This document shows positions 1-49,752 of a stretch of DNA of 49,752 nucleotides, piece after piece. The position numbers and the translations under genes were made by a program. Source of the stretch: a virus. Below the pieces are notes generated by a model. It saw nothing but the letters and a program-made list of their open reading frames with translations, searched no databases and was not told where the DNA came from. Location of the stretch: positions 1 through 49,752 of IMG/VR virus record IMGVR_UViG_3300020471_000913. One strand, written 5' to 3'. How positions within the stretch are numbered: the stretch's first letter is position 1; the number at the start of each line of letters is the position of its first letter.

Positions 1-122
1 TGGTGTTTTGCAACCGCCCTCATTAATTAGTGTCAGACCCCATATATGGTTAACTCACATTCTCAATAAGGGGTGGTTATTTAGTTAAATAGCTGGTAAT
101 TTTGAGTGTAACGCACTAGGAT
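1..122 (+). promoter_or_regulatory. Non-coding region upstream of the modification operon
   Basis: No gene is visible here. TGTAACGCAC lies at about 105-114, just before the first gene; the same ten bases recur at 27136 and, inverted, near 14690. A weak ACCCC (37-41) / GGGGT (70-74) inverted repeat could form a hairpin. No clear -35/-10 pair was found, and no preQ1 riboswitch consensus was recognised ahead of the queuosine-type genes. The region may be the tail of a longer intergenic segment that starts outside the window. Confidence 0.3.
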
Positions 123-728
123 ATGGCTATGAATAAAACAATAAATAGCAAATATAGTGTAACTATGGCTCAAAAAATTGAGCTTTGGAACTTAGAGCGT
201 TTAATACCTTATGAAAAAAATGCAAGGGAACATAGTGTTGAGCAAGTTGCTCAAATTGCAGCAAGCATTGTTGAATTTGGGTTTTTAAACCCTATCTTGG
301 TTGATAGCAATGACGGAATCGTTGCTGGTCATGGTCGATTGTCTGCAGCAAAAGAATTAGCTTTAGACGTTGTGCCTGTTGTTGTTTTAGACCATTTAAC
401 AGAAAATCAAAAAAAGGCATATGTGTTGGTTGATAATAAATTGGCTGAAAATGCTACTTGGAACGAAGATTTATTAGCGGAAGAAATAATCAAATTAAAT
501 TTGCAAGATTTTGATTTAAATATTTTGGGTTGGAGTGATGAAGAACTTGAAGCTTTACAGCAAGATGGTTGGGCTAGTGATATTGATGATCCAGCAAGTG
601 ATGGTGAACATATGGACGCAATAAAAGCCAGAATTGTTGTTGAGTTAGATGCTGAAAATAAAGATAAAGTTATTGATGCTATTAATGATTATTGTGAAAG
701 TAACGAAGTAGCAATTGAAATAAAATGA
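123..728 (+). CDS. ParB-like nuclease domain protein
   Basis: The protein has a ParB/Srx-type N-terminal domain at about residues 18-110, including the motif IVAGHGRLSAAK (67-78), which corresponds to the ParB GxxRxxA box. It lacks the helix-turn-helix and dimerisation regions of chromosomal ParB, so partitioning is unlikely. Single-domain relatives in phages often sit beside DNA-modifying enzymes and may act as nucleases or DNA-binding partners. Its stop overlaps the start of the DpdA-like gene by 4 bp, so the two are translationally coupled. The start is uncertain: ATG 123 has AGG only 2 nt away, ATG 129 is better spaced from it, and ATG 165 gives the usual family N-terminus. The C-terminal 60 residues are acidic and unassigned. 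Confidence 0.75.
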   Translation: MAMNKTINSKYSVTMAQKIELWNLERLIPYEKNAREHSVEQVAQIAASIVEFGFLNPILVDSNDGIVAGHGRLSAAKELALDVVPVVVLDHLTENQKKAYVLVDNKLAENATWNEDLLAEEIIKLNLQDFDLNILGWSDEELEALQQDGWASDIDDPASDGEHMDAIKARIVVELDAENKDKVIDAINDYCESNEVAIEIK

Positions 729-1567
729 CAACTAAATTAAATATATTAATTGCCTATCCTTATTGTAACGAGCCAGTTATGGAATTATTAAAAAAATTTC
801 CAAAAAATGATTTACGGTTTGTTTTAGATAGTGGTGCATTTACAGCATGGAAAAGTGGCAACCCTATTGAGTTAGACGATTATTGTACTTTTTTAGAAAA
901 ATTGCCAATAAAACCTTGGCGTTATTTTACGCTTGATGTGATTGGCGACCCTGATAAAACAGCAGTTAATTTTGAAAAAATGCTTGAGCGAGGTTTTAAC
1001 CCAATACCTATTTATCAGCCCGGCGAAGATATTAAAGCTTTTGATTATTTTTATAGCAAAAGTGATGTTGTTGCTATTGGAGGAATTAATGGGTTTAGGG
1101 GTAAAAAAAGGAAAGGTTATATTCATGGGGCAATGAAAGTAGCAAACGGAAGAAAAGTTCATTTACTAGGTTTTACAAATATGGATTATATAAAACTTTA
1201 TAAACCTTATATGTGTGATTCAAGCACATGGGAAAACGGTGCAAGATATGGTTATTTAATGATGTATATGGGGAGAGGTCAATTTGAAAAAATACAAAAA
1301 CAACTTTTTAAAACAAAAGTAGGTAATACAAAAATATTATCAAGGATTAAACATTTTGGAATTGATCCATACCTGATGGCTAAAACTGAATCATGGCATG
1401 GCGGTGTTTCACGAATAAGAACATTATCGGCAAGAAGTGGTGTTGCTTTATCAGTTGATGTAGAAAAATACTTAAATACAAAATTATTCTTAGCATTAAT
1501 AACAGATATGGCTTTTGAGCTTTTATCCAAAAGCTTTAATTATCTTTACAGAGGAGGACAATCGTGA
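725..1567 (+). CDS. dpdA: DpdA-like DNA 7-deazaguanine transglycosylase
   Basis: This 280-residue protein resembles phage DpdA, the tRNA-guanine-transglycosylase-like enzyme that swaps guanine in DNA for a 7-deazaguanine base. Visible family signatures are VLDSGAFTAW (about 33-42, with D35), FTLDVIGD (about 68-75, with D71), VVAIGGING (115-123) and CDSSTWENGARYG (164-176). D35 and D71 are the best catalytic candidates by analogy with TGT enzymes. The next genes make the deazaguanine precursor, which strongly supports the call. It overlaps the ParB-like gene by 4 bp, and its own stop overlaps the GTG start of folE. The product would modify phage DNA and protect it from host restriction. What is inferred is the exact base that is inserted. 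Confidence 0.85.
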   Translation: MTTKLNILIAYPYCNEPVMELLKKFPKNDLRFVLDSGAFTAWKSGNPIELDDYCTFLEKLPIKPWRYFTLDVIGDPDKTAVNFEKMLERGFNPIPIYQPGEDIKAFDYFYSKSDVVAIGGINGFRGKKRKGYIHGAMKVANGRKVHLLGFTNMDYIKLYKPYMCDSSTWENGARYGYLMMYMGRGQFEKIQKQLFKTKVGNTKILSRIKHFGIDPYLMAKTESWHGGVSRIRTLSARSGVALSVDVEKYLNTKLFLALITDMAFELLSKSFNYLYRGGQS

Positions 1568-2244
1568 ACGAACCAATTTCCAAAACAATAAAAAAACGAA
1601 TTGAATTAGAAAATGGTAATTATTTTGCTAATGATAATATTGCTGATTTCATACATGATAATGAGCTTAAAGTTTTACAAGAAGAAGTAACCGAAAAAAT
1701 ACAAAGTTTATTGGAAAGCTTAATTATTGATACAAAATATGATCACAACACAATTGAAACTGCTCAAAGAGTAGCAAAAATGTATTTAAATGAAGTTTTT
1801 AAAGGACGTTATCATAAACAACCCAAAGTAACTGATTTTCCTAATGCTAAAAATTTAGATCAAATATATACAGTTGGAGCTATTAGTGTAAGAAGTGCTT
1901 GCTCTCATCATTTAGTGCCAATCATTGGTAAATGTTGGATAGGAGTAATTCCAAGTGATCGTGTTATAGGGTTAAGCAAATTTAATAGAATTGTAGATTG
2001 GGTAATGTCAAGACCACAAATACAAGAAGAAGCAGCTATTCAATTAGCAGATACTATTGAAAAATTAATTAAACCAAAAGGGTTAGCAGTAATAATTAAA
2101 GCCAAGCATCAATGTATGACTTGGCGGGGAGTAAAAGATAATGAAACTGAAATGGTAACAAGTGTTATGAGAGGTATTTTTAGGGAAACTGCTGAAGCTC
2201 GTAGCGAACTTATGGACTTATTTAAAGGACAAGGGTATAAATAA
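1564..2244 (+). CDS. folE: GTP cyclohydrolase I
   Basis: This enzyme converts GTP to dihydroneopterin triphosphate, the first step of 7-deazaguanine (and folate) synthesis. The 226-residue length is normal for FolE. The zinc ligands are visible as C113 and H116 in SACSHHLVP and C184 in KHQCMTWRG. The substrate-site stretch GLSKFNRIVDW follows at 136-146. The gene starts with GTG, overlapping the upstream stop codon, and its own stop overlaps the queD start by one base. In this operon the product most likely feeds DNA modification rather than folate synthesis. The first 40 residues are poorly conserved. Confidence 0.93.
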   Translation: MNEPISKTIKKRIELENGNYFANDNIADFIHDNELKVLQEEVTEKIQSLLESLIIDTKYDHNTIETAQRVAKMYLNEVFKGRYHKQPKVTDFPNAKNLDQIYTVGAISVRSACSHHLVPIIGKCWIGVIPSDRVIGLSKFNRIVDWVMSRPQIQEEAAIQLADTIEKLIKPKGLAVIIKAKHQCMTWRGVKDNETEMVTSVMRGIFRETAEARSELMDLFKGQGYK

Positions 2245-2696
2245 TGGGAACATTTAAATCAACAAAAACTTATAAATCAACTAAAGGTTTTAGTTGTTGT
2301 TTTAGACAATTTAAAGCAACTTCTCATTGTAGATTTTTACATGGTTATTCATTAGAAATATATTTAGAATTTCAAGCAAAAAATTTAGACGAGCGTAATT
2401 GGGTTGTTGATTATGGTGGTTTAAAAGATTTAGAAAATAAATTTCGAAAATATTTTGATCATAAAACTTTAATTGATATAAACGACCCACATATAGAATG
2501 GTTTGAAGCTGGCCAAGATTTAGGGTTGTTAGATTTAGTTATTTTGGAAGAAGGGGTAGGAAGTGAAATGTTTGCTTTAAAAGTTTATAAATTAACCTCT
2601 GAATGGTTAAATAATAGTGAATATGCTGGACGTTGTGAAATAACAAAAGTAGAAGTAAAAGAACATGATTCAAATTCAGCATTTTATGTGCCATGA
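2244..2696 (+). CDS. queD: 6-carboxytetrahydropterin synthase (QueD), HGY variant
   Basis: QueD turns dihydroneopterin triphosphate into 6-carboxytetrahydropterin, step two of 7-deazaguanine synthesis. The active-site stretch is SHCRFLHGY (27-35): C29 is the likely catalytic cysteine, and H28 and H33 are candidate zinc ligands. The classical enzyme has HGH at this point; here the second His is Tyr (Y35), as I recall for a distinct phage/bacterial branch of the family. H73 in FDHKTL and E140 in VEVKEH match the rest of the active site. At 150 residues it is longer than E. coli QueD (about 120). It overlaps the next gene by 4 bp. Confidence 0.88.
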   Translation: MGTFKSTKTYKSTKGFSCCFRQFKATSHCRFLHGYSLEIYLEFQAKNLDERNWVVDYGGLKDLENKFRKYFDHKTLIDINDPHIEWFEAGQDLGLLDLVILEEGVGSEMFALKVYKLTSEWLNNSEYAGRCEITKVEVKEHDSNSAFYVP

Positions 2697-3076
2697 TTAA
2701 TTTTAGTTGGAAGTCTTTTGACAGCGCAGTTAAATTAGCTGTTTCAAAATATAAAGATCAAAAATTTGTTGGTGTTTATGGTATTCCAAGAGGTGGTTTA
2801 TGTTTAGCAGTTGCACTTAGTCACCATTTAAAAATTCCATTATTAAATGCACCACAAGACAATTGTTTAATTGTTGATGATATTTATGATTCGGGAAAAA
2901 CCTTAGAAAAATACAAAAAATATAAAAATTGTAGTTATTACGTTTTAGTATCTAAGCAAGAACCTACATATTTTTCTAGCTATATAACAACTAAATCAAT
3001 GGGATGGGTTATTTTTGCTTGGGAAAGTGTCGAAAACGCTAAAGCAGATAAAGAGGAATATGATGCTAAAAATTAA
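2693..3076 (+). CDS. Phosphoribosyltransferase-family protein
   Basis: This short type I phosphoribosyltransferase-like protein (127 residues) has the PRPP-binding motif CLIVDDIYDSGKT at 58-70 and an upstream GIPRGG loop (30-35). The family transfers phosphoribosyl groups between PRPP and nucleobases; guanine/xanthine enzymes are the closest match in general style. It lies between queD and queE with overlaps on both sides, so it belongs to the same pathway or its salvage. It might recover displaced guanine or handle a deazaguanine base, but neither role can be shown from sequence. The C-terminal half is short compared with Gpt or Hpt, so the substrate cannot be assigned. Confidence 0.72.
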   Translation: MINFSWKSFDSAVKLAVSKYKDQKFVGVYGIPRGGLCLAVALSHHLKIPLLNAPQDNCLIVDDIYDSGKTLEKYKKYKNCSYYVLVSKQEPTYFSSYITTKSMGWVIFAWESVENAKADKEEYDAKN

Positions 3077-3719
3077 TGAAATTTTTGACACTATACAAGG
3101 GGAAGCATATTTTACAGGTACGCCAGCAACTTTTATAAGGTTACAAGGTTGTCCAGTGGGTTGTGCTTGGTGTGATACGAAACATACATGGAATACAGGC
3201 GTAGAAAAGTTAAAAATTGAAATTGATGAAATGCTACACAAAACAAAAGATTCCCCAAAATGGTCTGAAGTTAGCGAAAGGGAACTTGTAAAAATTGTTA
3301 AAAATTTAAGACCTAGACATTTTGTGCTTACAGGTGGTGAGCCTTGTAGTCAAGATATTTTCGAATTAACAAGATTATTATCAAGTGTTGGAACAGTACA
3401 GGTTGAAACAAGCGGAACACATACAATTAATGTTTATCATAAAACGTGGGTTACTGTTAGTCCTAAAGTTGATATGCTTGGTGGCTTAAAAGTGCTTAAT
3501 TCAGCTTTATTACGAGCAAATGAGCTTAAAATGCCTATAAATGGGCTTAATGACGTTAAAAACCTTAAAAAATTAGTTAAAAAAATAAATTATGGACAAT
3601 TAGTTTGGTTACAACCAGTAAGCCAAGAACTACAAAATACGGAATTATGCGTTGAGACAGCAAAAAATAATAATTGGAGGATTAGTATTCAAACTCATAA
3701 ATACATGGGGGTAAGATAA
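3063..3719 (+). CDS. queE: 7-carboxy-7-deazaguanine synthase (radical SAM)
   Basis: QueE rearranges 6-carboxytetrahydropterin to 7-carboxy-7-deazaguanine (CDG) with a 4Fe-4S cluster and S-adenosylmethionine. The cluster motif is CPVGCAWC (30-37, CxxxCxxC), preceded by the typical DTIQGE and followed by LTGGEP (89-94). I chose ATG 3063 because GAGG at 3053-3056 is well spaced from it; ATG 3060 is possible, and longer forms would run deep into the PRT gene. The gene still overlaps the PRT gene by 14 bp. No QueC, which would turn CDG into preQ0, follows; terminase begins 5 nt later. Confidence 0.92.
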   Translation: MLKINEIFDTIQGEAYFTGTPATFIRLQGCPVGCAWCDTKHTWNTGVEKLKIEIDEMLHKTKDSPKWSEVSERELVKIVKNLRPRHFVLTGGEPCSQDIFELTRLLSSVGTVQVETSGTHTINVYHKTWVTVSPKVDMLGGLKVLNSALLRANELKMPINGLNDVKNLKKLVKKINYGQLVWLQPVSQELQNTELCVETAKNNNWRISIQTHKYMGVR

Positions 3720-3724
3720 AAATT

Positions 3725-4225
3725 ATGGACGCTAAAGCCTACGCTATTCACAGAAAAGTAAGTGGGGCAATGATAACTAAATATCTTAAAAACGGTATGA
3801 TTCCAAGTGCTAAACAAATAGGAAGAAAATGGTATATTGACCCACAAAAAGCAGATATTGAACTAGATGCAGCATTAGGACGTACAGAAAAAGTAATTAC
3901 AAAAATACAACCTAAAGAATATATAGATCAAAGTCAAAAAACTCCTATGCCGTCACTAGCAGCAAATAGAGCAATAAAAGAAATGTATGCTGCAAGGTTA
4001 CAAAAACTTGAATTTGAGGAAAAAAGTAAAAAATTAGTGCCATTTGACGAATTAAAACTTAAATTAAGCAAGTTACATTTACAAGTAAGAGATAATTTAA
4101 GAACAATTCCTGATAGAATTTCACCAATAGTAGCTGCGGAAACTGATCCGTCAAAAATACATAATTTAATCTCTACTGAAATAAGAGAATGTTTGGAGGG
4201 ACTAAAATCAATTGACATTAGTTAA
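3725..4225 (+). CDS. Terminase small subunit (Nu1-like)
   Basis: This 166-residue protein begins with a helix-turn-helix region resembling the MerR/excisionase-like DNA-binding fold of lambda Nu1: GAMITKYLKNGMIPSAKQ followed by RKWYIDP (about residues 15-42). A charged middle and C-terminal helical region (about 85-160) would be the assembly part contacting the large subunit. It would recognise the phage packaging site and load the motor. It overlaps the large-subunit gene by 14 bp, the usual arrangement. The assignment rests on position and the HTH; sequence similarity in this family is low. Confidence 0.78.
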   Translation: MDAKAYAIHRKVSGAMITKYLKNGMIPSAKQIGRKWYIDPQKADIELDAALGRTEKVITKIQPKEYIDQSQKTPMPSLAANRAIKEMYAARLQKLEFEEKSKKLVPFDELKLKLSKLHLQVRDNLRTIPDRISPIVAAETDPSKIHNLISTEIRECLEGLKSIDIS

Positions 4226-6101
4226 AACATTAATTAAAGATTGCATTAATTGCTTACAGTTTGAAGAACCTTTAAATGTTGCTGAATGGGCTGAAAAGCA
4301 CAGAGTTTTAAGCAGTAAATCAAGCAGTGAAGCAGGTGCTTGGAAAAATAAAAGAACACCCTATTTAGTTGAGCCTATGGATTGTTTATCAACAGATAAT
4401 CCAGTTCAAAGAGTTGTATTACAATTTGCAAGTCAACTAGGCAAAACAGAAGCGGGTTCGAATTGGCTTGGATATGTTATATCTCATTCGCCAGCTAGTA
4501 TGCTTGTTATTCAACCAACTCTTGAAATGGCAAAAAGGTTAAGTCGGCAAAGACTTGAAGGTTTAATTAATGACACGCCTGTTTTAAATAATTTAGTAGC
4601 ACCAGCAAGAAGTCGAGATAGTGGCAATACTATGTTTTCAAAAGATTTTCCGGGAGGAATAATGGTTTTAACAGGAGCTAATAGTGCTGTTGGTTTAAGG
4701 TCTATGCCTTGTAGGTATATTTTTATGGACGAAATTGATGCTTTCCCACCTGATCTTGACAATGAAGGAGATGCTGTAAGTTTGGCTGAAAAAAGAACAA
4801 TGACATTTAGTAGGCGAAAAATTTTAATGACAAGCACTCCTACAATTAAAGATTTTAGTCGTATAGAACAAGAATATTTAGAATCAGATCAACGTAGGTA
4901 TTATATCCCATGTGTACATTGTGGTCATATGCAATATTTAAAATGGAGTCAAGTTAAGTGGGAGGACAATGATCCTAAAACTGTAAAATATGAATGTGAA
5001 AGTTGCAAAAAAACTTTTAAAGAAAGGGATAAACATTATTTTTTAGAACGTGGTGAATGGAGGGCAACTGCCCCTAGTGATGGTAAAACTGCCGGATTTC
5101 ATTTAAACGGTTTATATTCTCCTCTTGGTTGGAAGGGGTGGGAAGAAATTGTTGATGATTTTATAAAAGCAAAGTCTGATCCACAAAGATTAAAAACTTT
5201 TGTAAATACTGTTCTTGGGGAGACATTCGAAGAGAATTATGCAGCAAAAGTTGGTGCTGATGTTTTACTAGAAAGGGTTGAGTCTTATGAGTCCAATATG
5301 ATACCAGAAAAAGCTGTTGTTTTAACTGCTGGTGTTGACGTACAAGATAATAGGCTTGCTATATCTGTTTGGGGTTGGGGTCGTGGGGAAGAGGGGTGGT
5401 TAATAGATCATCAAGAAATATATGGTGACCCCTCAACTAGCGAATTATGGAAACAATTAGATCAATTATTATTAAGACCTTTTAGGCATGAATTAGGGGG
5501 TAGTTTTACACCTGATGTAATTGCTGTAGATAGTGGTGGTCATTTCACAAGCGAAGTTTATGCTTATACAAGGGACAGAAGAAAATATGGTGTTATAGCT
5601 ATAAAAGGTGCAAGTATTAAAGATAAGCCACCTATAGGAAAAGGTAAAAAATTAGATTTGAATTGGAAAGGAAGGGTAATTAAACGTGGAGCAGAATTAT
5701 TTACAGTAGGTACAGATACAATTAAAACAACATTATTTTCAAGATTACGTCATGTTGAAGAGGGTGCTGGTTATTTACATTTTAATATTAAAGCGGATGA
5801 AGAATATTTTAAACAGTTAACAGCAGAGAAACAAATAATTAGATTTGTAAAAGGTTTTCCTGTTAGGGAATGGGTTAAAAAATCATCAGAAAGAAATGAA
5901 GCTTTAGATACTACAGTTTATGCTTATGCTGCTTTGCATAGGCTTTATCAAAAACGAGATAGAAGAACAATTTGGGACGTTTATGAAGAAAGAGGACGAA
6001 TTAAGGACAAAATAAAAGAAAATAAGGGTGAAAAAGATTATATTAGTGAGCTAAGATCAAGAAAGAAGGCTCAAAAGCCTAAATTTATTTCATCATGGTA
6101 A
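4212..6101 (+). CDS. Terminase large subunit (lambda GpA-type)
   Basis: This is the packaging ATPase and nuclease. The 629-residue length fits the lambda GpA family. Visible parts are an ATPase motif QLGKTEAG (about 75-82, a deviant Walker A), Walker B YIFMDEIDAF (169-178), a Cys pair motif CVHCGH ... CESC in the middle that may bind metal, and an RNase H-like nuclease with GVDVQDNRLAISVWGWG (about 377-393) and AVDSGG. The predicted start is TTG inside the small-subunit gene; no ATG nearby gives a better N-terminus. GpA-type terminases usually cut at cos sites, so cohesive ends are likely, though no cos site was identified. Confidence 0.93.
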   Translation: MTLVKTLIKDCINCLQFEEPLNVAEWAEKHRVLSSKSSSEAGAWKNKRTPYLVEPMDCLSTDNPVQRVVLQFASQLGKTEAGSNWLGYVISHSPASMLVIQPTLEMAKRLSRQRLEGLINDTPVLNNLVAPARSRDSGNTMFSKDFPGGIMVLTGANSAVGLRSMPCRYIFMDEIDAFPPDLDNEGDAVSLAEKRTMTFSRRKILMTSTPTIKDFSRIEQEYLESDQRRYYIPCVHCGHMQYLKWSQVKWEDNDPKTVKYECESCKKTFKERDKHYFLERGEWRATAPSDGKTAGFHLNGLYSPLGWKGWEEIVDDFIKAKSDPQRLKTFVNTVLGETFEENYAAKVGADVLLERVESYESNMIPEKAVVLTAGVDVQDNRLAISVWGWGRGEEGWLIDHQEIYGDPSTSELWKQLDQLLLRPFRHELGGSFTPDVIAVDSGGHFTSEVYAYTRDRRKYGVIAIKGASIKDKPPIGKGKKLDLNWKGRVIKRGAELFTVGTDTIKTTLFSRLRHVEEGAGYLHFNIKADEEYFKQLTAEKQIIRFVKGFPVREWVKKSSERNEALDTTVYAYAALHRLYQKRDRRTIWDVYEERGRIKDKIKENKGEKDYISELRSRKKAQKPKFISSW

Positions 6102-6105
6102 AACT

Positions 6106-6687
6106 GTGACTATTCCAAAAAAAATAATTGCGGGAGACTACATTCAATGGACACTCAACGCAACACAAGATCATTTTGGCAATCCAATATCAAGCCCAGA
6201 GTGGTCGGTTGTTTATTATTTAAGAACTAATAAACAAAATTTTGCAGCTACTATCAATAGCACAGCACATGAAGATGGTTTTAAATTTACTATAAGTAAT
6301 GCCACATCAGCTACGTTTCCTGACGGTTTATGGTTTTATCAGGCTATGGCTAATAAGTCTGGTAATGAAAGACAAACTATAGCTCAGGGACAATTTACAG
6401 TTTTAGAAAGTACTTTATATTCTGGTAATAATCCAAAAGCATTTGATGGTAGAACACAATTAAGAAAAGATTTTGATGCTATAGAGGAAACAATAAGATC
6501 TTTAAGTACTGGACAAGCTGTTCAAGAATATAAAATAGGAAATAGAAGTTTGAAAAAATTTGATTTAACTGAATTAATTATTATTAGAGATAGGTATAAA
6601 AGAGATTTAATTAAAGAGGAAAAGCAACAAAAGATTGCAAACGGTGAGGGCAATCCTCATAATTTATATATTCGCACAAGAGGTTAA
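6106..6687 (+). CDS. gpW-like head-completion protein with N-terminal Ig-like domain
   Basis: This looks like a fusion. Residues about 1-105 are a beta-rich domain resembling the Ig-like/BppU-type domains of phage structural proteins (motif FPDGLWFYQAMA). Residues about 120-193 resemble gpW, the lambda head-tail joining protein that closes the portal: a helix pair with SLKKFDLTELIIIRDRYK. It sits between terminase and portal, exactly where gpW sits in lambda. The start is GTG, 4 nt after the terminase stop. The free-standing protein at 27422-27787 has a similar domain (FPDELYYDVVV), so the domain may have been copied within the genome. Confidence 0.66.
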   Translation: MTIPKKIIAGDYIQWTLNATQDHFGNPISSPEWSVVYYLRTNKQNFAATINSTAHEDGFKFTISNATSATFPDGLWFYQAMANKSGNERQTIAQGQFTVLESTLYSGNNPKAFDGRTQLRKDFDAIEETIRSLSTGQAVQEYKIGNRSLKKFDLTELIIIRDRYKRDLIKEEKQQKIANGEGNPHNLYIRTRG

Positions 6688-6689
6688 TT

Positions 6690-8162
6690 ATGGCTTGGCA
6701 TACACCAATTACAAGATTATTTAATAGGCAGCCAGAAGTAAAAAAAATACAAAGACGCAGATATGCTGGTGCAGCTATTTCACGTTTAACAGATGGTTGG
6801 GTATCAAGTAACACTTCAGCAGATGCGGAAATTAAGGTAAGTTTACGCAAATTAAGGGATAGAAGCCGTCAATTAATGCGAGATAACCCATATGCAAAGC
6901 AAGCTAAGAGAACAACACAAATAAATGTTATTGGTCAAGGTGTAAAACTTCAGTGCATGGTTCCAGCTATTAGAGGTAAGAAAAAAGATAAAAAATTAAG
7001 CATGATGATTGAAGCAGAATGGAAAAAATGGTGCAAAAGAGATAACTGTGATGTATCAGGTCAAAAAAGTTTTTTTATGCTTGAAAATTTAGCAGTCGGA
7101 GCTTTGGTTGAAAGTGGTGAAGTATTTTTAAGAATAGTCAGAAGAAAATTTGGTAAAAGTACAGTTCCTTTGGCATTAGAAATTATTGAAAGTGATTTAT
7201 TAGATGATGAATATTCTGGTAAACCAGCAAGAAAAGGAAATGAATGGAGAATGGGAATTGAGGTTGACAAATTTGGTAGGCCACAAAGATATGCCTTTTT
7301 AAATAAACATCCGGGCGACAACTGGTTTGAAAATAGTTATGAGAATCAAAAACATACAATTATAAATGCCAACGATATTATTCATTTATTTATACAAGAA
7401 CGTCCCGGACAAAATAGAGGTGTGCCTTGGCTAAGTTGCGTAATGGACGATATGCACCAAATGTCGGGCTATGAAAGTGCAGCCGTTATTAGGGCGAGAG
7501 CAGGGGCTTCATTAATGGGTTTTATTAGTTCAACTGAAGGTGAGTTAGAAGCTGATGATGTACAAGAAGAACAAAGACTAACTGATTGGGAAGCAGGTGT
7601 TTTTAAATACTTAAATCCGGGCGAGGAAATTACAGTGCCTAATATTAGTAGCCCTGACAGTCAATATGAAATGTATGTAAGAGCCAAAATTAGAAGGTTC
7701 GCTTCTGGACTAGGCTGTTCCTATGAAACTATAAGTCGTGATTTCAGCGAAACTAATTATTCTAGTTCTCGTTTAAGTTTGTTGGAAGATCGGGAACATT
7801 GGAAAATGCTACAAACATTTATTATTGAAAATTTACATCAAAGAGTATTTGAGGAATTTTTAGATGCTGCTGTTTTATCAGGTTCATTAAATTTACCTGA
7901 TTATGAATTAACACCTTTAAGGTATTCAAACCCAAGATGGCAGGCTAGGGGTTGGAGTTGGGTTGACCCTAAAAAAGAAATTGAAGCTTTTAGAATGGGT
8001 GAAGCTGCTGGTTACTATACAAAAGGTGAAATTGTTTCAATGTTAGGTAAAGATTTCGAAGACAATATAGATCAAATTAAGGCGGAACAAGAAACTTTAA
8101 GCGAGTCTGGAGTTCAATTAGACCTAGATTTAGGTGGCGGAACTACTATTAGTGAAAACTAA
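6690..8162 (+). CDS. Portal protein (lambda family)
   Basis: This is the dodecameric head vertex through which DNA is packaged and to which the tail attaches. The 490-residue length and order match the lambda gpB family: an N-terminal basic segment, a LRKLRDRSRQLMRDNPYAK stretch near 50-70, a central beta domain with IIESDLLDDEY, a stem region PGQNRGVPWLS, and a C-terminal helical region with the characteristic ETNYSSSRLS. It starts 2 nt after the gpW-like gene. The lambda-type C-terminal protease is not fused here; the protease lies in the capsid polyprotein downstream. The last 4 bp overlap the convergent gene. Confidence 0.93.
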   Translation: MAWHTPITRLFNRQPEVKKIQRRRYAGAAISRLTDGWVSSNTSADAEIKVSLRKLRDRSRQLMRDNPYAKQAKRTTQINVIGQGVKLQCMVPAIRGKKKDKKLSMMIEAEWKKWCKRDNCDVSGQKSFFMLENLAVGALVESGEVFLRIVRRKFGKSTVPLALEIIESDLLDDEYSGKPARKGNEWRMGIEVDKFGRPQRYAFLNKHPGDNWFENSYENQKHTIINANDIIHLFIQERPGQNRGVPWLSCVMDDMHQMSGYESAAVIRARAGASLMGFISSTEGELEADDVQEEQRLTDWEAGVFKYLNPGEEITVPNISSPDSQYEMYVRAKIRRFASGLGCSYETISRDFSETNYSSSRLSLLEDREHWKMLQTFIIENLHQRVFEEFLDAAVLSGSLNLPDYELTPLRYSNPRWQARGWSWVDPKKEIEAFRMGEAAGYYTKGEIVSMLGKDFEDNIDQIKAEQETLSESGVQLDLDLGGGTTISEN

Positions 8163-8527
8163 GAGTCTTTTTCTTTTTCGCAATGTGGACAAGATGGCGG
8201 GTCAAGAACTAGCTCTTTCATCATTGCTACAAGAAAAAGAATAGCAACCATAGAAGGCGGTTGGTCAATATTAAATGGAAGTTTAGAGTGTTTATTTTGT
8301 GGGAAACTTACCCCATCATAAGCAACACAAACAGTATGCTCTGTATCAGTAGGATTAATAACTTGGCTAAAAATGCAACCTGTAGTTAATTCATTTGTAT
8401 TTTCATCACGCAAATGAACATAGGTTGGGTTGTAATTTTCAAAATCTAGACCCGCTTGTGCGAGTCCAGATTCAAGGTGTTCTAAAAATTCAGTTACTCT
8501 TGGGTCAAGTGTAAAATCTTCGGTCAT
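8159..8527 (-). CDS. Hypothetical protein, second gene of reverse-strand insert
   Basis: This 122-residue acidic protein of unknown function has a hydrophobic stretch near residues 90-100 (MVAILFLVAMM) and a C-terminal CPHC pair that could bind zinc. It has a good ribosome site (GGAGG about 9 nt upstream of ATG) and follows the DUF2786 gene after 2 nt, so both are one transcript. Its end overlaps the portal gene end by 4 bp. It points against the surrounding head genes, which marks it as an accessory gene inserted in the structural block. Confidence 0.65.
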   Translation of the reverse strand: MTEDFTLDPRVTEFLEHLESGLAQAGLDFENYNPTYVHLRDENTNELTTGCIFSQVINPTDTEHTVCVAYDGVSFPQNKHSKLPFNIDQPPSMVAILFLVAMMKELVLDPPSCPHCEKEKDS

Positions 8528-8529
8528 TT

Positions 8530-9351
8530 TTAATAACCTCCTAAACGTCTTTGACTGCTACCAGACATTTGTCTGCTTAAACCAACTTGACTGCCAGCCG
8601 CACGACCAGCACTTGCACCTGAGCCACCTGTTTCATAGCCTGATCCACCTCTTCCAATACTTGGGTAACGTTCAGCATAAAACTCTTCAACCTTAGCTAG
8701 TTCCGCTTTATTTGCCTTAGTAATAGCTAAAGCAGAAACGTTAATAGTTTTACTAGCTAATTTTAATTGAGTACCGTTTCTTTCTTCATCAGCTTTCATT
8801 TTTTCGAAACGTGCTTCAACTTCCCAAGCCCAATTCTTTCTAAAACTGTTTCTATGTGCTGCACCTTCCATAGCAACTTGAAATGGGTCTTCTTGACAAT
8901 GTCTCGCCCAAGCATCTTGTAATGCTTGTACTAAGTAATCTGTATAAATTTCTATTTCTATCTTTCTAGCTTTGTTAGCAGTGATTTCCATTTGTCTATA
9001 TATGTCACCTTTTTTATCTCTTATGTATTCTTTTTGATGTTTTTGGTTTCCACTTCTTTCAAACTTAAAAGGAGTAAAAACAATTTTACCGTTATAGTAA
9101 TCAGCAACAGCACCAACAATAATTGAAACTGCTGGGTCAATACGTTTGTAAGGTGTTCCGTATCTAAAAGCAATAACTTCAATTTCTTCCTCAACTACAG
9201 ACATATCGCCTAGTTGTGCTTCTAATTGGTCAAGGTCAATTCCTCGTTTTTCAAGTTGCTGCTGTAATTTAGCTTTTGCTAAATTTGCTTCATGTGGATT
9301 AGTACTTTCAGTTAGTGCTAATAATTTGCCTAAAAATGAAGTGTCTCTCAT
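8530..9351 (-). CDS. DUF2786-domain protein
   Basis: The N-terminus matches the DUF2786 pattern, a short helical domain: KLLALTESTNPHEANLAKAKLQ, about residues 8-30. A larger unnamed region with several aromatic and charged motifs follows, and then a Gly/Ser-rich tail (about 230-273) that looks disordered. Function is unknown; relatives occur in phages and bacteria, sometimes near DNA-processing genes. I chose ATG 9351 with GAGG 9 nt upstream; a TTG at 9366 would add five residues. It is transcribed leftward from its own early-type promoter (9407-9436), unlike the head genes on both sides, and so is probably expressed at a different time. Confidence 0.72.
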   Translation of the reverse strand: MRDTSFLGKLLALTESTNPHEANLAKAKLQQQLEKRGIDLDQLEAQLGDMSVVEEEIEVIAFRYGTPYKRIDPAVSIIVGAVADYYNGKIVFTPFKFERSGNQKHQKEYIRDKKGDIYRQMEITANKARKIEIEIYTDYLVQALQDAWARHCQEDPFQVAMEGAAHRNSFRKNWAWEVEARFEKMKADEERNGTQLKLASKTINVSALAITKANKAELAKVEEFYAERYPSIGRGGSGYETGGSGASAGRAAGSQVGLSRQMSGSSQRRLGGY

Positions 9352-9366
9352 TTTGTAATTCCTCAA

Positions 9367-9436
9367 TGGGGTGAATAGTTAGAGTTATCATTCCCTAACT
9401 ATTGTTAATATAACATATATACTAAGCATACGTCAA
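9367..9436 (-). promoter_or_regulatory. Early-type promoter with hairpin leader (divergent variant)
   Basis: Read leftward, TTGACG (9436-9431), an 18 bp spacer and TATATT (9412-9407) form a sigma70-like promoter. The transcript would start next to a 9-bp hairpin, AATAGTTAG/CTAACTATT (9374-9382 with 9395-9403), followed by CACCCCA (CCCCA at 9371-9367). This matches the layout of the right-end leaders, but a Shine-Dalgarno GAGG is also present before ATG 9351, and the linker is CA rather than ACAA. It is the most divergent member of the family. Confidence 0.6.
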
Positions 9437-9487
9437 CTATTAATAACAAAATATTCTGATAATATGTTGTATATCTAATATTTAAGA

Positions 9488-12163
9488 ATGGCAAAAGTAA
9501 ATGGAACTGAAATAAGTTTGATGCCAACAGATGGTATGAAGGTTGCAGCAAAACGATATAAAAAATGGAAACAAGAGGGCAAAAAAGGTGGTACTGCTGT
9601 AGCAGCAAGACGAGCAACTCAAATACTAAGTGGCTCAGAACTTAGTGTGGATGTAGTAATGCGTATGTTTAGTTTTTTCGCACGGCACGAAGTAGATAAA
9701 AAAGCTGAGGGATTTAATTCTGGCGAAGAAGGTTTCCCATCAAAAGGCAGAGTGGCTTGGGACGCTTGGGGAGGTGACAGTGGTTTTAGTTGGAGTCGGA
9801 AAAAATCTGAGCAAATTAAAAAAGCAAGAGCAAGATTTGATGATACGCTTTTAAATGAGTATGATAAAGACAACATGAGTGAGAATTTTATGGATTCAAC
9901 ATTAGAAAAAAAGCCAGAAAAATTAAAAGCAGCACCTGATGAATTAAAAGTTGGTGATTATGTTTCTTGGAACTCTAGTGGTGGTAGAGCCAGAGGATTA
10001 ATTGAAAAAGTAGAAAGAAATGGGACTATAAACATACCTGACAGCAGTTTTACTGTTGATGGCACAGCAGAAGATCCAGCTGCATTAATTTGTATTTACA
10101 GACCTGCTCCAAGTGGAGGTGGTTTTGTTAAAACAGATAAATTAGTTGGTCATAAGTTTAGTACATTAACTAAAATTGATGATTTACCATTAAATGAAGA
10201 ATATGGTGGCCGTCCATGGCATGATGATGATAAAAAATCAGATAATAAAGAAATACAACAATTTAGGAAAGTAAATTTAAATGAATTAGTTGAAAGAAAT
10301 AAAGGACAATCTTTAGTACAAACAAGAGAACTAAAAGCACAAATTGAATCAGATGGCAATGAATTATTTTTAAGTTTTAGTTCAGAAGAACCAGTTGCAA
10401 GATATTTCGGACAAGAAGTTTTATCGCATGATAAGGGGGCTGCTGACCTATCACGTTTAAACAACGGAACTGCCCCTTTTCTTTGGAATCATAATCGTGA
10501 CGAGGTTCTTGGCGTTGTACAAAATGCAGAAATATCAGATGATAGAAGGGGTTATGCAACTATTAAATGGAGCAGAAATCCTAACGCTACAGAAAAACGT
10601 AATGATGTAGAAGATGGCATTATTTCACAAGTAAGTTTTGCATATCAAATAAATGAAATTGAGGAACGTGGCGATCAGATGGTTGTTACCTCATGGAAAG
10701 CCATGGAAATAAGTTTGGTTTCGGTGCCAGCAGACGCTTCCGTTGGAGTAGGGCGAAGTTTAGAAAATGACGATAAGATTGAAATTAAACAGGTTGCAGA
10801 TTCTCCACCAAAAGAAAATGCAGCCGACCTAGAGCAATCTAGGGAAGCTTTGACGGCTCAAGCTCCGTCATCTAGTCCAACTTTAACTTCCAAAAATATG
10901 GAGCAAACTAAAGAGGCTGCAAGCAAAGCCGTTGAAGCAGAGCAAAAACGCAGCCAAGATATAATCGTTGCTGAAAGAAGCCGTGCAAATGCGGTAACAG
11001 CAATGGGCGAAAAATACAATTGCCCTGATTTAGCACATAAGTTAAATCAAGATGGTGCATCAGTAGAAGATGCTCGCCACGCTATCAACACTTACAGAGA
11101 GGAGAGACTCAACAACGTGGAACAAACACAAATACAAAAAGCCCCAGAAGTAGGCTTAGATCAAAAAGAAATTAAAAGATTTTCTTTCACAAGAGCTTTG
11201 CATGCTTTGTCAAATCCAACAGATAGACAAGCACAAGAAGCTGCTGCTTTTGAAAGAGAAGTCTCTGACGCTACATCTAAAAAGTATGGCAGACCCGCTG
11301 GCGGTATTCTTGTTCCAAACGAAGTGCTTGAGCAAAAAAGAGATTTAACAGTTGGCTCCGCAACTGCTGGAGGTAACTTAGTTGCTACAGAATTATTAGC
11401 TGGTTCATTTATTGAGCAGTTGAAAAATTCTATGGCCATAATGGCTGCCAACCCTTCTATGTTGACAGGACTTGACGGTAACATTTCAATTCCTAGACAA
11501 ACATCAGGAAGCACCGCTTATTGGGTAGGAGAAGGATCAAGTCCAACAGAAAGTAACCTAGCGTTTGACCAAGTGAACATGACTCCTAAGACAATTGGAG
11601 CTTTTGTTGACTACAGCCGCCGTTTACTATTACAAGCATCTGTTGACGTTGAGCAAAGAATCAGAAATGATATTGCACAAAACATAGCTCTTGAATTAGA
11701 TAGAGCAGCTATCTATGGTACAGGTTCTTCAAACCAGCCTTTAGGTATTAAAGATACAACTGGTATCGGTACACAGACTATTACTACTTTTGGTTCATTT
11801 GCTGAATATATAGCAATGGAAACCGACATTGCTGTAGCCAATGCTGAAGTAGCAAATATGTTCTATATCATTAACTCTTCTGCTAGAGGTGCTTTAAAGT
11901 CAACTGAGGTTGCATCAGGCACAGGCAAATTTGTTTTTGAGAACAATCAAATTAATGGTTATAACGCAATTGTCACAAACCAGTTAGCAAACAATGATTG
12001 CCTATTTGGTGACTTTAGTAAATTTACTATTGGTATGTGGTCTGGATTAGACTTAACAGTTGATCCATACGCTGGTGCTACATCAGGTAACGTAAGAGTT
12101 ATAGCTCTACAAGACGTTGACTATGCTGTAACACAGCCCGGAGCGTTCTGTTTTGGTACATAA
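9488..12163 (+). CDS. Prohead protease-scaffold-major capsid polyprotein
   Basis: This single 891-residue protein carries several normally separate parts. About 1-120: a domain with FFARHEVDKK and GFPSKGRVAWDAWGGDSG, seen in front of some phage prohead proteins. About 152-230: a small SH3/Tudor-like domain (DELKVGDYVSWNSSGGRARG) of HVA1/DUF2945 style. About 280-425: HK97-family prohead protease with H335 (LWNHN), S383 (VSFAY) and E407 (MEISLVSVPA). About 465-550: helical, charged scaffold (delta-domain-like). About 553-891: HK97-fold capsid protein (GGNLVATEL, DYSRRLLLQ, LDRAAIYGTGS, QPGAFCFGT). Self-cleavage would release the mature capsid protein, perhaps near 550-610. No clear Shine-Dalgarno site precedes ATG 9488. 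The upstream intergenic stretch has TGATAAT (about 9457), which may be a -10. Confidence 0.88.
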   Translation: MAKVNGTEISLMPTDGMKVAAKRYKKWKQEGKKGGTAVAARRATQILSGSELSVDVVMRMFSFFARHEVDKKAEGFNSGEEGFPSKGRVAWDAWGGDSGFSWSRKKSEQIKKARARFDDTLLNEYDKDNMSENFMDSTLEKKPEKLKAAPDELKVGDYVSWNSSGGRARGLIEKVERNGTINIPDSSFTVDGTAEDPAALICIYRPAPSGGGFVKTDKLVGHKFSTLTKIDDLPLNEEYGGRPWHDDDKKSDNKEIQQFRKVNLNELVERNKGQSLVQTRELKAQIESDGNELFLSFSSEEPVARYFGQEVLSHDKGAADLSRLNNGTAPFLWNHNRDEVLGVVQNAEISDDRRGYATIKWSRNPNATEKRNDVEDGIISQVSFAYQINEIEERGDQMVVTSWKAMEISLVSVPADASVGVGRSLENDDKIEIKQVADSPPKENAADLEQSREALTAQAPSSSPTLTSKNMEQTKEAASKAVEAEQKRSQDIIVAERSRANAVTAMGEKYNCPDLAHKLNQDGASVEDARHAINTYREERLNNVEQTQIQKAPEVGLDQKEIKRFSFTRALHALSNPTDRQAQEAAAFEREVSDATSKKYGRPAGGILVPNEVLEQKRDLTVGSATAGGNLVATELLAGSFIEQLKNSMAIMAANPSMLTGLDGNISIPRQTSGSTAYWVGEGSSPTESNLAFDQVNMTPKTIGAFVDYSRRLLLQASVDVEQRIRNDIAQNIALELDRAAIYGTGSSNQPLGIKDTTGIGTQTITTFGSFAEYIAMETDIAVANAEVANMFYIINSSARGALKSTEVASGTGKFVFENNQINGYNAIVTNQLANNDCLFGDFSKFTIGMWSGLDLTVDPYAGATSGNVRVIALQDVDYAVTQPGAFCFGT

Positions 12164-12444
12164 TGAAACTTAAGCTCTTAAGAAACACAATGATAGCTGG
12201 CACTCCTACGAGTGCTGGCTCCATTATTGATGTTGAAGATCACATAGGTTTAATGCTTTTAAATATTCACAAAGCCGAAGAAGTAAAAGCACAAGAACCA
12301 AAAGTTGATAAACAGCCAAATTTTGAACGTATGACTAAATTAAATTTAGAAACATACGGAAAAGAGCTTGGATTAGAGCTAGACATTACAAAAACAAAAA
12401 CCGAATTAATAACTGAAATCCAAACTGCAATTTCAACAACTTAA
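12163..12444 (+). CDS. Small head protein with HeH-like C-terminus
   Basis: This 93-residue protein follows the capsid gene with a 1-bp overlap. The N-terminal half (KLKLLRNTMIAGTPTSAGSI) is typical of small phage head-associated proteins found after the capsid gene. The C-terminal part (about 54-90, MTKLNLETYGKELGLELDI then TKTELITEIQ) resembles the HeH/LEM-like or Rho-N-like helix-extended-helix motif, a small DNA- or protein-binding fold. A role in head completion or as a head fibre anchor is inferred from position only. Confidence 0.6.
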   Translation: MKLKLLRNTMIAGTPTSAGSIIDVEDHIGLMLLNIHKAEEVKAQEPKVDKQPNFERMTKLNLETYGKELGLELDITKTKTELITEIQTAISTT

Positions 12445-12448
12445 AAAA

Positions 12449-12832
12449 ATGGCGATTATTCAACAAGCACTTGATAAATTACAATTATTTTCATGTGTAG
12501 CTACTGCTGCTGTAACAAGTACAGCAACATCAGCAGCTATAGATTTAAAGGAATATGACGGTGATGTTTCTTTAATTCTTACAAGTGCTGCTGGTACAGG
12601 TTCAAGTCCAACATTAGATGTAAAAGTTCAAGACTCTGATGCTAGTGATGGTACTTACGGTGATTTAAGTGGTGCAGCTTTTACTCAAGTAACTGATTCT
12701 GTATCTATGCAAGTAATCACATTTAAGAAAGACGAAGCAAAACGCTACATCAAAATAGTACAAACAGTTGGAGGGTCAACACCCTCATTTACGTTTAGTA
12801 TTAATGGTTTAGCACTAAACAAATACGGTTAA
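12449..12832 (+). CDS. Putative head decoration-like protein
   Basis: This 127-residue protein is rich in Ser, Thr and Ala with alternating beta-strand patterning; it starts after 4 nt and precedes a transcription terminator. The sequence (DLKEYDGDVSLILTSAAGTG, KVQDSDASDGTYGDL) resembles small beta-sandwich phage structural proteins found right after the capsid gene. Being in the highly expressed capsid unit, upstream of the terminator, it could be a decoration protein made in high copy. There is no direct motif proof. Confidence 0.5.
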   Translation: MAIIQQALDKLQLFSCVATAAVTSTATSAAIDLKEYDGDVSLILTSAAGTGSSPTLDVKVQDSDASDGTYGDLSGAAFTQVTDSVSMQVITFKKDEAKRYIKIVQTVGGSTPSFTFSINGLALNKYG

Positions 12833-12837
12833 TATAT

Positions 12838-12860
12838 AGCCCCTTAATGGGGCTTTTCTT
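12838..12860 (+). terminator. Intrinsic terminator/attenuator after the capsid unit
   Basis: AGCCCC (12838-12843) and GGGGCT (12849-12854) form a 6-bp GC-rich hairpin with a 5-nt loop, followed by TTTCTT. The U-tract ends directly at the ATG of the next gene (12861). It would let most transcripts stop after the capsid and decoration genes and lower expression of connector and tail genes. Confidence 0.75.
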
Positions 12861-13157
12861 ATGTCTTATATTGATTCCGATTTAGATGTTTTTCTTCAAG
12901 AACCTTTTGGACAAAAGGTTCATTATGCTGGCGGAACAAAAATTGGTATTTTAGATATGCCCGATCAAATATTATCTGGAGATATGATTTACTCAACAGA
13001 TTATGTTTTACAGGTAAAAACAACAGATTTTGCGGATTTGGAGATTGGTGAAACTATAAAAACTGATGTAAATGGCATACAAACTGCTTTTGAAGTTAAA
13101 GGACAAAGACTATTAGATGACGGTAAATTTACAGAAATAACACTTAGCAAGACATGA
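12861..13157 (+). CDS. Head-tail connector (FII-like)
   Basis: This 98-residue protein has the size and position of a gpFII-like head-tail joining protein (QKVHYAGGTKIGILDMPDQI, then a beta-rich end with FTEITLSK). FII-type proteins bind the portal/gpW surface and form the tail docking interface. No Shine-Dalgarno site is present because the terminator hairpin occupies the space, so initiation may depend on read-through and coupling. It overlaps the tail terminator gene by 4 bp. Confidence 0.68.
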   Translation: MSYIDSDLDVFLQEPFGQKVHYAGGTKIGILDMPDQILSGDMIYSTDYVLQVKTTDFADLEIGETIKTDVNGIQTAFEVKGQRLLDDGKFTEITLSKT

Positions 13158-13582
13158 GTACAAAACGAGAACTAATATTAACCAAAATAAAAACACAAAT
13201 AGCTGGCACTACTGGCTTAGGAACACGCATATTTAGAAGCAGGGTTACACCTGTTTCAAGGGAAGAAGGTGCTGTATTAATTTATGAACCTATTACCGAT
13301 AATTGTGAGCTTAGGAGAAATAATTTACAATGGACGCTACAAATTAGATTAAGTATTATTACAAGGGGGTCAAAAACAAAAACACTTGACCAAGCTGCTG
13401 ACCCAATAATTAAATCTTTACATACAAAATTAGTAAGTGATCTAACTTTAGGTGGAAACGCAATTGATATACAACCTAGAAGCGTAAGTTTTGACTTAGT
13501 AGATGGAGATCAACCTAGCGGAGTGGTATCTTTAGATTATATTATTATATATCAGACATCAATTGCTGATTTATCCACATAA
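13154..13582 (+). CDS. Tail terminator/completion protein (gpU-like)
   Basis: This 142-residue protein matches the gpU-type minor tail protein that caps the tail tube during assembly. It begins with a helix (RELILTKIKTQIAGTTGLG), then has the common phage pattern VTPVSREEGAVLIYEP, strand-rich middle WTLQIRLSIITRG, and ends in a strand VVSLDYIIIYQT. Gene order (connector, terminator, tail tube) supports the call, and the length fits. Confidence 0.75.
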   Translation: MSTKRELILTKIKTQIAGTTGLGTRIFRSRVTPVSREEGAVLIYEPITDNCELRRNNLQWTLQIRLSIITRGSKTKTLDQAADPIIKSLHTKLVSDLTLGGNAIDIQPRSVSFDLVDGDQPSGVVSLDYIIIYQTSIADLST

Positions 13583-13593
13583 TTAACGCTATT

Positions 13594-13737
13594 ATGAATG
13601 ATAAGTACGCAGGTCAAGGGGGTTCTTACCTTATTGATCCTAAAACTGGTAAGAGAAAGCTGATTAGGCAAACTCAACCAGCCCAACCAACAGAATCTTT
13701 ACCAACAGAGGACACCTCAGATGCCAAAGAAAACTAG
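13594..13737 (+). CDS. 47-residue protein before tail tube gene
   Basis: This short protein begins MNDKYAGQGGSYLIDPKTGK and is followed by a basic then a Pro/Thr/Glu-rich tail. It fits exactly between the tail terminator stop and the tail tube gene and overlaps the latter by 17 bp. Small proteins of this style (Gly-rich start, then a PKTGKR-like segment) occur at this point in other siphophages. Function unknown. The tail tube start codon lies inside it, suggesting coupling. Confidence 0.55.
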   Translation: MNDKYAGQGGSYLIDPKTGKRKLIRQTQPAQPTESLPTEDTSDAKEN

Positions 13738-14653
13738 ACTAAGAGCTTTACTTGCAAAAGACGAAAGTACATACGGAACTGACCCTACTGCTACAGGAGC
13801 GCAAAATGCTATTCTTTGTACTGAATTATCAATAGAGCCAGTACAAAGTGACGAGGTTTCTAGGGATTTAATAAGAAGTTATCTTGGTAACTACGATACG
13901 CTTTTAGCAAATACAAGAGCGCAAGTAACAATAACAGTGGAGATGGCTGGGAGTAAAACAAAAGGGGTTGCACCTCAAATAGCCCCATTGCTTACATCAT
14001 GTGGACTAAGCGAAACTGTTGCTAGTGGTACTAGCGTTACTTATGCACCTGTTAGCAGTAATTTTGATTCTTGTACTATTGTCTATAATGCAGATGGTGT
14101 ACAGCATAAATTGACAGGCTGCCGAGGAACATTCAGTTTAAATGCTGAAGTTGGCTCAATTCCAACAATAACCTTTGTTATGACAGGATTGTATAATGCT
14201 CCAACTGACACAGCTATGCCAAGTTGTACATTTCAAAAACAAGCAGACCCCCTAGTTTTTAAACAAGGAAACACAACTGGCTTTCAATTTCAAGGTTACT
14301 CAGCATCTTTAAATACATTTAGTTTTGAAATGAATAATGAGATTGTTTATCGTGAATTAGTAGGAGGTACAAAAGAAGTTATTTTAAATAATCGTGCGCC
14401 CTCTGGCACAGTTCAAATTGAAAATATACCATTAGCTACAAAAAACTATTTCACTGCTGCAACTGATAACTTAAGTGGTAATAATACATTCCAACATGGT
14501 CAGTCTGATGGTAATAAAATAACAGTATCAATGCCAAAGGCTAATATTACAGCACCAGCTTATGCTTCTGTTGATGATATAGATATGCTTGATTTAGCTT
14601 ATACAGCAGTTCCTAACAGTGGAAATGATGAAGTAAGCTTAGTTTTTGCATAA
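13721..14653 (+). CDS. Major tail tube protein
   Basis: This 310-residue protein has the pattern of lambda-like and P2-like tail tube proteins: start with RLRALLAKDESTYGTDPTATG, a repeated beta-strand core, PTITFVMTGLY in the middle and a beta-rich C-terminal half with PSGTVQIENIP. Hexamers stack around the tape measure to form the tail tube. Position between terminator and chaperone genes is as expected. Length is greater than lambda gpV core, suggesting an added C-terminal Ig-like part. Confidence 0.88.
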   Translation: MPKKTRLRALLAKDESTYGTDPTATGAQNAILCTELSIEPVQSDEVSRDLIRSYLGNYDTLLANTRAQVTITVEMAGSKTKGVAPQIAPLLTSCGLSETVASGTSVTYAPVSSNFDSCTIVYNADGVQHKLTGCRGTFSLNAEVGSIPTITFVMTGLYNAPTDTAMPSCTFQKQADPLVFKQGNTTGFQFQGYSASLNTFSFEMNNEIVYRELVGGTKEVILNNRAPSGTVQIENIPLATKNYFTAATDNLSGNNTFQHGQSDGNKITVSMPKANITAPAYASVDDIDMLDLAYTAVPNSGNDEVSLVFA

Positions 14654-14714
14654 TTATATATTTACTTTTTATAAATAAGGGTTAAACTGTGCGTTACATG
14701 GTTTAATCTTTTTT

Positions 14715-15122
14715 ATGGCACTAATTATTAACAAAGTTAAGACTTTTAAATGGACAGTTGAATATGAATATCCAGTAGATGATGATTTTGTAGAGGTTAA
14801 ATTTAAAGCTATTTTTAAGCGTATGCCACAAAAATTTCTTAATGAAATGGCAAAAAAAGCAACGCCAAAAAAAGATAAAGACGGAAATGAATTACCTAGT
14901 GATTTTGACCCTTTGGAATTATGTGAAAAGGTACTTATAGGGTGGGAAGATGTTTTTGTAATAAATGATAAAGGCGAAGAAGTGGAAGTTCCTTTTAATA
15001 AAGAAAATTTAAAAGAAATATTGCAAATTCCAATGTTAACTATGTATTTAGCAAAAACATTTTATGAAGGTCAAACAGGAAGAAAACTAAAAAACTTAGA
15101 GGGGCAGTCGATCATCTCTTAA
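14715..15122 (+). CDS. Tail assembly chaperone G-like (short form)
   Basis: This 135-residue protein (WTVEYEYPVDDDFVEVKFKAIFKRMP near the start) resembles phage tail assembly chaperones that coat the tape measure before tube growth. It is the unshifted product; a canonical -1 slippery heptamer near its end gives a longer G-T fusion. The 60-nt gap upstream contains GTGCGTTACA, the inverse of a motif found at 105 and 27136, and an AT-rich stretch but no clear ribosome site. Confidence 0.82.
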   Translation: MALIINKVKTFKWTVEYEYPVDDDFVEVKFKAIFKRMPQKFLNEMAKKATPKKDKDGNELPSDFDPLELCEKVLIGWEDVFVINDKGEEVEVPFNKENLKEILQIPMLTMYLAKTFYEGQTGRKLKNLEGQSIIS

Positions 15123-15427
15123 ACGGTGGTGTTGAAGATAAATCGCATGATGATGCTGCTGTTTTAGGTATTAAAGGGCTGCCCTCACTAAGAGTAGAAA
15201 AAGATTTTGAAGTATGGGAAGAACATTGGGAGTCAGTAATGTTTTTTATAAGAATGATGACTCAGTGGAGAACTACTATGGGAGGTGTTATTGGTTTTGA
15301 TTATAATGTTTTACAAATGCTATTTGACTTGTATGATGTAGATAATCGTAAAGAAATTTTCGAAGATATACAAGTCATGGAACGTGAAGCTATGATACAC
15401 ATGAATAAAGATAGGAAAGGTAAATAA
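14715..15427 (+). CDS. Tail assembly chaperone GT-like fusion made by -1 frameshift
   Basis: The product has 127 residues in the first frame (to AAC at 15093-15095) followed by about 110 residues in the -1 frame (LRGAVDHLLNGGVEDKSHDD ... MNKDRKGK), about 237 residues in all. The second part has no ribosome site of its own before an internal ATG at 15239 and is open upstream to 15068, so it is expressed only by frameshifting. The gpT-like half (about VEDKSHDDAAVLGIKGLPSL then W- and M-rich helices) should bind the tape measure. The stop codon overlaps the tape measure start (15427). Confidence 0.85.
15089..15095 (+). other. -1 ribosomal frameshift site (A AAA AAC)
   Basis: In the chaperone reading frame the codons CTA AAA AAC contain the heptamer A AAA AAC, one of the strongest X XXY YYZ slippery sequences. 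A -1 slip here enters an open frame that runs to 15427. The unshifted frame stops at 15122, 27 nt downstream, as in lambda G/GT. G-rich AGGGGCAG follows 6 nt later; a stimulatory structure was not established. Confidence 0.88.
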
Positions 15428-17898
15428 TGGCTTTAAATTTAGATACAACTTTTAAACTAAAAGCAAAAGTTGAAGGTGCAAAATCTGTTGATAATTTTAA
15501 AAAACAATTAAGGGGATTAGACACTAGCTCGAAACTTAGCAAAGTACAGCTAGGTAAAATGAATATTGAAATTAACAGAATGGCTAGGGCTGCTGGTAAT
15601 ACAACAAAAGGTTTAAGGGAACATATTAGGGCATTAACTTTATTAAGGGACAGAACTGATATAGGTGGTAAGGCTTATAAAAGGTTAGGTAATCAAATCG
15701 ACAGATTAAAAAGTAAATTAAAAGGTTTAGACGGTCAAGCTGCTAGTACTGGTCAAAAATTAGCAGGTCTTGTTGCTACTTTAGGTGTTGGCAGGGGTAT
15801 TAGACGTATTATTGGAGGTGCTACAAGTTATGAAGCAGAAGTTACAAAAGCTGCTGCTATTGAAGGGGGTGGTAATAAAACACAACTTGATGATGCTATT
15901 AAAAGTACAGCACAAGTAGCAGCAGGTACGCCTACTGAAGTTGCACAGTTGGCTACTACTTTATCAAGAGCAGGTTTTAATGCAGATGAAATATCTGTAT
16001 CCCTAAGAGATATTGTGGCTGCTGCTGAAGCTACTGATGTGTCTTTTGCAGAAATGGGTTCTATTGCATCAAATAATTTAAGAGCTATGGGTTTAGAAGC
16101 TAACAGGGCAGGTGACGTTTTAGATATTTTAGTCTCTACTGCTAACAGTTCGAACCAAACAATAGGAGATTTAGGCGAATCATTAAAATATACAGCACCT
16201 ATGGCTAGAACTTTTGGTGTAAATATGAATGAAGCTGCTGCTATGACAGCACTTTTAGCAAATAGTGGTATTAAAGGAAGTGATGCTGGTACAGCCTTAA
16301 GACAAGTATTTACTAGATTAACAATGGCTGCAACAGGGGCTAACGGCGAACTTTTAAATTTAACCAAAGGTAATGCAAAACTGTCTAAAGCATTTAAACA
16401 TTTAGGAGCAGATATTTTAGATGCAAATGGTAATTTAAAACCTATGGATCAAGTAATAATGAGTTTAAGGGACAGTTTTCAACAAGTAGGTAATCTTGGA
16501 CAAAAAGCAGAAGTAGCTAAAGCATTATTTGGTCAACAGCAAGGTAGTAAAATATTAGCTCTTATAAACCAAACAGATTTAGATGTAGCAAAATTGTTTG
16601 ACACTATAAGAAATAGCGGTGGGACATCGGCAGAAACTAGAAAAAATATGGATAGCTTTGCTATGACTACAAAAGTTTTAGGAGGTAACTTTGAAATATT
16701 AACTAATCAAATTGGTGGTGCTTTTATAGCAGTTTTAGACCCTTTAGCAAAAATAATAAATCAATTTTTAACTGATTTATCAAAACTTCCTAAACCGATT
16801 AAAGATTTTGGTGCTGGTTTGGCTGCTGCTGGTTTGGCTGCTTTAGCTCTTAAAATAACAATGGTAACTCTGACAACTTTTGGAATTAAAGCTTTAATAT
16901 TTTCAAAAGTAGCAGCAGCGTTTGTGTTATTGAAAAAAGCTTTAATCGGAGCAAAAGTGGCAATGATAGCTTTTAATTTAACAAATCCTCTTGGATGGGT
17001 AGCTTTAGGAGTGGGAGCATTAGTACTTGCAATTGCAAAAATAAGAGAATTTAAAGATGAAATTGGTAACTTTTTTAAGGCCGTAAGAGATGGGCTTTAT
17101 AGATACGTTGTAATTGCATTTAATGCCCTTCCAAAATTTTTAAGAGAATTTTTAATTGGTAAAAATAACAGAGCAGCAGGTGATGATTTTACAATTACTT
17201 TGCCAGAAGTAAAACCACCAAAAGACCCAGAAAACATAGTTGAAGGTAAATCAAACTTAGATGCTGCTGGTGGTGGTATTACTCCTGAAACTGGTGATGA
17301 ACAAAAAACTGTATTAGATGGTATGAAAAGTGCTATAACTGATTATCAAGCAAAAGTAAATGATGTTGCTGGTAATGTAAAAAATGCAATGTCAAATGCT
17401 TTTCAAGGTATGGAAGATGCACTTGTTAATTTTGTTATGACAGGAAAACTTGCTTTTGGAGATTTAGCAAGATCAATAATTGAAAGTATGGCTCGTATAG
17501 CAATACAACAAACAATTATGAAACCATTTACTAATTGGTTTAGTGGTTTATTGGGTAATGCAAAAGGTAATGTTCTTCAAGGAGGAGAAGTTCAAAAATA
17601 TGCTTACGGTGGAACAATCGTAAATCGTCCCACTATGTTTCCTATGAAGAATGGAATGGGTTTAATGGGCGAAGCTGGTGCGGAAGCTATAATGCCGCTT
17701 AAACGTGGCAGTGACGGCAAATTAGGTGTAATGTCTCAAGGTGGGGGAAGTAATGTTGTAAATGTTTCAGTTGATGCTGGTAATACTAACGCTCAAGGTA
17801 ATAACGCAAAAGCACAACAATTAGGCAAAATGATAGGTCATGCTATTCAAGCAGAGTTAGTTAAACAGAAAAAGCCCGGAGGAATACTTTATAGCTAA
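15427..17898 (+). CDS. Tail tape measure protein
   Basis: This 823-residue protein sets tail length; by the usual rule of about 1.5 angstrom per residue the tail would be about 120 nm. The N-terminal third is helical with a TP901-type core (about 125-330: TSYEAEVTKAAAIEG, LSRAGFNADEISVSLRDI, GDLGESLKYTAPMARTFGV). Two hydrophobic segments lie at about 455-485 and 505-540. The C-terminus has the conserved NRPTMFPMKNGMGLMGEAG and AEAIMPLKRG motif found at the tip end of these proteins. It starts directly at the GT stop and ends at the start of the M-like gene. Confidence 0.93.
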   Translation: MALNLDTTFKLKAKVEGAKSVDNFKKQLRGLDTSSKLSKVQLGKMNIEINRMARAAGNTTKGLREHIRALTLLRDRTDIGGKAYKRLGNQIDRLKSKLKGLDGQAASTGQKLAGLVATLGVGRGIRRIIGGATSYEAEVTKAAAIEGGGNKTQLDDAIKSTAQVAAGTPTEVAQLATTLSRAGFNADEISVSLRDIVAAAEATDVSFAEMGSIASNNLRAMGLEANRAGDVLDILVSTANSSNQTIGDLGESLKYTAPMARTFGVNMNEAAAMTALLANSGIKGSDAGTALRQVFTRLTMAATGANGELLNLTKGNAKLSKAFKHLGADILDANGNLKPMDQVIMSLRDSFQQVGNLGQKAEVAKALFGQQQGSKILALINQTDLDVAKLFDTIRNSGGTSAETRKNMDSFAMTTKVLGGNFEILTNQIGGAFIAVLDPLAKIINQFLTDLSKLPKPIKDFGAGLAAAGLAALALKITMVTLTTFGIKALIFSKVAAAFVLLKKALIGAKVAMIAFNLTNPLGWVALGVGALVLAIAKIREFKDEIGNFFKAVRDGLYRYVVIAFNALPKFLREFLIGKNNRAAGDDFTITLPEVKPPKDPENIVEGKSNLDAAGGGITPETGDEQKTVLDGMKSAITDYQAKVNDVAGNVKNAMSNAFQGMEDALVNFVMTGKLAFGDLARSIIESMARIAIQQTIMKPFTNWFSGLLGNAKGNVLQGGEVQKYAYGGTIVNRPTMFPMKNGMGLMGEAGAEAIMPLKRGSDGKLGVMSQGGGSNVVNVSVDAGNTNAQGNNAKAQQLGKMIGHAIQAELVKQKKPGGILYS

Positions 17899-18266
17899 TG
17901 GCAACTTTTGACACACAAACAGTTGGATCGGATGTATCCCCAAGTTTTACTCCTAATTTAAGCATTGAAAATAATGTTATTACAAATAAATTAGGAGATA
18001 ATTATGAACAGCGTATAGTTGCTGGTTTAAATTCAACAGTAAGAACATGGACATTGCCTTTTAATAATCGAGATGATGTCTCAACAACAAATATTTTAAA
18101 TTTTTTAGCTAGTTCAACAGGTGGCAATAATGGTACAAAAAGTTTTAATTGGACTCCCCCTTATGGTAATACTGGCAAATGGGTATGTGAAAATCCAACA
18201 GTTGAAAAAGTTGCTTATAACATTAACAATATTCAATTAGTTTTTCGAGAAGTATTTGAAGCATGA
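17898..18266 (+). CDS. Minor tail protein M-like (distal tail)
   Basis: This 122-residue protein has the pattern of the lambda gpM family: SYTFTP-like opening (DVSPSFTPNLSIENNV), DNYEQRIVAGLNSTVRTWTLPF, a middle FNWTPP, and ending NIQLVFREVFEA. It joins the tube to the tip complex. It overlaps its neighbours by 1 and 4 bp. Confidence 0.85.
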   Translation: MATFDTQTVGSDVSPSFTPNLSIENNVITNKLGDNYEQRIVAGLNSTVRTWTLPFNNRDDVSTTNILNFLASSTGGNNGTKSFNWTPPYGNTGKWVCENPTVEKVAYNINNIQLVFREVFEA

Positions 18267-19201
18267 CAATACCAATTGACGAATTACAAAAAACTAATCC
18301 AACAGCAATAATTACATTGTTTGAATTACAGTTAATTGAAGGCTTGCATTATCCAACAGGAAATCCTAGTAATCAAATAACTATTTATAGATGGCACTCA
18401 GGTGTCGCTCAAAATGCAACAGGAGAACTAATATTTGGTGGACAAACTTATAGTCAAATGCCTATAGATGCGGAAGGTTTTGATTATAAAGGTACTAATA
18501 AAGGATCAAATTTACCTAGACCAACTTTGAGAATAAGTAATTTATTATCAACTGTATCAACTATTTTACAAGAAATTAATAACATCACACCTAATAATGA
18601 TTTGATTGGTGCTGTATTAACAAGGAAACGAACCTTTGCCAAATTTATATCTGCGTCAAATACTAGCGGTCAAACTATAACTTATGTTGTTACTGTTCAA
18701 AATGTTGGTGGAGCTAATTATTTTTATATAAATGGTGTTTATAAACCCTCTTTAAGTTTAGTTGGAGGTAATACATATAGATTTATACAGTCAGATTCAT
18801 CTAATACAAATCACCCTTTAATTTTAAAAACTGCTAGTGGTTCAACAATTTTTAATAATCAAAATGGTGGTTTAGTGGCTACTGGAACAGCAGGGATTGA
18901 TAGAATAGTTGTTTATTTAGCAAGTACAAATGCAAGTTATAATGCTGCAAAATATTCATGCTCAGTACATGGCGATAATATGGGAAATACAATAAGTGTT
19001 TCAGCAGCACCAAGTAATCCAGACGAAGATGCTTCAATGCGTTGTGAAGATGATGTATATGTTATTGATAGAAAATCGTCTGAGAACAGGGAAATAGTTG
19101 AATTTGAGTGTGCTGCCAAACTCGACACTCCAACAGTACAATTACCAAGACGTCAGGCTTTGCCAAGAGAATTTCCGGGAATAGGATCATTTCATGCTTA
19201 G
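18263..19201 (+). CDS. Minor tail protein L-like with inserted cupredoxin-like domain
   Basis: The first 130 residues match the lambda gpL family (LRISNLLSTVSTILQEINNI, NDLIGAVLTRKRTFAKFI). Residues about 138-248 form an inserted domain that reads as a cupredoxin: NTYRF, then H184 (TNHPL), and the loop YSCSVHGDNMG with C233, H236 and M240. These four residues have the order of a type-1 copper site. The L-like part resumes with MRCEDDVYVIDRKSSENREI and ends soon after; the lambda C-terminal Fe-S module is missing. The same insert type occurs in the large fibre at 29050-34302. It overlaps the K-like gene by 8 bp. Confidence 0.8.
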   Translation: MTIPIDELQKTNPTAIITLFELQLIEGLHYPTGNPSNQITIYRWHSGVAQNATGELIFGGQTYSQMPIDAEGFDYKGTNKGSNLPRPTLRISNLLSTVSTILQEINNITPNNDLIGAVLTRKRTFAKFISASNTSGQTITYVVTVQNVGGANYFYINGVYKPSLSLVGGNTYRFIQSDSSNTNHPLILKTASGSTIFNNQNGGLVATGTAGIDRIVVYLASTNASYNAAKYSCSVHGDNMGNTISVSAAPSNPDEDASMRCEDDVYVIDRKSSENREIVEFECAAKLDTPTVQLPRRQALPREFPGIGSFHA

Positions 19202-19898
19202 TTGGCAACAAGAAGCAGAATTACATTCAAAACAATGTTATCCAGAAGAAGCTTGCGGATTAGTATATATATTTAAAGGTAAAACAAAATATAAAGCTTG
19301 TAAAAATATATCAATTAATCCCAAAGATACTTTTATTATTGACCCTTTAGAATATGCCGAAATTTTTGATAAAGCTTCAATTATAGGTGTTTTTCATTCT
19401 CACCCTATTGACCAACCCTATCCAACACCAGCAGATAAAGCGATATGTGAAAAATATAAATATAAATGGCATATATATTCTGTTGATTTCAACAACTGGT
19501 ACAGTTTTGAACCAAGTGGCTATAAAGCACCATTAGTGGGACGTGAATATGTATTTGGAATACATGATTGTTGGAGTTTAATAAGGGATTATTTTGAAAC
19601 TTTAAATATTAAATTAAGAGATTGGGATAGACCAATTAACCCTCAAGATTTTTGTGATAATCCCTATTTTGAAAATTGTTTTGAAAAAACAGGTTTTAGG
19701 GAATTAAAACCTAATGAAAGTTTAAAAGAAAATGATTGTATATTATTTTCGCTAAATAGTACTGGATTAAATCATATAGGGGTATTATTGAAGAATCAGA
19801 TGATTTTACATCACATAGAGGGTAGAGTGAGTTCAAAAGATTTCTATGGAGAATGGTTAATGAAATGTACAGGTAAGAGGATTCGTTATGTTAAGTAA
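19194..19898 (+). CDS. Tail protein K-like: JAMM peptidase + NlpC/P60 domains
   Basis: This two-domain tail-tip protein resembles lambda gpK. The N-terminal half is an MPN/JAMM metallopeptidase-like domain with E19 (PEEACGL) and H68-x-H70 ... D81 (VFHSHPIDQPYPTPAD). The C-terminal half is an NlpC/P60 cysteine peptidase-like domain with C126 (HDCWSL) and H194 (LNHIGVLL). At 234 residues it has the full length of the family. It probably digests peptidoglycan or processes tip proteins during assembly or DNA entry. It is the only peptidoglycan-hydrolase-like protein recognised in the window. Confidence 0.88.
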   Translation: MLSWQQEAELHSKQCYPEEACGLVYIFKGKTKYKACKNISINPKDTFIIDPLEYAEIFDKASIIGVFHSHPIDQPYPTPADKAICEKYKYKWHIYSVDFNNWYSFEPSGYKAPLVGREYVFGIHDCWSLIRDYFETLNIKLRDWDRPINPQDFCDNPYFENCFEKTGFRELKPNESLKENDCILFSLNSTGLNHIGVLLKNQMILHHIEGRVSSKDFYGEWLMKCTGKRIRYVK

Positions 19899-20493
19899 AA
19901 TAAAACTATATGGCGAGCTTTCTGAAAAATGTAATGGCCATAATGAGTTACAAGCTGTATTAAATAGACCTGTTGATGCCATAAGATTTTTGATTAATAA
20001 TTTTAATAATTTGGAAAAACATATTATTGAAAATAATTATAAAGTTATTGTTGATGAAGAAAATATTGAAGAAGTTGAACTTAATTTTCCAAGTAGGCCA
20101 AAAGAAATAAAAATAATACCAGTAATAAGTGGATCAGGTAATGTTGGCAAAATTATTGCTGGAGTTGTTTTAATTGGTGCTGCTGTTGCTTTTAGTGGTG
20201 GTGCTGGTCTTGGCATTTTAGGTAAACCAATAGTATCGTCAGCTGGTGTTTTTAGTGGGGCTGCATTAGCTGGAAAAGTCGGAATGGTTTTACTTTTATC
20301 AGGTGTTGCAGGTTTGTTGTCTCCTACACCTGATGTTCCCGAAGAAGAAGGAGATCCTACAAAATCATTTAGTTTTAATGGGGTGCAAAATAACGCAAGA
20401 GCAGGTATTCCAATTCCGATTTGCTATGGTCATGTTTTAGTCGGTAGTATTCCAGTATCAGCTTCAATAACCACAGTTGACATAGAAGTATGA
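19888..20493 (+). CDS. Tail assembly protein I-like
   Basis: This 201-residue protein has the lambda gpI pattern: a ubiquitin-like beta-grasp start (KIKLYGELSEKC, AIRFLINNF), a hydrophobic Gly/Ala-rich segment at about 90-145 (IIAGVVLIGAAVAFSGG), and the end GIPIPICYGHVLVGS then PVSASI, which is diagnostic for the family. It helps assemble the tip and may insert in membrane during DNA entry. It overlaps K by 11 bp and J by 4 bp. Confidence 0.88.
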   Translation: MLSKIKLYGELSEKCNGHNELQAVLNRPVDAIRFLINNFNNLEKHIIENNYKVIVDEENIEEVELNFPSRPKEIKIIPVISGSGNVGKIIAGVVLIGAAVAFSGGAGLGILGKPIVSSAGVFSGAALAGKVGMVLLLSGVAGLLSPTPDVPEEEGDPTKSFSFNGVQNNARAGIPIPICYGHVLVGSIPVSASITTVDIEV

Positions 20494-23400
20494 CTAACAA
20501 TTTTATCAAAGGCTCTGGCGGGGGCGGTGGTGGTAAAGGTGGTGGCGGTGGTTCAAGGACACCAACAACCGCAAAAGATTCATTAAATAATAGAAGTTTT
20601 GCAAATATTTTAGATGTAATTTCGGAAGGGGAAATTGATGGAATACATGATCCCGGAGGTTTTACAAATAGTTTTCATCAATCAATTTTTTTTAATAACA
20701 CACCCTTAAAAAATGCTGATGGGACTGATAATTTTAATGATGTAAAAATAGATGTTAGAAACGGCACTCCTATACAAAATGTAATTACAGGCTTTAACAA
20801 AAGCTCAAGTCCTGTTCCTGTTAGTTTAGAAATAACAAAAAGTACTCCTGTTACTTTTACAATTACTGATACAAGTGTTACAAGTGTAATTATAGATATT
20901 GGGATTCCAGCCCTTCAAAAAGTAAACAAAGACGGTGACACGAAAGGTACTGAAGTTATATTTAAATTTTTAAAAAGTCAAAATAATAGTAGTTTTCAAA
21001 ATATAAGTATTAATGGCACTGTAAATCAAAAAATAACAGGCAGAACAGGCGACTTATATCAAAGGCAATATGAATTTAATATACAAGGTAATAATTTTCC
21101 TGTTCAATTTCAAGTACAACGAATAAGTGATGATGATTCAACAATTAATAATAATAACAGTGATAATTTAATTAATCATACAAGTGCAATACAATTAAGG
21201 TCTTATCAACTTGTAAAAGATTTTGATAATCCTATACAAGGTACTTTTTCACAGTCAGGCACTACTATTACAGTTAATACAACTGAGCCACATACTAAAG
21301 TTCTTGGAGATAGTTTAGGTTTTGAATTTATAAATGACGGTACACATCAACAATTTACTTTTAGTGGCAATAATCAAGTTAAAAATAATAATTATACAGG
21401 TGCTAGTAATGGTAACTTTCAAATTGCATCAATTATTAGTAGCACAAGTTTTACAGTTGAACATACTGAATCAAAAAACGTAGCTAATGGTTCTTGTAAA
21501 TTTTATAGGGTATTAAATTATCCAAACTCAGCTTTAGTTGGTATTAAATTAGATGCTGAACAATTTAATTCAATACCAAGAAGAGCGTTTTTAATAAATG
21601 GTATAAAAGTAAAAATTCCAGCAGCAAACTCAACTGGTACACCAGTTGTAGTGAGAAACGCTACTCAGGCTGCCAGTTTAGGTATTTCAAATGCAAATCA
21701 AATTAAAAGTTTTGGTTTTATACATTATCCAAACGGATACATATTTGATGGTAATTTAACTGCTGCTCAATATACAAATGACCCTGCTTTTTGTTTGTTG
21801 GACATTTTATTATCTGAAAGATATGGTTTAGGTCAATTTTTAAAGTTAAGTGATTTAGATATATATAGTTTTTATTCAATTAGTAAATATAGTTCCGAGT
21901 TAGTAACTTTTAAAGACAGAAGAAATGATGGTCAAGTGGAAACAATCAAAGAGCCTAGATTTTCTTTGAATTGTGTTATTCAAAAAAGGGAAGATGCTTT
22001 TAAAATCATCAATAATCTTTGTTCAGTATTTAGGGGTATGCCATTATACTCTGCTGGATCGTTAACTTTATTACAAGATCGAGATGGTTTAGATCCTACA
22101 TTTATTTTCAATAAAACAAACGTAACTCCTGATGGTTTTACTTACTCAGGTTCATCTCAAAAAACAAGAGCAAATATCGCAGTTATTAAATATTTTGATA
22201 ATGAACTAAGAGACTCAGCTTATGAAGAGGTTATTGACGAAGATGATGTAGCAAAATATGGAGCAATAACAAAAAATTTAAATAGTTTTGGCGTAACATC
22301 TCGAACTCAAGCTAGACGTCTTGGCAAATGGTTTTTAACAACATTAAAAACTGAAACTGAAACTGTTAATTTCACAACCACATTAGAAGCAGGCTCTTTA
22401 TGCAGACCCGGACAAATAATCGAGATACAAGACCCTGTTAAAAGCGGTGTCAGAAGAGGTGGTCGAATTTTAAATATTCAAACTGTAAATAATAATCATG
22501 TTATTACTACTGACGAAGCAAACCTTCCTAACAATTTAACAAGTACTGTAAGTGTAATAATGTCAAACGGACAATTTAGTAAAAAAAATGTATCCACAAT
22601 AAATACTTCAAATAAAACAATAACAATAAATGGCAAATTTGATATTTTGGTAAATGACTCAAATGGAAATAAACCTTTTTTAGATTCTTTACAACCAAAT
22701 CCTGATTATGTAAAAACCACACAAGTAGCAACACCTAATTTAAATTCAGTTTGGATTTTAGAAACTACAGGGAACTCACAACAAACAATTCTTTCACAAC
22801 AATTTAAAGTTATATCTGTTGAAGAAGAAGACGATTATATGTATTCAATAACAGCAGTGTCACATAATGAGTCTAAATATGCTCATGTAGAGCAACTAGA
22901 AACTTTAATTCATCGAGATATAACTAATTTAGATGAAATACCGACAGCCCCAGAAAACTTTTCTAATGCTGTTTTGTCTGATGGTAGCACTGTAAATTAT
23001 CCAATTGAATCATTATATAAATATAGAGATCAAGTAAAAGTAAGAGTTATAGTTCAATGGAAACCAGTTGTAGGCATTAGTAAATACGAATTGATTTATA
23101 ACCAAGATAATAAGAGTGAAATTGTTGTAACAACTCAAAGCCCTAGTTTTGACATTGATGATGTCAATGTAAATACTGCCACAAGCTCAATTTTTAACTT
23201 TAAGGTAAAATCTATAAGTGGATCAGGCCGAAAATCAACAGATACTTTAGAAACTTCTTTAACAGTTCAAGGTAAAAATTCACTCCCAAGTCAAGTTAGT
23301 TCAGATTTTAGTGGTCAAATAGATTCTAATTTAGGAATACAATTATCATGGACTCCAATAGAAGCTATCCCACCATTTTTTAGAGATCTTGATATAAGGG

Positions 23401-25466
23401 GTTACATAATTAAAGAGGGTAGTAATTACGATACTGGAACTTTAATCGGTGAATTTAATACAACTAATATTCTTGTCCCCACTTTGCCAAATAAAAATGA
23501 TAATGCAAAAGTTTATTCAATTAAGGCTGTTGATTCTGATGGAAATTTAAGTTCTCAAAATAGAACAACAGCTATAACAATAAATAACCCGCCTTCAATA
23601 GATGTAAATACAATTTCTCACGAATATAAAGATGATAATTTAATTATTAATTGGACAGAACCAACAGTAGGAACAGGTCAATTTGCTATTAAAGAATATG
23701 AAATTTTTGATGATAGTACAAGTTTAGGTAAAGTTAGTTCTACTACTTTTACGTTGCCTGTTAATTTTAATACTGACAGAAATATAAAAATAAAAGCATT
23801 TGACATTATTGGTAAAGAGGGCGCATTAACATCAAAAACAATTCCGTTTGTAAAAACAGCAGCTCCAAATATTAATATTGCGTTTGAAGGTACAAAACTT
23901 AGATTATTTTGGTCAGAACCTACACAAGGAGACACAAAAATCAAAGAATACGAAATCAGAAGAAGTAGTAATTTAATTACTGATATAGGCAATGCAACAT
24001 TAGTCGATAAAATAAATTCTGATAGTTATGTACTAGATATTGATTCAACTTTTGTGGTTGGAACTGCTGTTAGGTTTTTCGTTGTAGCTTTAGATGCAAA
24101 CGGTTTTAGAGGTGAAATAGGTAGAACTGGTATAGCTAATTTCCCTGATGCTGTTTTAGCTGCTCCACCTAAACCCCTTAATCTTACAGCAGTTATTAAA
24201 TCAGATAGTGCTTTTGTAAGTTGGGACTCAGTTACACCTTTAAGTAATGGTCTTCCAATAAAAGATTATAAAATTTATAGGGAAGTTGCAAGTGCTACAA
24301 CTGCTGGCATAGCTGACTTTCAACAAAACGGAACGCAGGTAACAGAAAGAGTTTTATGGACAGATTCACAGCAAAAATATTTTGTTAGGGCAATTGATAC
24401 TAATAATAATGAAGGGGAATTAGAAGAAGTGTTGTTTACAGTAGCAACACCTTCTAAAGTTACAAATTTAAAAAACGAGGTTATTGACAATAATGTTTTA
24501 TTAAGGTGGCAAGAAAGCACAGTAGCAGCAAATCAACTTCCAATTATTCATTACAACATTTATAGAAATACAACTGATGCAGCTAATTTAGTTGGACAAA
24601 AACAAGGAACATTTACTACTGTTTTTGAGCAAGTTGGCGGTAGTTTTACATATATTTTAATTCCTGTTAATAGTGCAGGCGTAGAGGGTCAACAAGAGGA
24701 CACAACAGCAAATGTAAATCAACCTCCTGATTTTGTGTTAACTGATGAAGTTGACAGTACTTTTAGCGGTACTATAGTTAATGGATTTTTAGATGATGAT
24801 GGATTATTTTTTAATGTTAATAATACAAGAACTTGGAAACAGCATTTTGACCCAAATAACAATGATACGTCTAGGACTTTTGGTGTTTACGGTAGCTCCA
24901 CTGTTTATGCTTTACCTAGTGAAAACTCAGGTAGTTACGAAGAAGTTATAGATACAGGAGCAGTAATAGCATCAACTCGAATTGAAGCAACATTAGGCTT
25001 AGATGCAGGGGAAACTATAGGTTCAACAACAATAACTCCAGAAATATTTACGTCATTAGATAACGTAAGTTTTACAAGTAAAGGACAAGGAAATACAAAT
25101 GTTTTAGGAACTAATTTTAGATATATAAAAGTAAAATTCGATTTTGATGGTGCAGATAATAATGATTTAGTTAAAGTAAAAAGTCTTAAAATTAAAACAT
25201 TTTTAAAACGTAAAACCGATCAAGGAAGTACAACTGTTACAGCAGCAGAAAGTAATGGTAGTGGTAAACAAGTTAATTTCACTGAAACTTTTGTAGATGT
25301 TGATGCTATTTCTCTTACAATTAGAGGGTCAAGTTCTAGTGCTAAATATGCTATTTATGATTTCGTAGATTCTGCAAATCCAGCAGATGGCTTTAAAGTA
25401 TTTTTGTTTGATAACAGTGGCAATGGTGTTGCTGGTACTGTAGATTTTACTGTAAGAGGTGTTTAA
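20490..25466 (+). CDS. Tail tip host-specificity protein J-like
   Basis: This 1658-residue central tip protein begins with a Gly-rich segment then the J signature RTPTTAKDSLNNRSFANILD and ISEGEIDG. The hub region runs to about 800 and includes CLLDILLSERYGLG and the R/K-rich TRAQARRLGKWFLTTL. From about 820 to 1430 there are repeated fibronectin type III-like modules (PTAPENFSN, PPSIDVNTISHEYKDDNLII, PPKPLNLTAVIKSDSAFVSW). The C-terminal 230 residues are a beta-rich receptor-binding or collar region ending in VDFTVRGV. It determines contact with the host surface. The next gene starts at the following base. Confidence 0.9.
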   Translation: MTNNFIKGSGGGGGGKGGGGGSRTPTTAKDSLNNRSFANILDVISEGEIDGIHDPGGFTNSFHQSIFFNNTPLKNADGTDNFNDVKIDVRNGTPIQNVITGFNKSSSPVPVSLEITKSTPVTFTITDTSVTSVIIDIGIPALQKVNKDGDTKGTEVIFKFLKSQNNSSFQNISINGTVNQKITGRTGDLYQRQYEFNIQGNNFPVQFQVQRISDDDSTINNNNSDNLINHTSAIQLRSYQLVKDFDNPIQGTFSQSGTTITVNTTEPHTKVLGDSLGFEFINDGTHQQFTFSGNNQVKNNNYTGASNGNFQIASIISSTSFTVEHTESKNVANGSCKFYRVLNYPNSALVGIKLDAEQFNSIPRRAFLINGIKVKIPAANSTGTPVVVRNATQAASLGISNANQIKSFGFIHYPNGYIFDGNLTAAQYTNDPAFCLLDILLSERYGLGQFLKLSDLDIYSFYSISKYSSELVTFKDRRNDGQVETIKEPRFSLNCVIQKREDAFKIINNLCSVFRGMPLYSAGSLTLLQDRDGLDPTFIFNKTNVTPDGFTYSGSSQKTRANIAVIKYFDNELRDSAYEEVIDEDDVAKYGAITKNLNSFGVTSRTQARRLGKWFLTTLKTETETVNFTTTLEAGSLCRPGQIIEIQDPVKSGVRRGGRILNIQTVNNNHVITTDEANLPNNLTSTVSVIMSNGQFSKKNVSTINTSNKTITINGKFDILVNDSNGNKPFLDSLQPNPDYVKTTQVATPNLNSVWILETTGNSQQTILSQQFKVISVEEEDDYMYSITAVSHNESKYAHVEQLETLIHRDITNLDEIPTAPENFSNAVLSDGSTVNYPIESLYKYRDQVKVRVIVQWKPVVGISKYELIYNQDNKSEIVVTTQSPSFDIDDVNVNTATSSIFNFKVKSISGSGRKSTDTLETSLTVQGKNSLPSQVSSDFSGQIDSNLGIQLSWTPIEAIPPFFRDLDIRGYIIKEGSNYDTGTLIGEFNTTNILVPTLPNKNDNAKVYSIKAVDSDGNLSSQNRTTAITINNPPSIDVNTISHEYKDDNLIINWTEPTVGTGQFAIKEYEIFDDSTSLGKVSSTTFTLPVNFNTDRNIKIKAFDIIGKEGALTSKTIPFVKTAAPNINIAFEGTKLRLFWSEPTQGDTKIKEYEIRRSSNLITDIGNATLVDKINSDSYVLDIDSTFVVGTAVRFFVVALDANGFRGEIGRTGIANFPDAVLAAPPKPLNLTAVIKSDSAFVSWDSVTPLSNGLPIKDYKIYREVASATTAGIADFQQNGTQVTERVLWTDSQQKYFVRAIDTNNNEGELEEVLFTVATPSKVTNLKNEVIDNNVLLRWQESTVAANQLPIIHYNIYRNTTDAANLVGQKQGTFTTVFEQVGGSFTYILIPVNSAGVEGQQEDTTANVNQPPDFVLTDEVDSTFSGTIVNGFLDDDGLFFNVNNTRTWKQHFDPNNNDTSRTFGVYGSSTVYALPSENSGSYEEVIDTGAVIASTRIEATLGLDAGETIGSTTITPEIFTSLDNVSFTSKGQGNTNVLGTNFRYIKVKFDFDGADNNDLVKVKSLKIKTFLKRKTDQGSTTVTAAESNGSGKQVNFTETFVDVDAISLTIRGSSSSAKYAIYDFVDSANPADGFKVFLFDNSGNGVAGTVDFTVRGV

Positions 25467-27116
25467 ATGACTAACTGGACAAAACCAAGCTTAACAAGCA
25501 CATATACTAATTTTATTACTGAACTTAAGTATAGGGACGAAGTTGTAGGTTCTTTATACTCAACAGATCTATCTCCAGCACCTAGTAATTTACCAGCTAA
25601 TAACTCAACTGCTTGGGGCAAAAGATCAATAAGGTGGAACGCATCTAATAGTTATTTTGAACGTAGAAATGCTGCTAATAATGGTTGGGAAAGGTTAGAG
25701 GGCAATTCTGGGACTCATAAATTTGTAAATCTACAGGCTGCAAATATTACTGGCACAGGAACTGTATCAGGTGATGATGTAACAGCAACAGATCAAATAC
25801 AAGGGTCAAGATTAAATGTAACAGGATCTACCGCCCCTGCTAATGGTTTATATAGGCCAGCAGCTAATGAAATAGCTTTAGCAACAAACAGTACGCCAAG
25901 ACTTACTATTGAAAGTAATGGTGAAGTAGGTATTAACAATCAAAACCCATCATATACGTTAGATATTACAGGTACGTTTAGGATTCAAAATGGGTCAAAT
26001 GATAGTTACTTAGATATTGGACAAGGGGGATCTGGTAATAGAAATGCGTATATTGATTTAGTTGGTGATGGTACTTATACAAATTATGGTTTTAGAATTA
26101 TTAGATCCAATACTGGTGCTAATTCCCTTACATCTTTAATTCATAGAGGTACTGCAAGTTTACTTTTACAAACAACTGAAGCTGCGGATATATTGTTTAA
26201 AACAACAAATACAAATAGATTTGTTATTGATTCAGGTGGGTTTGTTGGTATTGGAAATTTTAATAATCCTTCTCATAATTTACATATAAAAAGAACTGAT
26301 GCTAGTGGTACATATATAAGATTGGAAAACAGTGAAGGAAACGCATATTTAGGTGCTGATGGTGATTCCTTGCAATTATTCGGCGATACTGTAAGTGTTA
26401 TGTCAGAATCTGGAACTGTATATTTAACTTCATCAAGTGGTTTATTTGATATAAAAACAGCAGCAAAAGTAAATGGTAACTTGCAAGTTACAGGTACGAT
26501 CTCAGGAACATTTAGTGGTAATGGTGCAAATTTAAATAGTATTCCTTATTCAGCATTAACTGGAACCCCATCAATTCCAAGTGCTGTCACCAATAATAAT
26601 CAATTAACAAATGGTGCTGGATATACAACCTATTCTGCTAATCAATCATTAAATACAAGTAATAGTCCGACTTTTGAAGCTATGACATTAAATGGCAGTT
26701 TAACTGTTAACGCCAATGACGCAGCGTCCTATATATACATGGCTGATACAAATGAAGGAACTAGAGCTATACATAATAATTCAAATCGCATAGGCTTCTT
26801 AAAGCAAGATAATAATTGGGGTTGTTATGCGGATGACAGTGGTAACTGGACAGCCGTTGGTAACGTAACAGCTTATTCAGACGAGCGTTTGAAAAAAAAT
26901 ATAAAAACGATTTCAAACGCACTTGAAACAGTCAAAAAACTTAGAGGTGTTTCATTTGTGAGAAAAGATTTTGATGGTAAAGGGATTGGAGTTATAGCAC
27001 AAGAAATTGAGCAAGTATTACCAGAAGTTGTTGTTGATGGCGAATATAAAAGTGTTTCTTACGGAAATATTGTTGGATTATTAATTGAGGCTATAAAAGA
27101 ATTAGCAAATAAATAA
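25467..27116 (+). CDS. Tail fibre with C-terminal S74 chaperone domain
   Basis: This 549-residue fibre has a repetitive beta region (PSYTLDITGTFRIQNGSND, SHNLHIKRTDASGTY, NNQLTNGAGYTTYS) and ends with an intramolecular chaperone of peptidase family S74. The catalytic pair is visible in YSDERLKKNI: S471 and K476. Self-cleavage before S471 would release the last 79 residues after trimer folding. The closing helix GLLIEAIKELANK is typical. Related modules and the same chaperone type occur in the 1750-residue fibre. Confidence 0.87.
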   Translation: MTNWTKPSLTSTYTNFITELKYRDEVVGSLYSTDLSPAPSNLPANNSTAWGKRSIRWNASNSYFERRNAANNGWERLEGNSGTHKFVNLQAANITGTGTVSGDDVTATDQIQGSRLNVTGSTAPANGLYRPAANEIALATNSTPRLTIESNGEVGINNQNPSYTLDITGTFRIQNGSNDSYLDIGQGGSGNRNAYIDLVGDGTYTNYGFRIIRSNTGANSLTSLIHRGTASLLLQTTEAADILFKTTNTNRFVIDSGGFVGIGNFNNPSHNLHIKRTDASGTYIRLENSEGNAYLGADGDSLQLFGDTVSVMSESGTVYLTSSSGLFDIKTAAKVNGNLQVTGTISGTFSGNGANLNSIPYSALTGTPSIPSAVTNNNQLTNGAGYTTYSANQSLNTSNSPTFEAMTLNGSLTVNANDAASYIYMADTNEGTRAIHNNSNRIGFLKQDNNWGCYADDSGNWTAVGNVTAYSDERLKKNIKTISNALETVKKLRGVSFVRKDFDGKGIGVIAQEIEQVLPEVVVDGEYKSVSYGNIVGLLIEAIKELANK

Positions 27117-27135
27117 ACTGGACATTTATGTAAAT

Positions 27136-27156
27136 GTAACGCACAATGCGTATAAT
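27136..27156 (+). promoter_or_regulatory. Possible promoter/operator before small fibre-region genes
   Basis: TATAAT at 27151-27156 is a perfect -10 box. ACGCA/TGCGT (27139-27143 with 27147-27151) is an inverted repeat abutting the -10, and TGTAACGCAC (27136-27145) matches the motif near 105. No good -35 is visible at 16-18 bp, so an activator or phage factor may be needed. Confidence 0.4.
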
Positions 27157-27174
27157 AAAAAAAATTATTTATTT

Positions 27175-27420
27175 ATGACAACTATTAGCGAACGCAGGGA
27201 AGCAACCCAAAAAGAGATTGAAAATCTCAAAAATGAATTTGCACATTTACAAAATGAAAAAATAAAAATTCAACAGGAGGGAAACCAAAAAATTAAGGAA
27301 ATTGAAGATCAACAAAATAAAATAGTTTTATTAGTAGAAAAACTAAATGGCAAAATTGAAGTATATAATGAGGAAGAACCTCCTACTGAGGATGCACCAA
27401 TCGAAGCACCTGTAACCTAA
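27175..27420 (+). CDS. Small coiled-coil protein
   Basis: This 81-residue protein is almost entirely a predicted coiled coil (RREATQKEIENLKNEFAHLQ through about residue 62), with an acidic Pro/Glu tail. It lies between two fibre genes and is preceded by a TATAAT box. A role in fibre trimerisation or assembly is plausible from context only. Confidence 0.6.
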   Translation: MTTISERREATQKEIENLKNEFAHLQNEKIKIQQEGNQKIKEIEDQQNKIVLLVEKLNGKIEVYNEEEPPTEDAPIEAPVT

Positions 27421-27421
27421 A

Positions 27422-27787
27422 ATGGCCAGAATCCCTGCTATACATGACTTTGATATAGACAAAGCAACAGATTGGGACGAAACTTATAACTTTCACAGTA
27501 ATATTGACCCTGAGAATGAAACTTTAGTTCCACTTGATCTAACAGGGTCAACTGTTGAAGGTACGGCATGGGATTTTGAGCGTGAACATAAATATGCAGA
27601 CTTTAATGTTACATATGTAAACAAAACTGCTGGAAAAGTAAAATTAAATTTAACTGATGCACAAACAGTAAATTTTCCTGATGAGTTATATTATGATGTC
27701 GTTGTAATTAATAGCAGTGGTGATCGCAACAAGTATTTTAAAGGTAAGATTACAGTAAATCAAACATATACGAGGGCTTCTTCATAA
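27422..27787 (+). CDS. Ig-like structural protein
   Basis: This 121-residue beta-rich protein (DEDYNF-like start, DLTGSTVEGTAWDFEREHKY, LNLTDAQTVNFPDELYYDV, GDRNKYFKGKITV) resembles BppU-type Ig-like domains of phage baseplates and tips. The FPDELYYDVVV motif parallels FPDGLWFYQAMA in the gpW fusion at 6106-6687, so the two probably share a domain. It starts 1 nt after the coiled-coil gene and ends at the next start. Probably a tail-tip or fibre-attachment protein. Confidence 0.58.
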   Translation: MARIPAIHDFDIDKATDWDETYNFHSNIDPENETLVPLDLTGSTVEGTAWDFEREHKYADFNVTYVNKTAGKVKLNLTDAQTVNFPDELYYDVVVINSSGDRNKYFKGKITVNQTYTRASS

Positions 27788-28014
27788 TGTCAGTTGAAGT
27801 AAAAGTAACACAAGTAAAAAATAAAATCGTTGTAGATAATACGGCAAATGTTGTTCATGTTATAACTCAAGGGGAACAAGGTGCAAAAGGTCTTGAATTA
27901 AGTGATATAAATAAAGTAGATGGCAGTATCATTAGGTATAAAGCTTCTGTGGATTCCTATGTGGCTGATGCAGATGTTACTCCACTAACACTCACTGATG
28001 GTGGAAATTTTTAA
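27787..28014 (+). CDS. Small fibre-region protein
   Basis: This 75-residue protein contains VVHVITQGEQGAKGLELSDI, resembling the short collagen-like or strand-turn segments at fibre N-termini, and ends TPLTLTDGGNF. It overlaps the preceding gene by 1 bp. Probably a fibre connector; no firm family. Confidence 0.5.
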   Translation: MSVEVKVTQVKNKIVVDNTANVVHVITQGEQGAKGLELSDINKVDGSIIRYKASVDSYVADADVTPLTLTDGGNF

Positions 28015-28048
28015 AATTTTACTGCCATTTTTTACCTAGTTTAAGATC

Positions 28049-29017
28049 ATGTCAAACGTAATTAGATTCAAAAGAAGAGCGTCTGGTGCTGCTGGCGCAC
28101 CATCATCATTGATGGAAACAGAACCAGCGTATAACGCAGTTGATGATACTTTATATTTAGGAATTGGCTCAGGGGGTGCTGGTGGTTCAGCTTCTTCAAT
28201 TAAAGCTATAGCGGGTGCTGGTGCTTTTGTTGATAAAACTGGTAATCAAACAATTTCTGGAAATAAAACTTTCACAGGAACAATTGACCTAAGTGGGGCA
28301 ACAATTCCAAGTTTATCGTTGAGTCAAAATTTAACAGTTGTTGGAAATTTAATTGTTCAAGGTACTACAACCACAGTTTCCTCTACAACTATTACCGTTG
28401 CTGATAAAAATTTAGAACTTGGCAAGGTATCAAGTCCAAGCGATACAACTGCTGATGGCGGTGGTTTAACCCTTAAAGGAACAACAGATCATACTTTTAA
28501 TTGGGTTAATAGTACTGACAGTTGGACATCATCAGAACATATAGAACTTGCACAAAATAAGAAGTTTAGAATTGATAATGTAGATGTCTTAACAAAAACA
28601 GGTCTTGGATCTACAGTTCTTGCATCAAGCCTCACATCTGTTGGCACAATAACATCAGGGGTATGGAACGCAACCGATATAGCCGTAGCTCATGGGGGTA
28701 CAGGAAGTTCCACAGCGTCAGGGGCGAGAACAAATCTTGGGCTAGCAATTGGTTCAGATGTTCAAGCTTATGATGCTGACTTAGCTGCTTTAGCTGGTGT
28801 TTCAAGTGCTGCAAATAAAATTGCTTACTTTACTGGTGCTGCTCAAGCTGCTGTAGCTGATTTTACTGCTTATGCGAGAACACTTTTAGATGATGGTGAT
28901 GCTGCTACAGCAAGAGGAACTCTTGGTCTAGGGTCAATGGCAACTCAAAATTTAAATGCTGTAAATATAGACGGTGGCACAATTGATGGCATAACTTTTG
29001 ATGGAGGAACTTTTTAA
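28049..29017 (+). CDS. Tail fibre-like protein
   Basis: This 322-residue protein begins IRFKRRASGAAGAPSSL, as many fibre proteins do where they meet the virion, and has an ETEPAYNAVDDTLYLGIGSG segment found in marine phage fibres. The rest is repetitive: NQTISGNKTFTGTIDLS, VSSTTITVADKNLELG, GTITSGVWNATDIAVAHGG, DADLAALAG and TARGTLGLGSMATQNLNAV. It lacks a chaperone domain. A 31-nt gap follows and no Shine-Dalgarno precedes it. Confidence 0.75.
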   Translation: MSNVIRFKRRASGAAGAPSSLMETEPAYNAVDDTLYLGIGSGGAGGSASSIKAIAGAGAFVDKTGNQTISGNKTFTGTIDLSGATIPSLSLSQNLTVVGNLIVQGTTTTVSSTTITVADKNLELGKVSSPSDTTADGGGLTLKGTTDHTFNWVNSTDSWTSSEHIELAQNKKFRIDNVDVLTKTGLGSTVLASSLTSVGTITSGVWNATDIAVAHGGTGSSTASGARTNLGLAIGSDVQAYDADLAALAGVSSAANKIAYFTGAAQAAVADFTAYARTLLDDGDAATARGTLGLGSMATQNLNAVNIDGGTIDGITFDGGTF

Positions 29018-29049
29018 AAAGTATTTGTTAAAACTTACGGAGTTGCTTT

Positions 29050-32000
29050 ATGCCAAACACGCTTTTACATAAAAGGGGTACAACAAAACCTAACGCATCA
29101 GACTTGTTGGTAGGTGAAATTGCAATTAATACAGCAGAGGGAAAATTATTTACTGAAAATGATAGTGGTTATATATGGGAAGCTGGAGAACTTTTAGGTA
29201 CATTTAGCAGTTCAACTATTACTTACACAGTAACAGTTGCTAGTAAAACATCTGCCCATAGATATAACGGTAGTGGTTCAAATTCTGGGTATAAAATAAA
29301 TGGCGTTTTTTCCCCTTTTTTAAATCTTACTCCCGGAAATACATATAGATTTGACCAATCAGATTCTAGCAATAGTAACCACCCACTAAAATTTTATTTA
29401 GAAGCAAATAAGACAACTTTATATAGCACTGGTGTAACTATTAATGGAACAGCAGGGCAATCAGGAGCATACACAGAAATAACAATAACCGATACAACTC
29501 CAATAATTTTGCATTATCAATGTGGCTTTCATGGCTACATGGGAAATTCAGTTTTAACTAATTCAAAAACTGTAAATTATAACGATCTACAAAATAAACC
29601 ATCTTTATTTAGCGGTAATTATAATGATCTATCAAACAAGCCTAGTTTATTCAGTGGTAGTTATAACGATTTATCTAACAAACCAACTATTCCGACATTA
29701 ACAAGTCAGTTAACTAATGACGCTGGATTTATTACTACAGGAGGAGGTGGTTTAACTGATGGTGATAAAGGAGATATTGTCGTTTCAAATAGTGGAGACA
29801 CATTAAGTATTGATAGCGGTGTAATCGACAATGCAAATATAGCTTCAAACGCAGCAATAGCAGGGTCAAAAATTTCTCCTAACTTTGGAACACAAGATGT
29901 CACAAGTCGCTATGTTTATGCTAAAGATATTTTTCTTGGGGATGTAAGCCCAGAATTAAGGTTTACTGATAGTGACAATACTCCTGATTATCATATAAGA
30001 CTAAACTCAGGTATTTTAGTTTTCAAAGACATTACTAATAGTGTGGAAAGAATGTCCATACAAGCTGATGGTCATATTGATATAGCTGGTAATTTAGACG
30101 TTGGTGCTGGTCTTGATGTAACAGGCGATTTGACTATTACACATAATATTCCAAAAATCAGCTTAATAGATACAGATAATGATGACGATTTTGAGATTAA
30201 AAATCAAAATGGTGTCTTTACTATTAGAGATGCTACAAACAATTCAAACAGAATGACCATTGCATCAAATGGTCAATTTGATTTTGAGGGAAATGTTGAT
30301 TGTAATTATGGTCTTGATGTCACAGGAAATATCACAGTATCAGGAACAGTTGACGGAGTTGATATATATGCACGAGATACTTTATTTGGTGGGTTAACCT
30401 CTAGCTCTGGTGTATTGAGCAACGGAGTAACAGCAACGACACAATCAGCAGGGGATAATTCTACAAAAATTGCTACAACCGCTTATACAGATACAGCAAT
30501 TTCAAACTTAGTTGACTCTAGCCCTAGTGCCTTAAATACACTCAATGAACTCGCAGCAGCTTTAGGTGACGATGCAAACTTCTCAACAACTGTTACCAAC
30601 TCAATAGCAACCAAAATGCCTTTGGCTGGAGGTACTTTTACAGGTAATGTATTAGGTTCTTCGGGTGTAAATATAAAGCTAGACAGCAATATTGGAACTG
30701 CTGGTAATACTGCTTATGCTTCAATGGCTGGTTACTTAGAATTTACAAATGACTATAGTGACACTCCAAGAGGAGCAAATAAAATTAGACTACAAAATGA
30801 TAATAACTGGTTGGCAGGGTTTGGAATATCAGCTAATAGTCACGATATTTATACAGGTGGTAATTTTAATTTTTATAAATCTAACAGTACGACAAGTTTT
30901 ACGTTTTTGATGGGTTTAAACAGTTCTGGCGATCTCAGTATTGCTGGAACTGTTGATGGCAGAGATGTAGCTGCGGACGGTTCAAAACTTGATGGTATTG
31001 CTACTGGTGCTACTAACGTCACTAACAATAACCAACTTACAAATGGAGCAGGGTATATCACATCTGCTGACGGTGGTAATGCAGCAACTTTAGATGGTAT
31101 TGATTCAAGCCAGTTTGTAAGGTCAGATGCAGATGACACATTAAATGGTCAATATATAATTAACGATTCTGCTGATGAAAAATTAATTTTACAAGGGTCA
31201 ACTAATCCAATTTTAAGGTTCAAAGAAGGTACTACTAATAAAGCATGGTTACAATGGCATGGGACAAATGGTTATGTAGTTTTAGGGAACAATGAAGATA
31301 ATACAGGTATTAGACTTGATAACCAGTTAAAGGTTACAAGAGATGGGTTTGCAACAAATCATCAAGTTTGGGATGCTGGCAATGACGGAGCAGGCAGTGG
31401 ACTTGATAGTGACAAATTAGACGGCCAACAGGGATCATATTATCTCAATTACAATAATTTATCTAATAAACCAACAATTCCAACAAATAATAATCAGCTT
31501 ACTAACGGTGCAGGCTACATCACATCAGCAGCACTCGCAGGGGCATCAGATGGTGGTAATGCTGCTTTATTAGATGGTATTGATTCATCACAATTTTTAA
31601 GGTCAGATCAAGATGACACAACATCAGGAGCTATCACTTTAAAATTATTAAAGTTTGTTGGACAAGGTGGCAATTCTAACAATACAGCACAAAATTATGG
31701 TCTTTACCAAGAGAGTGGTGCTTGGTCAAACCCTTATCCTGATTTAGTTATTGCTTACCATACAGGAATAAAAATTGGTGGTTTAAATAGTTATGGGGGG
31801 ACAAGATTTTATAATGACGCACCCGAAAGGGCAGGAGCTACAGAAATATTTTCTGTAGGTAATGGAGATAATCATGTAAGAGTTGTAAATAATCTTTATA
31901 TAGGCGGTAATTTAGCTTGGCATGCTGGCAATGACGGCAGTGGTAGTGGGTTAGATGCTGACTTATTAGATGGTTTTGGTTCTGGTCAATTTCTTAGGTC

Positions 32001-34302
32001 AGATGCTACTGATACTGCTAGTGGAGCAATAACATTTACAAGTCATCAATTACATTTATCAGGTCATTATTATCAAAAATTTTATTCTGGAACTACAAAC
32101 TATATACATCTTTATCCAAATGGACATAGTGGAAATGCAAGTGTAACTAATATAAGAGCTTACAATGGATCTGGGTCTGATGTATTTAAAATAACTGGTG
32201 GTTCTTCTACAGGATTAAAATGGAGAGGTTATACAATATGGACAGCAGAAAATGATGGCTCTGGAAGTGGGTTAGATGCTGACACTTTAGACGGACAGCA
32301 AGGTTCTTATTACCTTAATTACAATAATTTATCTAATAAACCAAGCATACCAGCAGCAGGCGTACCCGCATCAGGCGGTACATTTACAGGAGATGTCACA
32401 TTCTCAGGTGGTGCTAGTGCTATAACAATAACTGGCTCTGATATAGGTTCTAGCAGTTCTTCTGGCTGGACAGGAGATCCGGGTTCATCAAGGTTAAAGA
32501 TACAAGCACACTCAAGTCGTTGGTATATAGTTGCAAACAGTAGTGCTAATAGAATTGTTCAATTTAGATTAAATAGTAGTGATAAAACTTGGATAGCAAC
32601 AGATGGTCAAATTTATCATGGTTCTAGTGGATCTGGTGACAAGTATTGGAGACAAGGAAATGACGGCAGTGGTTCTGGGCTTGATGCTGACACTTTAGAT
32701 GGGCAACAAGGTTCTTATTATTCGAATTATAATAATTTGTCTAATAAGCCAACTATCCCAACAAACAACAACCAGTTAACTAATGGGGCTGGCTATATTA
32801 CTTCAGCAAATGGCGGTAATGCTGCGACTTTAGACGGTATTGATTCAAGTCAGTTTTTAAGGTCTGATACATCAGATCAAATGAATGGGGAATTAAATGT
32901 TACTCGTAATAGTGGAACTACAGGTGGTTCAGCACCTAGTTACAGCAATGCAAATATTGAATTACAAACTTCAAGTAATCATGTTCCAGCTATAGGTTTT
33001 CATAGGGGTGGATACAGTGCTACAACTATATATGAATATGATGGGGAGTTATATGTTAACCCTTGGACTGCAAGAGATCAAACTGGAAAACTTTTAACCT
33101 TAAATAATTTAAAAACTGTTGATGGTGCTGGAAGCGGACTTGATGCGGATACTTTAGATGGTTATTCAACAAATGATGGTGCTAGTAATAACACCATTGT
33201 AAGAAGAACTGCAAGTGGATATATATTTGCGAATTATTTTAATACAACAGCTAATGATACTGGAAATGGTATTGATTGTAAGTTTTATGCTTCTGAGGAT
33301 AATTACATCAGATATATAGATTTAAGCAGTATGCGAGCAGTAATGAATGTTTCTGCTAGATCAACTGCATTTGCTGGAAGGGAAAATCAAACAACTGACT
33401 TAAATTATTGGATTGGTTCTGCTGGTTGGGGTGCTAATAATTTTGATTCAACAGTTTGGGATTATGGTTCTTGTTTCTTTGATGTATGGAGTAATCCTAG
33501 TGGTCAACCAAGTGGGACATCACATTGGACAGGTGTTCAAGCAATGCACTATACAAATGGTTCGGCTAGGTATGGTATGCGTATTACCTGTGGTGCTGGT
33601 AATACTGGACTTGCATATATACAAGGTAGGTGGAATACGACAACTTATGGTTGGCATAAGCTTTGGAATGAAAACAATGATGGAAGTGGCAGTGGTCTTG
33701 ACGCTGATCTTTGGGACGGTAACCAGTTTTCCTCATACCTTAATCAAGCAGTATTAACTACAAGTAATCCAACATTTAACCAAATCTATGCAAACGATTG
33801 GTTTAGGGTCAATGGGGCTGACGGTATTTATTGGCAAAGTTATGGTGGTGGTTTGCAGATGACAGATACCACATGGGTTAGAGTTTATAACAGTAAAAAA
33901 CTATATGTAGCAAATGAAATAGCAGCAACAAGTAATATAACAGCATATTATTCTGACGAAAGATTAAAAGAAAAACTCGGAGATATTGATAATGCTTTAT
34001 TTAAAGTAAATCAAATAAAAACTTTTTACTATAAAGAGAATGATTTAGCTAAAAAGTTTGGTTTTAATAAACCTGATAAACAAGTTGGGGTATCAGCACA
34101 GTCTGTTGAAAAGGTTTTGCCAGAGGTTGTTTCTTTAGCACCTTTTGATTACGAAACTGCTGAAGACGGCACAATTTCTAGTAAATCAGGAGAAAACTAT
34201 AAAACTGTTGATTATGAAAAACTTGTACCTTTACTAATTGAATCTATAAAAGAACTTACAAATAAAGTAAAAGCACTAGAAAATAAATGCAATGTTGAGT
34301 AA
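29050..34302 (+). CDS. Large modular tail fibre with cupredoxin-like and S74 domains
   Basis: This 1750-residue fibre starts with a fibre-attachment motif (LLHKRGTTKPNASDLLVGEI, about 5-24). Residues about 55-172 are a cupredoxin-like domain with NTYRFDQSDSSNSNHPL (H111) and YQCGFHGYMG (C158, H161, M164). A long repeat region follows (LDGIDSSQFLRSD, NNQLTNGAGYITSA, YNNLSNKPTIP, GSGLDADTLDGQQG). The C-terminus is an S74 chaperone: S1635 and K1640 in YSDERLKEKL, so self-cleavage would remove the last 116 residues, which end in a short coiled coil. A good ribosome site (GGAG) precedes the ATG. It probably binds the host surface. Confidence 0.88.
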   Translation: MPNTLLHKRGTTKPNASDLLVGEIAINTAEGKLFTENDSGYIWEAGELLGTFSSSTITYTVTVASKTSAHRYNGSGSNSGYKINGVFSPFLNLTPGNTYRFDQSDSSNSNHPLKFYLEANKTTLYSTGVTINGTAGQSGAYTEITITDTTPIILHYQCGFHGYMGNSVLTNSKTVNYNDLQNKPSLFSGNYNDLSNKPSLFSGSYNDLSNKPTIPTLTSQLTNDAGFITTGGGGLTDGDKGDIVVSNSGDTLSIDSGVIDNANIASNAAIAGSKISPNFGTQDVTSRYVYAKDIFLGDVSPELRFTDSDNTPDYHIRLNSGILVFKDITNSVERMSIQADGHIDIAGNLDVGAGLDVTGDLTITHNIPKISLIDTDNDDDFEIKNQNGVFTIRDATNNSNRMTIASNGQFDFEGNVDCNYGLDVTGNITVSGTVDGVDIYARDTLFGGLTSSSGVLSNGVTATTQSAGDNSTKIATTAYTDTAISNLVDSSPSALNTLNELAAALGDDANFSTTVTNSIATKMPLAGGTFTGNVLGSSGVNIKLDSNIGTAGNTAYASMAGYLEFTNDYSDTPRGANKIRLQNDNNWLAGFGISANSHDIYTGGNFNFYKSNSTTSFTFLMGLNSSGDLSIAGTVDGRDVAADGSKLDGIATGATNVTNNNQLTNGAGYITSADGGNAATLDGIDSSQFVRSDADDTLNGQYIINDSADEKLILQGSTNPILRFKEGTTNKAWLQWHGTNGYVVLGNNEDNTGIRLDNQLKVTRDGFATNHQVWDAGNDGAGSGLDSDKLDGQQGSYYLNYNNLSNKPTIPTNNNQLTNGAGYITSAALAGASDGGNAALLDGIDSSQFLRSDQDDTTSGAITLKLLKFVGQGGNSNNTAQNYGLYQESGAWSNPYPDLVIAYHTGIKIGGLNSYGGTRFYNDAPERAGATEIFSVGNGDNHVRVVNNLYIGGNLAWHAGNDGSGSGLDADLLDGFGSGQFLRSDATDTASGAITFTSHQLHLSGHYYQKFYSGTTNYIHLYPNGHSGNASVTNIRAYNGSGSDVFKITGGSSTGLKWRGYTIWTAENDGSGSGLDADTLDGQQGSYYLNYNNLSNKPSIPAAGVPASGGTFTGDVTFSGGASAITITGSDIGSSSSSGWTGDPGSSRLKIQAHSSRWYIVANSSANRIVQFRLNSSDKTWIATDGQIYHGSSGSGDKYWRQGNDGSGSGLDADTLDGQQGSYYSNYNNLSNKPTIPTNNNQLTNGAGYITSANGGNAATLDGIDSSQFLRSDTSDQMNGELNVTRNSGTTGGSAPSYSNANIELQTSSNHVPAIGFHRGGYSATTIYEYDGELYVNPWTARDQTGKLLTLNNLKTVDGAGSGLDADTLDGYSTNDGASNNTIVRRTASGYIFANYFNTTANDTGNGIDCKFYASEDNYIRYIDLSSMRAVMNVSARSTAFAGRENQTTDLNYWIGSAGWGANNFDSTVWDYGSCFFDVWSNPSGQPSGTSHWTGVQAMHYTNGSARYGMRITCGAGNTGLAYIQGRWNTTTYGWHKLWNENNDGSGSGLDADLWDGNQFSSYLNQAVLTTSNPTFNQIYANDWFRVNGADGIYWQSYGGGLQMTDTTWVRVYNSKKLYVANEIAATSNITAYYSDERLKEKLGDIDNALFKVNQIKTFYYKENDLAKKFGFNKPDKQVGVSAQSVEKVLPEVVSLAPFDYETAEDGTISSKSGENYKTVDYEKLVPLLIESIKELTNKVKALENKCNVE
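31019..33735 (+). repeat. Repeated fibre modules
   Basis: Within the large fibre, several modules recur: NNQLTNGAGYITSA (near 31025, 31490 and 32765), LDGIDSSQF plus RSD (near 31090, 31570 and 32830), and GSGLDADTLDGQQG or close variants (near 31390, 31940, 32265, 32670, 33130 and 33690). Codons differ between copies, so the repeats are conserved at protein level and not fresh DNA duplications. Related modules appear in the fibre at 25467. Confidence 0.7.
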
Positions 34303-34336
34303 ACTCTTATATATGGTTAAACTTTAAATAAAAACA

Positions 34337-34726
34337 ATGGCAGCAACTTTTTCTTGGCGAGTAACATCCTTAAAAACAGACCCTAGTGATGATAATTACA
34401 TTTATGAAGCTTTTGTTAATATTTATGGAACTGAAGGCTCAGTAACCAAAATGACCTCTGCCTCTTGTGTTTTTCCGGGCAAAAAAGCTGATGTTAGCGA
34501 TTTTAAATCTATAGATGATTTAAAAAAAGCAGAAAACGAAGCAACTATTGTTGAATGGGTTAAAGCTGGATTTACAGAATACAAAGTTACTAAATTAGAA
34601 AATATGGTTCAAAATTTAATAGATCAGCACAATGGCACATATAACAAAGAGAAAGAGGTAAAAGCAGATGAAACATCATACCCAAAACTTCCAGAAATAA
34701 CACCTGACCCTACTCCTAGCGAATAA
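34337..34726 (+). CDS. Hypothetical tail-region protein
   Basis: This 129-residue protein (ATFSWRVTSLKTDPSDDNYI, KAENEATIVEWVKAGF, LENMVQNLIDQHNGTY) has an Ig-like beta start and a helical end with a Pro/Glu tail. Proteins of this style occur next to fibres in marine cyanophages, as far as I recall. It overlaps the next gene by 1 bp. Function unknown, possibly virion-associated. Confidence 0.55.
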   Translation: MAATFSWRVTSLKTDPSDDNYIYEAFVNIYGTEGSVTKMTSASCVFPGKKADVSDFKSIDDLKKAENEATIVEWVKAGFTEYKVTKLENMVQNLIDQHNGTYNKEKEVKADETSYPKLPEITPDPTPSE

Positions 34727-35289
34727 TGGCTTTACCATCATCTGGAGCTATAAGTCTTAACCAAATGCACGTTGAAGCTGGTGGTGCATCTGGCACTCAG
34801 GTTTCTCTTAATGACTCTGACATAAGAGACATGATAAGCAAAGGCTCTGGTGTTCAAATGAGCTTTAGTGAGTGGTATGGAGCAAGTAGTGGTCCTAATA
34901 TTGAACGTGCCTACTCATATACTGCTAATAATTATACTGTTGGAACATGGTCAAGTTGGTGGGGATATTCTGGTTTTGTAGGAAATGAAACTGGTTCTGA
35001 AATTATGTGGTCAAATACAACAGTTGCTCAAATATATACTGCTTTTAGAACAGGTACAATAAATATGAATTATTGGCTTGGATATTATGCTGGTGCTTAT
35101 CCGACTAATACAATTTCAAATAGTTGTCCGTTCCCTGCTCATACCAATGCCATTGGTGGTTGGTGGTATTATCATAAAAGGGGAGATACTATGAATGATG
35201 ATGTTGTGTATAGTGATGATTTTGATAATTATTACGAATCTTTTTATCATGCAAACAGAGTTGACTCCAACTCTTCATACCCACATTAA
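34726..35289 (+). CDS. Fibre-tip or adhesin-like structural protein
   Basis: This 187-residue protein has an N-terminal ALPSSGAISLNQMHVEAGG ... MSFSEWYGAS module (about 2-55) that recurs in many marine phage structural proteins, followed by an aromatic-rich region (WSSWWGYSGF, MNYWLGYYAGAYP, GGWWYYHKRGD). Such Trp/Tyr-rich ends often contact carbohydrates. Probably a small receptor-binding or decoration protein; the binding role is inferred. Confidence 0.6.
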   Translation: MALPSSGAISLNQMHVEAGGASGTQVSLNDSDIRDMISKGSGVQMSFSEWYGASSGPNIERAYSYTANNYTVGTWSSWWGYSGFVGNETGSEIMWSNTTVAQIYTAFRTGTINMNYWLGYYAGAYPTNTISNSCPFPAHTNAIGGWWYYHKRGDTMNDDVVYSDDFDNYYESFYHANRVDSNSSYPH

Positions 35290-35296
35290 TTAAATT

Positions 35297-35839
35297 ATGG
35301 CTTTTAGTTATACAGTCGAAGCCCTCGACAAAAATCAAATTACAATTAAATTTGAAGATGAAAGAATTTATCAAATACCACTAAGAACATGGTGGGATAA
35401 AGATAGAATTGAAGCTGAAATTAGAATAAGGTATAACGAAGAAGATTTAGGTACGGTAGATGATATTCCTTTTAAAGTTGGGGATACAAATACATTAAAA
35501 ACTATTCAAGAACTACAAAAAGAATTTGAAGAAGAAACTAAAAAAGCAAAAGAAGACCGAGAATCTACTACTTATGGATATAAAAGTATGAGAAGACTTT
35601 ACTATCCCTTTTGTAACGATCAAGTTGCAGCTTTACAAAAAGCAGTTTTAACAGGAGATAAATCAGAATTAGAAGAAATGCAAAAAATTGTTGATGAAAC
35701 AAAAGCAAAGTTTCCAAAAAATGATAAAAAATATACTACAGAAGAAAGAAAAGAAGCAATTAAAAATAATAATATAACTCCTAACTTTTCAGATATAGTA
35801 ACAGCCGCAGGGTTAATACATGGCAAGATTTTAAGATAA
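35297..35839 (+). CDS. Hypothetical protein at end of fibre operon
   Basis: This 180-residue protein has a beta-rich first half (FSYTVEALDKNQITIKFEDE, QIPLRTWWDKDRIEAEIRIR) and a charged helical second half (LKTIQELQKEFEEETKKAK). It is last in the rightward fibre operon and overlaps the convergent oxygenase gene end by 9 bp. It could be a fibre assembly factor given its place, but no family is recognised. Confidence 0.55.
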   Translation: MAFSYTVEALDKNQITIKFEDERIYQIPLRTWWDKDRIEAEIRIRYNEEDLGTVDDIPFKVGDTNTLKTIQELQKEFEEETKKAKEDRESTTYGYKSMRRLYYPFCNDQVAALQKAVLTGDKSELEEMQKIVDETKAKFPKNDKKYTTEERKEAIKNNNITPNFSDIVTAAGLIHGKILR

Positions 35840-36376
35840 TTTTGTCCAAGATGGGCTGTAAAAATTAAAATTTATCACTATTCTTTGTTTAGTATTTGTT
35901 TGAGATACACCTCTATGTTTTATGTCATTTTTAAATATTATTAAACGATCAGCTATTGAATTTATTTTTGTACCATCTTCAAATTCCGTATAACCATTAT
36001 TTGTATTTACATAGTAAATAGCTATAAATAAATTTTTATCAACAATGCCTTTTTCAGTAAAATCATGATGAAAGCTTCCATAAATGACATCTTTTTGTGC
36101 TACTTGTAAATTAGCTTTTACTCTACGAAACGCTCCTATATTTATTATTCCATTTATTTGTGATATTACAGGAATAATGTCCAGCCAATGTGGTGAGTAA
36201 CCTTGCTCAAATATTGAATGTAATTTATGTACAAATTGATAATCATATAAACTATTTTGGTCAGTAGAGCGTACTTTAAATGGATTAAACGACCATTGCC
36301 ATTCAGTTACAGTTTGTCTATGTAAATTATCATTTATTTTTGCTCCACATAAATTATCAATTATTTTATAGCTCAT
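35831..36376 (-). CDS. 2-oxoglutarate/Fe(II)-dependent oxygenase
   Basis: This 181-residue protein has the prolyl-4-hydroxylase-like fold signature. The iron facial triad is H103-x-D105 in GSFHHDF and distal H154 in DIKHRG; R165 in TKQRIVINF would bind 2-oxoglutarate. GYTEFEDG (128-135) is the conserved strand between them. Similar small oxygenases are common in marine T4-like cyanophages, where their substrates are unknown. Here it forms a leftward pair with a 44-residue membrane protein that ends 2 nt upstream. Hydroxylation of a protein or nucleic acid base are both possible. Confidence 0.87.
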   Translation of the reverse strand: MSYKIIDNLCGAKINDNLHRQTVTEWQWSFNPFKVRSTDQNSLYDYQFVHKLHSIFEQGYSPHWLDIIPVISQINGIINIGAFRRVKANLQVAQKDVIYGSFHHDFTEKGIVDKNLFIAIYYVNTNNGYTEFEDGTKINSIADRLIIFKNDIKHRGVSQTNTKQRIVINFNFYSPSWTKLS

Positions 36377-36378
36377 TG

Positions 36379-36513
36379 CTATTTGGCTGTTTTAGTAGTC
36401 ATAGTCCTTGTCATCATTGATAATGTCACATATAGTGGAGCTAAAGCGACTACAGCCATAAATGTAATTATCGTTACTGGCACAAGGGCTTTTAAAAAAG
36501 CATCTCTAAACAT
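36379..36513 (-). CDS. Possible 44-residue membrane protein
   Basis: This short leftward protein (start MFRDAFLKALVPVTIITFMA) has one strong hydrophobic helix (about 9-30) and a Thr/Lys-rich polar end. It fills the otherwise empty gap between the oxygenase gene, which starts 2 nt after its stop, and a divergent rightward membrane-protein gene whose ATG overlaps its own ATG by two bases. No good ribosome site is visible. Either it or a longer rightward reading of the same DNA could be false. Confidence 0.42.
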   Translation of the reverse strand: MFRDAFLKALVPVTIITFMAVVALAPLYVTLSMMTRTMTTKTAK

Positions 36514-36754
36514 GAAAAAACTTCTTACTGCTCTCACCATACTAAATACGGCTGCTGCTGTCACTGCTTTTGCTGGTATTGTTTATGTTTATTGGTATGT
36601 AAATAATGAAACAAAACAAGAGCAAATAAAAAAATTTGTAGGTGACAAAATTAAAGAACAATTACCAAGTTTAATGCCTAAAGCATTAGATAATGCTTTA
36701 CCAAAAACAACAGGAAGTCCAATACCAATAAAAAAGCCTGATATGAAATTTTAA
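36512..36754 (+). CDS. Small membrane-anchored protein
   Basis: This 80-residue protein has an N-terminal hydrophobic anchor (MKKLLTALTILNTAAAVTAF, continuing to about residue 27), then an amphipathic charged helix (KQEQIKKFVGDKIKEQLPSL) and a Pro/Lys-rich tail. I chose ATG 36512 because an upstream in-frame extension (to 36383) overlaps the divergent small gene and lacks family character. Similar anchor-plus-helix proteins pair with the Pro-rich membrane protein that follows (1-bp overlap) in marine cyanophages, from memory. Confidence 0.62.
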   Translation: MKKLLTALTILNTAAAVTAFAGIVYVYWYVNNETKQEQIKKFVGDKIKEQLPSLMPKALDNALPKTTGSPIPIKKPDMKF

Positions 36755-37407
36755 TGCCTTCGATTGATTTTGTACCAGCAGTTACTATACCTCGTGTTCC
36801 TAATGTTGTTATTCCAAATGCAACAATCCCAAATACGCCACATATAACAAGAACACTTGCTCCAGTATTTGAAATGTCTTGTACTACTATTAGGCGAGAT
36901 GGTACAAAAAATAATCAATTATTTATAGATGACCCTGCTGGCAATAGCTATATTTGTGCTTTACCTTTTTACGAACCTTTGGAATATAACAAAAAAGATA
37001 TAATTTTAATTGAAGACGCTAAACCGCCAACTAATACTCAACCAAAAATTCCCGAAACTGAATCACCTAAAGTACCTGACATACCAAAAAAAGACCCAGA
37101 GTGTCCAGACCCTAAAAAAAATAATCCAAGAATTGGCGATTTAAATACTGCTGGTACTGAAAAAGTTGTAGGGTTCATGTATGTAGAAGAAACACAAGAA
37201 TGCCTAGTTTTATATTCTCCCACTACAAAAGTTGAAAAATATTTGCCATCATTAAATACTGTATCTACTACATTTGCTATAACAGTAGTTGCCACAATAT
37301 CAGCTACAGTTGCAGCACCATTTTTGAATAGGGTATTAAAACCTGCTTTTAAACAATTAATTGCAAAACTTAAAAAAAGGTTTGAAAAAAAAGATAAGCA
37401 AGTATAA
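36754..37407 (+). CDS. Pro-rich membrane-associated protein
   Basis: This 217-residue protein has a repeated Pro/Ile/Val N-terminus (TIPRVPNVVIPNATIPNTPH), a Pro-rich spacer (about 95-130), a small Cys-containing domain (KVVGFMYVEETQECLVLYSP), then a hydrophobic helix (TFAITVVATISATVAAPFL, about 173-192) and a basic tail. The design resembles a structural or envelope-spanning protein seen in marine cyanophages, with the basic end inside. It closes the rightward pair; a structured intergenic segment follows. Confidence 0.6.
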   Translation: MPSIDFVPAVTIPRVPNVVIPNATIPNTPHITRTLAPVFEMSCTTIRRDGTKNNQLFIDDPAGNSYICALPFYEPLEYNKKDIILIEDAKPPTNTQPKIPETESPKVPDIPKKDPECPDPKKNNPRIGDLNTAGTEKVVGFMYVEETQECLVLYSPTTKVEKYLPSLNTVSTTFAITVVATISATVAAPFLNRVLKPAFKQLIAKLKKRFEKKDKQV

Positions 37408-37413
37408 TTAATT

Positions 37414-37499
37414 TAGATCTAACGGTTGCTGATCCCTGTTTAAGATTGGACGAAAGGCTTAGACGGCTTAAGTGCCAAAGGTGGAAATAGTTAGGTCTA
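37414..37499. ncRNA. Structured segment between convergent genes
   Basis: TAGATCTAAC (37414-37423) pairs with GTTAGGTCTA (37490-37499) over 10 positions with one G-U wobble. Inside, TTAAG (37440-37444) can pair with CTTAA (37467-37471). A U-rich run (TTTTATTTT) follows on the right. The segment separates two convergent genes; its right arm overlaps the stop codon of the reverse gene. It may be a bidirectional terminator with a large loop or a small RNA. It did not match a tRNA or the glutamine riboswitch family when I tried to align it by eye. Confidence 0.35.
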
Positions 37500-38147
37500 T
37501 TTTATTTTGTGAGTATGTTCTAAATTTGCGGGTTCTATTAATTCTATGTCTTGGCATATTTTTGCCATTTCACTGCCTTTAACAAATCTGAAGCCATTTT
37601 TATAATTATCTGCACAAGTTTTTGCCCTGCTCATTTCATAGTTTAAACGTTTTGCTGCAAGACTAGCTTCATATAATTCGTTTTGCATTTTCATTGCTTT
37701 TCTACATTCTTTTATAGCAGTTCTATCAAGTGGTATAGACCAAGTAGCAGTAATACCTCCATTTATTGATGTAGTGCTAGATCTCATTCCTGTTCTTACT
37801 TTTTCAAAATATAAAATTTCACCTCTGTAATCTGCATCAACATCACCGTCCCCTGTAGGGTTGCCGTCATCATCAAAATCACCTTCCACATCTCTAGTTG
37901 AATATATTGGTCTATCAAAATACGGTTCATAAGGAGAGCCAAAACCATAGGTCGTGGACACAAAAGGAGAAATATTAAGGGTAGCTCCTTGACAACTAAT
38001 AGTATTCATTTGATATTGAAATTGTCTTGAAGGAACCACTTGTACAGCTTGATTGACCACTGAGCCAGTGGAATTGCTTGTAGTATTTATTGAATTTGCT
38101 AAAACAGGATTACTAAATAAAAATAATATTGCTAAGTATCTTTTCAT
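37497..38147 (-). CDS. Secreted protein 3 of 3
   Basis: This 216-residue protein has a clear signal peptide (MKRYLAILFLFSNPVLA, cleavage likely before NS). The mature part is rich in Ser/Thr/Asn, contains an acidic Asp-rich loop (GDFDDDGNPTGDGDVDADYR) that could bind calcium, and four Cys (SCQGA, KECRK, KTCAD, KICQD) that could form disulfides. It ends the leftward secreted-protein operon. Families of this look occur in marine picocyanophages; the function is unknown. Possibly it acts in the periplasm or on the cell surface during infection. Confidence 0.68.
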   Translation of the reverse strand: MKRYLAILFLFSNPVLANSINTTSNSTGSVVNQAVQVVPSRQFQYQMNTISCQGATLNISPFVSTTYGFGSPYEPYFDRPIYSTRDVEGDFDDDGNPTGDGDVDADYRGEILYFEKVRTGMRSSTTSINGGITATWSIPLDRTAIKECRKAMKMQNELYEASLAAKRLNYEMSRAKTCADNYKNGFRFVKGSEMAKICQDIELIEPANLEHTHKIK

Positions 38148-38572
38148 TGACTAAATGTTGATGTGCTGTCTGTGATGCTCTCTATAGTGGTTTCTCTCGT
38201 GATATGAGTAAAATTACTAATTCCCGGAGTTTCAAGTGTCTCGAAGTAACTAAAACTAGCCCCCTGATCTACTATTTGGAATGATGGTTTGGTTTCTAGG
38301 TTAGGGCTAACATAAGTTGTTCCCACTCCATTTATAGTTGTATTAACTTTTGTCCAACCTTCTGGGGTGATATTGCCAGTACTGCTTTCAACGTTTGTAC
38401 CTCCTATTGTCATTTCGTATCCATTGCGGATGTCGTAACTTTTTATGTCCTCAAGTATGGTGCTTTTTGTTTCTACACGTTGCTGAAGCACTCCTTGTTG
38501 GAAATTGGGAATAACTGGTATTGCCTGTAGCGGGGCAGATGTTACCAATAACAACCAAAAAACCAGCTTCAT
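38144..38572 (-). CDS. Secreted protein 2 of 3
   Basis: This 142-residue protein has a signal peptide (MKLVFWLLLVTSAPLQA before IPVIPNF). The mature part begins IPNFQQGVLQQRVETKSTIL and is beta-rich with many Thr and Ser, no Cys. It overlaps the next gene by 4 bp and follows the previous one after 3 nt. I recall similar proteins as conserved, function-unknown members of the same three-gene group in marine cyanophages. Confidence 0.68.
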   Translation of the reverse strand: MKLVFWLLLVTSAPLQAIPVIPNFQQGVLQQRVETKSTILEDIKSYDIRNGYEMTIGGTNVESSTGNITPEGWTKVNTTINGVGTTYVSPNLETKPSFQIVDQGASFSYFETLETPGISNFTHITRETTIESITDSTSTFSQ

Positions 38573-38575
38573 TTA

Positions 38576-39067
38576 TTAATGGCTACTTAATGTTGATACC
38601 ACTTGTCCAACCGCTTCAGTGTTTGCACCCCCCGCCGTTATTGAAACAACACCTGCTGAAGTTATACTGCCAGCTAATGATCCAGCAGTACCGCCCGCTG
38701 TTGATGTAACGTCTGAAAAATTAGGCACTTCGCCTACGGTTGGTGCGCCTGTAGCTAGTGCGTCCGCTTGAGTATAACTTTGAGAAAAACTAAAACTTTC
38801 TCCGCTAGTGGCATTTTGTGTGGCAGCTATAGTTCCCGGACTGTAAACACCTGATGTTATTGTTCCAGCAGATATTGTTCCGGCAGTAGTGCCATCAGTT
38901 ACGTCAACACCTGTTCCAGATATTGAAAAAGAAGAGCCAAGTCGCTCGCTTGAAGTTGTAGCCCCTCCAACTGTTAAACTGACAGAATTTTGTATTGAGT
39001 GAGTGATGTCTGATAAAGCAGATGGTACTGGCAAAATAAATGCAGCAAGGATAATTAATTTTTTCAT
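38576..39067 (-). CDS. Secreted protein 1 of 3
   Basis: This 163-residue protein has a signal peptide (MKKLIILAAFILPVPSALS, cleavage before D). The mature part starts ITHSIQNSVSLTVGGATTSS and is a low-complexity beta-repeat rich in Gly, Thr and Ser (DGTTAGTISAGTITSGVYSP). It looks like a secreted fibrous or adhesive protein. It overlaps the membrane-protein gene upstream by 4 bp. Similar proteins are found in marine cyanophages, from memory; the function is unknown. Confidence 0.7.
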   Translation of the reverse strand: MKKLIILAAFILPVPSALSDITHSIQNSVSLTVGGATTSSERLGSSFSISGTGVDVTDGTTAGTISAGTITSGVYSPGTIAATQNATSGESFSFSQSYTQADALATGAPTVGEVPNFSDVTSTAGGTAGSLAGSITSAGVVSITAGGANTEAVGQVVSTLSSH

Positions 39068-39426
39068 GCTTTTGGTTTAGGGTCGATTACTTCAGCACCC
39101 TCAATTTTAATAGGTGTTTCTACCCTTATAGTCTGAATCATACCGTTGCTTTGTGCAACTTCTCCGTCTTTCTTGCTACTTTTTTTACTGCCTTCAAGAC
39201 CGAATGTAGCCAAAGCGCCTGTTAAAAGCGAAGCGGGAAACGTTATGTCTTTAGGATCACCACTATATCCGGGAATAGTTATATAGTTGAGAGTTACTAT
39301 AAAACCAGACCAAACAACAACACCTAAACGAACAAATAAACTAATGATTGCTAGTTGTTCTTCTTTATCGTCTAAACCCTCTTTAAGCTTTTGAAATGGA
39401 TTTTTCTTTTTTTCAGTATCTGCCAT
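39064..39426 (-). CDS. Holin-like membrane protein
   Basis: This 120-residue protein has a charged N-terminus, a strong helix (IISLFVRLGVVVWSGFIVTL, about 28-48) and a second weaker hydrophobic segment (FPASLLTGALATFGLEG, about 64-80), then a Lys-rich tail. Size and topology fit a class II holin or similar lysis membrane protein. It heads the leftward secreted-protein operon. The call is by topology only; no endolysin was found beside it. Confidence 0.5.
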   Translation of the reverse strand: MADTEKKKNPFQKLKEGLDDKEEQLAIISLFVRLGVVVWSGFIVTLNYITIPGYSGDPKDITFPASLLTGALATFGLEGSKKSSKKDGEVAQSNGMIQTIRVETPIKIEGAEVIDPKPKA

Positions 39427-39472
39427 AATAGTTACTAATGTTCCCCTTATTTATAGTCATAATTAAAAAAAA

Positions 39473-39637
39473 ATGCCAGAGATACAAGCAGCCATGATAG
39501 GAGCAGCAGCATCAGCTTTTTTAATGGTGCTTTCAAATATGAGTAATCGTAGAGAACGAGATATAAGAGAAATATTTAATAGGCTAAACCAAATGGAAAA
39601 AGCTGTTGCACGTTTAGAAGGTAAAAGTCGCAATTAA
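39473..39637 (+). CDS. 54-residue membrane protein, possible holin or spanin-like
   Basis: This small protein has a hydrophobic N-terminus (MIGAAASAFLMVLSNMS, about 8-24) followed by a basic amphipathic helix (RRERDIREIFNRLNQMEKAV). This is the classic single-helix plus coiled-coil design of small lysis or haemolysin XhlA-like proteins. It is divergent to the holin-like gene, 46 nt away. A poly-A run precedes the ATG and no Shine-Dalgarno site is seen. Confidence 0.6.
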   Translation: MPEIQAAMIGAAASAFLMVLSNMSNRRERDIREIFNRLNQMEKAVARLEGKSRN

Positions 39638-39674
39638 TTTACTTTGCTAAAGTTAAAGGGAATAATTAATTACT

Positions 39675-39839
39675 ATGTACAAAATTTTAAAGCCTATAAT
39701 TTTACGCTTCCTCACTACAACAGGTGCCAAGCGTTTGATAATTGAGTGTCTTAGATCAATTAGTAAACAAACTACAAACACGTTGGACGATAGGGCTGTT
39801 GATTTACTTGAGCAACAGTTATTTCCTAAATTAAACTAA
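39675..39839 (+). CDS. 54-residue conserved-looking protein
   Basis: This basic protein (MYKILKPIILRFLTTTGAKR, then SISKQTTNTLDDRAVDLLEQ) is amphipathic and could associate with membranes. Similar short proteins occur in phage genomes near lysis genes. Its stop codon overlaps the next ATG (TAATG), showing coupling to the 97-residue gene. Confidence 0.55.
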   Translation: MYKILKPIILRFLTTTGAKRLIIECLRSISKQTTNTLDDRAVDLLEQQLFPKLN

Positions 39840-40132
39840 TGAAAAAAATTGTTGAAGTTATTACACAACCCTTATCAGTTGAAGCTGAGTTTGAGGTTGA
39901 ATCTGAAATAAGACGTATTTTAGCTCTTGAAGATTTAAATGAATTAAGGGCGTTAGCAGCTTTATTGATGAAGCAAAATGCTTGTCAATCTCATGTAATA
40001 ATGCAATCCCTTATAAAAGTAAACGAGTTAGAAAAACGAATTAAAACACTACAAGCAAGGGTAACAACATTAATGAAACTTAAGTTTCGTTTTCTTCAAC
40101 CTCTAAAATCAATTCTGGCTCGAAATCCTTGA
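39839..40132 (+). CDS. Small helical protein
   Basis: This 97-residue protein is almost all helical (EFEVESEIRRILALEDLNEL, ALAALLMKQNACQSHVIMQS, KVNELEKRIKTLQARVTTLM); the second half is a coiled coil. The style matches function-unknown small proteins of marine cyanophages. Its last 53 bp overlap the end of a convergent gene (40080-40367), so one of the two C-termini may be misassigned. Confidence 0.58.
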   Translation: MKKIVEVITQPLSVEAEFEVESEIRRILALEDLNELRALAALLMKQNACQSHVIMQSLIKVNELEKRIKTLQARVTTLMKLKFRFLQPLKSILARNP

Positions 40133-40367
40133 TAACCCAATTTTGCTGTCTTGCTATTTCCCAATTGTGCTTAACAATAGCATTTCTTATATGATCATTA
40201 ACCCAAGTACCGTCTGCTAATATTTCTGCTCTAAAGTCTTTAGTTATATTTAACCTATGTTCAACACCTCTTAAATCTTGGTCTAATAATTTTTTAAGGA
40301 GCCTCTCAATACGAAGCTCCTTAAGTTTTTGTAATTTTATTGTTGATGGATGTTCTTTTCGTTTCAT
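40080..40367 (-). CDS. Hypothetical basic protein
   Basis: This 95-residue, Lys/Arg-rich protein starts MKRKEHPSTIKLQKLKELRI and has a helical core with an acidic C-terminus (ELILEVEENET). It follows the preceding leftward gene by 16 nt, probably co-transcribed. No Shine-Dalgarno site. It converges with and overlaps the gene at 39839-40132. Possible nucleic acid binding from composition only. Confidence 0.55.
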   Translation of the reverse strand: MKRKEHPSTIKLQKLKELRIERLLKKLLDQDLRGVEHRLNITKDFRAEILADGTWVNDHIRNAIVKHNWEIARQQNWVIKDFEPELILEVEENET

Positions 40368-40383
40368 TTATTAAATGACTATA

Positions 40384-40743
40384 TTAAAAATTATAGTCAT
40401 AAAATGCTCTCCAGCCTTCCCCTAATGTAGTTGGGTTTGAGCAATGATCACCACACCTGCACCATCTACCAGTATCTCTAAAACCAAACTTACTAACTGA
40501 ACCCTCTAGGTTTCTTGTTATGTCATATTTTAATGATCTTTGGTTTGTACAATGACCAGCGAATCCGCCGGGAATAATGTTTGGTCTTTCGCCTTCAGCT
40601 AGTTTGTAATTGTCCATTTGTATCCAAACAAATTTCTTTGTTCTTTTAATAACTGTACAAGGCTTGATGTCTGAGTAATAAAGAACGTGTGCTTTGTCAC
40701 CTACTTGGGGATCAAAGTTAAGAGTTACGTTTCCGTTAAGCAT
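40384..40743 (-). CDS. Hypothetical early protein with Cys/His cluster
   Basis: This 119-residue protein contains an SH3-like start (DPQVGDKAHVLYYSDIKPCT, IKRTKKFVWIQMDNY) and a C-terminal RWCRCGDHCSNP that may bind a metal. I place the start at ATG 40743, after the leader motif, because the longer frame from 40770 would translate the leader hairpin itself (its ATG lies in the hairpin loop). It is the first gene after a hairpin/ACAACCCC leader. Function unknown. Confidence 0.62.
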   Translation of the reverse strand: MLNGNVTLNFDPQVGDKAHVLYYSDIKPCTVIKRTKKFVWIQMDNYKLAEGERPNIIPGGFAGHCTNQRSLKYDITRNLEGSVSKFGFRDTGRWCRCGDHCSNPTTLGEGWRAFYDYNF

Positions 40744-40817
40744 TTTTTTTATGGGGTTGTGGGCGGTCATTCACCGCCCTTATGTTTAGTATAGTATATA
40801 TATTATAAATATGTCAA
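40744..40817 (-). promoter_or_regulatory. Early promoter with hairpin/ACAACCCC leader
   Basis: Leftward: TTGACA (40817-40812), 18 bp, TATACT (40793-40788). The transcript starts at a 7-bp hairpin GGGCGGT/ACCGCCC (pairing 40779-40773 with 40767-40761), then ACAACCCCA (CCCCA at 40756-40752) and an A-rich spacer to ATG 40743. There is no Shine-Dalgarno site. Confidence 0.8.
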
Positions 40818-41353
40818 CTGTATCTTATAATTCTTTGTTCCCAATCTGCTAATTCACCTTTTTTTTCACGCTCTTCCCTATCTTTTAATCCGCTTTTTAT
40901 CTCAGGTGAATACATAGTTAAATGCCAACTAAACTCAGGCTGTTTTAAAATTTCATCTGCTTCAAGTGTTATTAACTTTAAAAAGAACGTATATCTTTCC
41001 AAAGCATGATCCCACTTATTAATAAGCCTGTTCATTTCAAACTCCCTAAATTCATCTGTTGTTTTAAATGGCTCAGTTACATTAAAAAGTCTTTCACATT
41101 CGCTGGGGTTTCTTTTTAAAAACCTATTACGCTGGAACATTCTTTGCTCATAATCATATAAAGAAAATTTACAAGGCTTGCCAACTGTAATGCCATTTTC
41201 AATTTTTAAACCTACTTCTAACTGCCAAAAGGTTTTTGGTAAATCGTAAAATCCACCCCCTAAACCGTTTGGAACTAAGATGTTTTTGTAGTGGTTTGCC
41301 AAAGTGTGAAGCTCCTTATTTAGAAGCTTCACTTGTATTTTATGGTCGCTCAT
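40814..41353 (-). CDS. Hypothetical early protein
   Basis: This 179-residue protein is rich in Leu, Lys, Glu and Phe, predicted mostly helical (KIQVKLLNKELHTLANHYKN, TDEFREFEMNRLINKWDHAL). No family is recognised. It has a strong ribosome site (GGAGG, 8 nt spacing) and overlaps the previous gene by 4 bp, so it depends on the same leftward early promoter. Its end overlaps the neighbouring promoter. Confidence 0.65.
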   Translation of the reverse strand: MSDHKIQVKLLNKELHTLANHYKNILVPNGLGGGFYDLPKTFWQLEVGLKIENGITVGKPCKFSLYDYEQRMFQRNRFLKRNPSECERLFNVTEPFKTTDEFREFEMNRLINKWDHALERYTFFLKLITLEADEILKQPEFSWHLTMYSPEIKSGLKDREEREKKGELADWEQRIIRYS

Positions 41354-41682
41354 TTTGTTGCCTCCTGTAGTTGCTTTTGTAGTTCAGCGATTCTGTTATT
41401 TCTTGTTTCAAGTTTTGCTTGTAAGCAATTTACTGTTACTTCATCAAAGTAACCTTTTGATTCCATTGCTTCTCTTGGGCTTGTTGCTTCTGATAATTCT
41501 TTGTATTCCGCAACAGTGAAGTTCTTACAAAGGAAGTTAATCCACTTGCTAAAAGGTCTGCGTCCATACTTGAAACGAGCTATAAAAACTTCATCATTTA
41601 AGTTGTTTCCGTAGGTTAACCATTCACCGTTTTTGTGAAAAAGCTCTTTGTGAAAATAAGTTGATGGTAACTTTTGAGTCAT
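41350..41682 (-). CDS. Hypothetical early protein with C-terminal coiled coil
   Basis: This 110-residue protein has an aromatic and basic first half (YGRRPFSKWINFLCKNFTVA) and a coiled-coil end (LQAKLETRNNRIAELQKQLQ). It is the first gene of the leftward two-gene early operon and has no Shine-Dalgarno site; its leader carries the hairpin and ACAACCCCCA. Function unknown. Confidence 0.65.
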   Translation of the reverse strand: MTQKLPSTYFHKELFHKNGEWLTYGNNLNDEVFIARFKYGRRPFSKWINFLCKNFTVAEYKELSEATSPREAMESKGYFDEVTVNCLQAKLETRNNRIAELQKQLQEATK

Positions 41683-41754
41683 TGTCTTTGGGGGTTGTGG
41701 AAGTCATCTTTGCTTCCTTATTTATAATATATCAAATATACTAAACATATGCAA
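41683..41754 (-). promoter_or_regulatory. Early promoter with hairpin/ACAACCCC leader
   Basis: Leftward: TTGCAT (41754-41749), 17 bp, TATATT (41731-41726), then hairpin GGAAG/CTTCC (41717-41713 with 41703-41699), ACAACCCCCA and ATG 41682. The stem is not G-rich/C-rich like the others, so pairing rather than sequence is conserved. Confidence 0.78.
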
Positions 41755-41815
41755 ACTAATTGTTTACAAAACGACATATTTTAAATATATTGACGATACT
41801 AAGAGCATCTGTTAA

Positions 41816-41833
41816 TGTAACGTATAGGTTACA
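41816..41833 (+). promoter_or_regulatory. Operator palindrome over the recombination promoter
   Basis: TGTAAC and GTTACA are perfect inverted 6-mers separated by 6 nt. The site overlaps a probable -10 (TAATGT, 41813-41818) placed 17 bp after TTGACG (41790-41795). This is a typical repressor position, just before the RecE-like gene. Related sites occur at 47437, 48242 and 48917. Confidence 0.6.
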
Positions 41834-41842
41834 AATTAATTT

Positions 41843-42697
41843 ATGGAAACAAGCCCGATGGCTTTAAAGAAAATGTCCAATGCTGAATATCATGCTTTGG
41901 ATTATGTTTCAAAAAGTCATCTTGACGAAGTAAACAAAAGTCCTTTTCATTATTGGGACAAATATATTAATCCTAATCGTGTGATACAAGAACCAACTAA
42001 ACAAATGATTCTTGGTTCAGCATTTCATACTCTCGTTCTTGAACCTGAGCTATTTGATAAGGAATATATAGTTGAATCTGCTAATGCACCAAAAAGGCCA
42101 ACAGAGACTCAACGTAACGCAAAAAAACCGTCTAATCAAACATTAAGTGCTATCGCTTTTTGGGATAGCTTTGATGATAAAGCAAAAGGCAAAACTTTTA
42201 TTTCATTAGATGATTTAGAGCGTTTAACAATTATGAAACAAAGAGTGCTTGAACACCCAGCAGCAAGCACAATTTTAAGTTTGAGCGGTGTGTCCGAACA
42301 ATCCTACCAGTGGAAGGACAATCAAACTGGCGAAATTTGTAAAAGCAGGCCAGACTTTCATACTGATGACGGCACATTAATAGTTGATTTAAAGACTACC
42401 AGTGATGCCAGCGAATTAGGGTTTCAAAAGTCTGTACACAATTTCCGTTATCATGTTCAAGCTGCATTTTACTTAAGGTCTGTAAAGGAAGCAGAACAGT
42501 TTGTCTTTATAGCTGTTGAAAGTAAACCGCCATATTTAGTAGCGGTATATAATGCAAGCCCTGAGATGATTGCTGCTGGAAATAGAGTCGCTGATAAAAA
42601 CCTTGCCACACTTGCCGAATGTCGTAAGACAGGCAAATGGACAGGTTACAGCGAGGAAATTACAACTTTAGATTTACCCCGATTTAACAATGACTAA
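41843..42697 (+). CDS. RecE-like exonuclease (PD-(D/E)XK)
   Basis: This 284-residue double-strand DNA exonuclease matches the C-terminal nuclease of RecE/exonuclease VIII. The active-site set is visible: H62 (GSAFHTLVLEP), D171 (SRPDFHT), D182-x-K184 (IVDLKTT) and Q206 (YHVQAAFY), with spacing as in E. coli RecE. It makes 3' single strands for the RecT-like annealase encoded next (8-bp overlap). In-frame ATGs at 41843, 41858 and 41873 are all possible starts; none has a clear Shine-Dalgarno site. Confidence 0.88.
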   Translation: METSPMALKKMSNAEYHALDYVSKSHLDEVNKSPFHYWDKYINPNRVIQEPTKQMILGSAFHTLVLEPELFDKEYIVESANAPKRPTETQRNAKKPSNQTLSAIAFWDSFDDKAKGKTFISLDDLERLTIMKQRVLEHPAASTILSLSGVSEQSYQWKDNQTGEICKSRPDFHTDDGTLIVDLKTTSDASELGFQKSVHNFRYHVQAAFYLRSVKEAEQFVFIAVESKPPYLVAVYNASPEMIAAGNRVADKNLATLAECRKTGKWTGYSEEITTLDLPRFNND

Positions 42698-43406
42698 AGA
42701 AAACCAAATCACAAAAACTGATCAACCTAGTTTTTTAACAGACAGTAAGTCTTTTGAACATACTTGGCGAGTGGCAACGGCTTTTGCAAAAAGCCAAATG
42801 ATACCAAAACATTTTCAAAACAAGCCAGAGGATTGTATGGTAGCCCTGATGATGGCACAGCAACTGGAAGTTAATCCAATACTAGCTTTGCAGAACTTAC
42901 AGGTAATTCATGGCAACGTAGGTTTTAATTCTAGTTTTGCTATTGCACTAGCTAACGAGCGAGGAAAATTTGTTGAACCTATTACTTGGACAAGTAAGGG
43001 CGATGGCGATAACTTAGCAGTTACTGCTCACGCAATTTTAAAAACTGGCAAAGAAATATCAATTACAGTTGGTATGGATACAGCTAGGAAAGAGGGTTGG
43101 ACATCAAAAAATAATAAATATAAAACTATGCCTGAGCAAATGCTTCGTTATAGGTCAGCAACATGGCTTATAAGAACACATTGTCCAGAAGTTTTATTAG
43201 GTATGCAATCAAGCGAAGAAATACAGGACGTTGAAATTAATGTTCCTGTTGGAGGAAGTCCAGTTGATAAAATTAATCAAAAGGTTAAAGAAAAAATCAA
43301 CATCACGGAAGAAGCAAATAAGCTTGATGATACCAATACAAAATTAGAAAACGTTATATCTGATTCTATTGAAGAAGAATTAGATGACCAAGATCCATTC
43401 AATTAA
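42690..43406 (+). CDS. RecT-family single-strand annealing protein
   Basis: This 238-residue protein has the RecT signature: FAKSQMIPKHFQNKPEDCMV, ALMMAQQLEVNPILALQNLQ, IHGNVGFNSSFAIALAN, and QMLRYRSATWLIRTHCPEVL. It binds the 3' strand exposed by the RecE-like nuclease and anneals it to complementary single strands, supporting recombination-dependent replication or repair. The C-terminus (about 195-238) is acidic and may contact SSB. SSB follows 15 nt downstream with a good ribosome site. Confidence 0.9.
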   Translation: MTKENQITKTDQPSFLTDSKSFEHTWRVATAFAKSQMIPKHFQNKPEDCMVALMMAQQLEVNPILALQNLQVIHGNVGFNSSFAIALANERGKFVEPITWTSKGDGDNLAVTAHAILKTGKEISITVGMDTARKEGWTSKNNKYKTMPEQMLRYRSATWLIRTHCPEVLLGMQSSEEIQDVEINVPVGGSPVDKINQKVKEKINITEEANKLDDTNTKLENVISDSIEEELDDQDPFN

Positions 43407-43421
43407 AGGAGAACTAAACAA

Positions 43422-43868
43422 ATGGCTTTTCAAGGCACACTAACAGGCAATCTCGGAATGAAGCCTGAGCTTATTACTTTTAACTCTGGCAAAATGAAAA
43501 CAGAGCTAAGAGTTGCAATAAGACAACAAGATAAAGACGCTCCCGCTTTTTGGGTACAAGTTGACCTCTGGGATAAATCAGCACAATACGCTGCAGATTA
43601 TCTCAACATAGGGGATACAATTTATGCTCAGGGAACAATTAAAGAAGAAAAATTTACAAGAAGAAACGGTGAAGCGGGGCATAAAGTTGTTTTGCAATAT
43701 GCACGAATTGAGTTAATAAAAAGTGCTTCACCTAAATCACAGGCAACGCAAGATGACCAAGTAATGCGTGAAGAGCATGATAATAGAAAAGCTGGTATTT
43801 ACCCCGATAAAACTACTTACAATAGCAATGATCCAGTTGTCCCAGAAATTGACGAAATTCCTTTTTAA
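43422..43868 (+). CDS. ssb: Single-stranded DNA-binding protein
   Basis: This 148-residue OB-fold protein has typical SSB features: GTLTGNLGMKPELITFNSGK, TELRVAIRQQD, FWVQVDLWDKSAQYAADYLN, GDTIYAQGTIKEEKFT, and a conserved acidic tip ending VPEIDEIPF for partner binding. It follows RecE and RecT, forming a complete recombination module. The ribosome site AAGGAG precedes the ATG. Confidence 0.92.
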   Translation: MAFQGTLTGNLGMKPELITFNSGKMKTELRVAIRQQDKDAPAFWVQVDLWDKSAQYAADYLNIGDTIYAQGTIKEEKFTRRNGEAGHKVVLQYARIELIKSASPKSQATQDDQVMREEHDNRKAGIYPDKTTYNSNDPVVPEIDEIPF

Positions 43869-43871
43869 ATT

Positions 43872-44336
43872 ATGAAAATTAACAAACAAATAAAATTTTA
43901 CGTTTATTTGAAAAGCAAATTAGGTCGTAATGCTGATCTTTTAAACTTTCTTTTTTTACAAGAACTTGGAACTGGCAAATACGTTTTGCCAGAACTTTGT
44001 TCACAGCTAGAAGTGTCTCGCAGTAATTTTAATGCTAGTCTTTTACGTTTAAAGAAACATGGCTTTATTTGCTATAGCGGTCATTCTTCAAACGGCATCC
44101 TTTTATGGTGGATTAAAAAAAATATTGATGATGAACCAAGCTACAAACAAGATGCTCCAAGATGGGTAATAGTAAACAAAGAAACAAGGGAATTAGAAGA
44201 AATTATTTATGGAGATGAAGATGTGTGGGCAATGAGAAATGGATATAACGCTGGTACTTTTAAAAACTTTTTATTTGGTCGATATAAATGTTTCGCTGAA
44301 AAATATGAACTTGTTAAAAGTATTTCCCAAGACTAA
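43872..44336 (+). CDS. Winged-helix-like DNA-binding protein
   Basis: The first 80 residues of this 154-residue protein read as a winged helix: LPELCSQLEVSRSNFNASLL and RLKKHGFICYSGHSSNGILL (recognition helix then wing). The rest (about 90-154) is unassigned. It starts 3 nt after ssb, so it is probably co-regulated with the recombination genes. It could be a regulator or a replication-initiation factor. It is one candidate to bind the TGTWAC palindromes, without direct evidence. Confidence 0.62.
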   Translation: MKINKQIKFYVYLKSKLGRNADLLNFLFLQELGTGKYVLPELCSQLEVSRSNFNASLLRLKKHGFICYSGHSSNGILLWWIKKNIDDEPSYKQDAPRWVIVNKETRELEEIIYGDEDVWAMRNGYNAGTFKNFLFGRYKCFAEKYELVKSISQD

Positions 44337-44345
44337 ACTAACCAC

Positions 44346-44465
44346 ATGACCCAATTTATTTTCTCGTTGTTAACAACAACAACTGCTGGAGTACTTATTA
44401 AAAATGCTCTCAAACCTAAGAAACCAAAACTAACTAGACCAATCAGTACACCTGAGATATATTAA
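44346..44465 (+). CDS. 39-residue protein with N-terminal hydrophobic helix
   Basis: MTQFIFSLLTTTTAGVLIKN forms a short hydrophobic segment, followed by a basic Pro/Lys-rich tail. It lies 9 nt after the previous gene and fills the gap to the next one. Possible small membrane protein; function unknown. Confidence 0.45.
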   Translation: MTQFIFSLLTTTTAGVLIKNALKPKKPKLTRPISTPEIY

Positions 44466-44485
44466 TTGTAGTAATAACTTAAGGC

Positions 44486-44692
44486 GTGGGTAATGCCAAA
44501 GCTACAAGATTATATAGAGAACGTCAACAAGGTAAAATAGACCCTTTAAAGTCTTGCCCTCAATGTGGCAAACAAGTAAGAACAAATAATCACAATGGTC
44601 TTTGTAGTCGTTGCTGGTACAAAACTGATGAAGGAAAATTAAACGGTAGGGAAAGGACAAGAAAATGTAGACAAAAGAAAAAAAATTGCTAA
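44486..44692 (+). CDS. Small zinc-ribbon protein
   Basis: This 68-residue basic protein has a zinc ribbon-like motif CPQCGK ... LCSRCW (about 24-43) and Arg/Lys-rich ends. It uses a GTG start with AAGG just upstream. Proteins of this type are common in phages and may bind DNA or RNA or host polymerase. Function unknown. Confidence 0.65.
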   Translation: MGNAKATRLYRERQQGKIDPLKSCPQCGKQVRTNNHNGLCSRCWYKTDEGKLNGRERTRKCRQKKKNC

Positions 44693-44728
44693 ACTTGTTA
44701 TTTTTTTAAAATAAGTAAATATATATAT

Positions 44729-44998
44729 ATGAGACAAACTCAATTACAAAAAACTGTTGAGCTTGCAAATATGGCCTTAGAAGTTTCTAAGGAAAGTTTG
44801 TGGATTAATAACTTAGTAGGTAATAAATGGGAAATAGTTGTATTAGATCAAGATGGGCGTGTTACTAATCACAAATTTAAAAAATGTTTAAACAACAAAG
44901 AAATATTGTTATGGATCAATGAATGGACAAGAAATTACGAAATTATGAAAATGTGGAGACAAAAACGTTTATATCCGCAGTTTAGATGTTATACTTAA
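44729..44998 (+). CDS. Hypothetical early protein
   Basis: This 89-residue protein (MRQTQLQKTVELANMALEVS, WEIVVLDQDGRVTNHKFKKC, WINEWTRNYEIMKMWRQKRL) has an alpha-beta-alpha look and no recognised family. A long AT run precedes it, with no Shine-Dalgarno site. It ends 38 bp before the predicted small RNA. Confidence 0.58.
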   Translation: MRQTQLQKTVELANMALEVSKESLWINNLVGNKWEIVVLDQDGRVTNHKFKKCLNNKEILLWINEWTRNYEIMKMWRQKRLYPQFRCYT

Positions 44999-45035
44999 TA
45001 TATGGCCTATTTTTTTAATTAGGCTATAATATATA

Positions 45036-45145
45036 AAAGCGGGTAGTCGTTTCCGTAAGGCACGACACTTGCGATTGGAAACATGGGGTGTTTCTAATCG
45101 AATATACCAGCAAGCATCGAAGCCCGCTTTAATTTCACACGGACA
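45036..45145 (+). ncRNA. Freestanding structured RNA with UGGGG loop
   Basis: TATAAT (45025-45030) would start transcription at about 45037, exactly at stem P1 AAAGCGGG (45036-45043) / CCCGCTTT (45123-45130). Inside are P2, GTCGT/ACGAC (45046-45050, 45062-45066), capped by CC-GTAA-GG with a GNRA tetraloop, and P3, a 12-bp hairpin CGATTGGAAACA (45072-45083) / TGTTTCTAATCG (45089-45100), with loop TGGGG (45084-45088). CTTG (45068-45071) can pair with CAAG (45111-45114) beneath P3. A strong terminator follows. There is no long reading frame. The loop is complementary to the CCCCA of the early leaders. A tRNA, hammerhead or known riboswitch did not fit. Confidence 0.75.
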
Positions 45146-45178
45146 AAAGTTCCTTTTTAAAATAAGGAACTTTTTTTT
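45146..45178 (+). terminator. Intrinsic terminator of the structured RNA
   Basis: AAAGTTCCTT (45146-45155) and AAGGAACTTT (45164-45173) form a perfect 10-bp hairpin with an 8-nt loop, followed by T5 (eight consecutive T from 45171). It ends the small RNA and insulates it from the next early promoter, which begins 10 nt later. Confidence 0.92.
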
Positions 45179-45187
45179 ATTTAACAG

Positions 45188-45244
45188 TTGACATATATAG
45201 AATATATATGTTATATTATATATATAGATACAAAACACCCCAAA
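45188..45244 (+). promoter_or_regulatory. Early promoter with short CCCCA leader (no hairpin)
   Basis: Consensus TTGACA (45188-45193), 18 bp, TATATT (45212-45217). The leader is only about 20 nt and has ACACCCCA (CCCCA at 45238-45242) 2 nt before the start ATG 45245, but no hairpin. ACACCCCA is complementary over 8 nt to TGGGGTGT of the adjacent small RNA. Confidence 0.75.
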
Positions 45245-45574
45245 ATGAACCAAACAGAAGCACTACAAACAGCAGAAACAATTTTCCAGCAGTTTGGCGG
45301 ACAACAAAAATTAAAGTTTTTCGTAGGAGCTAACACTTTTACTTATCACAACCGTCCAGAAGTTGAGCAAGTTGACGCAAGTTTTAAGTTTAAAATGTGT
45401 CGTACAGCTAATCTTGTTAAAGTTACTTATCACAGATGTCCAGATGTTTATACTGTTAAGTTCTTTAAATTAGGCAAAGCAAGTATTAAAGAAGTTAGCA
45501 AGTTTGAGAACATTTACTTTGATCAACTTATAGAACTATTTGAAAAAGAAACTGGCTTATACTTGCACTTTTAA
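45245..45574 (+). CDS. Hypothetical early protein
   Basis: This 109-residue protein (QTAETIFQQFGGQQKLKFFV, then YTVKFFKLGKASIKEVSKFE) has an alpha/beta look. Small proteins with QTLGGNKF- or GGQQKLKFF-like cores that read out YHNRPE are common early phage proteins of unknown function. I chose ATG 45245, after the CCCCA leader; an upstream start at 45188 would translate the promoter. A second promoter lies within its 3' end. Confidence 0.65.
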   Translation: MNQTEALQTAETIFQQFGGQQKLKFFVGANTFTYHNRPEVEQVDASFKFKMCRTANLVKVTYHRCPDVYTVKFFKLGKASIKEVSKFENIYFDQLIELFEKETGLYLHF

Positions 45575-45634
45575 AGTATAAGCGATAAACTAAAAACACG
45601 GAGGGGTAGATACCCTCCACAACCCCAAAAGGAA
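45563..45634 (+). promoter_or_regulatory. Early promoter with hairpin/ACAACCCC leader
   Basis: TTGCAC (45563-45568), 17 bp, TAAACT (45586-45591), with the promoter inside the end of the previous gene. Hairpin GGAGGG/CCCTCC (45600-45605, 45613-45618), ACAACCCCA (CCCCA at 45623-45627), then AAAGGAA to ATG 45635. This leader has a weak AAGGA in the spacer. Confidence 0.75.
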
Positions 45635-45778
45635 ATGACTAAATTTTTACAAAACATTAGCCTCTGGCTAGTAGTTGGTTCAATAACCAGCATCGCTTTA
45701 AATAGCACCCTTTATGATATGACCGTTGCCGATTGTAAGGCTGGCGTTCAATTAGCTTGCTTGGAGGTAAACAAATGA
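45635..45778 (+). CDS. 47-residue membrane or exported protein
   Basis: MTKFLQNISLWLVVGSITSI forms an N-terminal hydrophobic helix, followed by a short polar part with two Cys (DCKAGVQLAC). It is the first gene behind a hairpin/ACAACCCC leader. Its stop overlaps the next ATG by 4 bp, and the next gene has GGAGG inside this one. Confidence 0.6.
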   Translation: MTKFLQNISLWLVVGSITSIALNSTLYDMTVADCKAGVQLACLEVNK

Positions 45779-45972
45779 AAAAACAAGACGGTTGGAATTA
45801 TTCTGTTAAAACAACCAGACAAGCATTTTGGAAAATGGTTGAACTAGGAGAGGAAGCAGACATTTTTGATCTTGTGTTTAGCGAATTAACAGTTGAACAA
45901 TGCAAAAGCATTAATAAATGTATTGATGCAAAAATTTGGAAAGAAATCTTTTTACAGGAGCATGAGAAATGA
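45775..45972 (+). CDS. Hypothetical early protein
   Basis: This 65-residue protein (KKQDGWNYSVKTTRQAFWKM, LTVEQCKSINKCIDAKIWKE) is helical and charged. ATG 45775 is chosen because GGAGG stands 9 nt upstream; an earlier in-frame ATG at 45757 lacks one. Second gene of a coupled early operon. Function unknown. Confidence 0.62.
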   Translation: MKKQDGWNYSVKTTRQAFWKMVELGEEADIFDLVFSELTVEQCKSINKCIDAKIWKEIFLQEHEK

Positions 45973-46289
45973 TGTATGACAACTTCCCCTGCTATGGAAA
46001 CGGTGTATGGGTCTTTGGACACTTAAAAAACCAGCCAACAGAATTTTTATTTTATGCAGAGTATGGCGATCTTTATTTAAATAATGGTAACCGAGCATGG
46101 AATAGAACTGATTACGAGCGAGCCGTCAAACAAAAGTGCCGAAAACTAAAAAAAGATAAACCTTATACATGGTTTAGTTTTGACGATCTTGGCGATATGC
46201 ACAGGAGAGTAAGAGGTACTAAATGGGAAACAAATGCTAATGAAATTAAAAATTTTCCGTACAAACTATATGAGGAGAAATGCAAATGA
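45969..46289 (+). CDS. Hypothetical early protein
   Basis: This 106-residue protein (YDNFPCYGNGVWVFGHLKNQ, EFLFYAEYGDLYLNNGNRAW, KDKPYTWFSFDDLGDMHRRV) is rich in aromatic residues and probably alpha/beta. Coupled to its neighbours by 4-bp overlaps on both sides, with GGAG upstream. No family recognised. Confidence 0.62.
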   Translation: MMYDNFPCYGNGVWVFGHLKNQPTEFLFYAEYGDLYLNNGNRAWNRTDYERAVKQKCRKLKKDKPYTWFSFDDLGDMHRRVRGTKWETNANEIKNFPYKLYEEKCK

Positions 46290-46447
46290 TTAATAAAAAT
46301 GATATAAGCATTGCCATATCAGTGCTTAACCATAAAATGTCCATACTTAGCAGAGAATTTAGATCTGATGATGGTGGCTGGAAATGTGAGGGTGCTTATA
46401 TTAAATGGCACTTTTTTAAAAAAGCTAGGGATCAATTAAGGAGGTAA
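46286..46447 (+). CDS. 53-residue hypothetical protein
   Basis: MINKNDISIAISVLNHKMSI is followed by a charged helix and WKCEGAYIKWHFFKKARDQL. GAGGAG precedes the ATG, which overlaps the previous stop codon. It continues the coupled early operon. Function unknown. Confidence 0.58.
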   Translation: MINKNDISIAISVLNHKMSILSREFRSDDGGWKCEGAYIKWHFFKKARDQLRR

Positions 46448-46449
46448 TT

Positions 46450-46671
46450 ATGAGAGAACCACATTTACAACTATCTGTGGCGGACTGTCAAAACTTACTT
46501 TATTACTTAGAGCCACATGAAAAAACTGTAGGCGTTACACCTTATAATCCGCAGCCATATGATTCAATTAAGAAATTATGTGATTATTGCCGACAGCGAA
46601 TAAACAATAGCAAAGCAGCTAGTAGTGACGGATATTTATTTGGGGATTATTATGAGGAAAAATTGTTATGA
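46450..46671 (+). CDS. 73-residue hypothetical protein
   Basis: LQLSVADCQNLLYYLEPHEK begins a helical protein with KLCDYCRQRINNSKAASSDG; the C-x2-C pair is the only motif visible. AGGAGG is 6 nt upstream of ATG. Overlaps the next gene by 4 bp. Function unknown. Confidence 0.6.
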   Translation: MREPHLQLSVADCQNLLYYLEPHEKTVGVTPYNPQPYDSIKKLCDYCRQRINNSKAASSDGYLFGDYYEEKLL

Positions 46672-46805
46672 CTAAAATTTCTCACAAACACGGCAAGGGT
46701 TATTGCGTTGAAGATAAAGGACAATTTTATTATTTTAAAACTATTCAAGAAGCTATGGCTAAAGGTTTGGAGATTGATAATAAAAAGAATGTAAATAAAA
46801 AGTAA
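46668..46805 (+). CDS. 45-residue hypothetical protein
   Basis: This small basic protein contains ISHKHGKGYCVEDKGQFYYF and a helical AMAKGLEIDNKKN end. It is the last gene of the coupled early operon that begins at 45635. Its stop lies in GTAACA, a half of the TGTWAC palindrome, just before the next early promoter. Confidence 0.52.
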   Translation: MTKISHKHGKGYCVEDKGQFYYFKTIQEAMAKGLEIDNKKNVNKK

Positions 46806-46812
46806 CAAAGGA

Positions 46813-46888
46813 TTGCGTATATATAATATATTTGATATATTATAAATATAGAGGGAAACAGATAAACCCTCACAACCCCCAAAAACAA
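46813..46888 (+). promoter_or_regulatory. Early promoter with hairpin/ACAACCCC leader
   Basis: TTGCGT (46813-46818), 17 bp, TATATT (46836-46841). Hairpin GAGGG/CCCTC (46851-46855, 46867-46871), ACAACCCCCA and A-rich spacer to ATG 46889. A half operator GTAACA sits 5 nt upstream of the -35. Confidence 0.8.
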
Positions 46889-47158
46889 ATGGCTTACGAT
46901 TCAAAAAAAGTTGAAACAGCACAAGCACTATTCGCAGCAGCAATAGACTTAATGAAGCAAAACTACAACGCACCAGCAGAAGAAATTCCTACAAGCATGG
47001 CCATCGCTGATTTAGCTGCTAAAGCTATTCAGTGGGATTGTATAGCAGCACAGGACATAGCTTACAATGTATTAGAGGAGGTAAACGAGCATACATTAGC
47101 TAAAGATTTTAAAGGCATGGCTGAAGTACACAACGCAACATTTGACGAGGAGGATTAA
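46889..47158 (+). CDS. Hypothetical early protein
   Basis: This 89-residue acidic, helical protein (SKKVETAQALFAAAIDLMKQ, MAIADLAAKAIQWDCIAAQD) is the first gene behind a hairpin/ACAACCCC leader. I used ATG 46889; an in-frame start at 46832 would translate the promoter and hairpin. It overlaps the next gene by 1 bp. Function unknown. Confidence 0.65.
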   Translation: MAYDSKKVETAQALFAAAIDLMKQNYNAPAEEIPTSMAIADLAAKAIQWDCIAAQDIAYNVLEEVNEHTLAKDFKGMAEVHNATFDEED

Positions 47159-47430
47159 TGGAAAACCTAATAAAACATAAAGCCGACTTCAGTGACGGCT
47201 TTAAAGACGGATACTTAAGAGCAGAGCAGGGAAAACCTTGTAGGTGGATTGAACATATAGATCAAACTGATGGATTTAAAAGCATTAACCCTGTTTACAC
47301 TCTTGCTTATGAAGGTGGCTACAATTTTCAAAAAATGGGAAAAAATTTAACAGACGCTACTGTTGAAGATTTATTTTTACAAATGGTTAGACACTTTTAT
47401 TCCCGACATCATAAAGATAATAATAAATAA
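47158..47430 (+). CDS. Hypothetical early protein
   Basis: This 90-residue protein (HKADFSDGFKDGYLRAEQGK, YTLAYEGGYNFQKMG) has repeated aromatic and Gly residues typical of small phage early proteins. GAGGAGG is upstream, 5 nt from the ATG. It closes a two-gene early operon. Function unknown. Confidence 0.62.
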   Translation: MENLIKHKADFSDGFKDGYLRAEQGKPCRWIEHIDQTDGFKSINPVYTLAYEGGYNFQKMGKNLTDATVEDLFLQMVRHFYSRHHKDNNK

Positions 47431-47436
47431 TTTAAT

Positions 47437-47454
47437 TGTAACTTTTCCTTTACA
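47437..47454 (+). promoter_or_regulatory. Operator-like palindrome
   Basis: TGTAAC (47437-47442), six bases, TTTACA (47449-47454): one mismatch from the perfect TGTAAC-N6-GTTACA found at 41816. It ends 4 nt before the -35 of the next early promoter. Confidence 0.45.
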
Positions 47455-47458
47455 ATAC

Positions 47459-47526
47459 TTGCGTATGTTTAGTATAAGATATATATTATAAATAAGGGGA
47501 GAGAAACCCCACAACCCCAAAAAGAA
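47459..47526 (+). promoter_or_regulatory. Early promoter with hairpin/ACAACCCC leader
   Basis: TTGCGT (47459-47464), 17 bp, TATATT (47482-47487). Hairpin GGGG/CCCC (47496-47499, 47507-47510), ACAACCCCA, A-rich spacer with AAGAA, ATG 47527. There is no Shine-Dalgarno site outside the stem. Confidence 0.78.
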
Positions 47527-47730
47527 ATGACACTTTTAAGAAACGCAGGCAAAAGACAATCACTTGATTCAATTAATGATTGCTTCGCAGTAATGGTTTT
47601 AACTGGAGAGTATGTTTCAAGAGAACTTGTTTATAACAAGCTTGAGTACAACTGCTACGCAAAGCACGTTTGCGAAAAAGCAACAGACATGATCATGGCT
47701 GACTTAAAACTATTAGGAAACAGAGGTTAA
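47527..47730 (+). CDS. 67-residue hypothetical early protein
   Basis: TLLRNAGKRQSLDSINDCFA is followed by a helical region (ELVYNKLEYNCYAKHVCEKA). It is the first gene behind a leader; the next gene follows after 5 nt. Function unknown. Confidence 0.62.
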   Translation: MTLLRNAGKRQSLDSINDCFAVMVLTGEYVSRELVYNKLEYNCYAKHVCEKATDMIMADLKLLGNRG

Positions 47731-47735
47731 ACAAA

Positions 47736-48011
47736 ATGAGAACAACACCAAGAAGCACAAAAATTATCGGGGGCATATTTAAAGCCCTCCAAGCTGGAGT
47801 AATTTTCAACAGAGGAAAACTTATAGCAAGATTTACTTCTGGCGGTTACAGCTACGCATTAGCAACAAGGTACGCTGATTACTTAATTGCTTCCAATACA
47901 GATTGCAACCACTGGAGCAGGTGGACAAAAATAGGAGACAGTAGTTACTACTACACCCCAACACAAAGAGCAATGATTGCTCGAACAATTCCAAACCAAG
48001 GAGGTAATTAA
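47736..48011 (+). CDS. Hypothetical early protein
   Basis: This 91-residue basic protein (TTPRSTKIIGGIFKALQAGV, RFTSGGYSYALATRYADYLI) is rich in Tyr, Ala and Arg. The ribosome site is AGG about 9 nt upstream. It sits in a three-gene early operon; no known family. Confidence 0.62.
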   Translation: MRTTPRSTKIIGGIFKALQAGVIFNRGKLIARFTSGGYSYALATRYADYLIASNTDCNHWSRWTKIGDSSYYYTPTQRAMIARTIPNQGGN

Positions 48012-48012
48012 A

Positions 48013-48240
48013 ATGAAAACAGTATGGGCAATGAACGCTAAAGGTTTTGACCATTGTGGTAATTGTTTCTTGGCTAAAGTGCTTGAGGACAGCACAATGC
48101 ACAGACCAGCAAGAAAGGGTTATGTATGGTTGGAACAAGTATCAACACCAAAAGCACCAGTAGTTGGCGATGCTTGGGTTACTGAATGGAAAATAATTCC
48201 AGATAATTATTTGACGGATCAATATATCTTAGGATTATAA
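48013..48240 (+). CDS. 75-residue hypothetical early protein
   Basis: MKTVWAMNAKGFDHCGNCFL leads into a short alpha/beta sequence; the C-x2-C is the only motif. AGGAGG is 8 nt upstream of ATG 48013, so I prefer it to an in-frame ATG at 47977. Last gene of its early operon. Function unknown. Confidence 0.62.
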   Translation: MKTVWAMNAKGFDHCGNCFLAKVLEDSTMHRPARKGYVWLEQVSTPKAPVVGDAWVTEWKIIPDNYLTDQYILGL

Positions 48241-48241
48241 A

Positions 48242-48259
48242 TGTTACGGAAAAGTAACA
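48242..48259 (+). promoter_or_regulatory. Operator palindrome upstream of an early promoter
   Basis: TGTTAC-GGAAAA-GTAACA is a perfect inverted repeat, 5 nt upstream of the -35 at 48265. An identical copy lies at 48917-48934 in the same position relative to its promoter. Confidence 0.6.
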
Positions 48260-48264
48260 AAGGA

Positions 48265-48339
48265 TTGCATTTATAAAGTATAAGATGTATATTATAAATA
48301 CAGGGGACGAGAGATCGACCCCACAACCCCAAAAAACAA
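48265..48339 (+). promoter_or_regulatory. Early promoter with hairpin/ACAACCCC leader
   Basis: TTGCAT (48265-48270), 17 bp, TATATT (48288-48293). Hairpin GGGG-A-CGA/TCG-A-CCCC (48303-48310, 48315-48322) is capped by GAGA, a GNRA tetraloop, followed by ACAACCCCA, an A-rich spacer and ATG 48340. This is the longest and best stem in the family. Confidence 0.82.
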
Positions 48340-48654
48340 ATGGACATTTCAGACAGAAACTTAGAAAGAGCAAATTCACTAGCAACAGCTATTAAGGCAA
48401 TGGAATATGCTTTAGAAAAATCAGAGATTTACCAAAGACTTGAACTACTTAAAGAGCAACAAAGAATGCTTCCTAACAATCAAGGCTTCACAATGGGTAA
48501 ATATAACGTTGTTGGAGAAAAACCACAATGGACAGAGGAAGAGCTAGCAGAAAGCAAAAAAGAGACTGATCTTCAAAACGAAAAAGATTGGCAAAAATAC
48601 GAAATTGAATATGCTGCATTTTGCAAAGTACATGGCTTAGAAACTTGGAACTAA
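48340..48654 (+). CDS. Hypothetical early protein
   Basis: This 104-residue acidic, helical protein (RANSLATAIKAMEYALEKSE, LELLKEQQRMLPNNQ) is probably coiled-coil in part and ends with a Tyr/Glu-rich region. First and only gene behind its leader. Function unknown. Confidence 0.62.
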   Translation: MDISDRNLERANSLATAIKAMEYALEKSEIYQRLELLKEQQRMLPNNQGFTMGKYNVVGEKPQWTEEELAESKKETDLQNEKDWQKYEIEYAAFCKVHGLETWN

Positions 48655-48702
48655 GCCTTTTGTTGGTTGACTAGGTTTTATTGTTTCATTAAAGGTTAAG
48701 TA

Positions 48703-48774
48703 ATGCTCATAGCAGCCGCCTTACCGCCAACAACTTATAAACATAACCCCAAAAAAAAATGTCAAACGATTTAA
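48703..48774 (+). CDS. Possible 23-residue upstream reading frame
   Basis: ATG 48703 has AAGG with suitable spacing and opens a short frame (MLIAAALPPTTYKHNPKKKC then QTI) that ends inside the next gene, overlapping its start in another frame. TTGTTGG/CCAACAA (near 48661 and 48727) can pair around it. It could be a leader peptide controlling the 57-residue gene, or a chance frame. Confidence 0.22.
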   Translation: MLIAAALPPTTYKHNPKKKCQTI

Positions 48775-48932
48775 GACTAGCAAGAAAAACTTATAGTAAA
48801 TATGAGATTAATGCCATGGATTCAATTTATAAAGCAATAGATAAATTTGAAGCTTTAGGAATTACAACCGAGAATCTTTATAGGGCTTTAAATCAAATTC
48901 CCGGAAGTTTTGAAGATGTTACGGAAAAGTAA
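48759..48932 (+). CDS. 57-residue hypothetical early protein
   Basis: A helical protein (SNDLRLARKTYSKYEINAMD, AIDKFEALGITTENLYRALN). Its ATG follows ATAACCCCAAAAAAAA, a degenerate form of the leader motif without a G-rich hairpin. The stop codon lies inside the operator palindrome at 48917-48934, so the end of this gene and the next promoter region have evolved together. Confidence 0.58.
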   Translation: MSNDLRLARKTYSKYEINAMDSIYKAIDKFEALGITTENLYRALNQIPGSFEDVTEK

Positions 48933-48934
48933 CA
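48917..48934 (+). promoter_or_regulatory. Operator palindrome (second copy)
   Basis: TGTTAC-GGAAAA-GTAACA, identical to 48242-48259, 5 nt upstream of the -35 at 48940. It overlaps the last codons of the preceding gene. Confidence 0.6.
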
Positions 48935-48939
48935 TAAGA

Positions 48940-49009
48940 TAACGTATATATAATATATATGTTATATTATATATATACAGAGGAGAGAGACCTCACAACC
49001 CCTAAAAAA
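48940..49009 (+). promoter_or_regulatory. Early promoter with hairpin/ACAACCCC leader
   Basis: TAACGT (48940-48945, weak -35), 17 bp, TATATT (48963-48968). Hairpin GAGG/CCTC (48980-48983, 48991-48994), ACAACCCCT, A-rich spacer, ATG 49010. This is the only member with T instead of A after the C-tract. Confidence 0.76.
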
Positions 49010-49159
49010 ATGTCACACATCAGATACTGGCAACAACAAGTTAACTTATTCGAAAACAGAATAAGAGAATACGAAGATGACGGAAGAACAGTTCCAGAAG
49101 GTCTTTTTGATAAATTAGCTTTAGCTAAAGCTTCATTAAAAATTTGGAGGGCAGCATAA
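49010..49159 (+). CDS. 49-residue hypothetical early protein
   Basis: SHIRYWQQQVNLFENRIREY begins a helical, partly coiled-coil protein ending in KASLKIWRAA. I used ATG 49010, after the leader; the upstream ATG 48959 would translate the -10 box and hairpin. It overlaps the next ATG by 1 bp. Function unknown. Confidence 0.6.
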   Translation: MSHIRYWQQQVNLFENRIREYEDDGRTVPEGLFDKLALAKASLKIWRAA

Positions 49160-49356
49160 TGTCAGACTTACAAAAGGCAAAAACAAACTATGAATTAGCA
49201 ATACAAATTTTTGCTAATAATCCAACAGACGAAAACGCTAATTCTTATAGGTTGCAGCAAAAAATTTATGATCATGTTAGATATGGCAAAATGACTTTAG
49301 CTAAAGCAAACACTACAGAAAAATGCCATTTTTATCAAACAGATTTTTGTAACTAA
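49159..49356 (+). CDS. 65-residue hypothetical early protein
   Basis: SDLQKAKTNYELAIQIFANN opens a helical protein with a C-terminal TTEKCHFYQTDFCN. GGAGG is 8 nt upstream of ATG 49159; the ATG at 49144 is less well placed. Second gene of its early operon. Function unknown. Confidence 0.6.
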   Translation: MSDLQKAKTNYELAIQIFANNPTDENANSYRLQQKIYDHVRYGKMTLAKANTTEKCHFYQTDFCN

Positions 49357-49371
49357 AAGTTAACAAATATA

Positions 49372-49443
49372 TTGCATATATATAATATATTTGTTATACT
49401 ATAAATATACAGAGGAGAGAAACCTCACAACCCCAAAAGAACA
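49372..49443 (+). promoter_or_regulatory. Early promoter with hairpin/ACAACCCC leader
   Basis: TTGCAT (49372-49377), 17 bp, TATACT (49395-49400). Hairpin GAGG/CCTC (49412-49415, 49423-49426), ACAACCCCA (CCCCA at 49431-49435), spacer AAAGAACA, ATG 49444. It is nearly the same as the leader at 48940 but has a better -35. Confidence 0.82.
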
Positions 49444-49701
49444 ATGATTACTTTAAACAAAAATTGCGAAAACGGAGCAAGATACTTTCACTTTGAAGAA
49501 AACGGTTTATTAATCAGAATTTATGTTCGCTTAGGTCAAGGAGCTTATTCTTACTGTAACGTAACAACTAATAAGCAAAGAAACAGAATGAGCCTACCAA
49601 AAGTATGGCACGGAGAAAATTGTGTATTGGACGCTTGTGAGTCATACAAAAATGCTACATACAAAAGAGCATTTAGAGCAGTATTATGCGAGCTAGTTTA
49701 A
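49444..49701 (+). CDS. Hypothetical early protein
   Basis: This 85-residue protein (ITLNKNCENGARYFHFEENG, RIYVRLGQGAYSYCNVTTNK) is beta-rich with two Cys near the middle and end. First gene behind its leader. A CGAGCT/AGCTCG hairpin (49689-49694, 49702-49707) spans the stop codon but lacks a U-tract. Function unknown. Confidence 0.6.
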   Translation: MITLNKNCENGARYFHFEENGLLIRIYVRLGQGAYSYCNVTTNKQRNRMSLPKVWHGENCVLDACESYKNATYKRAFRAVLCELV

Positions 49702-49720
49702 AGCTCGTATATTACAAAGC

Positions 49721-49752
49721 TGTTACAATCCCCCATATATAAAATATATTTG
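49721..49752 (+). promoter_or_regulatory. Start of another early promoter, cut by window end
   Basis: TGTTACA (49721-49727) then CCCCATATATAAAATATATTTG (to 49752 in shorter view: CATATATAAAATATATTTG) closely match the half operator and spacer of the promoter at 49372, but the -35 would be CCCCAT. The -10, hairpin and gene, if present, lie outside the window. Confidence 0.4.

Follow-up and report, generated by a model that had tools for sequence, protein, structure and literature searches.

We identified a stand-alone structured RNA of about 140 nt in the genome of an uncultivated phage, together with six homologues, and the shared covarying structure marks these seven members as a proposed new RNA family of picocyanobacterial phages. 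The window, the whole stretch of DNA analyzed here, is an uncultivated phage record of 49,752 nucleotides with about 34% GC. The Synechococcus phages S-CBS1 and S-CBS3 have the terminase and capsid proteins nearest to its own, which makes a picocyanobacterium the probable host. Judging from the sequence, we lean towards the view that the RNA is a phage-encoded, trans-acting small RNA whose loop would pair with early-gene leaders of the same phage and turn these genes down. We infer both the expression of the RNA and the contact between loop and leaders.

The predicted fold of the RNA is a three-way junction with the following parts:

45025 to 45030, plus strand: -10 box TATAAT of the RNA's own promoter, in a region shared with the relative L007, with no TTGACA at -35
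45036 to 45178, plus strand: stand-alone structured RNA of about 140 nt (fold z -5.0; six homologues with covariation)
45036 to 45044, plus strand: 5' strand of P0, pairing with 45122 to 45130 (fold and covariation)
45046 to 45066, plus strand: P1 hairpin with a GUAA tetraloop and the tip CCGUAAGG, the same in all seven aligned members
45068 to 45072 with 45110 to 45114, plus strand: P2 stem (fold)
45073 to 45099, plus strand: P3 hairpin, varying among members, with the stem 45073 to 45083 paired with 45089 to 45099
45084 to 45088, plus strand: P3 loop UGGGG, the proposed leader-recognition site and the best leader-complementary site of the RNA
45115 to 45121, plus strand: junction strand CAUCGAA, nearly invariant in the seven-member alignment
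45145 to 45178, plus strand: intrinsic terminator (1 found against 0.3 expected in shuffles)

The 140-nt fold has a minimum free energy of -46 kcal/mol (z -5.0), and none of 200 shuffles was equally stable. An earlier note on this DNA had described a -10 box, a three-stem RNA beginning at the expected transcript start and a strong terminator, and all three were recovered: P0 begins 6 nt 3' of TATAAT, and the terminator lies at 45145-45178. The same note gave P3 as a 12-bp hairpin exposing TGGGG. The loop is indeed UGGGG, but the stem has 11 bp plus a possible U-G closing pair. The TTGACA promoter of the next gene starts at 45188. At the -35 distance of the RNA's own promoter, both marine-type members carry ATGGSC, while the early promoters there have TTGACA. 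As the RNA promoter lacks the early-type TTGACA, the RNA may be timed differently from the early genes.

The six homologues were found on three viral contigs and on three phage-like contigs in picocyanobacterial metagenome-assembled genomes (MAGs). In L007, the closest relative, the RNA lies at the same place, 3' of the 89-aa gene that also precedes it in the window; its promoter region is conserved, it has its own terminator, and the gene downstream differs from that in the window. Thus both the window and L007 hold a promoter and a terminator belonging to the RNA itself; a terminator was not evident after the RNA in G005, G007 and G006. The L007 terminator (7610-7630) contains ACCCC, the complement of that member's own GGGGU loop sequence. 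A two-member covariance model of the window and L007 led to a third member, L022 (record G007), in which the RNA itself is 72% GC. The fourth, L011 (record G005), was spotted by synteny and then scored 31.6 bits, where the best chance match reached 9.5. A four-member covariance model yielded three more (G006, G151 and G170), from genomes of a Synechococcaceae MAG's family. On the contigs of G151 and G170 there are phage-like genes, for example those for Mu Gam-like, KilA-N and tail proteins. Homologues beyond L007 were reached only via protein neighbours and covariance models; DNA pattern scans of the viral contigs, with and without GGGG, returned the contig of L007 alone plus unrelated chance matches, and no RNA homologue was found in S-CBS1, S-CBS3, S-LBS1, S-2L or Pan5. 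One match in a host genome (L067, 23.7 bits) was rejected because it sits in an apparent metalloprotease coding sequence. The possibility of a core host gene was likewise rejected, as the RNA occurred in 3 of 400 family genomes, twice on phage-like contigs and once on a short contig.

Covariation was assessed in the seven-member alignment, where 92.4% of pair cells hold and both partners have changed in 17 of 27 pairs, counts that are flattered because this alignment was fitted to the structure. None of 500 shuffles was as good, and no slid register came close. Between the window and L007 alone, aligned by sequence, there were nine double-sided changes, spread over all four helices. The fold stability and this covariation bear out the earlier description of a stand-alone structured RNA.

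The compact three-way junction, with its conserved junction bases and the terminator after it, resembles an aptamer with its expression platform, and in G006 an open frame lies directly after the RNA. The RNA might then be a cis-acting riboswitch or attenuator of the next gene, a reading we regard as very improbable. The gene downstream varies by lineage, and a terminator and further promoter-like sequence intervene in four of the seven members (the window, L007, G151 and G170), which disfavours a cis-acting switch; a consistent type of downstream gene on the same transcript was not found. The aptamer-like part and the terminator share no predicted base pairing, and Rfam riboswitch matches numbered zero. 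The differing downstream genes also speak against a purely cis role of the RNA.

Several other features of these genomes were observed. The gene directly 5' of the RNA on G151:C433 (L065, 874-1479) encodes an NrdR-type zinc ribbon together with an RNA polymerase alpha C-terminal domain, and its product is a possible phage transcription modifier. Close to the RNA, the window (43872-44336), L007, G005 and G007 all encode a 154-aa protein. The L022 copy, used as query, has a distant homologue in Cyanophage S-2L (18403-18843; 31.5% identity, E 1e-12), a phage with 2-aminoadenine DNA. The left arm of the window (725-2696) carries queuosine-type genes (queuine tRNA-ribosyltransferase and QueD-like), which perhaps serve DNA or tRNA base modification. 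At 9488-12163, a single reading frame of 891 aa combines the major capsid protein with a region for head maturation protease. On the phage-like contig G170:C45, a run of 14 G lies just 5' of an ATG (about 33826-33839), either an assembly artefact or a variable tract.

Conservation was distributed unevenly along the RNA. All seven members share the P1 tip CCGUAAGG without change, and their junction strands near AUCGAAG are almost identical, while the stem of P3 differs in sequence and length. Despite these differing stems, GGGG is found in the P3 loop of five of the seven: UGGGG in the window, UUGGGGGUU inside a larger loop in L007, CCUGGGGU in G007 and G006, and AAAGGGGU in G005. The loop sequence is altered in G151 (CCUUCAGA) and G170 (UUGUAGGUG). 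The minimum-energy folds of G170 and G006 depart partly from the model structure. A constant scaffold bearing a variable recognition hairpin would be the natural reading of this pattern. The altered loops of G151 and G170 have a possible alternative partner, a 5-nt stretch in the junction of the same RNA, which counts against leader pairing; self-pairing of the P3 loop was rejected as a general feature because it is not conserved elsewhere.

The highest conservation is thus in P1 and the junction and not in P3, as it would be if the RNA were a structural or protein-binding RNA, with a host or phage protein as ligand for example, in which the scaffold does the work and the match to the leaders is incidental. 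Contigs on which the RNA was not seen (L008-L010 and L019, which are fragments) have CCCC leaders as well. We consider this explanation unlikely, as it leaves unaccounted for the retention of GGGG in P3 of five members with differing stems, the placement of the best leader-complementary site within P3's loop, and the 7 nt over which the altered loop of G151 matches a leader, as described below.

The putative targets were defined by a motif shared among early leaders. In the window, CCCC stands just 5' of the start codon in 11 promoter-proximal leaders, ten of which read CCCCA and one CCCCU (48999), in agreement with the earlier statement that all leaders but one carry CCCCA:

45235 to 45242, plus strand: ACACCCCA in the next-door leader, an 8-nt complement of UGGGGUGU; gene 45245-45574
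45604 to 45634, plus strand: leader with a 5' hairpin and then ACAACCCCA; gene 45635
46876 to 46880, plus strand: CCCCC(A); gene 46889
47515 to 47518, plus strand: CCCC(A); gene 47527
48327 to 48330, plus strand: CCCC(A); gene 48340
48747 to 48750, plus strand: CCCC(A); gene 48759
48999 to 49002, plus strand: CCCC(U), the sole exception; gene 49010
49431 to 49434, plus strand: CCCC(A); gene 49444
41690 to 41694, minus strand: CCCCC(A); leftward gene ending at 41350
40753 to 40756, minus strand: CCCC(AU), a 7-nt complement; leftward gene 40384-40743
9368 to 9371, minus strand: CACCCCAU, an 8-nt complement; leftward gene 8530-9366 (or start at 9351)

Of the 22 right-arm genes, 11 have CCCC no more than 25 nt from the start, counting recT, whose CCCC is inside the exo coding sequence, against 2 of 42 others, one of which has the 9371 leader (Fisher P 5e-5). 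The background is 2.7% of random 25-mers. Most of the CCCC motifs in the window are predicted to be unpaired. A typical early leader consists of a promoter, a 5' hairpin of varying stem, ACAACCCC, an A-rich run and ATG. The motif is kept in relatives (L007-L010 and L019), and most early leaders of G005 and G007 (70% GC) have a hairpin followed by ACCCC, so that (A)CCCC leaders span relatives from 34% to more than 70% GC. All four GGGG-loop members with testable leaders have (A)CCCC 3' of the 5' hairpin in early leaders.

The early leaders are without a clear Shine-Dalgarno sequence, and initiation at this module (45604-49440; leftward 41690 and 40753) may be independent of one. CCCC could accordingly be a translation element, and the leaders might share it for such a reason while the loop pairs with host mRNAs or small RNAs; phage small RNAs that act on host RNAs, such as DicF and AgvB, are known (PMC12197685). 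We judge a host-directed role of this kind to be quite improbable. The loop complements the leader motif and does not copy it, so it would be no sponge for factors that read the leaders, and in G151 loop and leader differ together.

To locate the complementarity within the RNA, we compared every k-mer of the whole RNA with complements in the leaders of its own genome, in six genomes. The P3 loop was the best leader-complementary site in five of the six, in one of them (G005) tied. The k-mer and P figures are guides and not proofs, because the sets of leaders are small, with those of G005 and G007 compiled by hand; with this in mind, at k=5 the complement of GGGGU was present in all 11 leaders of the window and that of UGGGG in 6/6 of L007, and the P3 loop matched 3/4 leaders in G007, 4/6 in G005 (tied with another segment) and 2/3 in G151, where it was the sole site reaching 6 or 7 nt. 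In G170 the P3 loop was tied with or behind another segment.

The two members with altered loops were analyzed individually. For G151, leaders were chosen by promoter, hairpin and ATG alone. Its next-door leader, [CTCGGCAgcgaTGCCGGG]TGATCTGAAGCCCG, contains UCUGAAG, which complements the loop CUUCAGA over 7 nt (shuffle P about 0.002), and a second leader matches the loop over 5 nt. This suggested that loop and leader have changed together in G151. For G170, two automatic leader candidates (17550 and 33842) were excluded because they are unlike the module. Here CACCUA in the next-door leader faces UAGGUG in the loop over 6 nt, a weak and unconvincing match given that P is about 0.08 and that the leader still carries CCCC.

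Matches longer than the core were less consistent. The extended matches reported earlier for the leftward leaders are present, with 8 nt at the 9371 leader and 7 nt at the 40756 leader. The 8-nt match claimed for the next-door leader was also found (45235-45242), but it is not conserved: L007 has the same ACACCCCA leader and a loop changed to UUGGGGGUU, so this closest relative keeps only the core of the complementarity. In G005 and G007, the leader directly after the RNA is without ACCCC. The case is further weakened by a core of about 5-6 nt in a tight loop and by the small number of homologues. Covariation of loop and leader motif, which the earlier note had put forward as a check, gave a divided picture: the GGGG/CCCC core is kept in the four members with testable leaders and GGGG in five of seven loops, and G151 is in step, whereas G170 is ambiguous and the next-door leaders of G005 and G007 do not fit. 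Taken from these sequence comparisons, pairing of the RNA with leaders is likely.

In the antisense mechanism that we propose, a conserved scaffold of P0, P1 and the junction, which may also serve to bind a protein, would present P3, and the P3 loop would pair with a short single-stranded motif between the 5' hairpin of the leader and the start codon. The partners in most members would be a GGGGU loop and an (A)CCCC leader motif. Pairing a few nt 5' of the start codon would hamper 30S binding, and the early genes would be lowered together as the RNA accumulates. Repression would probably be the outcome of pairing, rather than activation. Because GGGG is held in a tight 5-nt loop, pairing of the full loop would require the top of the P3 stem to open. 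A more tentative idea, to which we give slightly less than an even chance, is that an exchangeable loop on a conserved scaffold addresses the whole early gene set, with loop and leaders coevolving as a lineage-specific key and lock.

The RNA was compared with described families and systems. The whole window gave no match to Rfam 15 at the gathering threshold. A permissive Rfam search of the locus gave chance matches alone, the best being PyrR with 21.7 bits against a cut-off of 54, and PyrR and the other weak matches were rejected as such. The Rfam covariance model of C4 gave no match at any threshold, and literature searches found no description of this RNA.

The timing of phage genes is usually credited to proteins, namely repressors, sigma factors and RegA-type translational repressors. 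In RegA-type repression in T4-like phages, one regulator acts on the translation starts of many early genes. The likeness to the present case lies in one regulator for many early starts, and the difference is that RegA is a protein, whereas here an RNA would act. To our knowledge, phage-run post-transcriptional control is little known in cyanobacterial phages. Yfr1 is a cyanobacterial small RNA (PMC2190773). The RNA described here resembles it as a small RNA with a short, conserved and unpaired motif, but Yfr1 is a host gene with another motif and fold, and the RNA here has no Rfam match. CfrI of cyanophage S-PM2 is an antisense non-coding RNA (PMC12197685) and resembles our RNA in being a cyanophage non-coding RNA; it differs in being about 225 nt long, cis-antisense at psbA and from a myovirus, and so works on another principle. 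The sar RNA of phage P22 pairs at the translation start of a phage gene (PMC12197685). It is likewise a phage small RNA at the start of a phage gene, but with a single target, long complementarity and an unrelated sequence. In phages P1 and P7, the C4 antisense RNA pairs with the leader of the phage's ant mRNA, whose translation it blocks (PMC12197685). C4 is thus also a small phage RNA acting on a leader of its own phage, with one target and another fold. The RNA described here would act like the sar and c4 antisense RNAs, but belongs to no described Rfam family. If the proposed pairing is true, a single RNA loop regulates about a dozen of the phage's own transcripts through a repeated early-leader motif, and the family offers a defined new RNA whose loop-leader code is simple and open to testing, in phages of cyanobacteria that matter ecologically. 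Both sar and c4 are described as acting on one target each (PMC12197685), whereas here one loop fits about eleven leaders.
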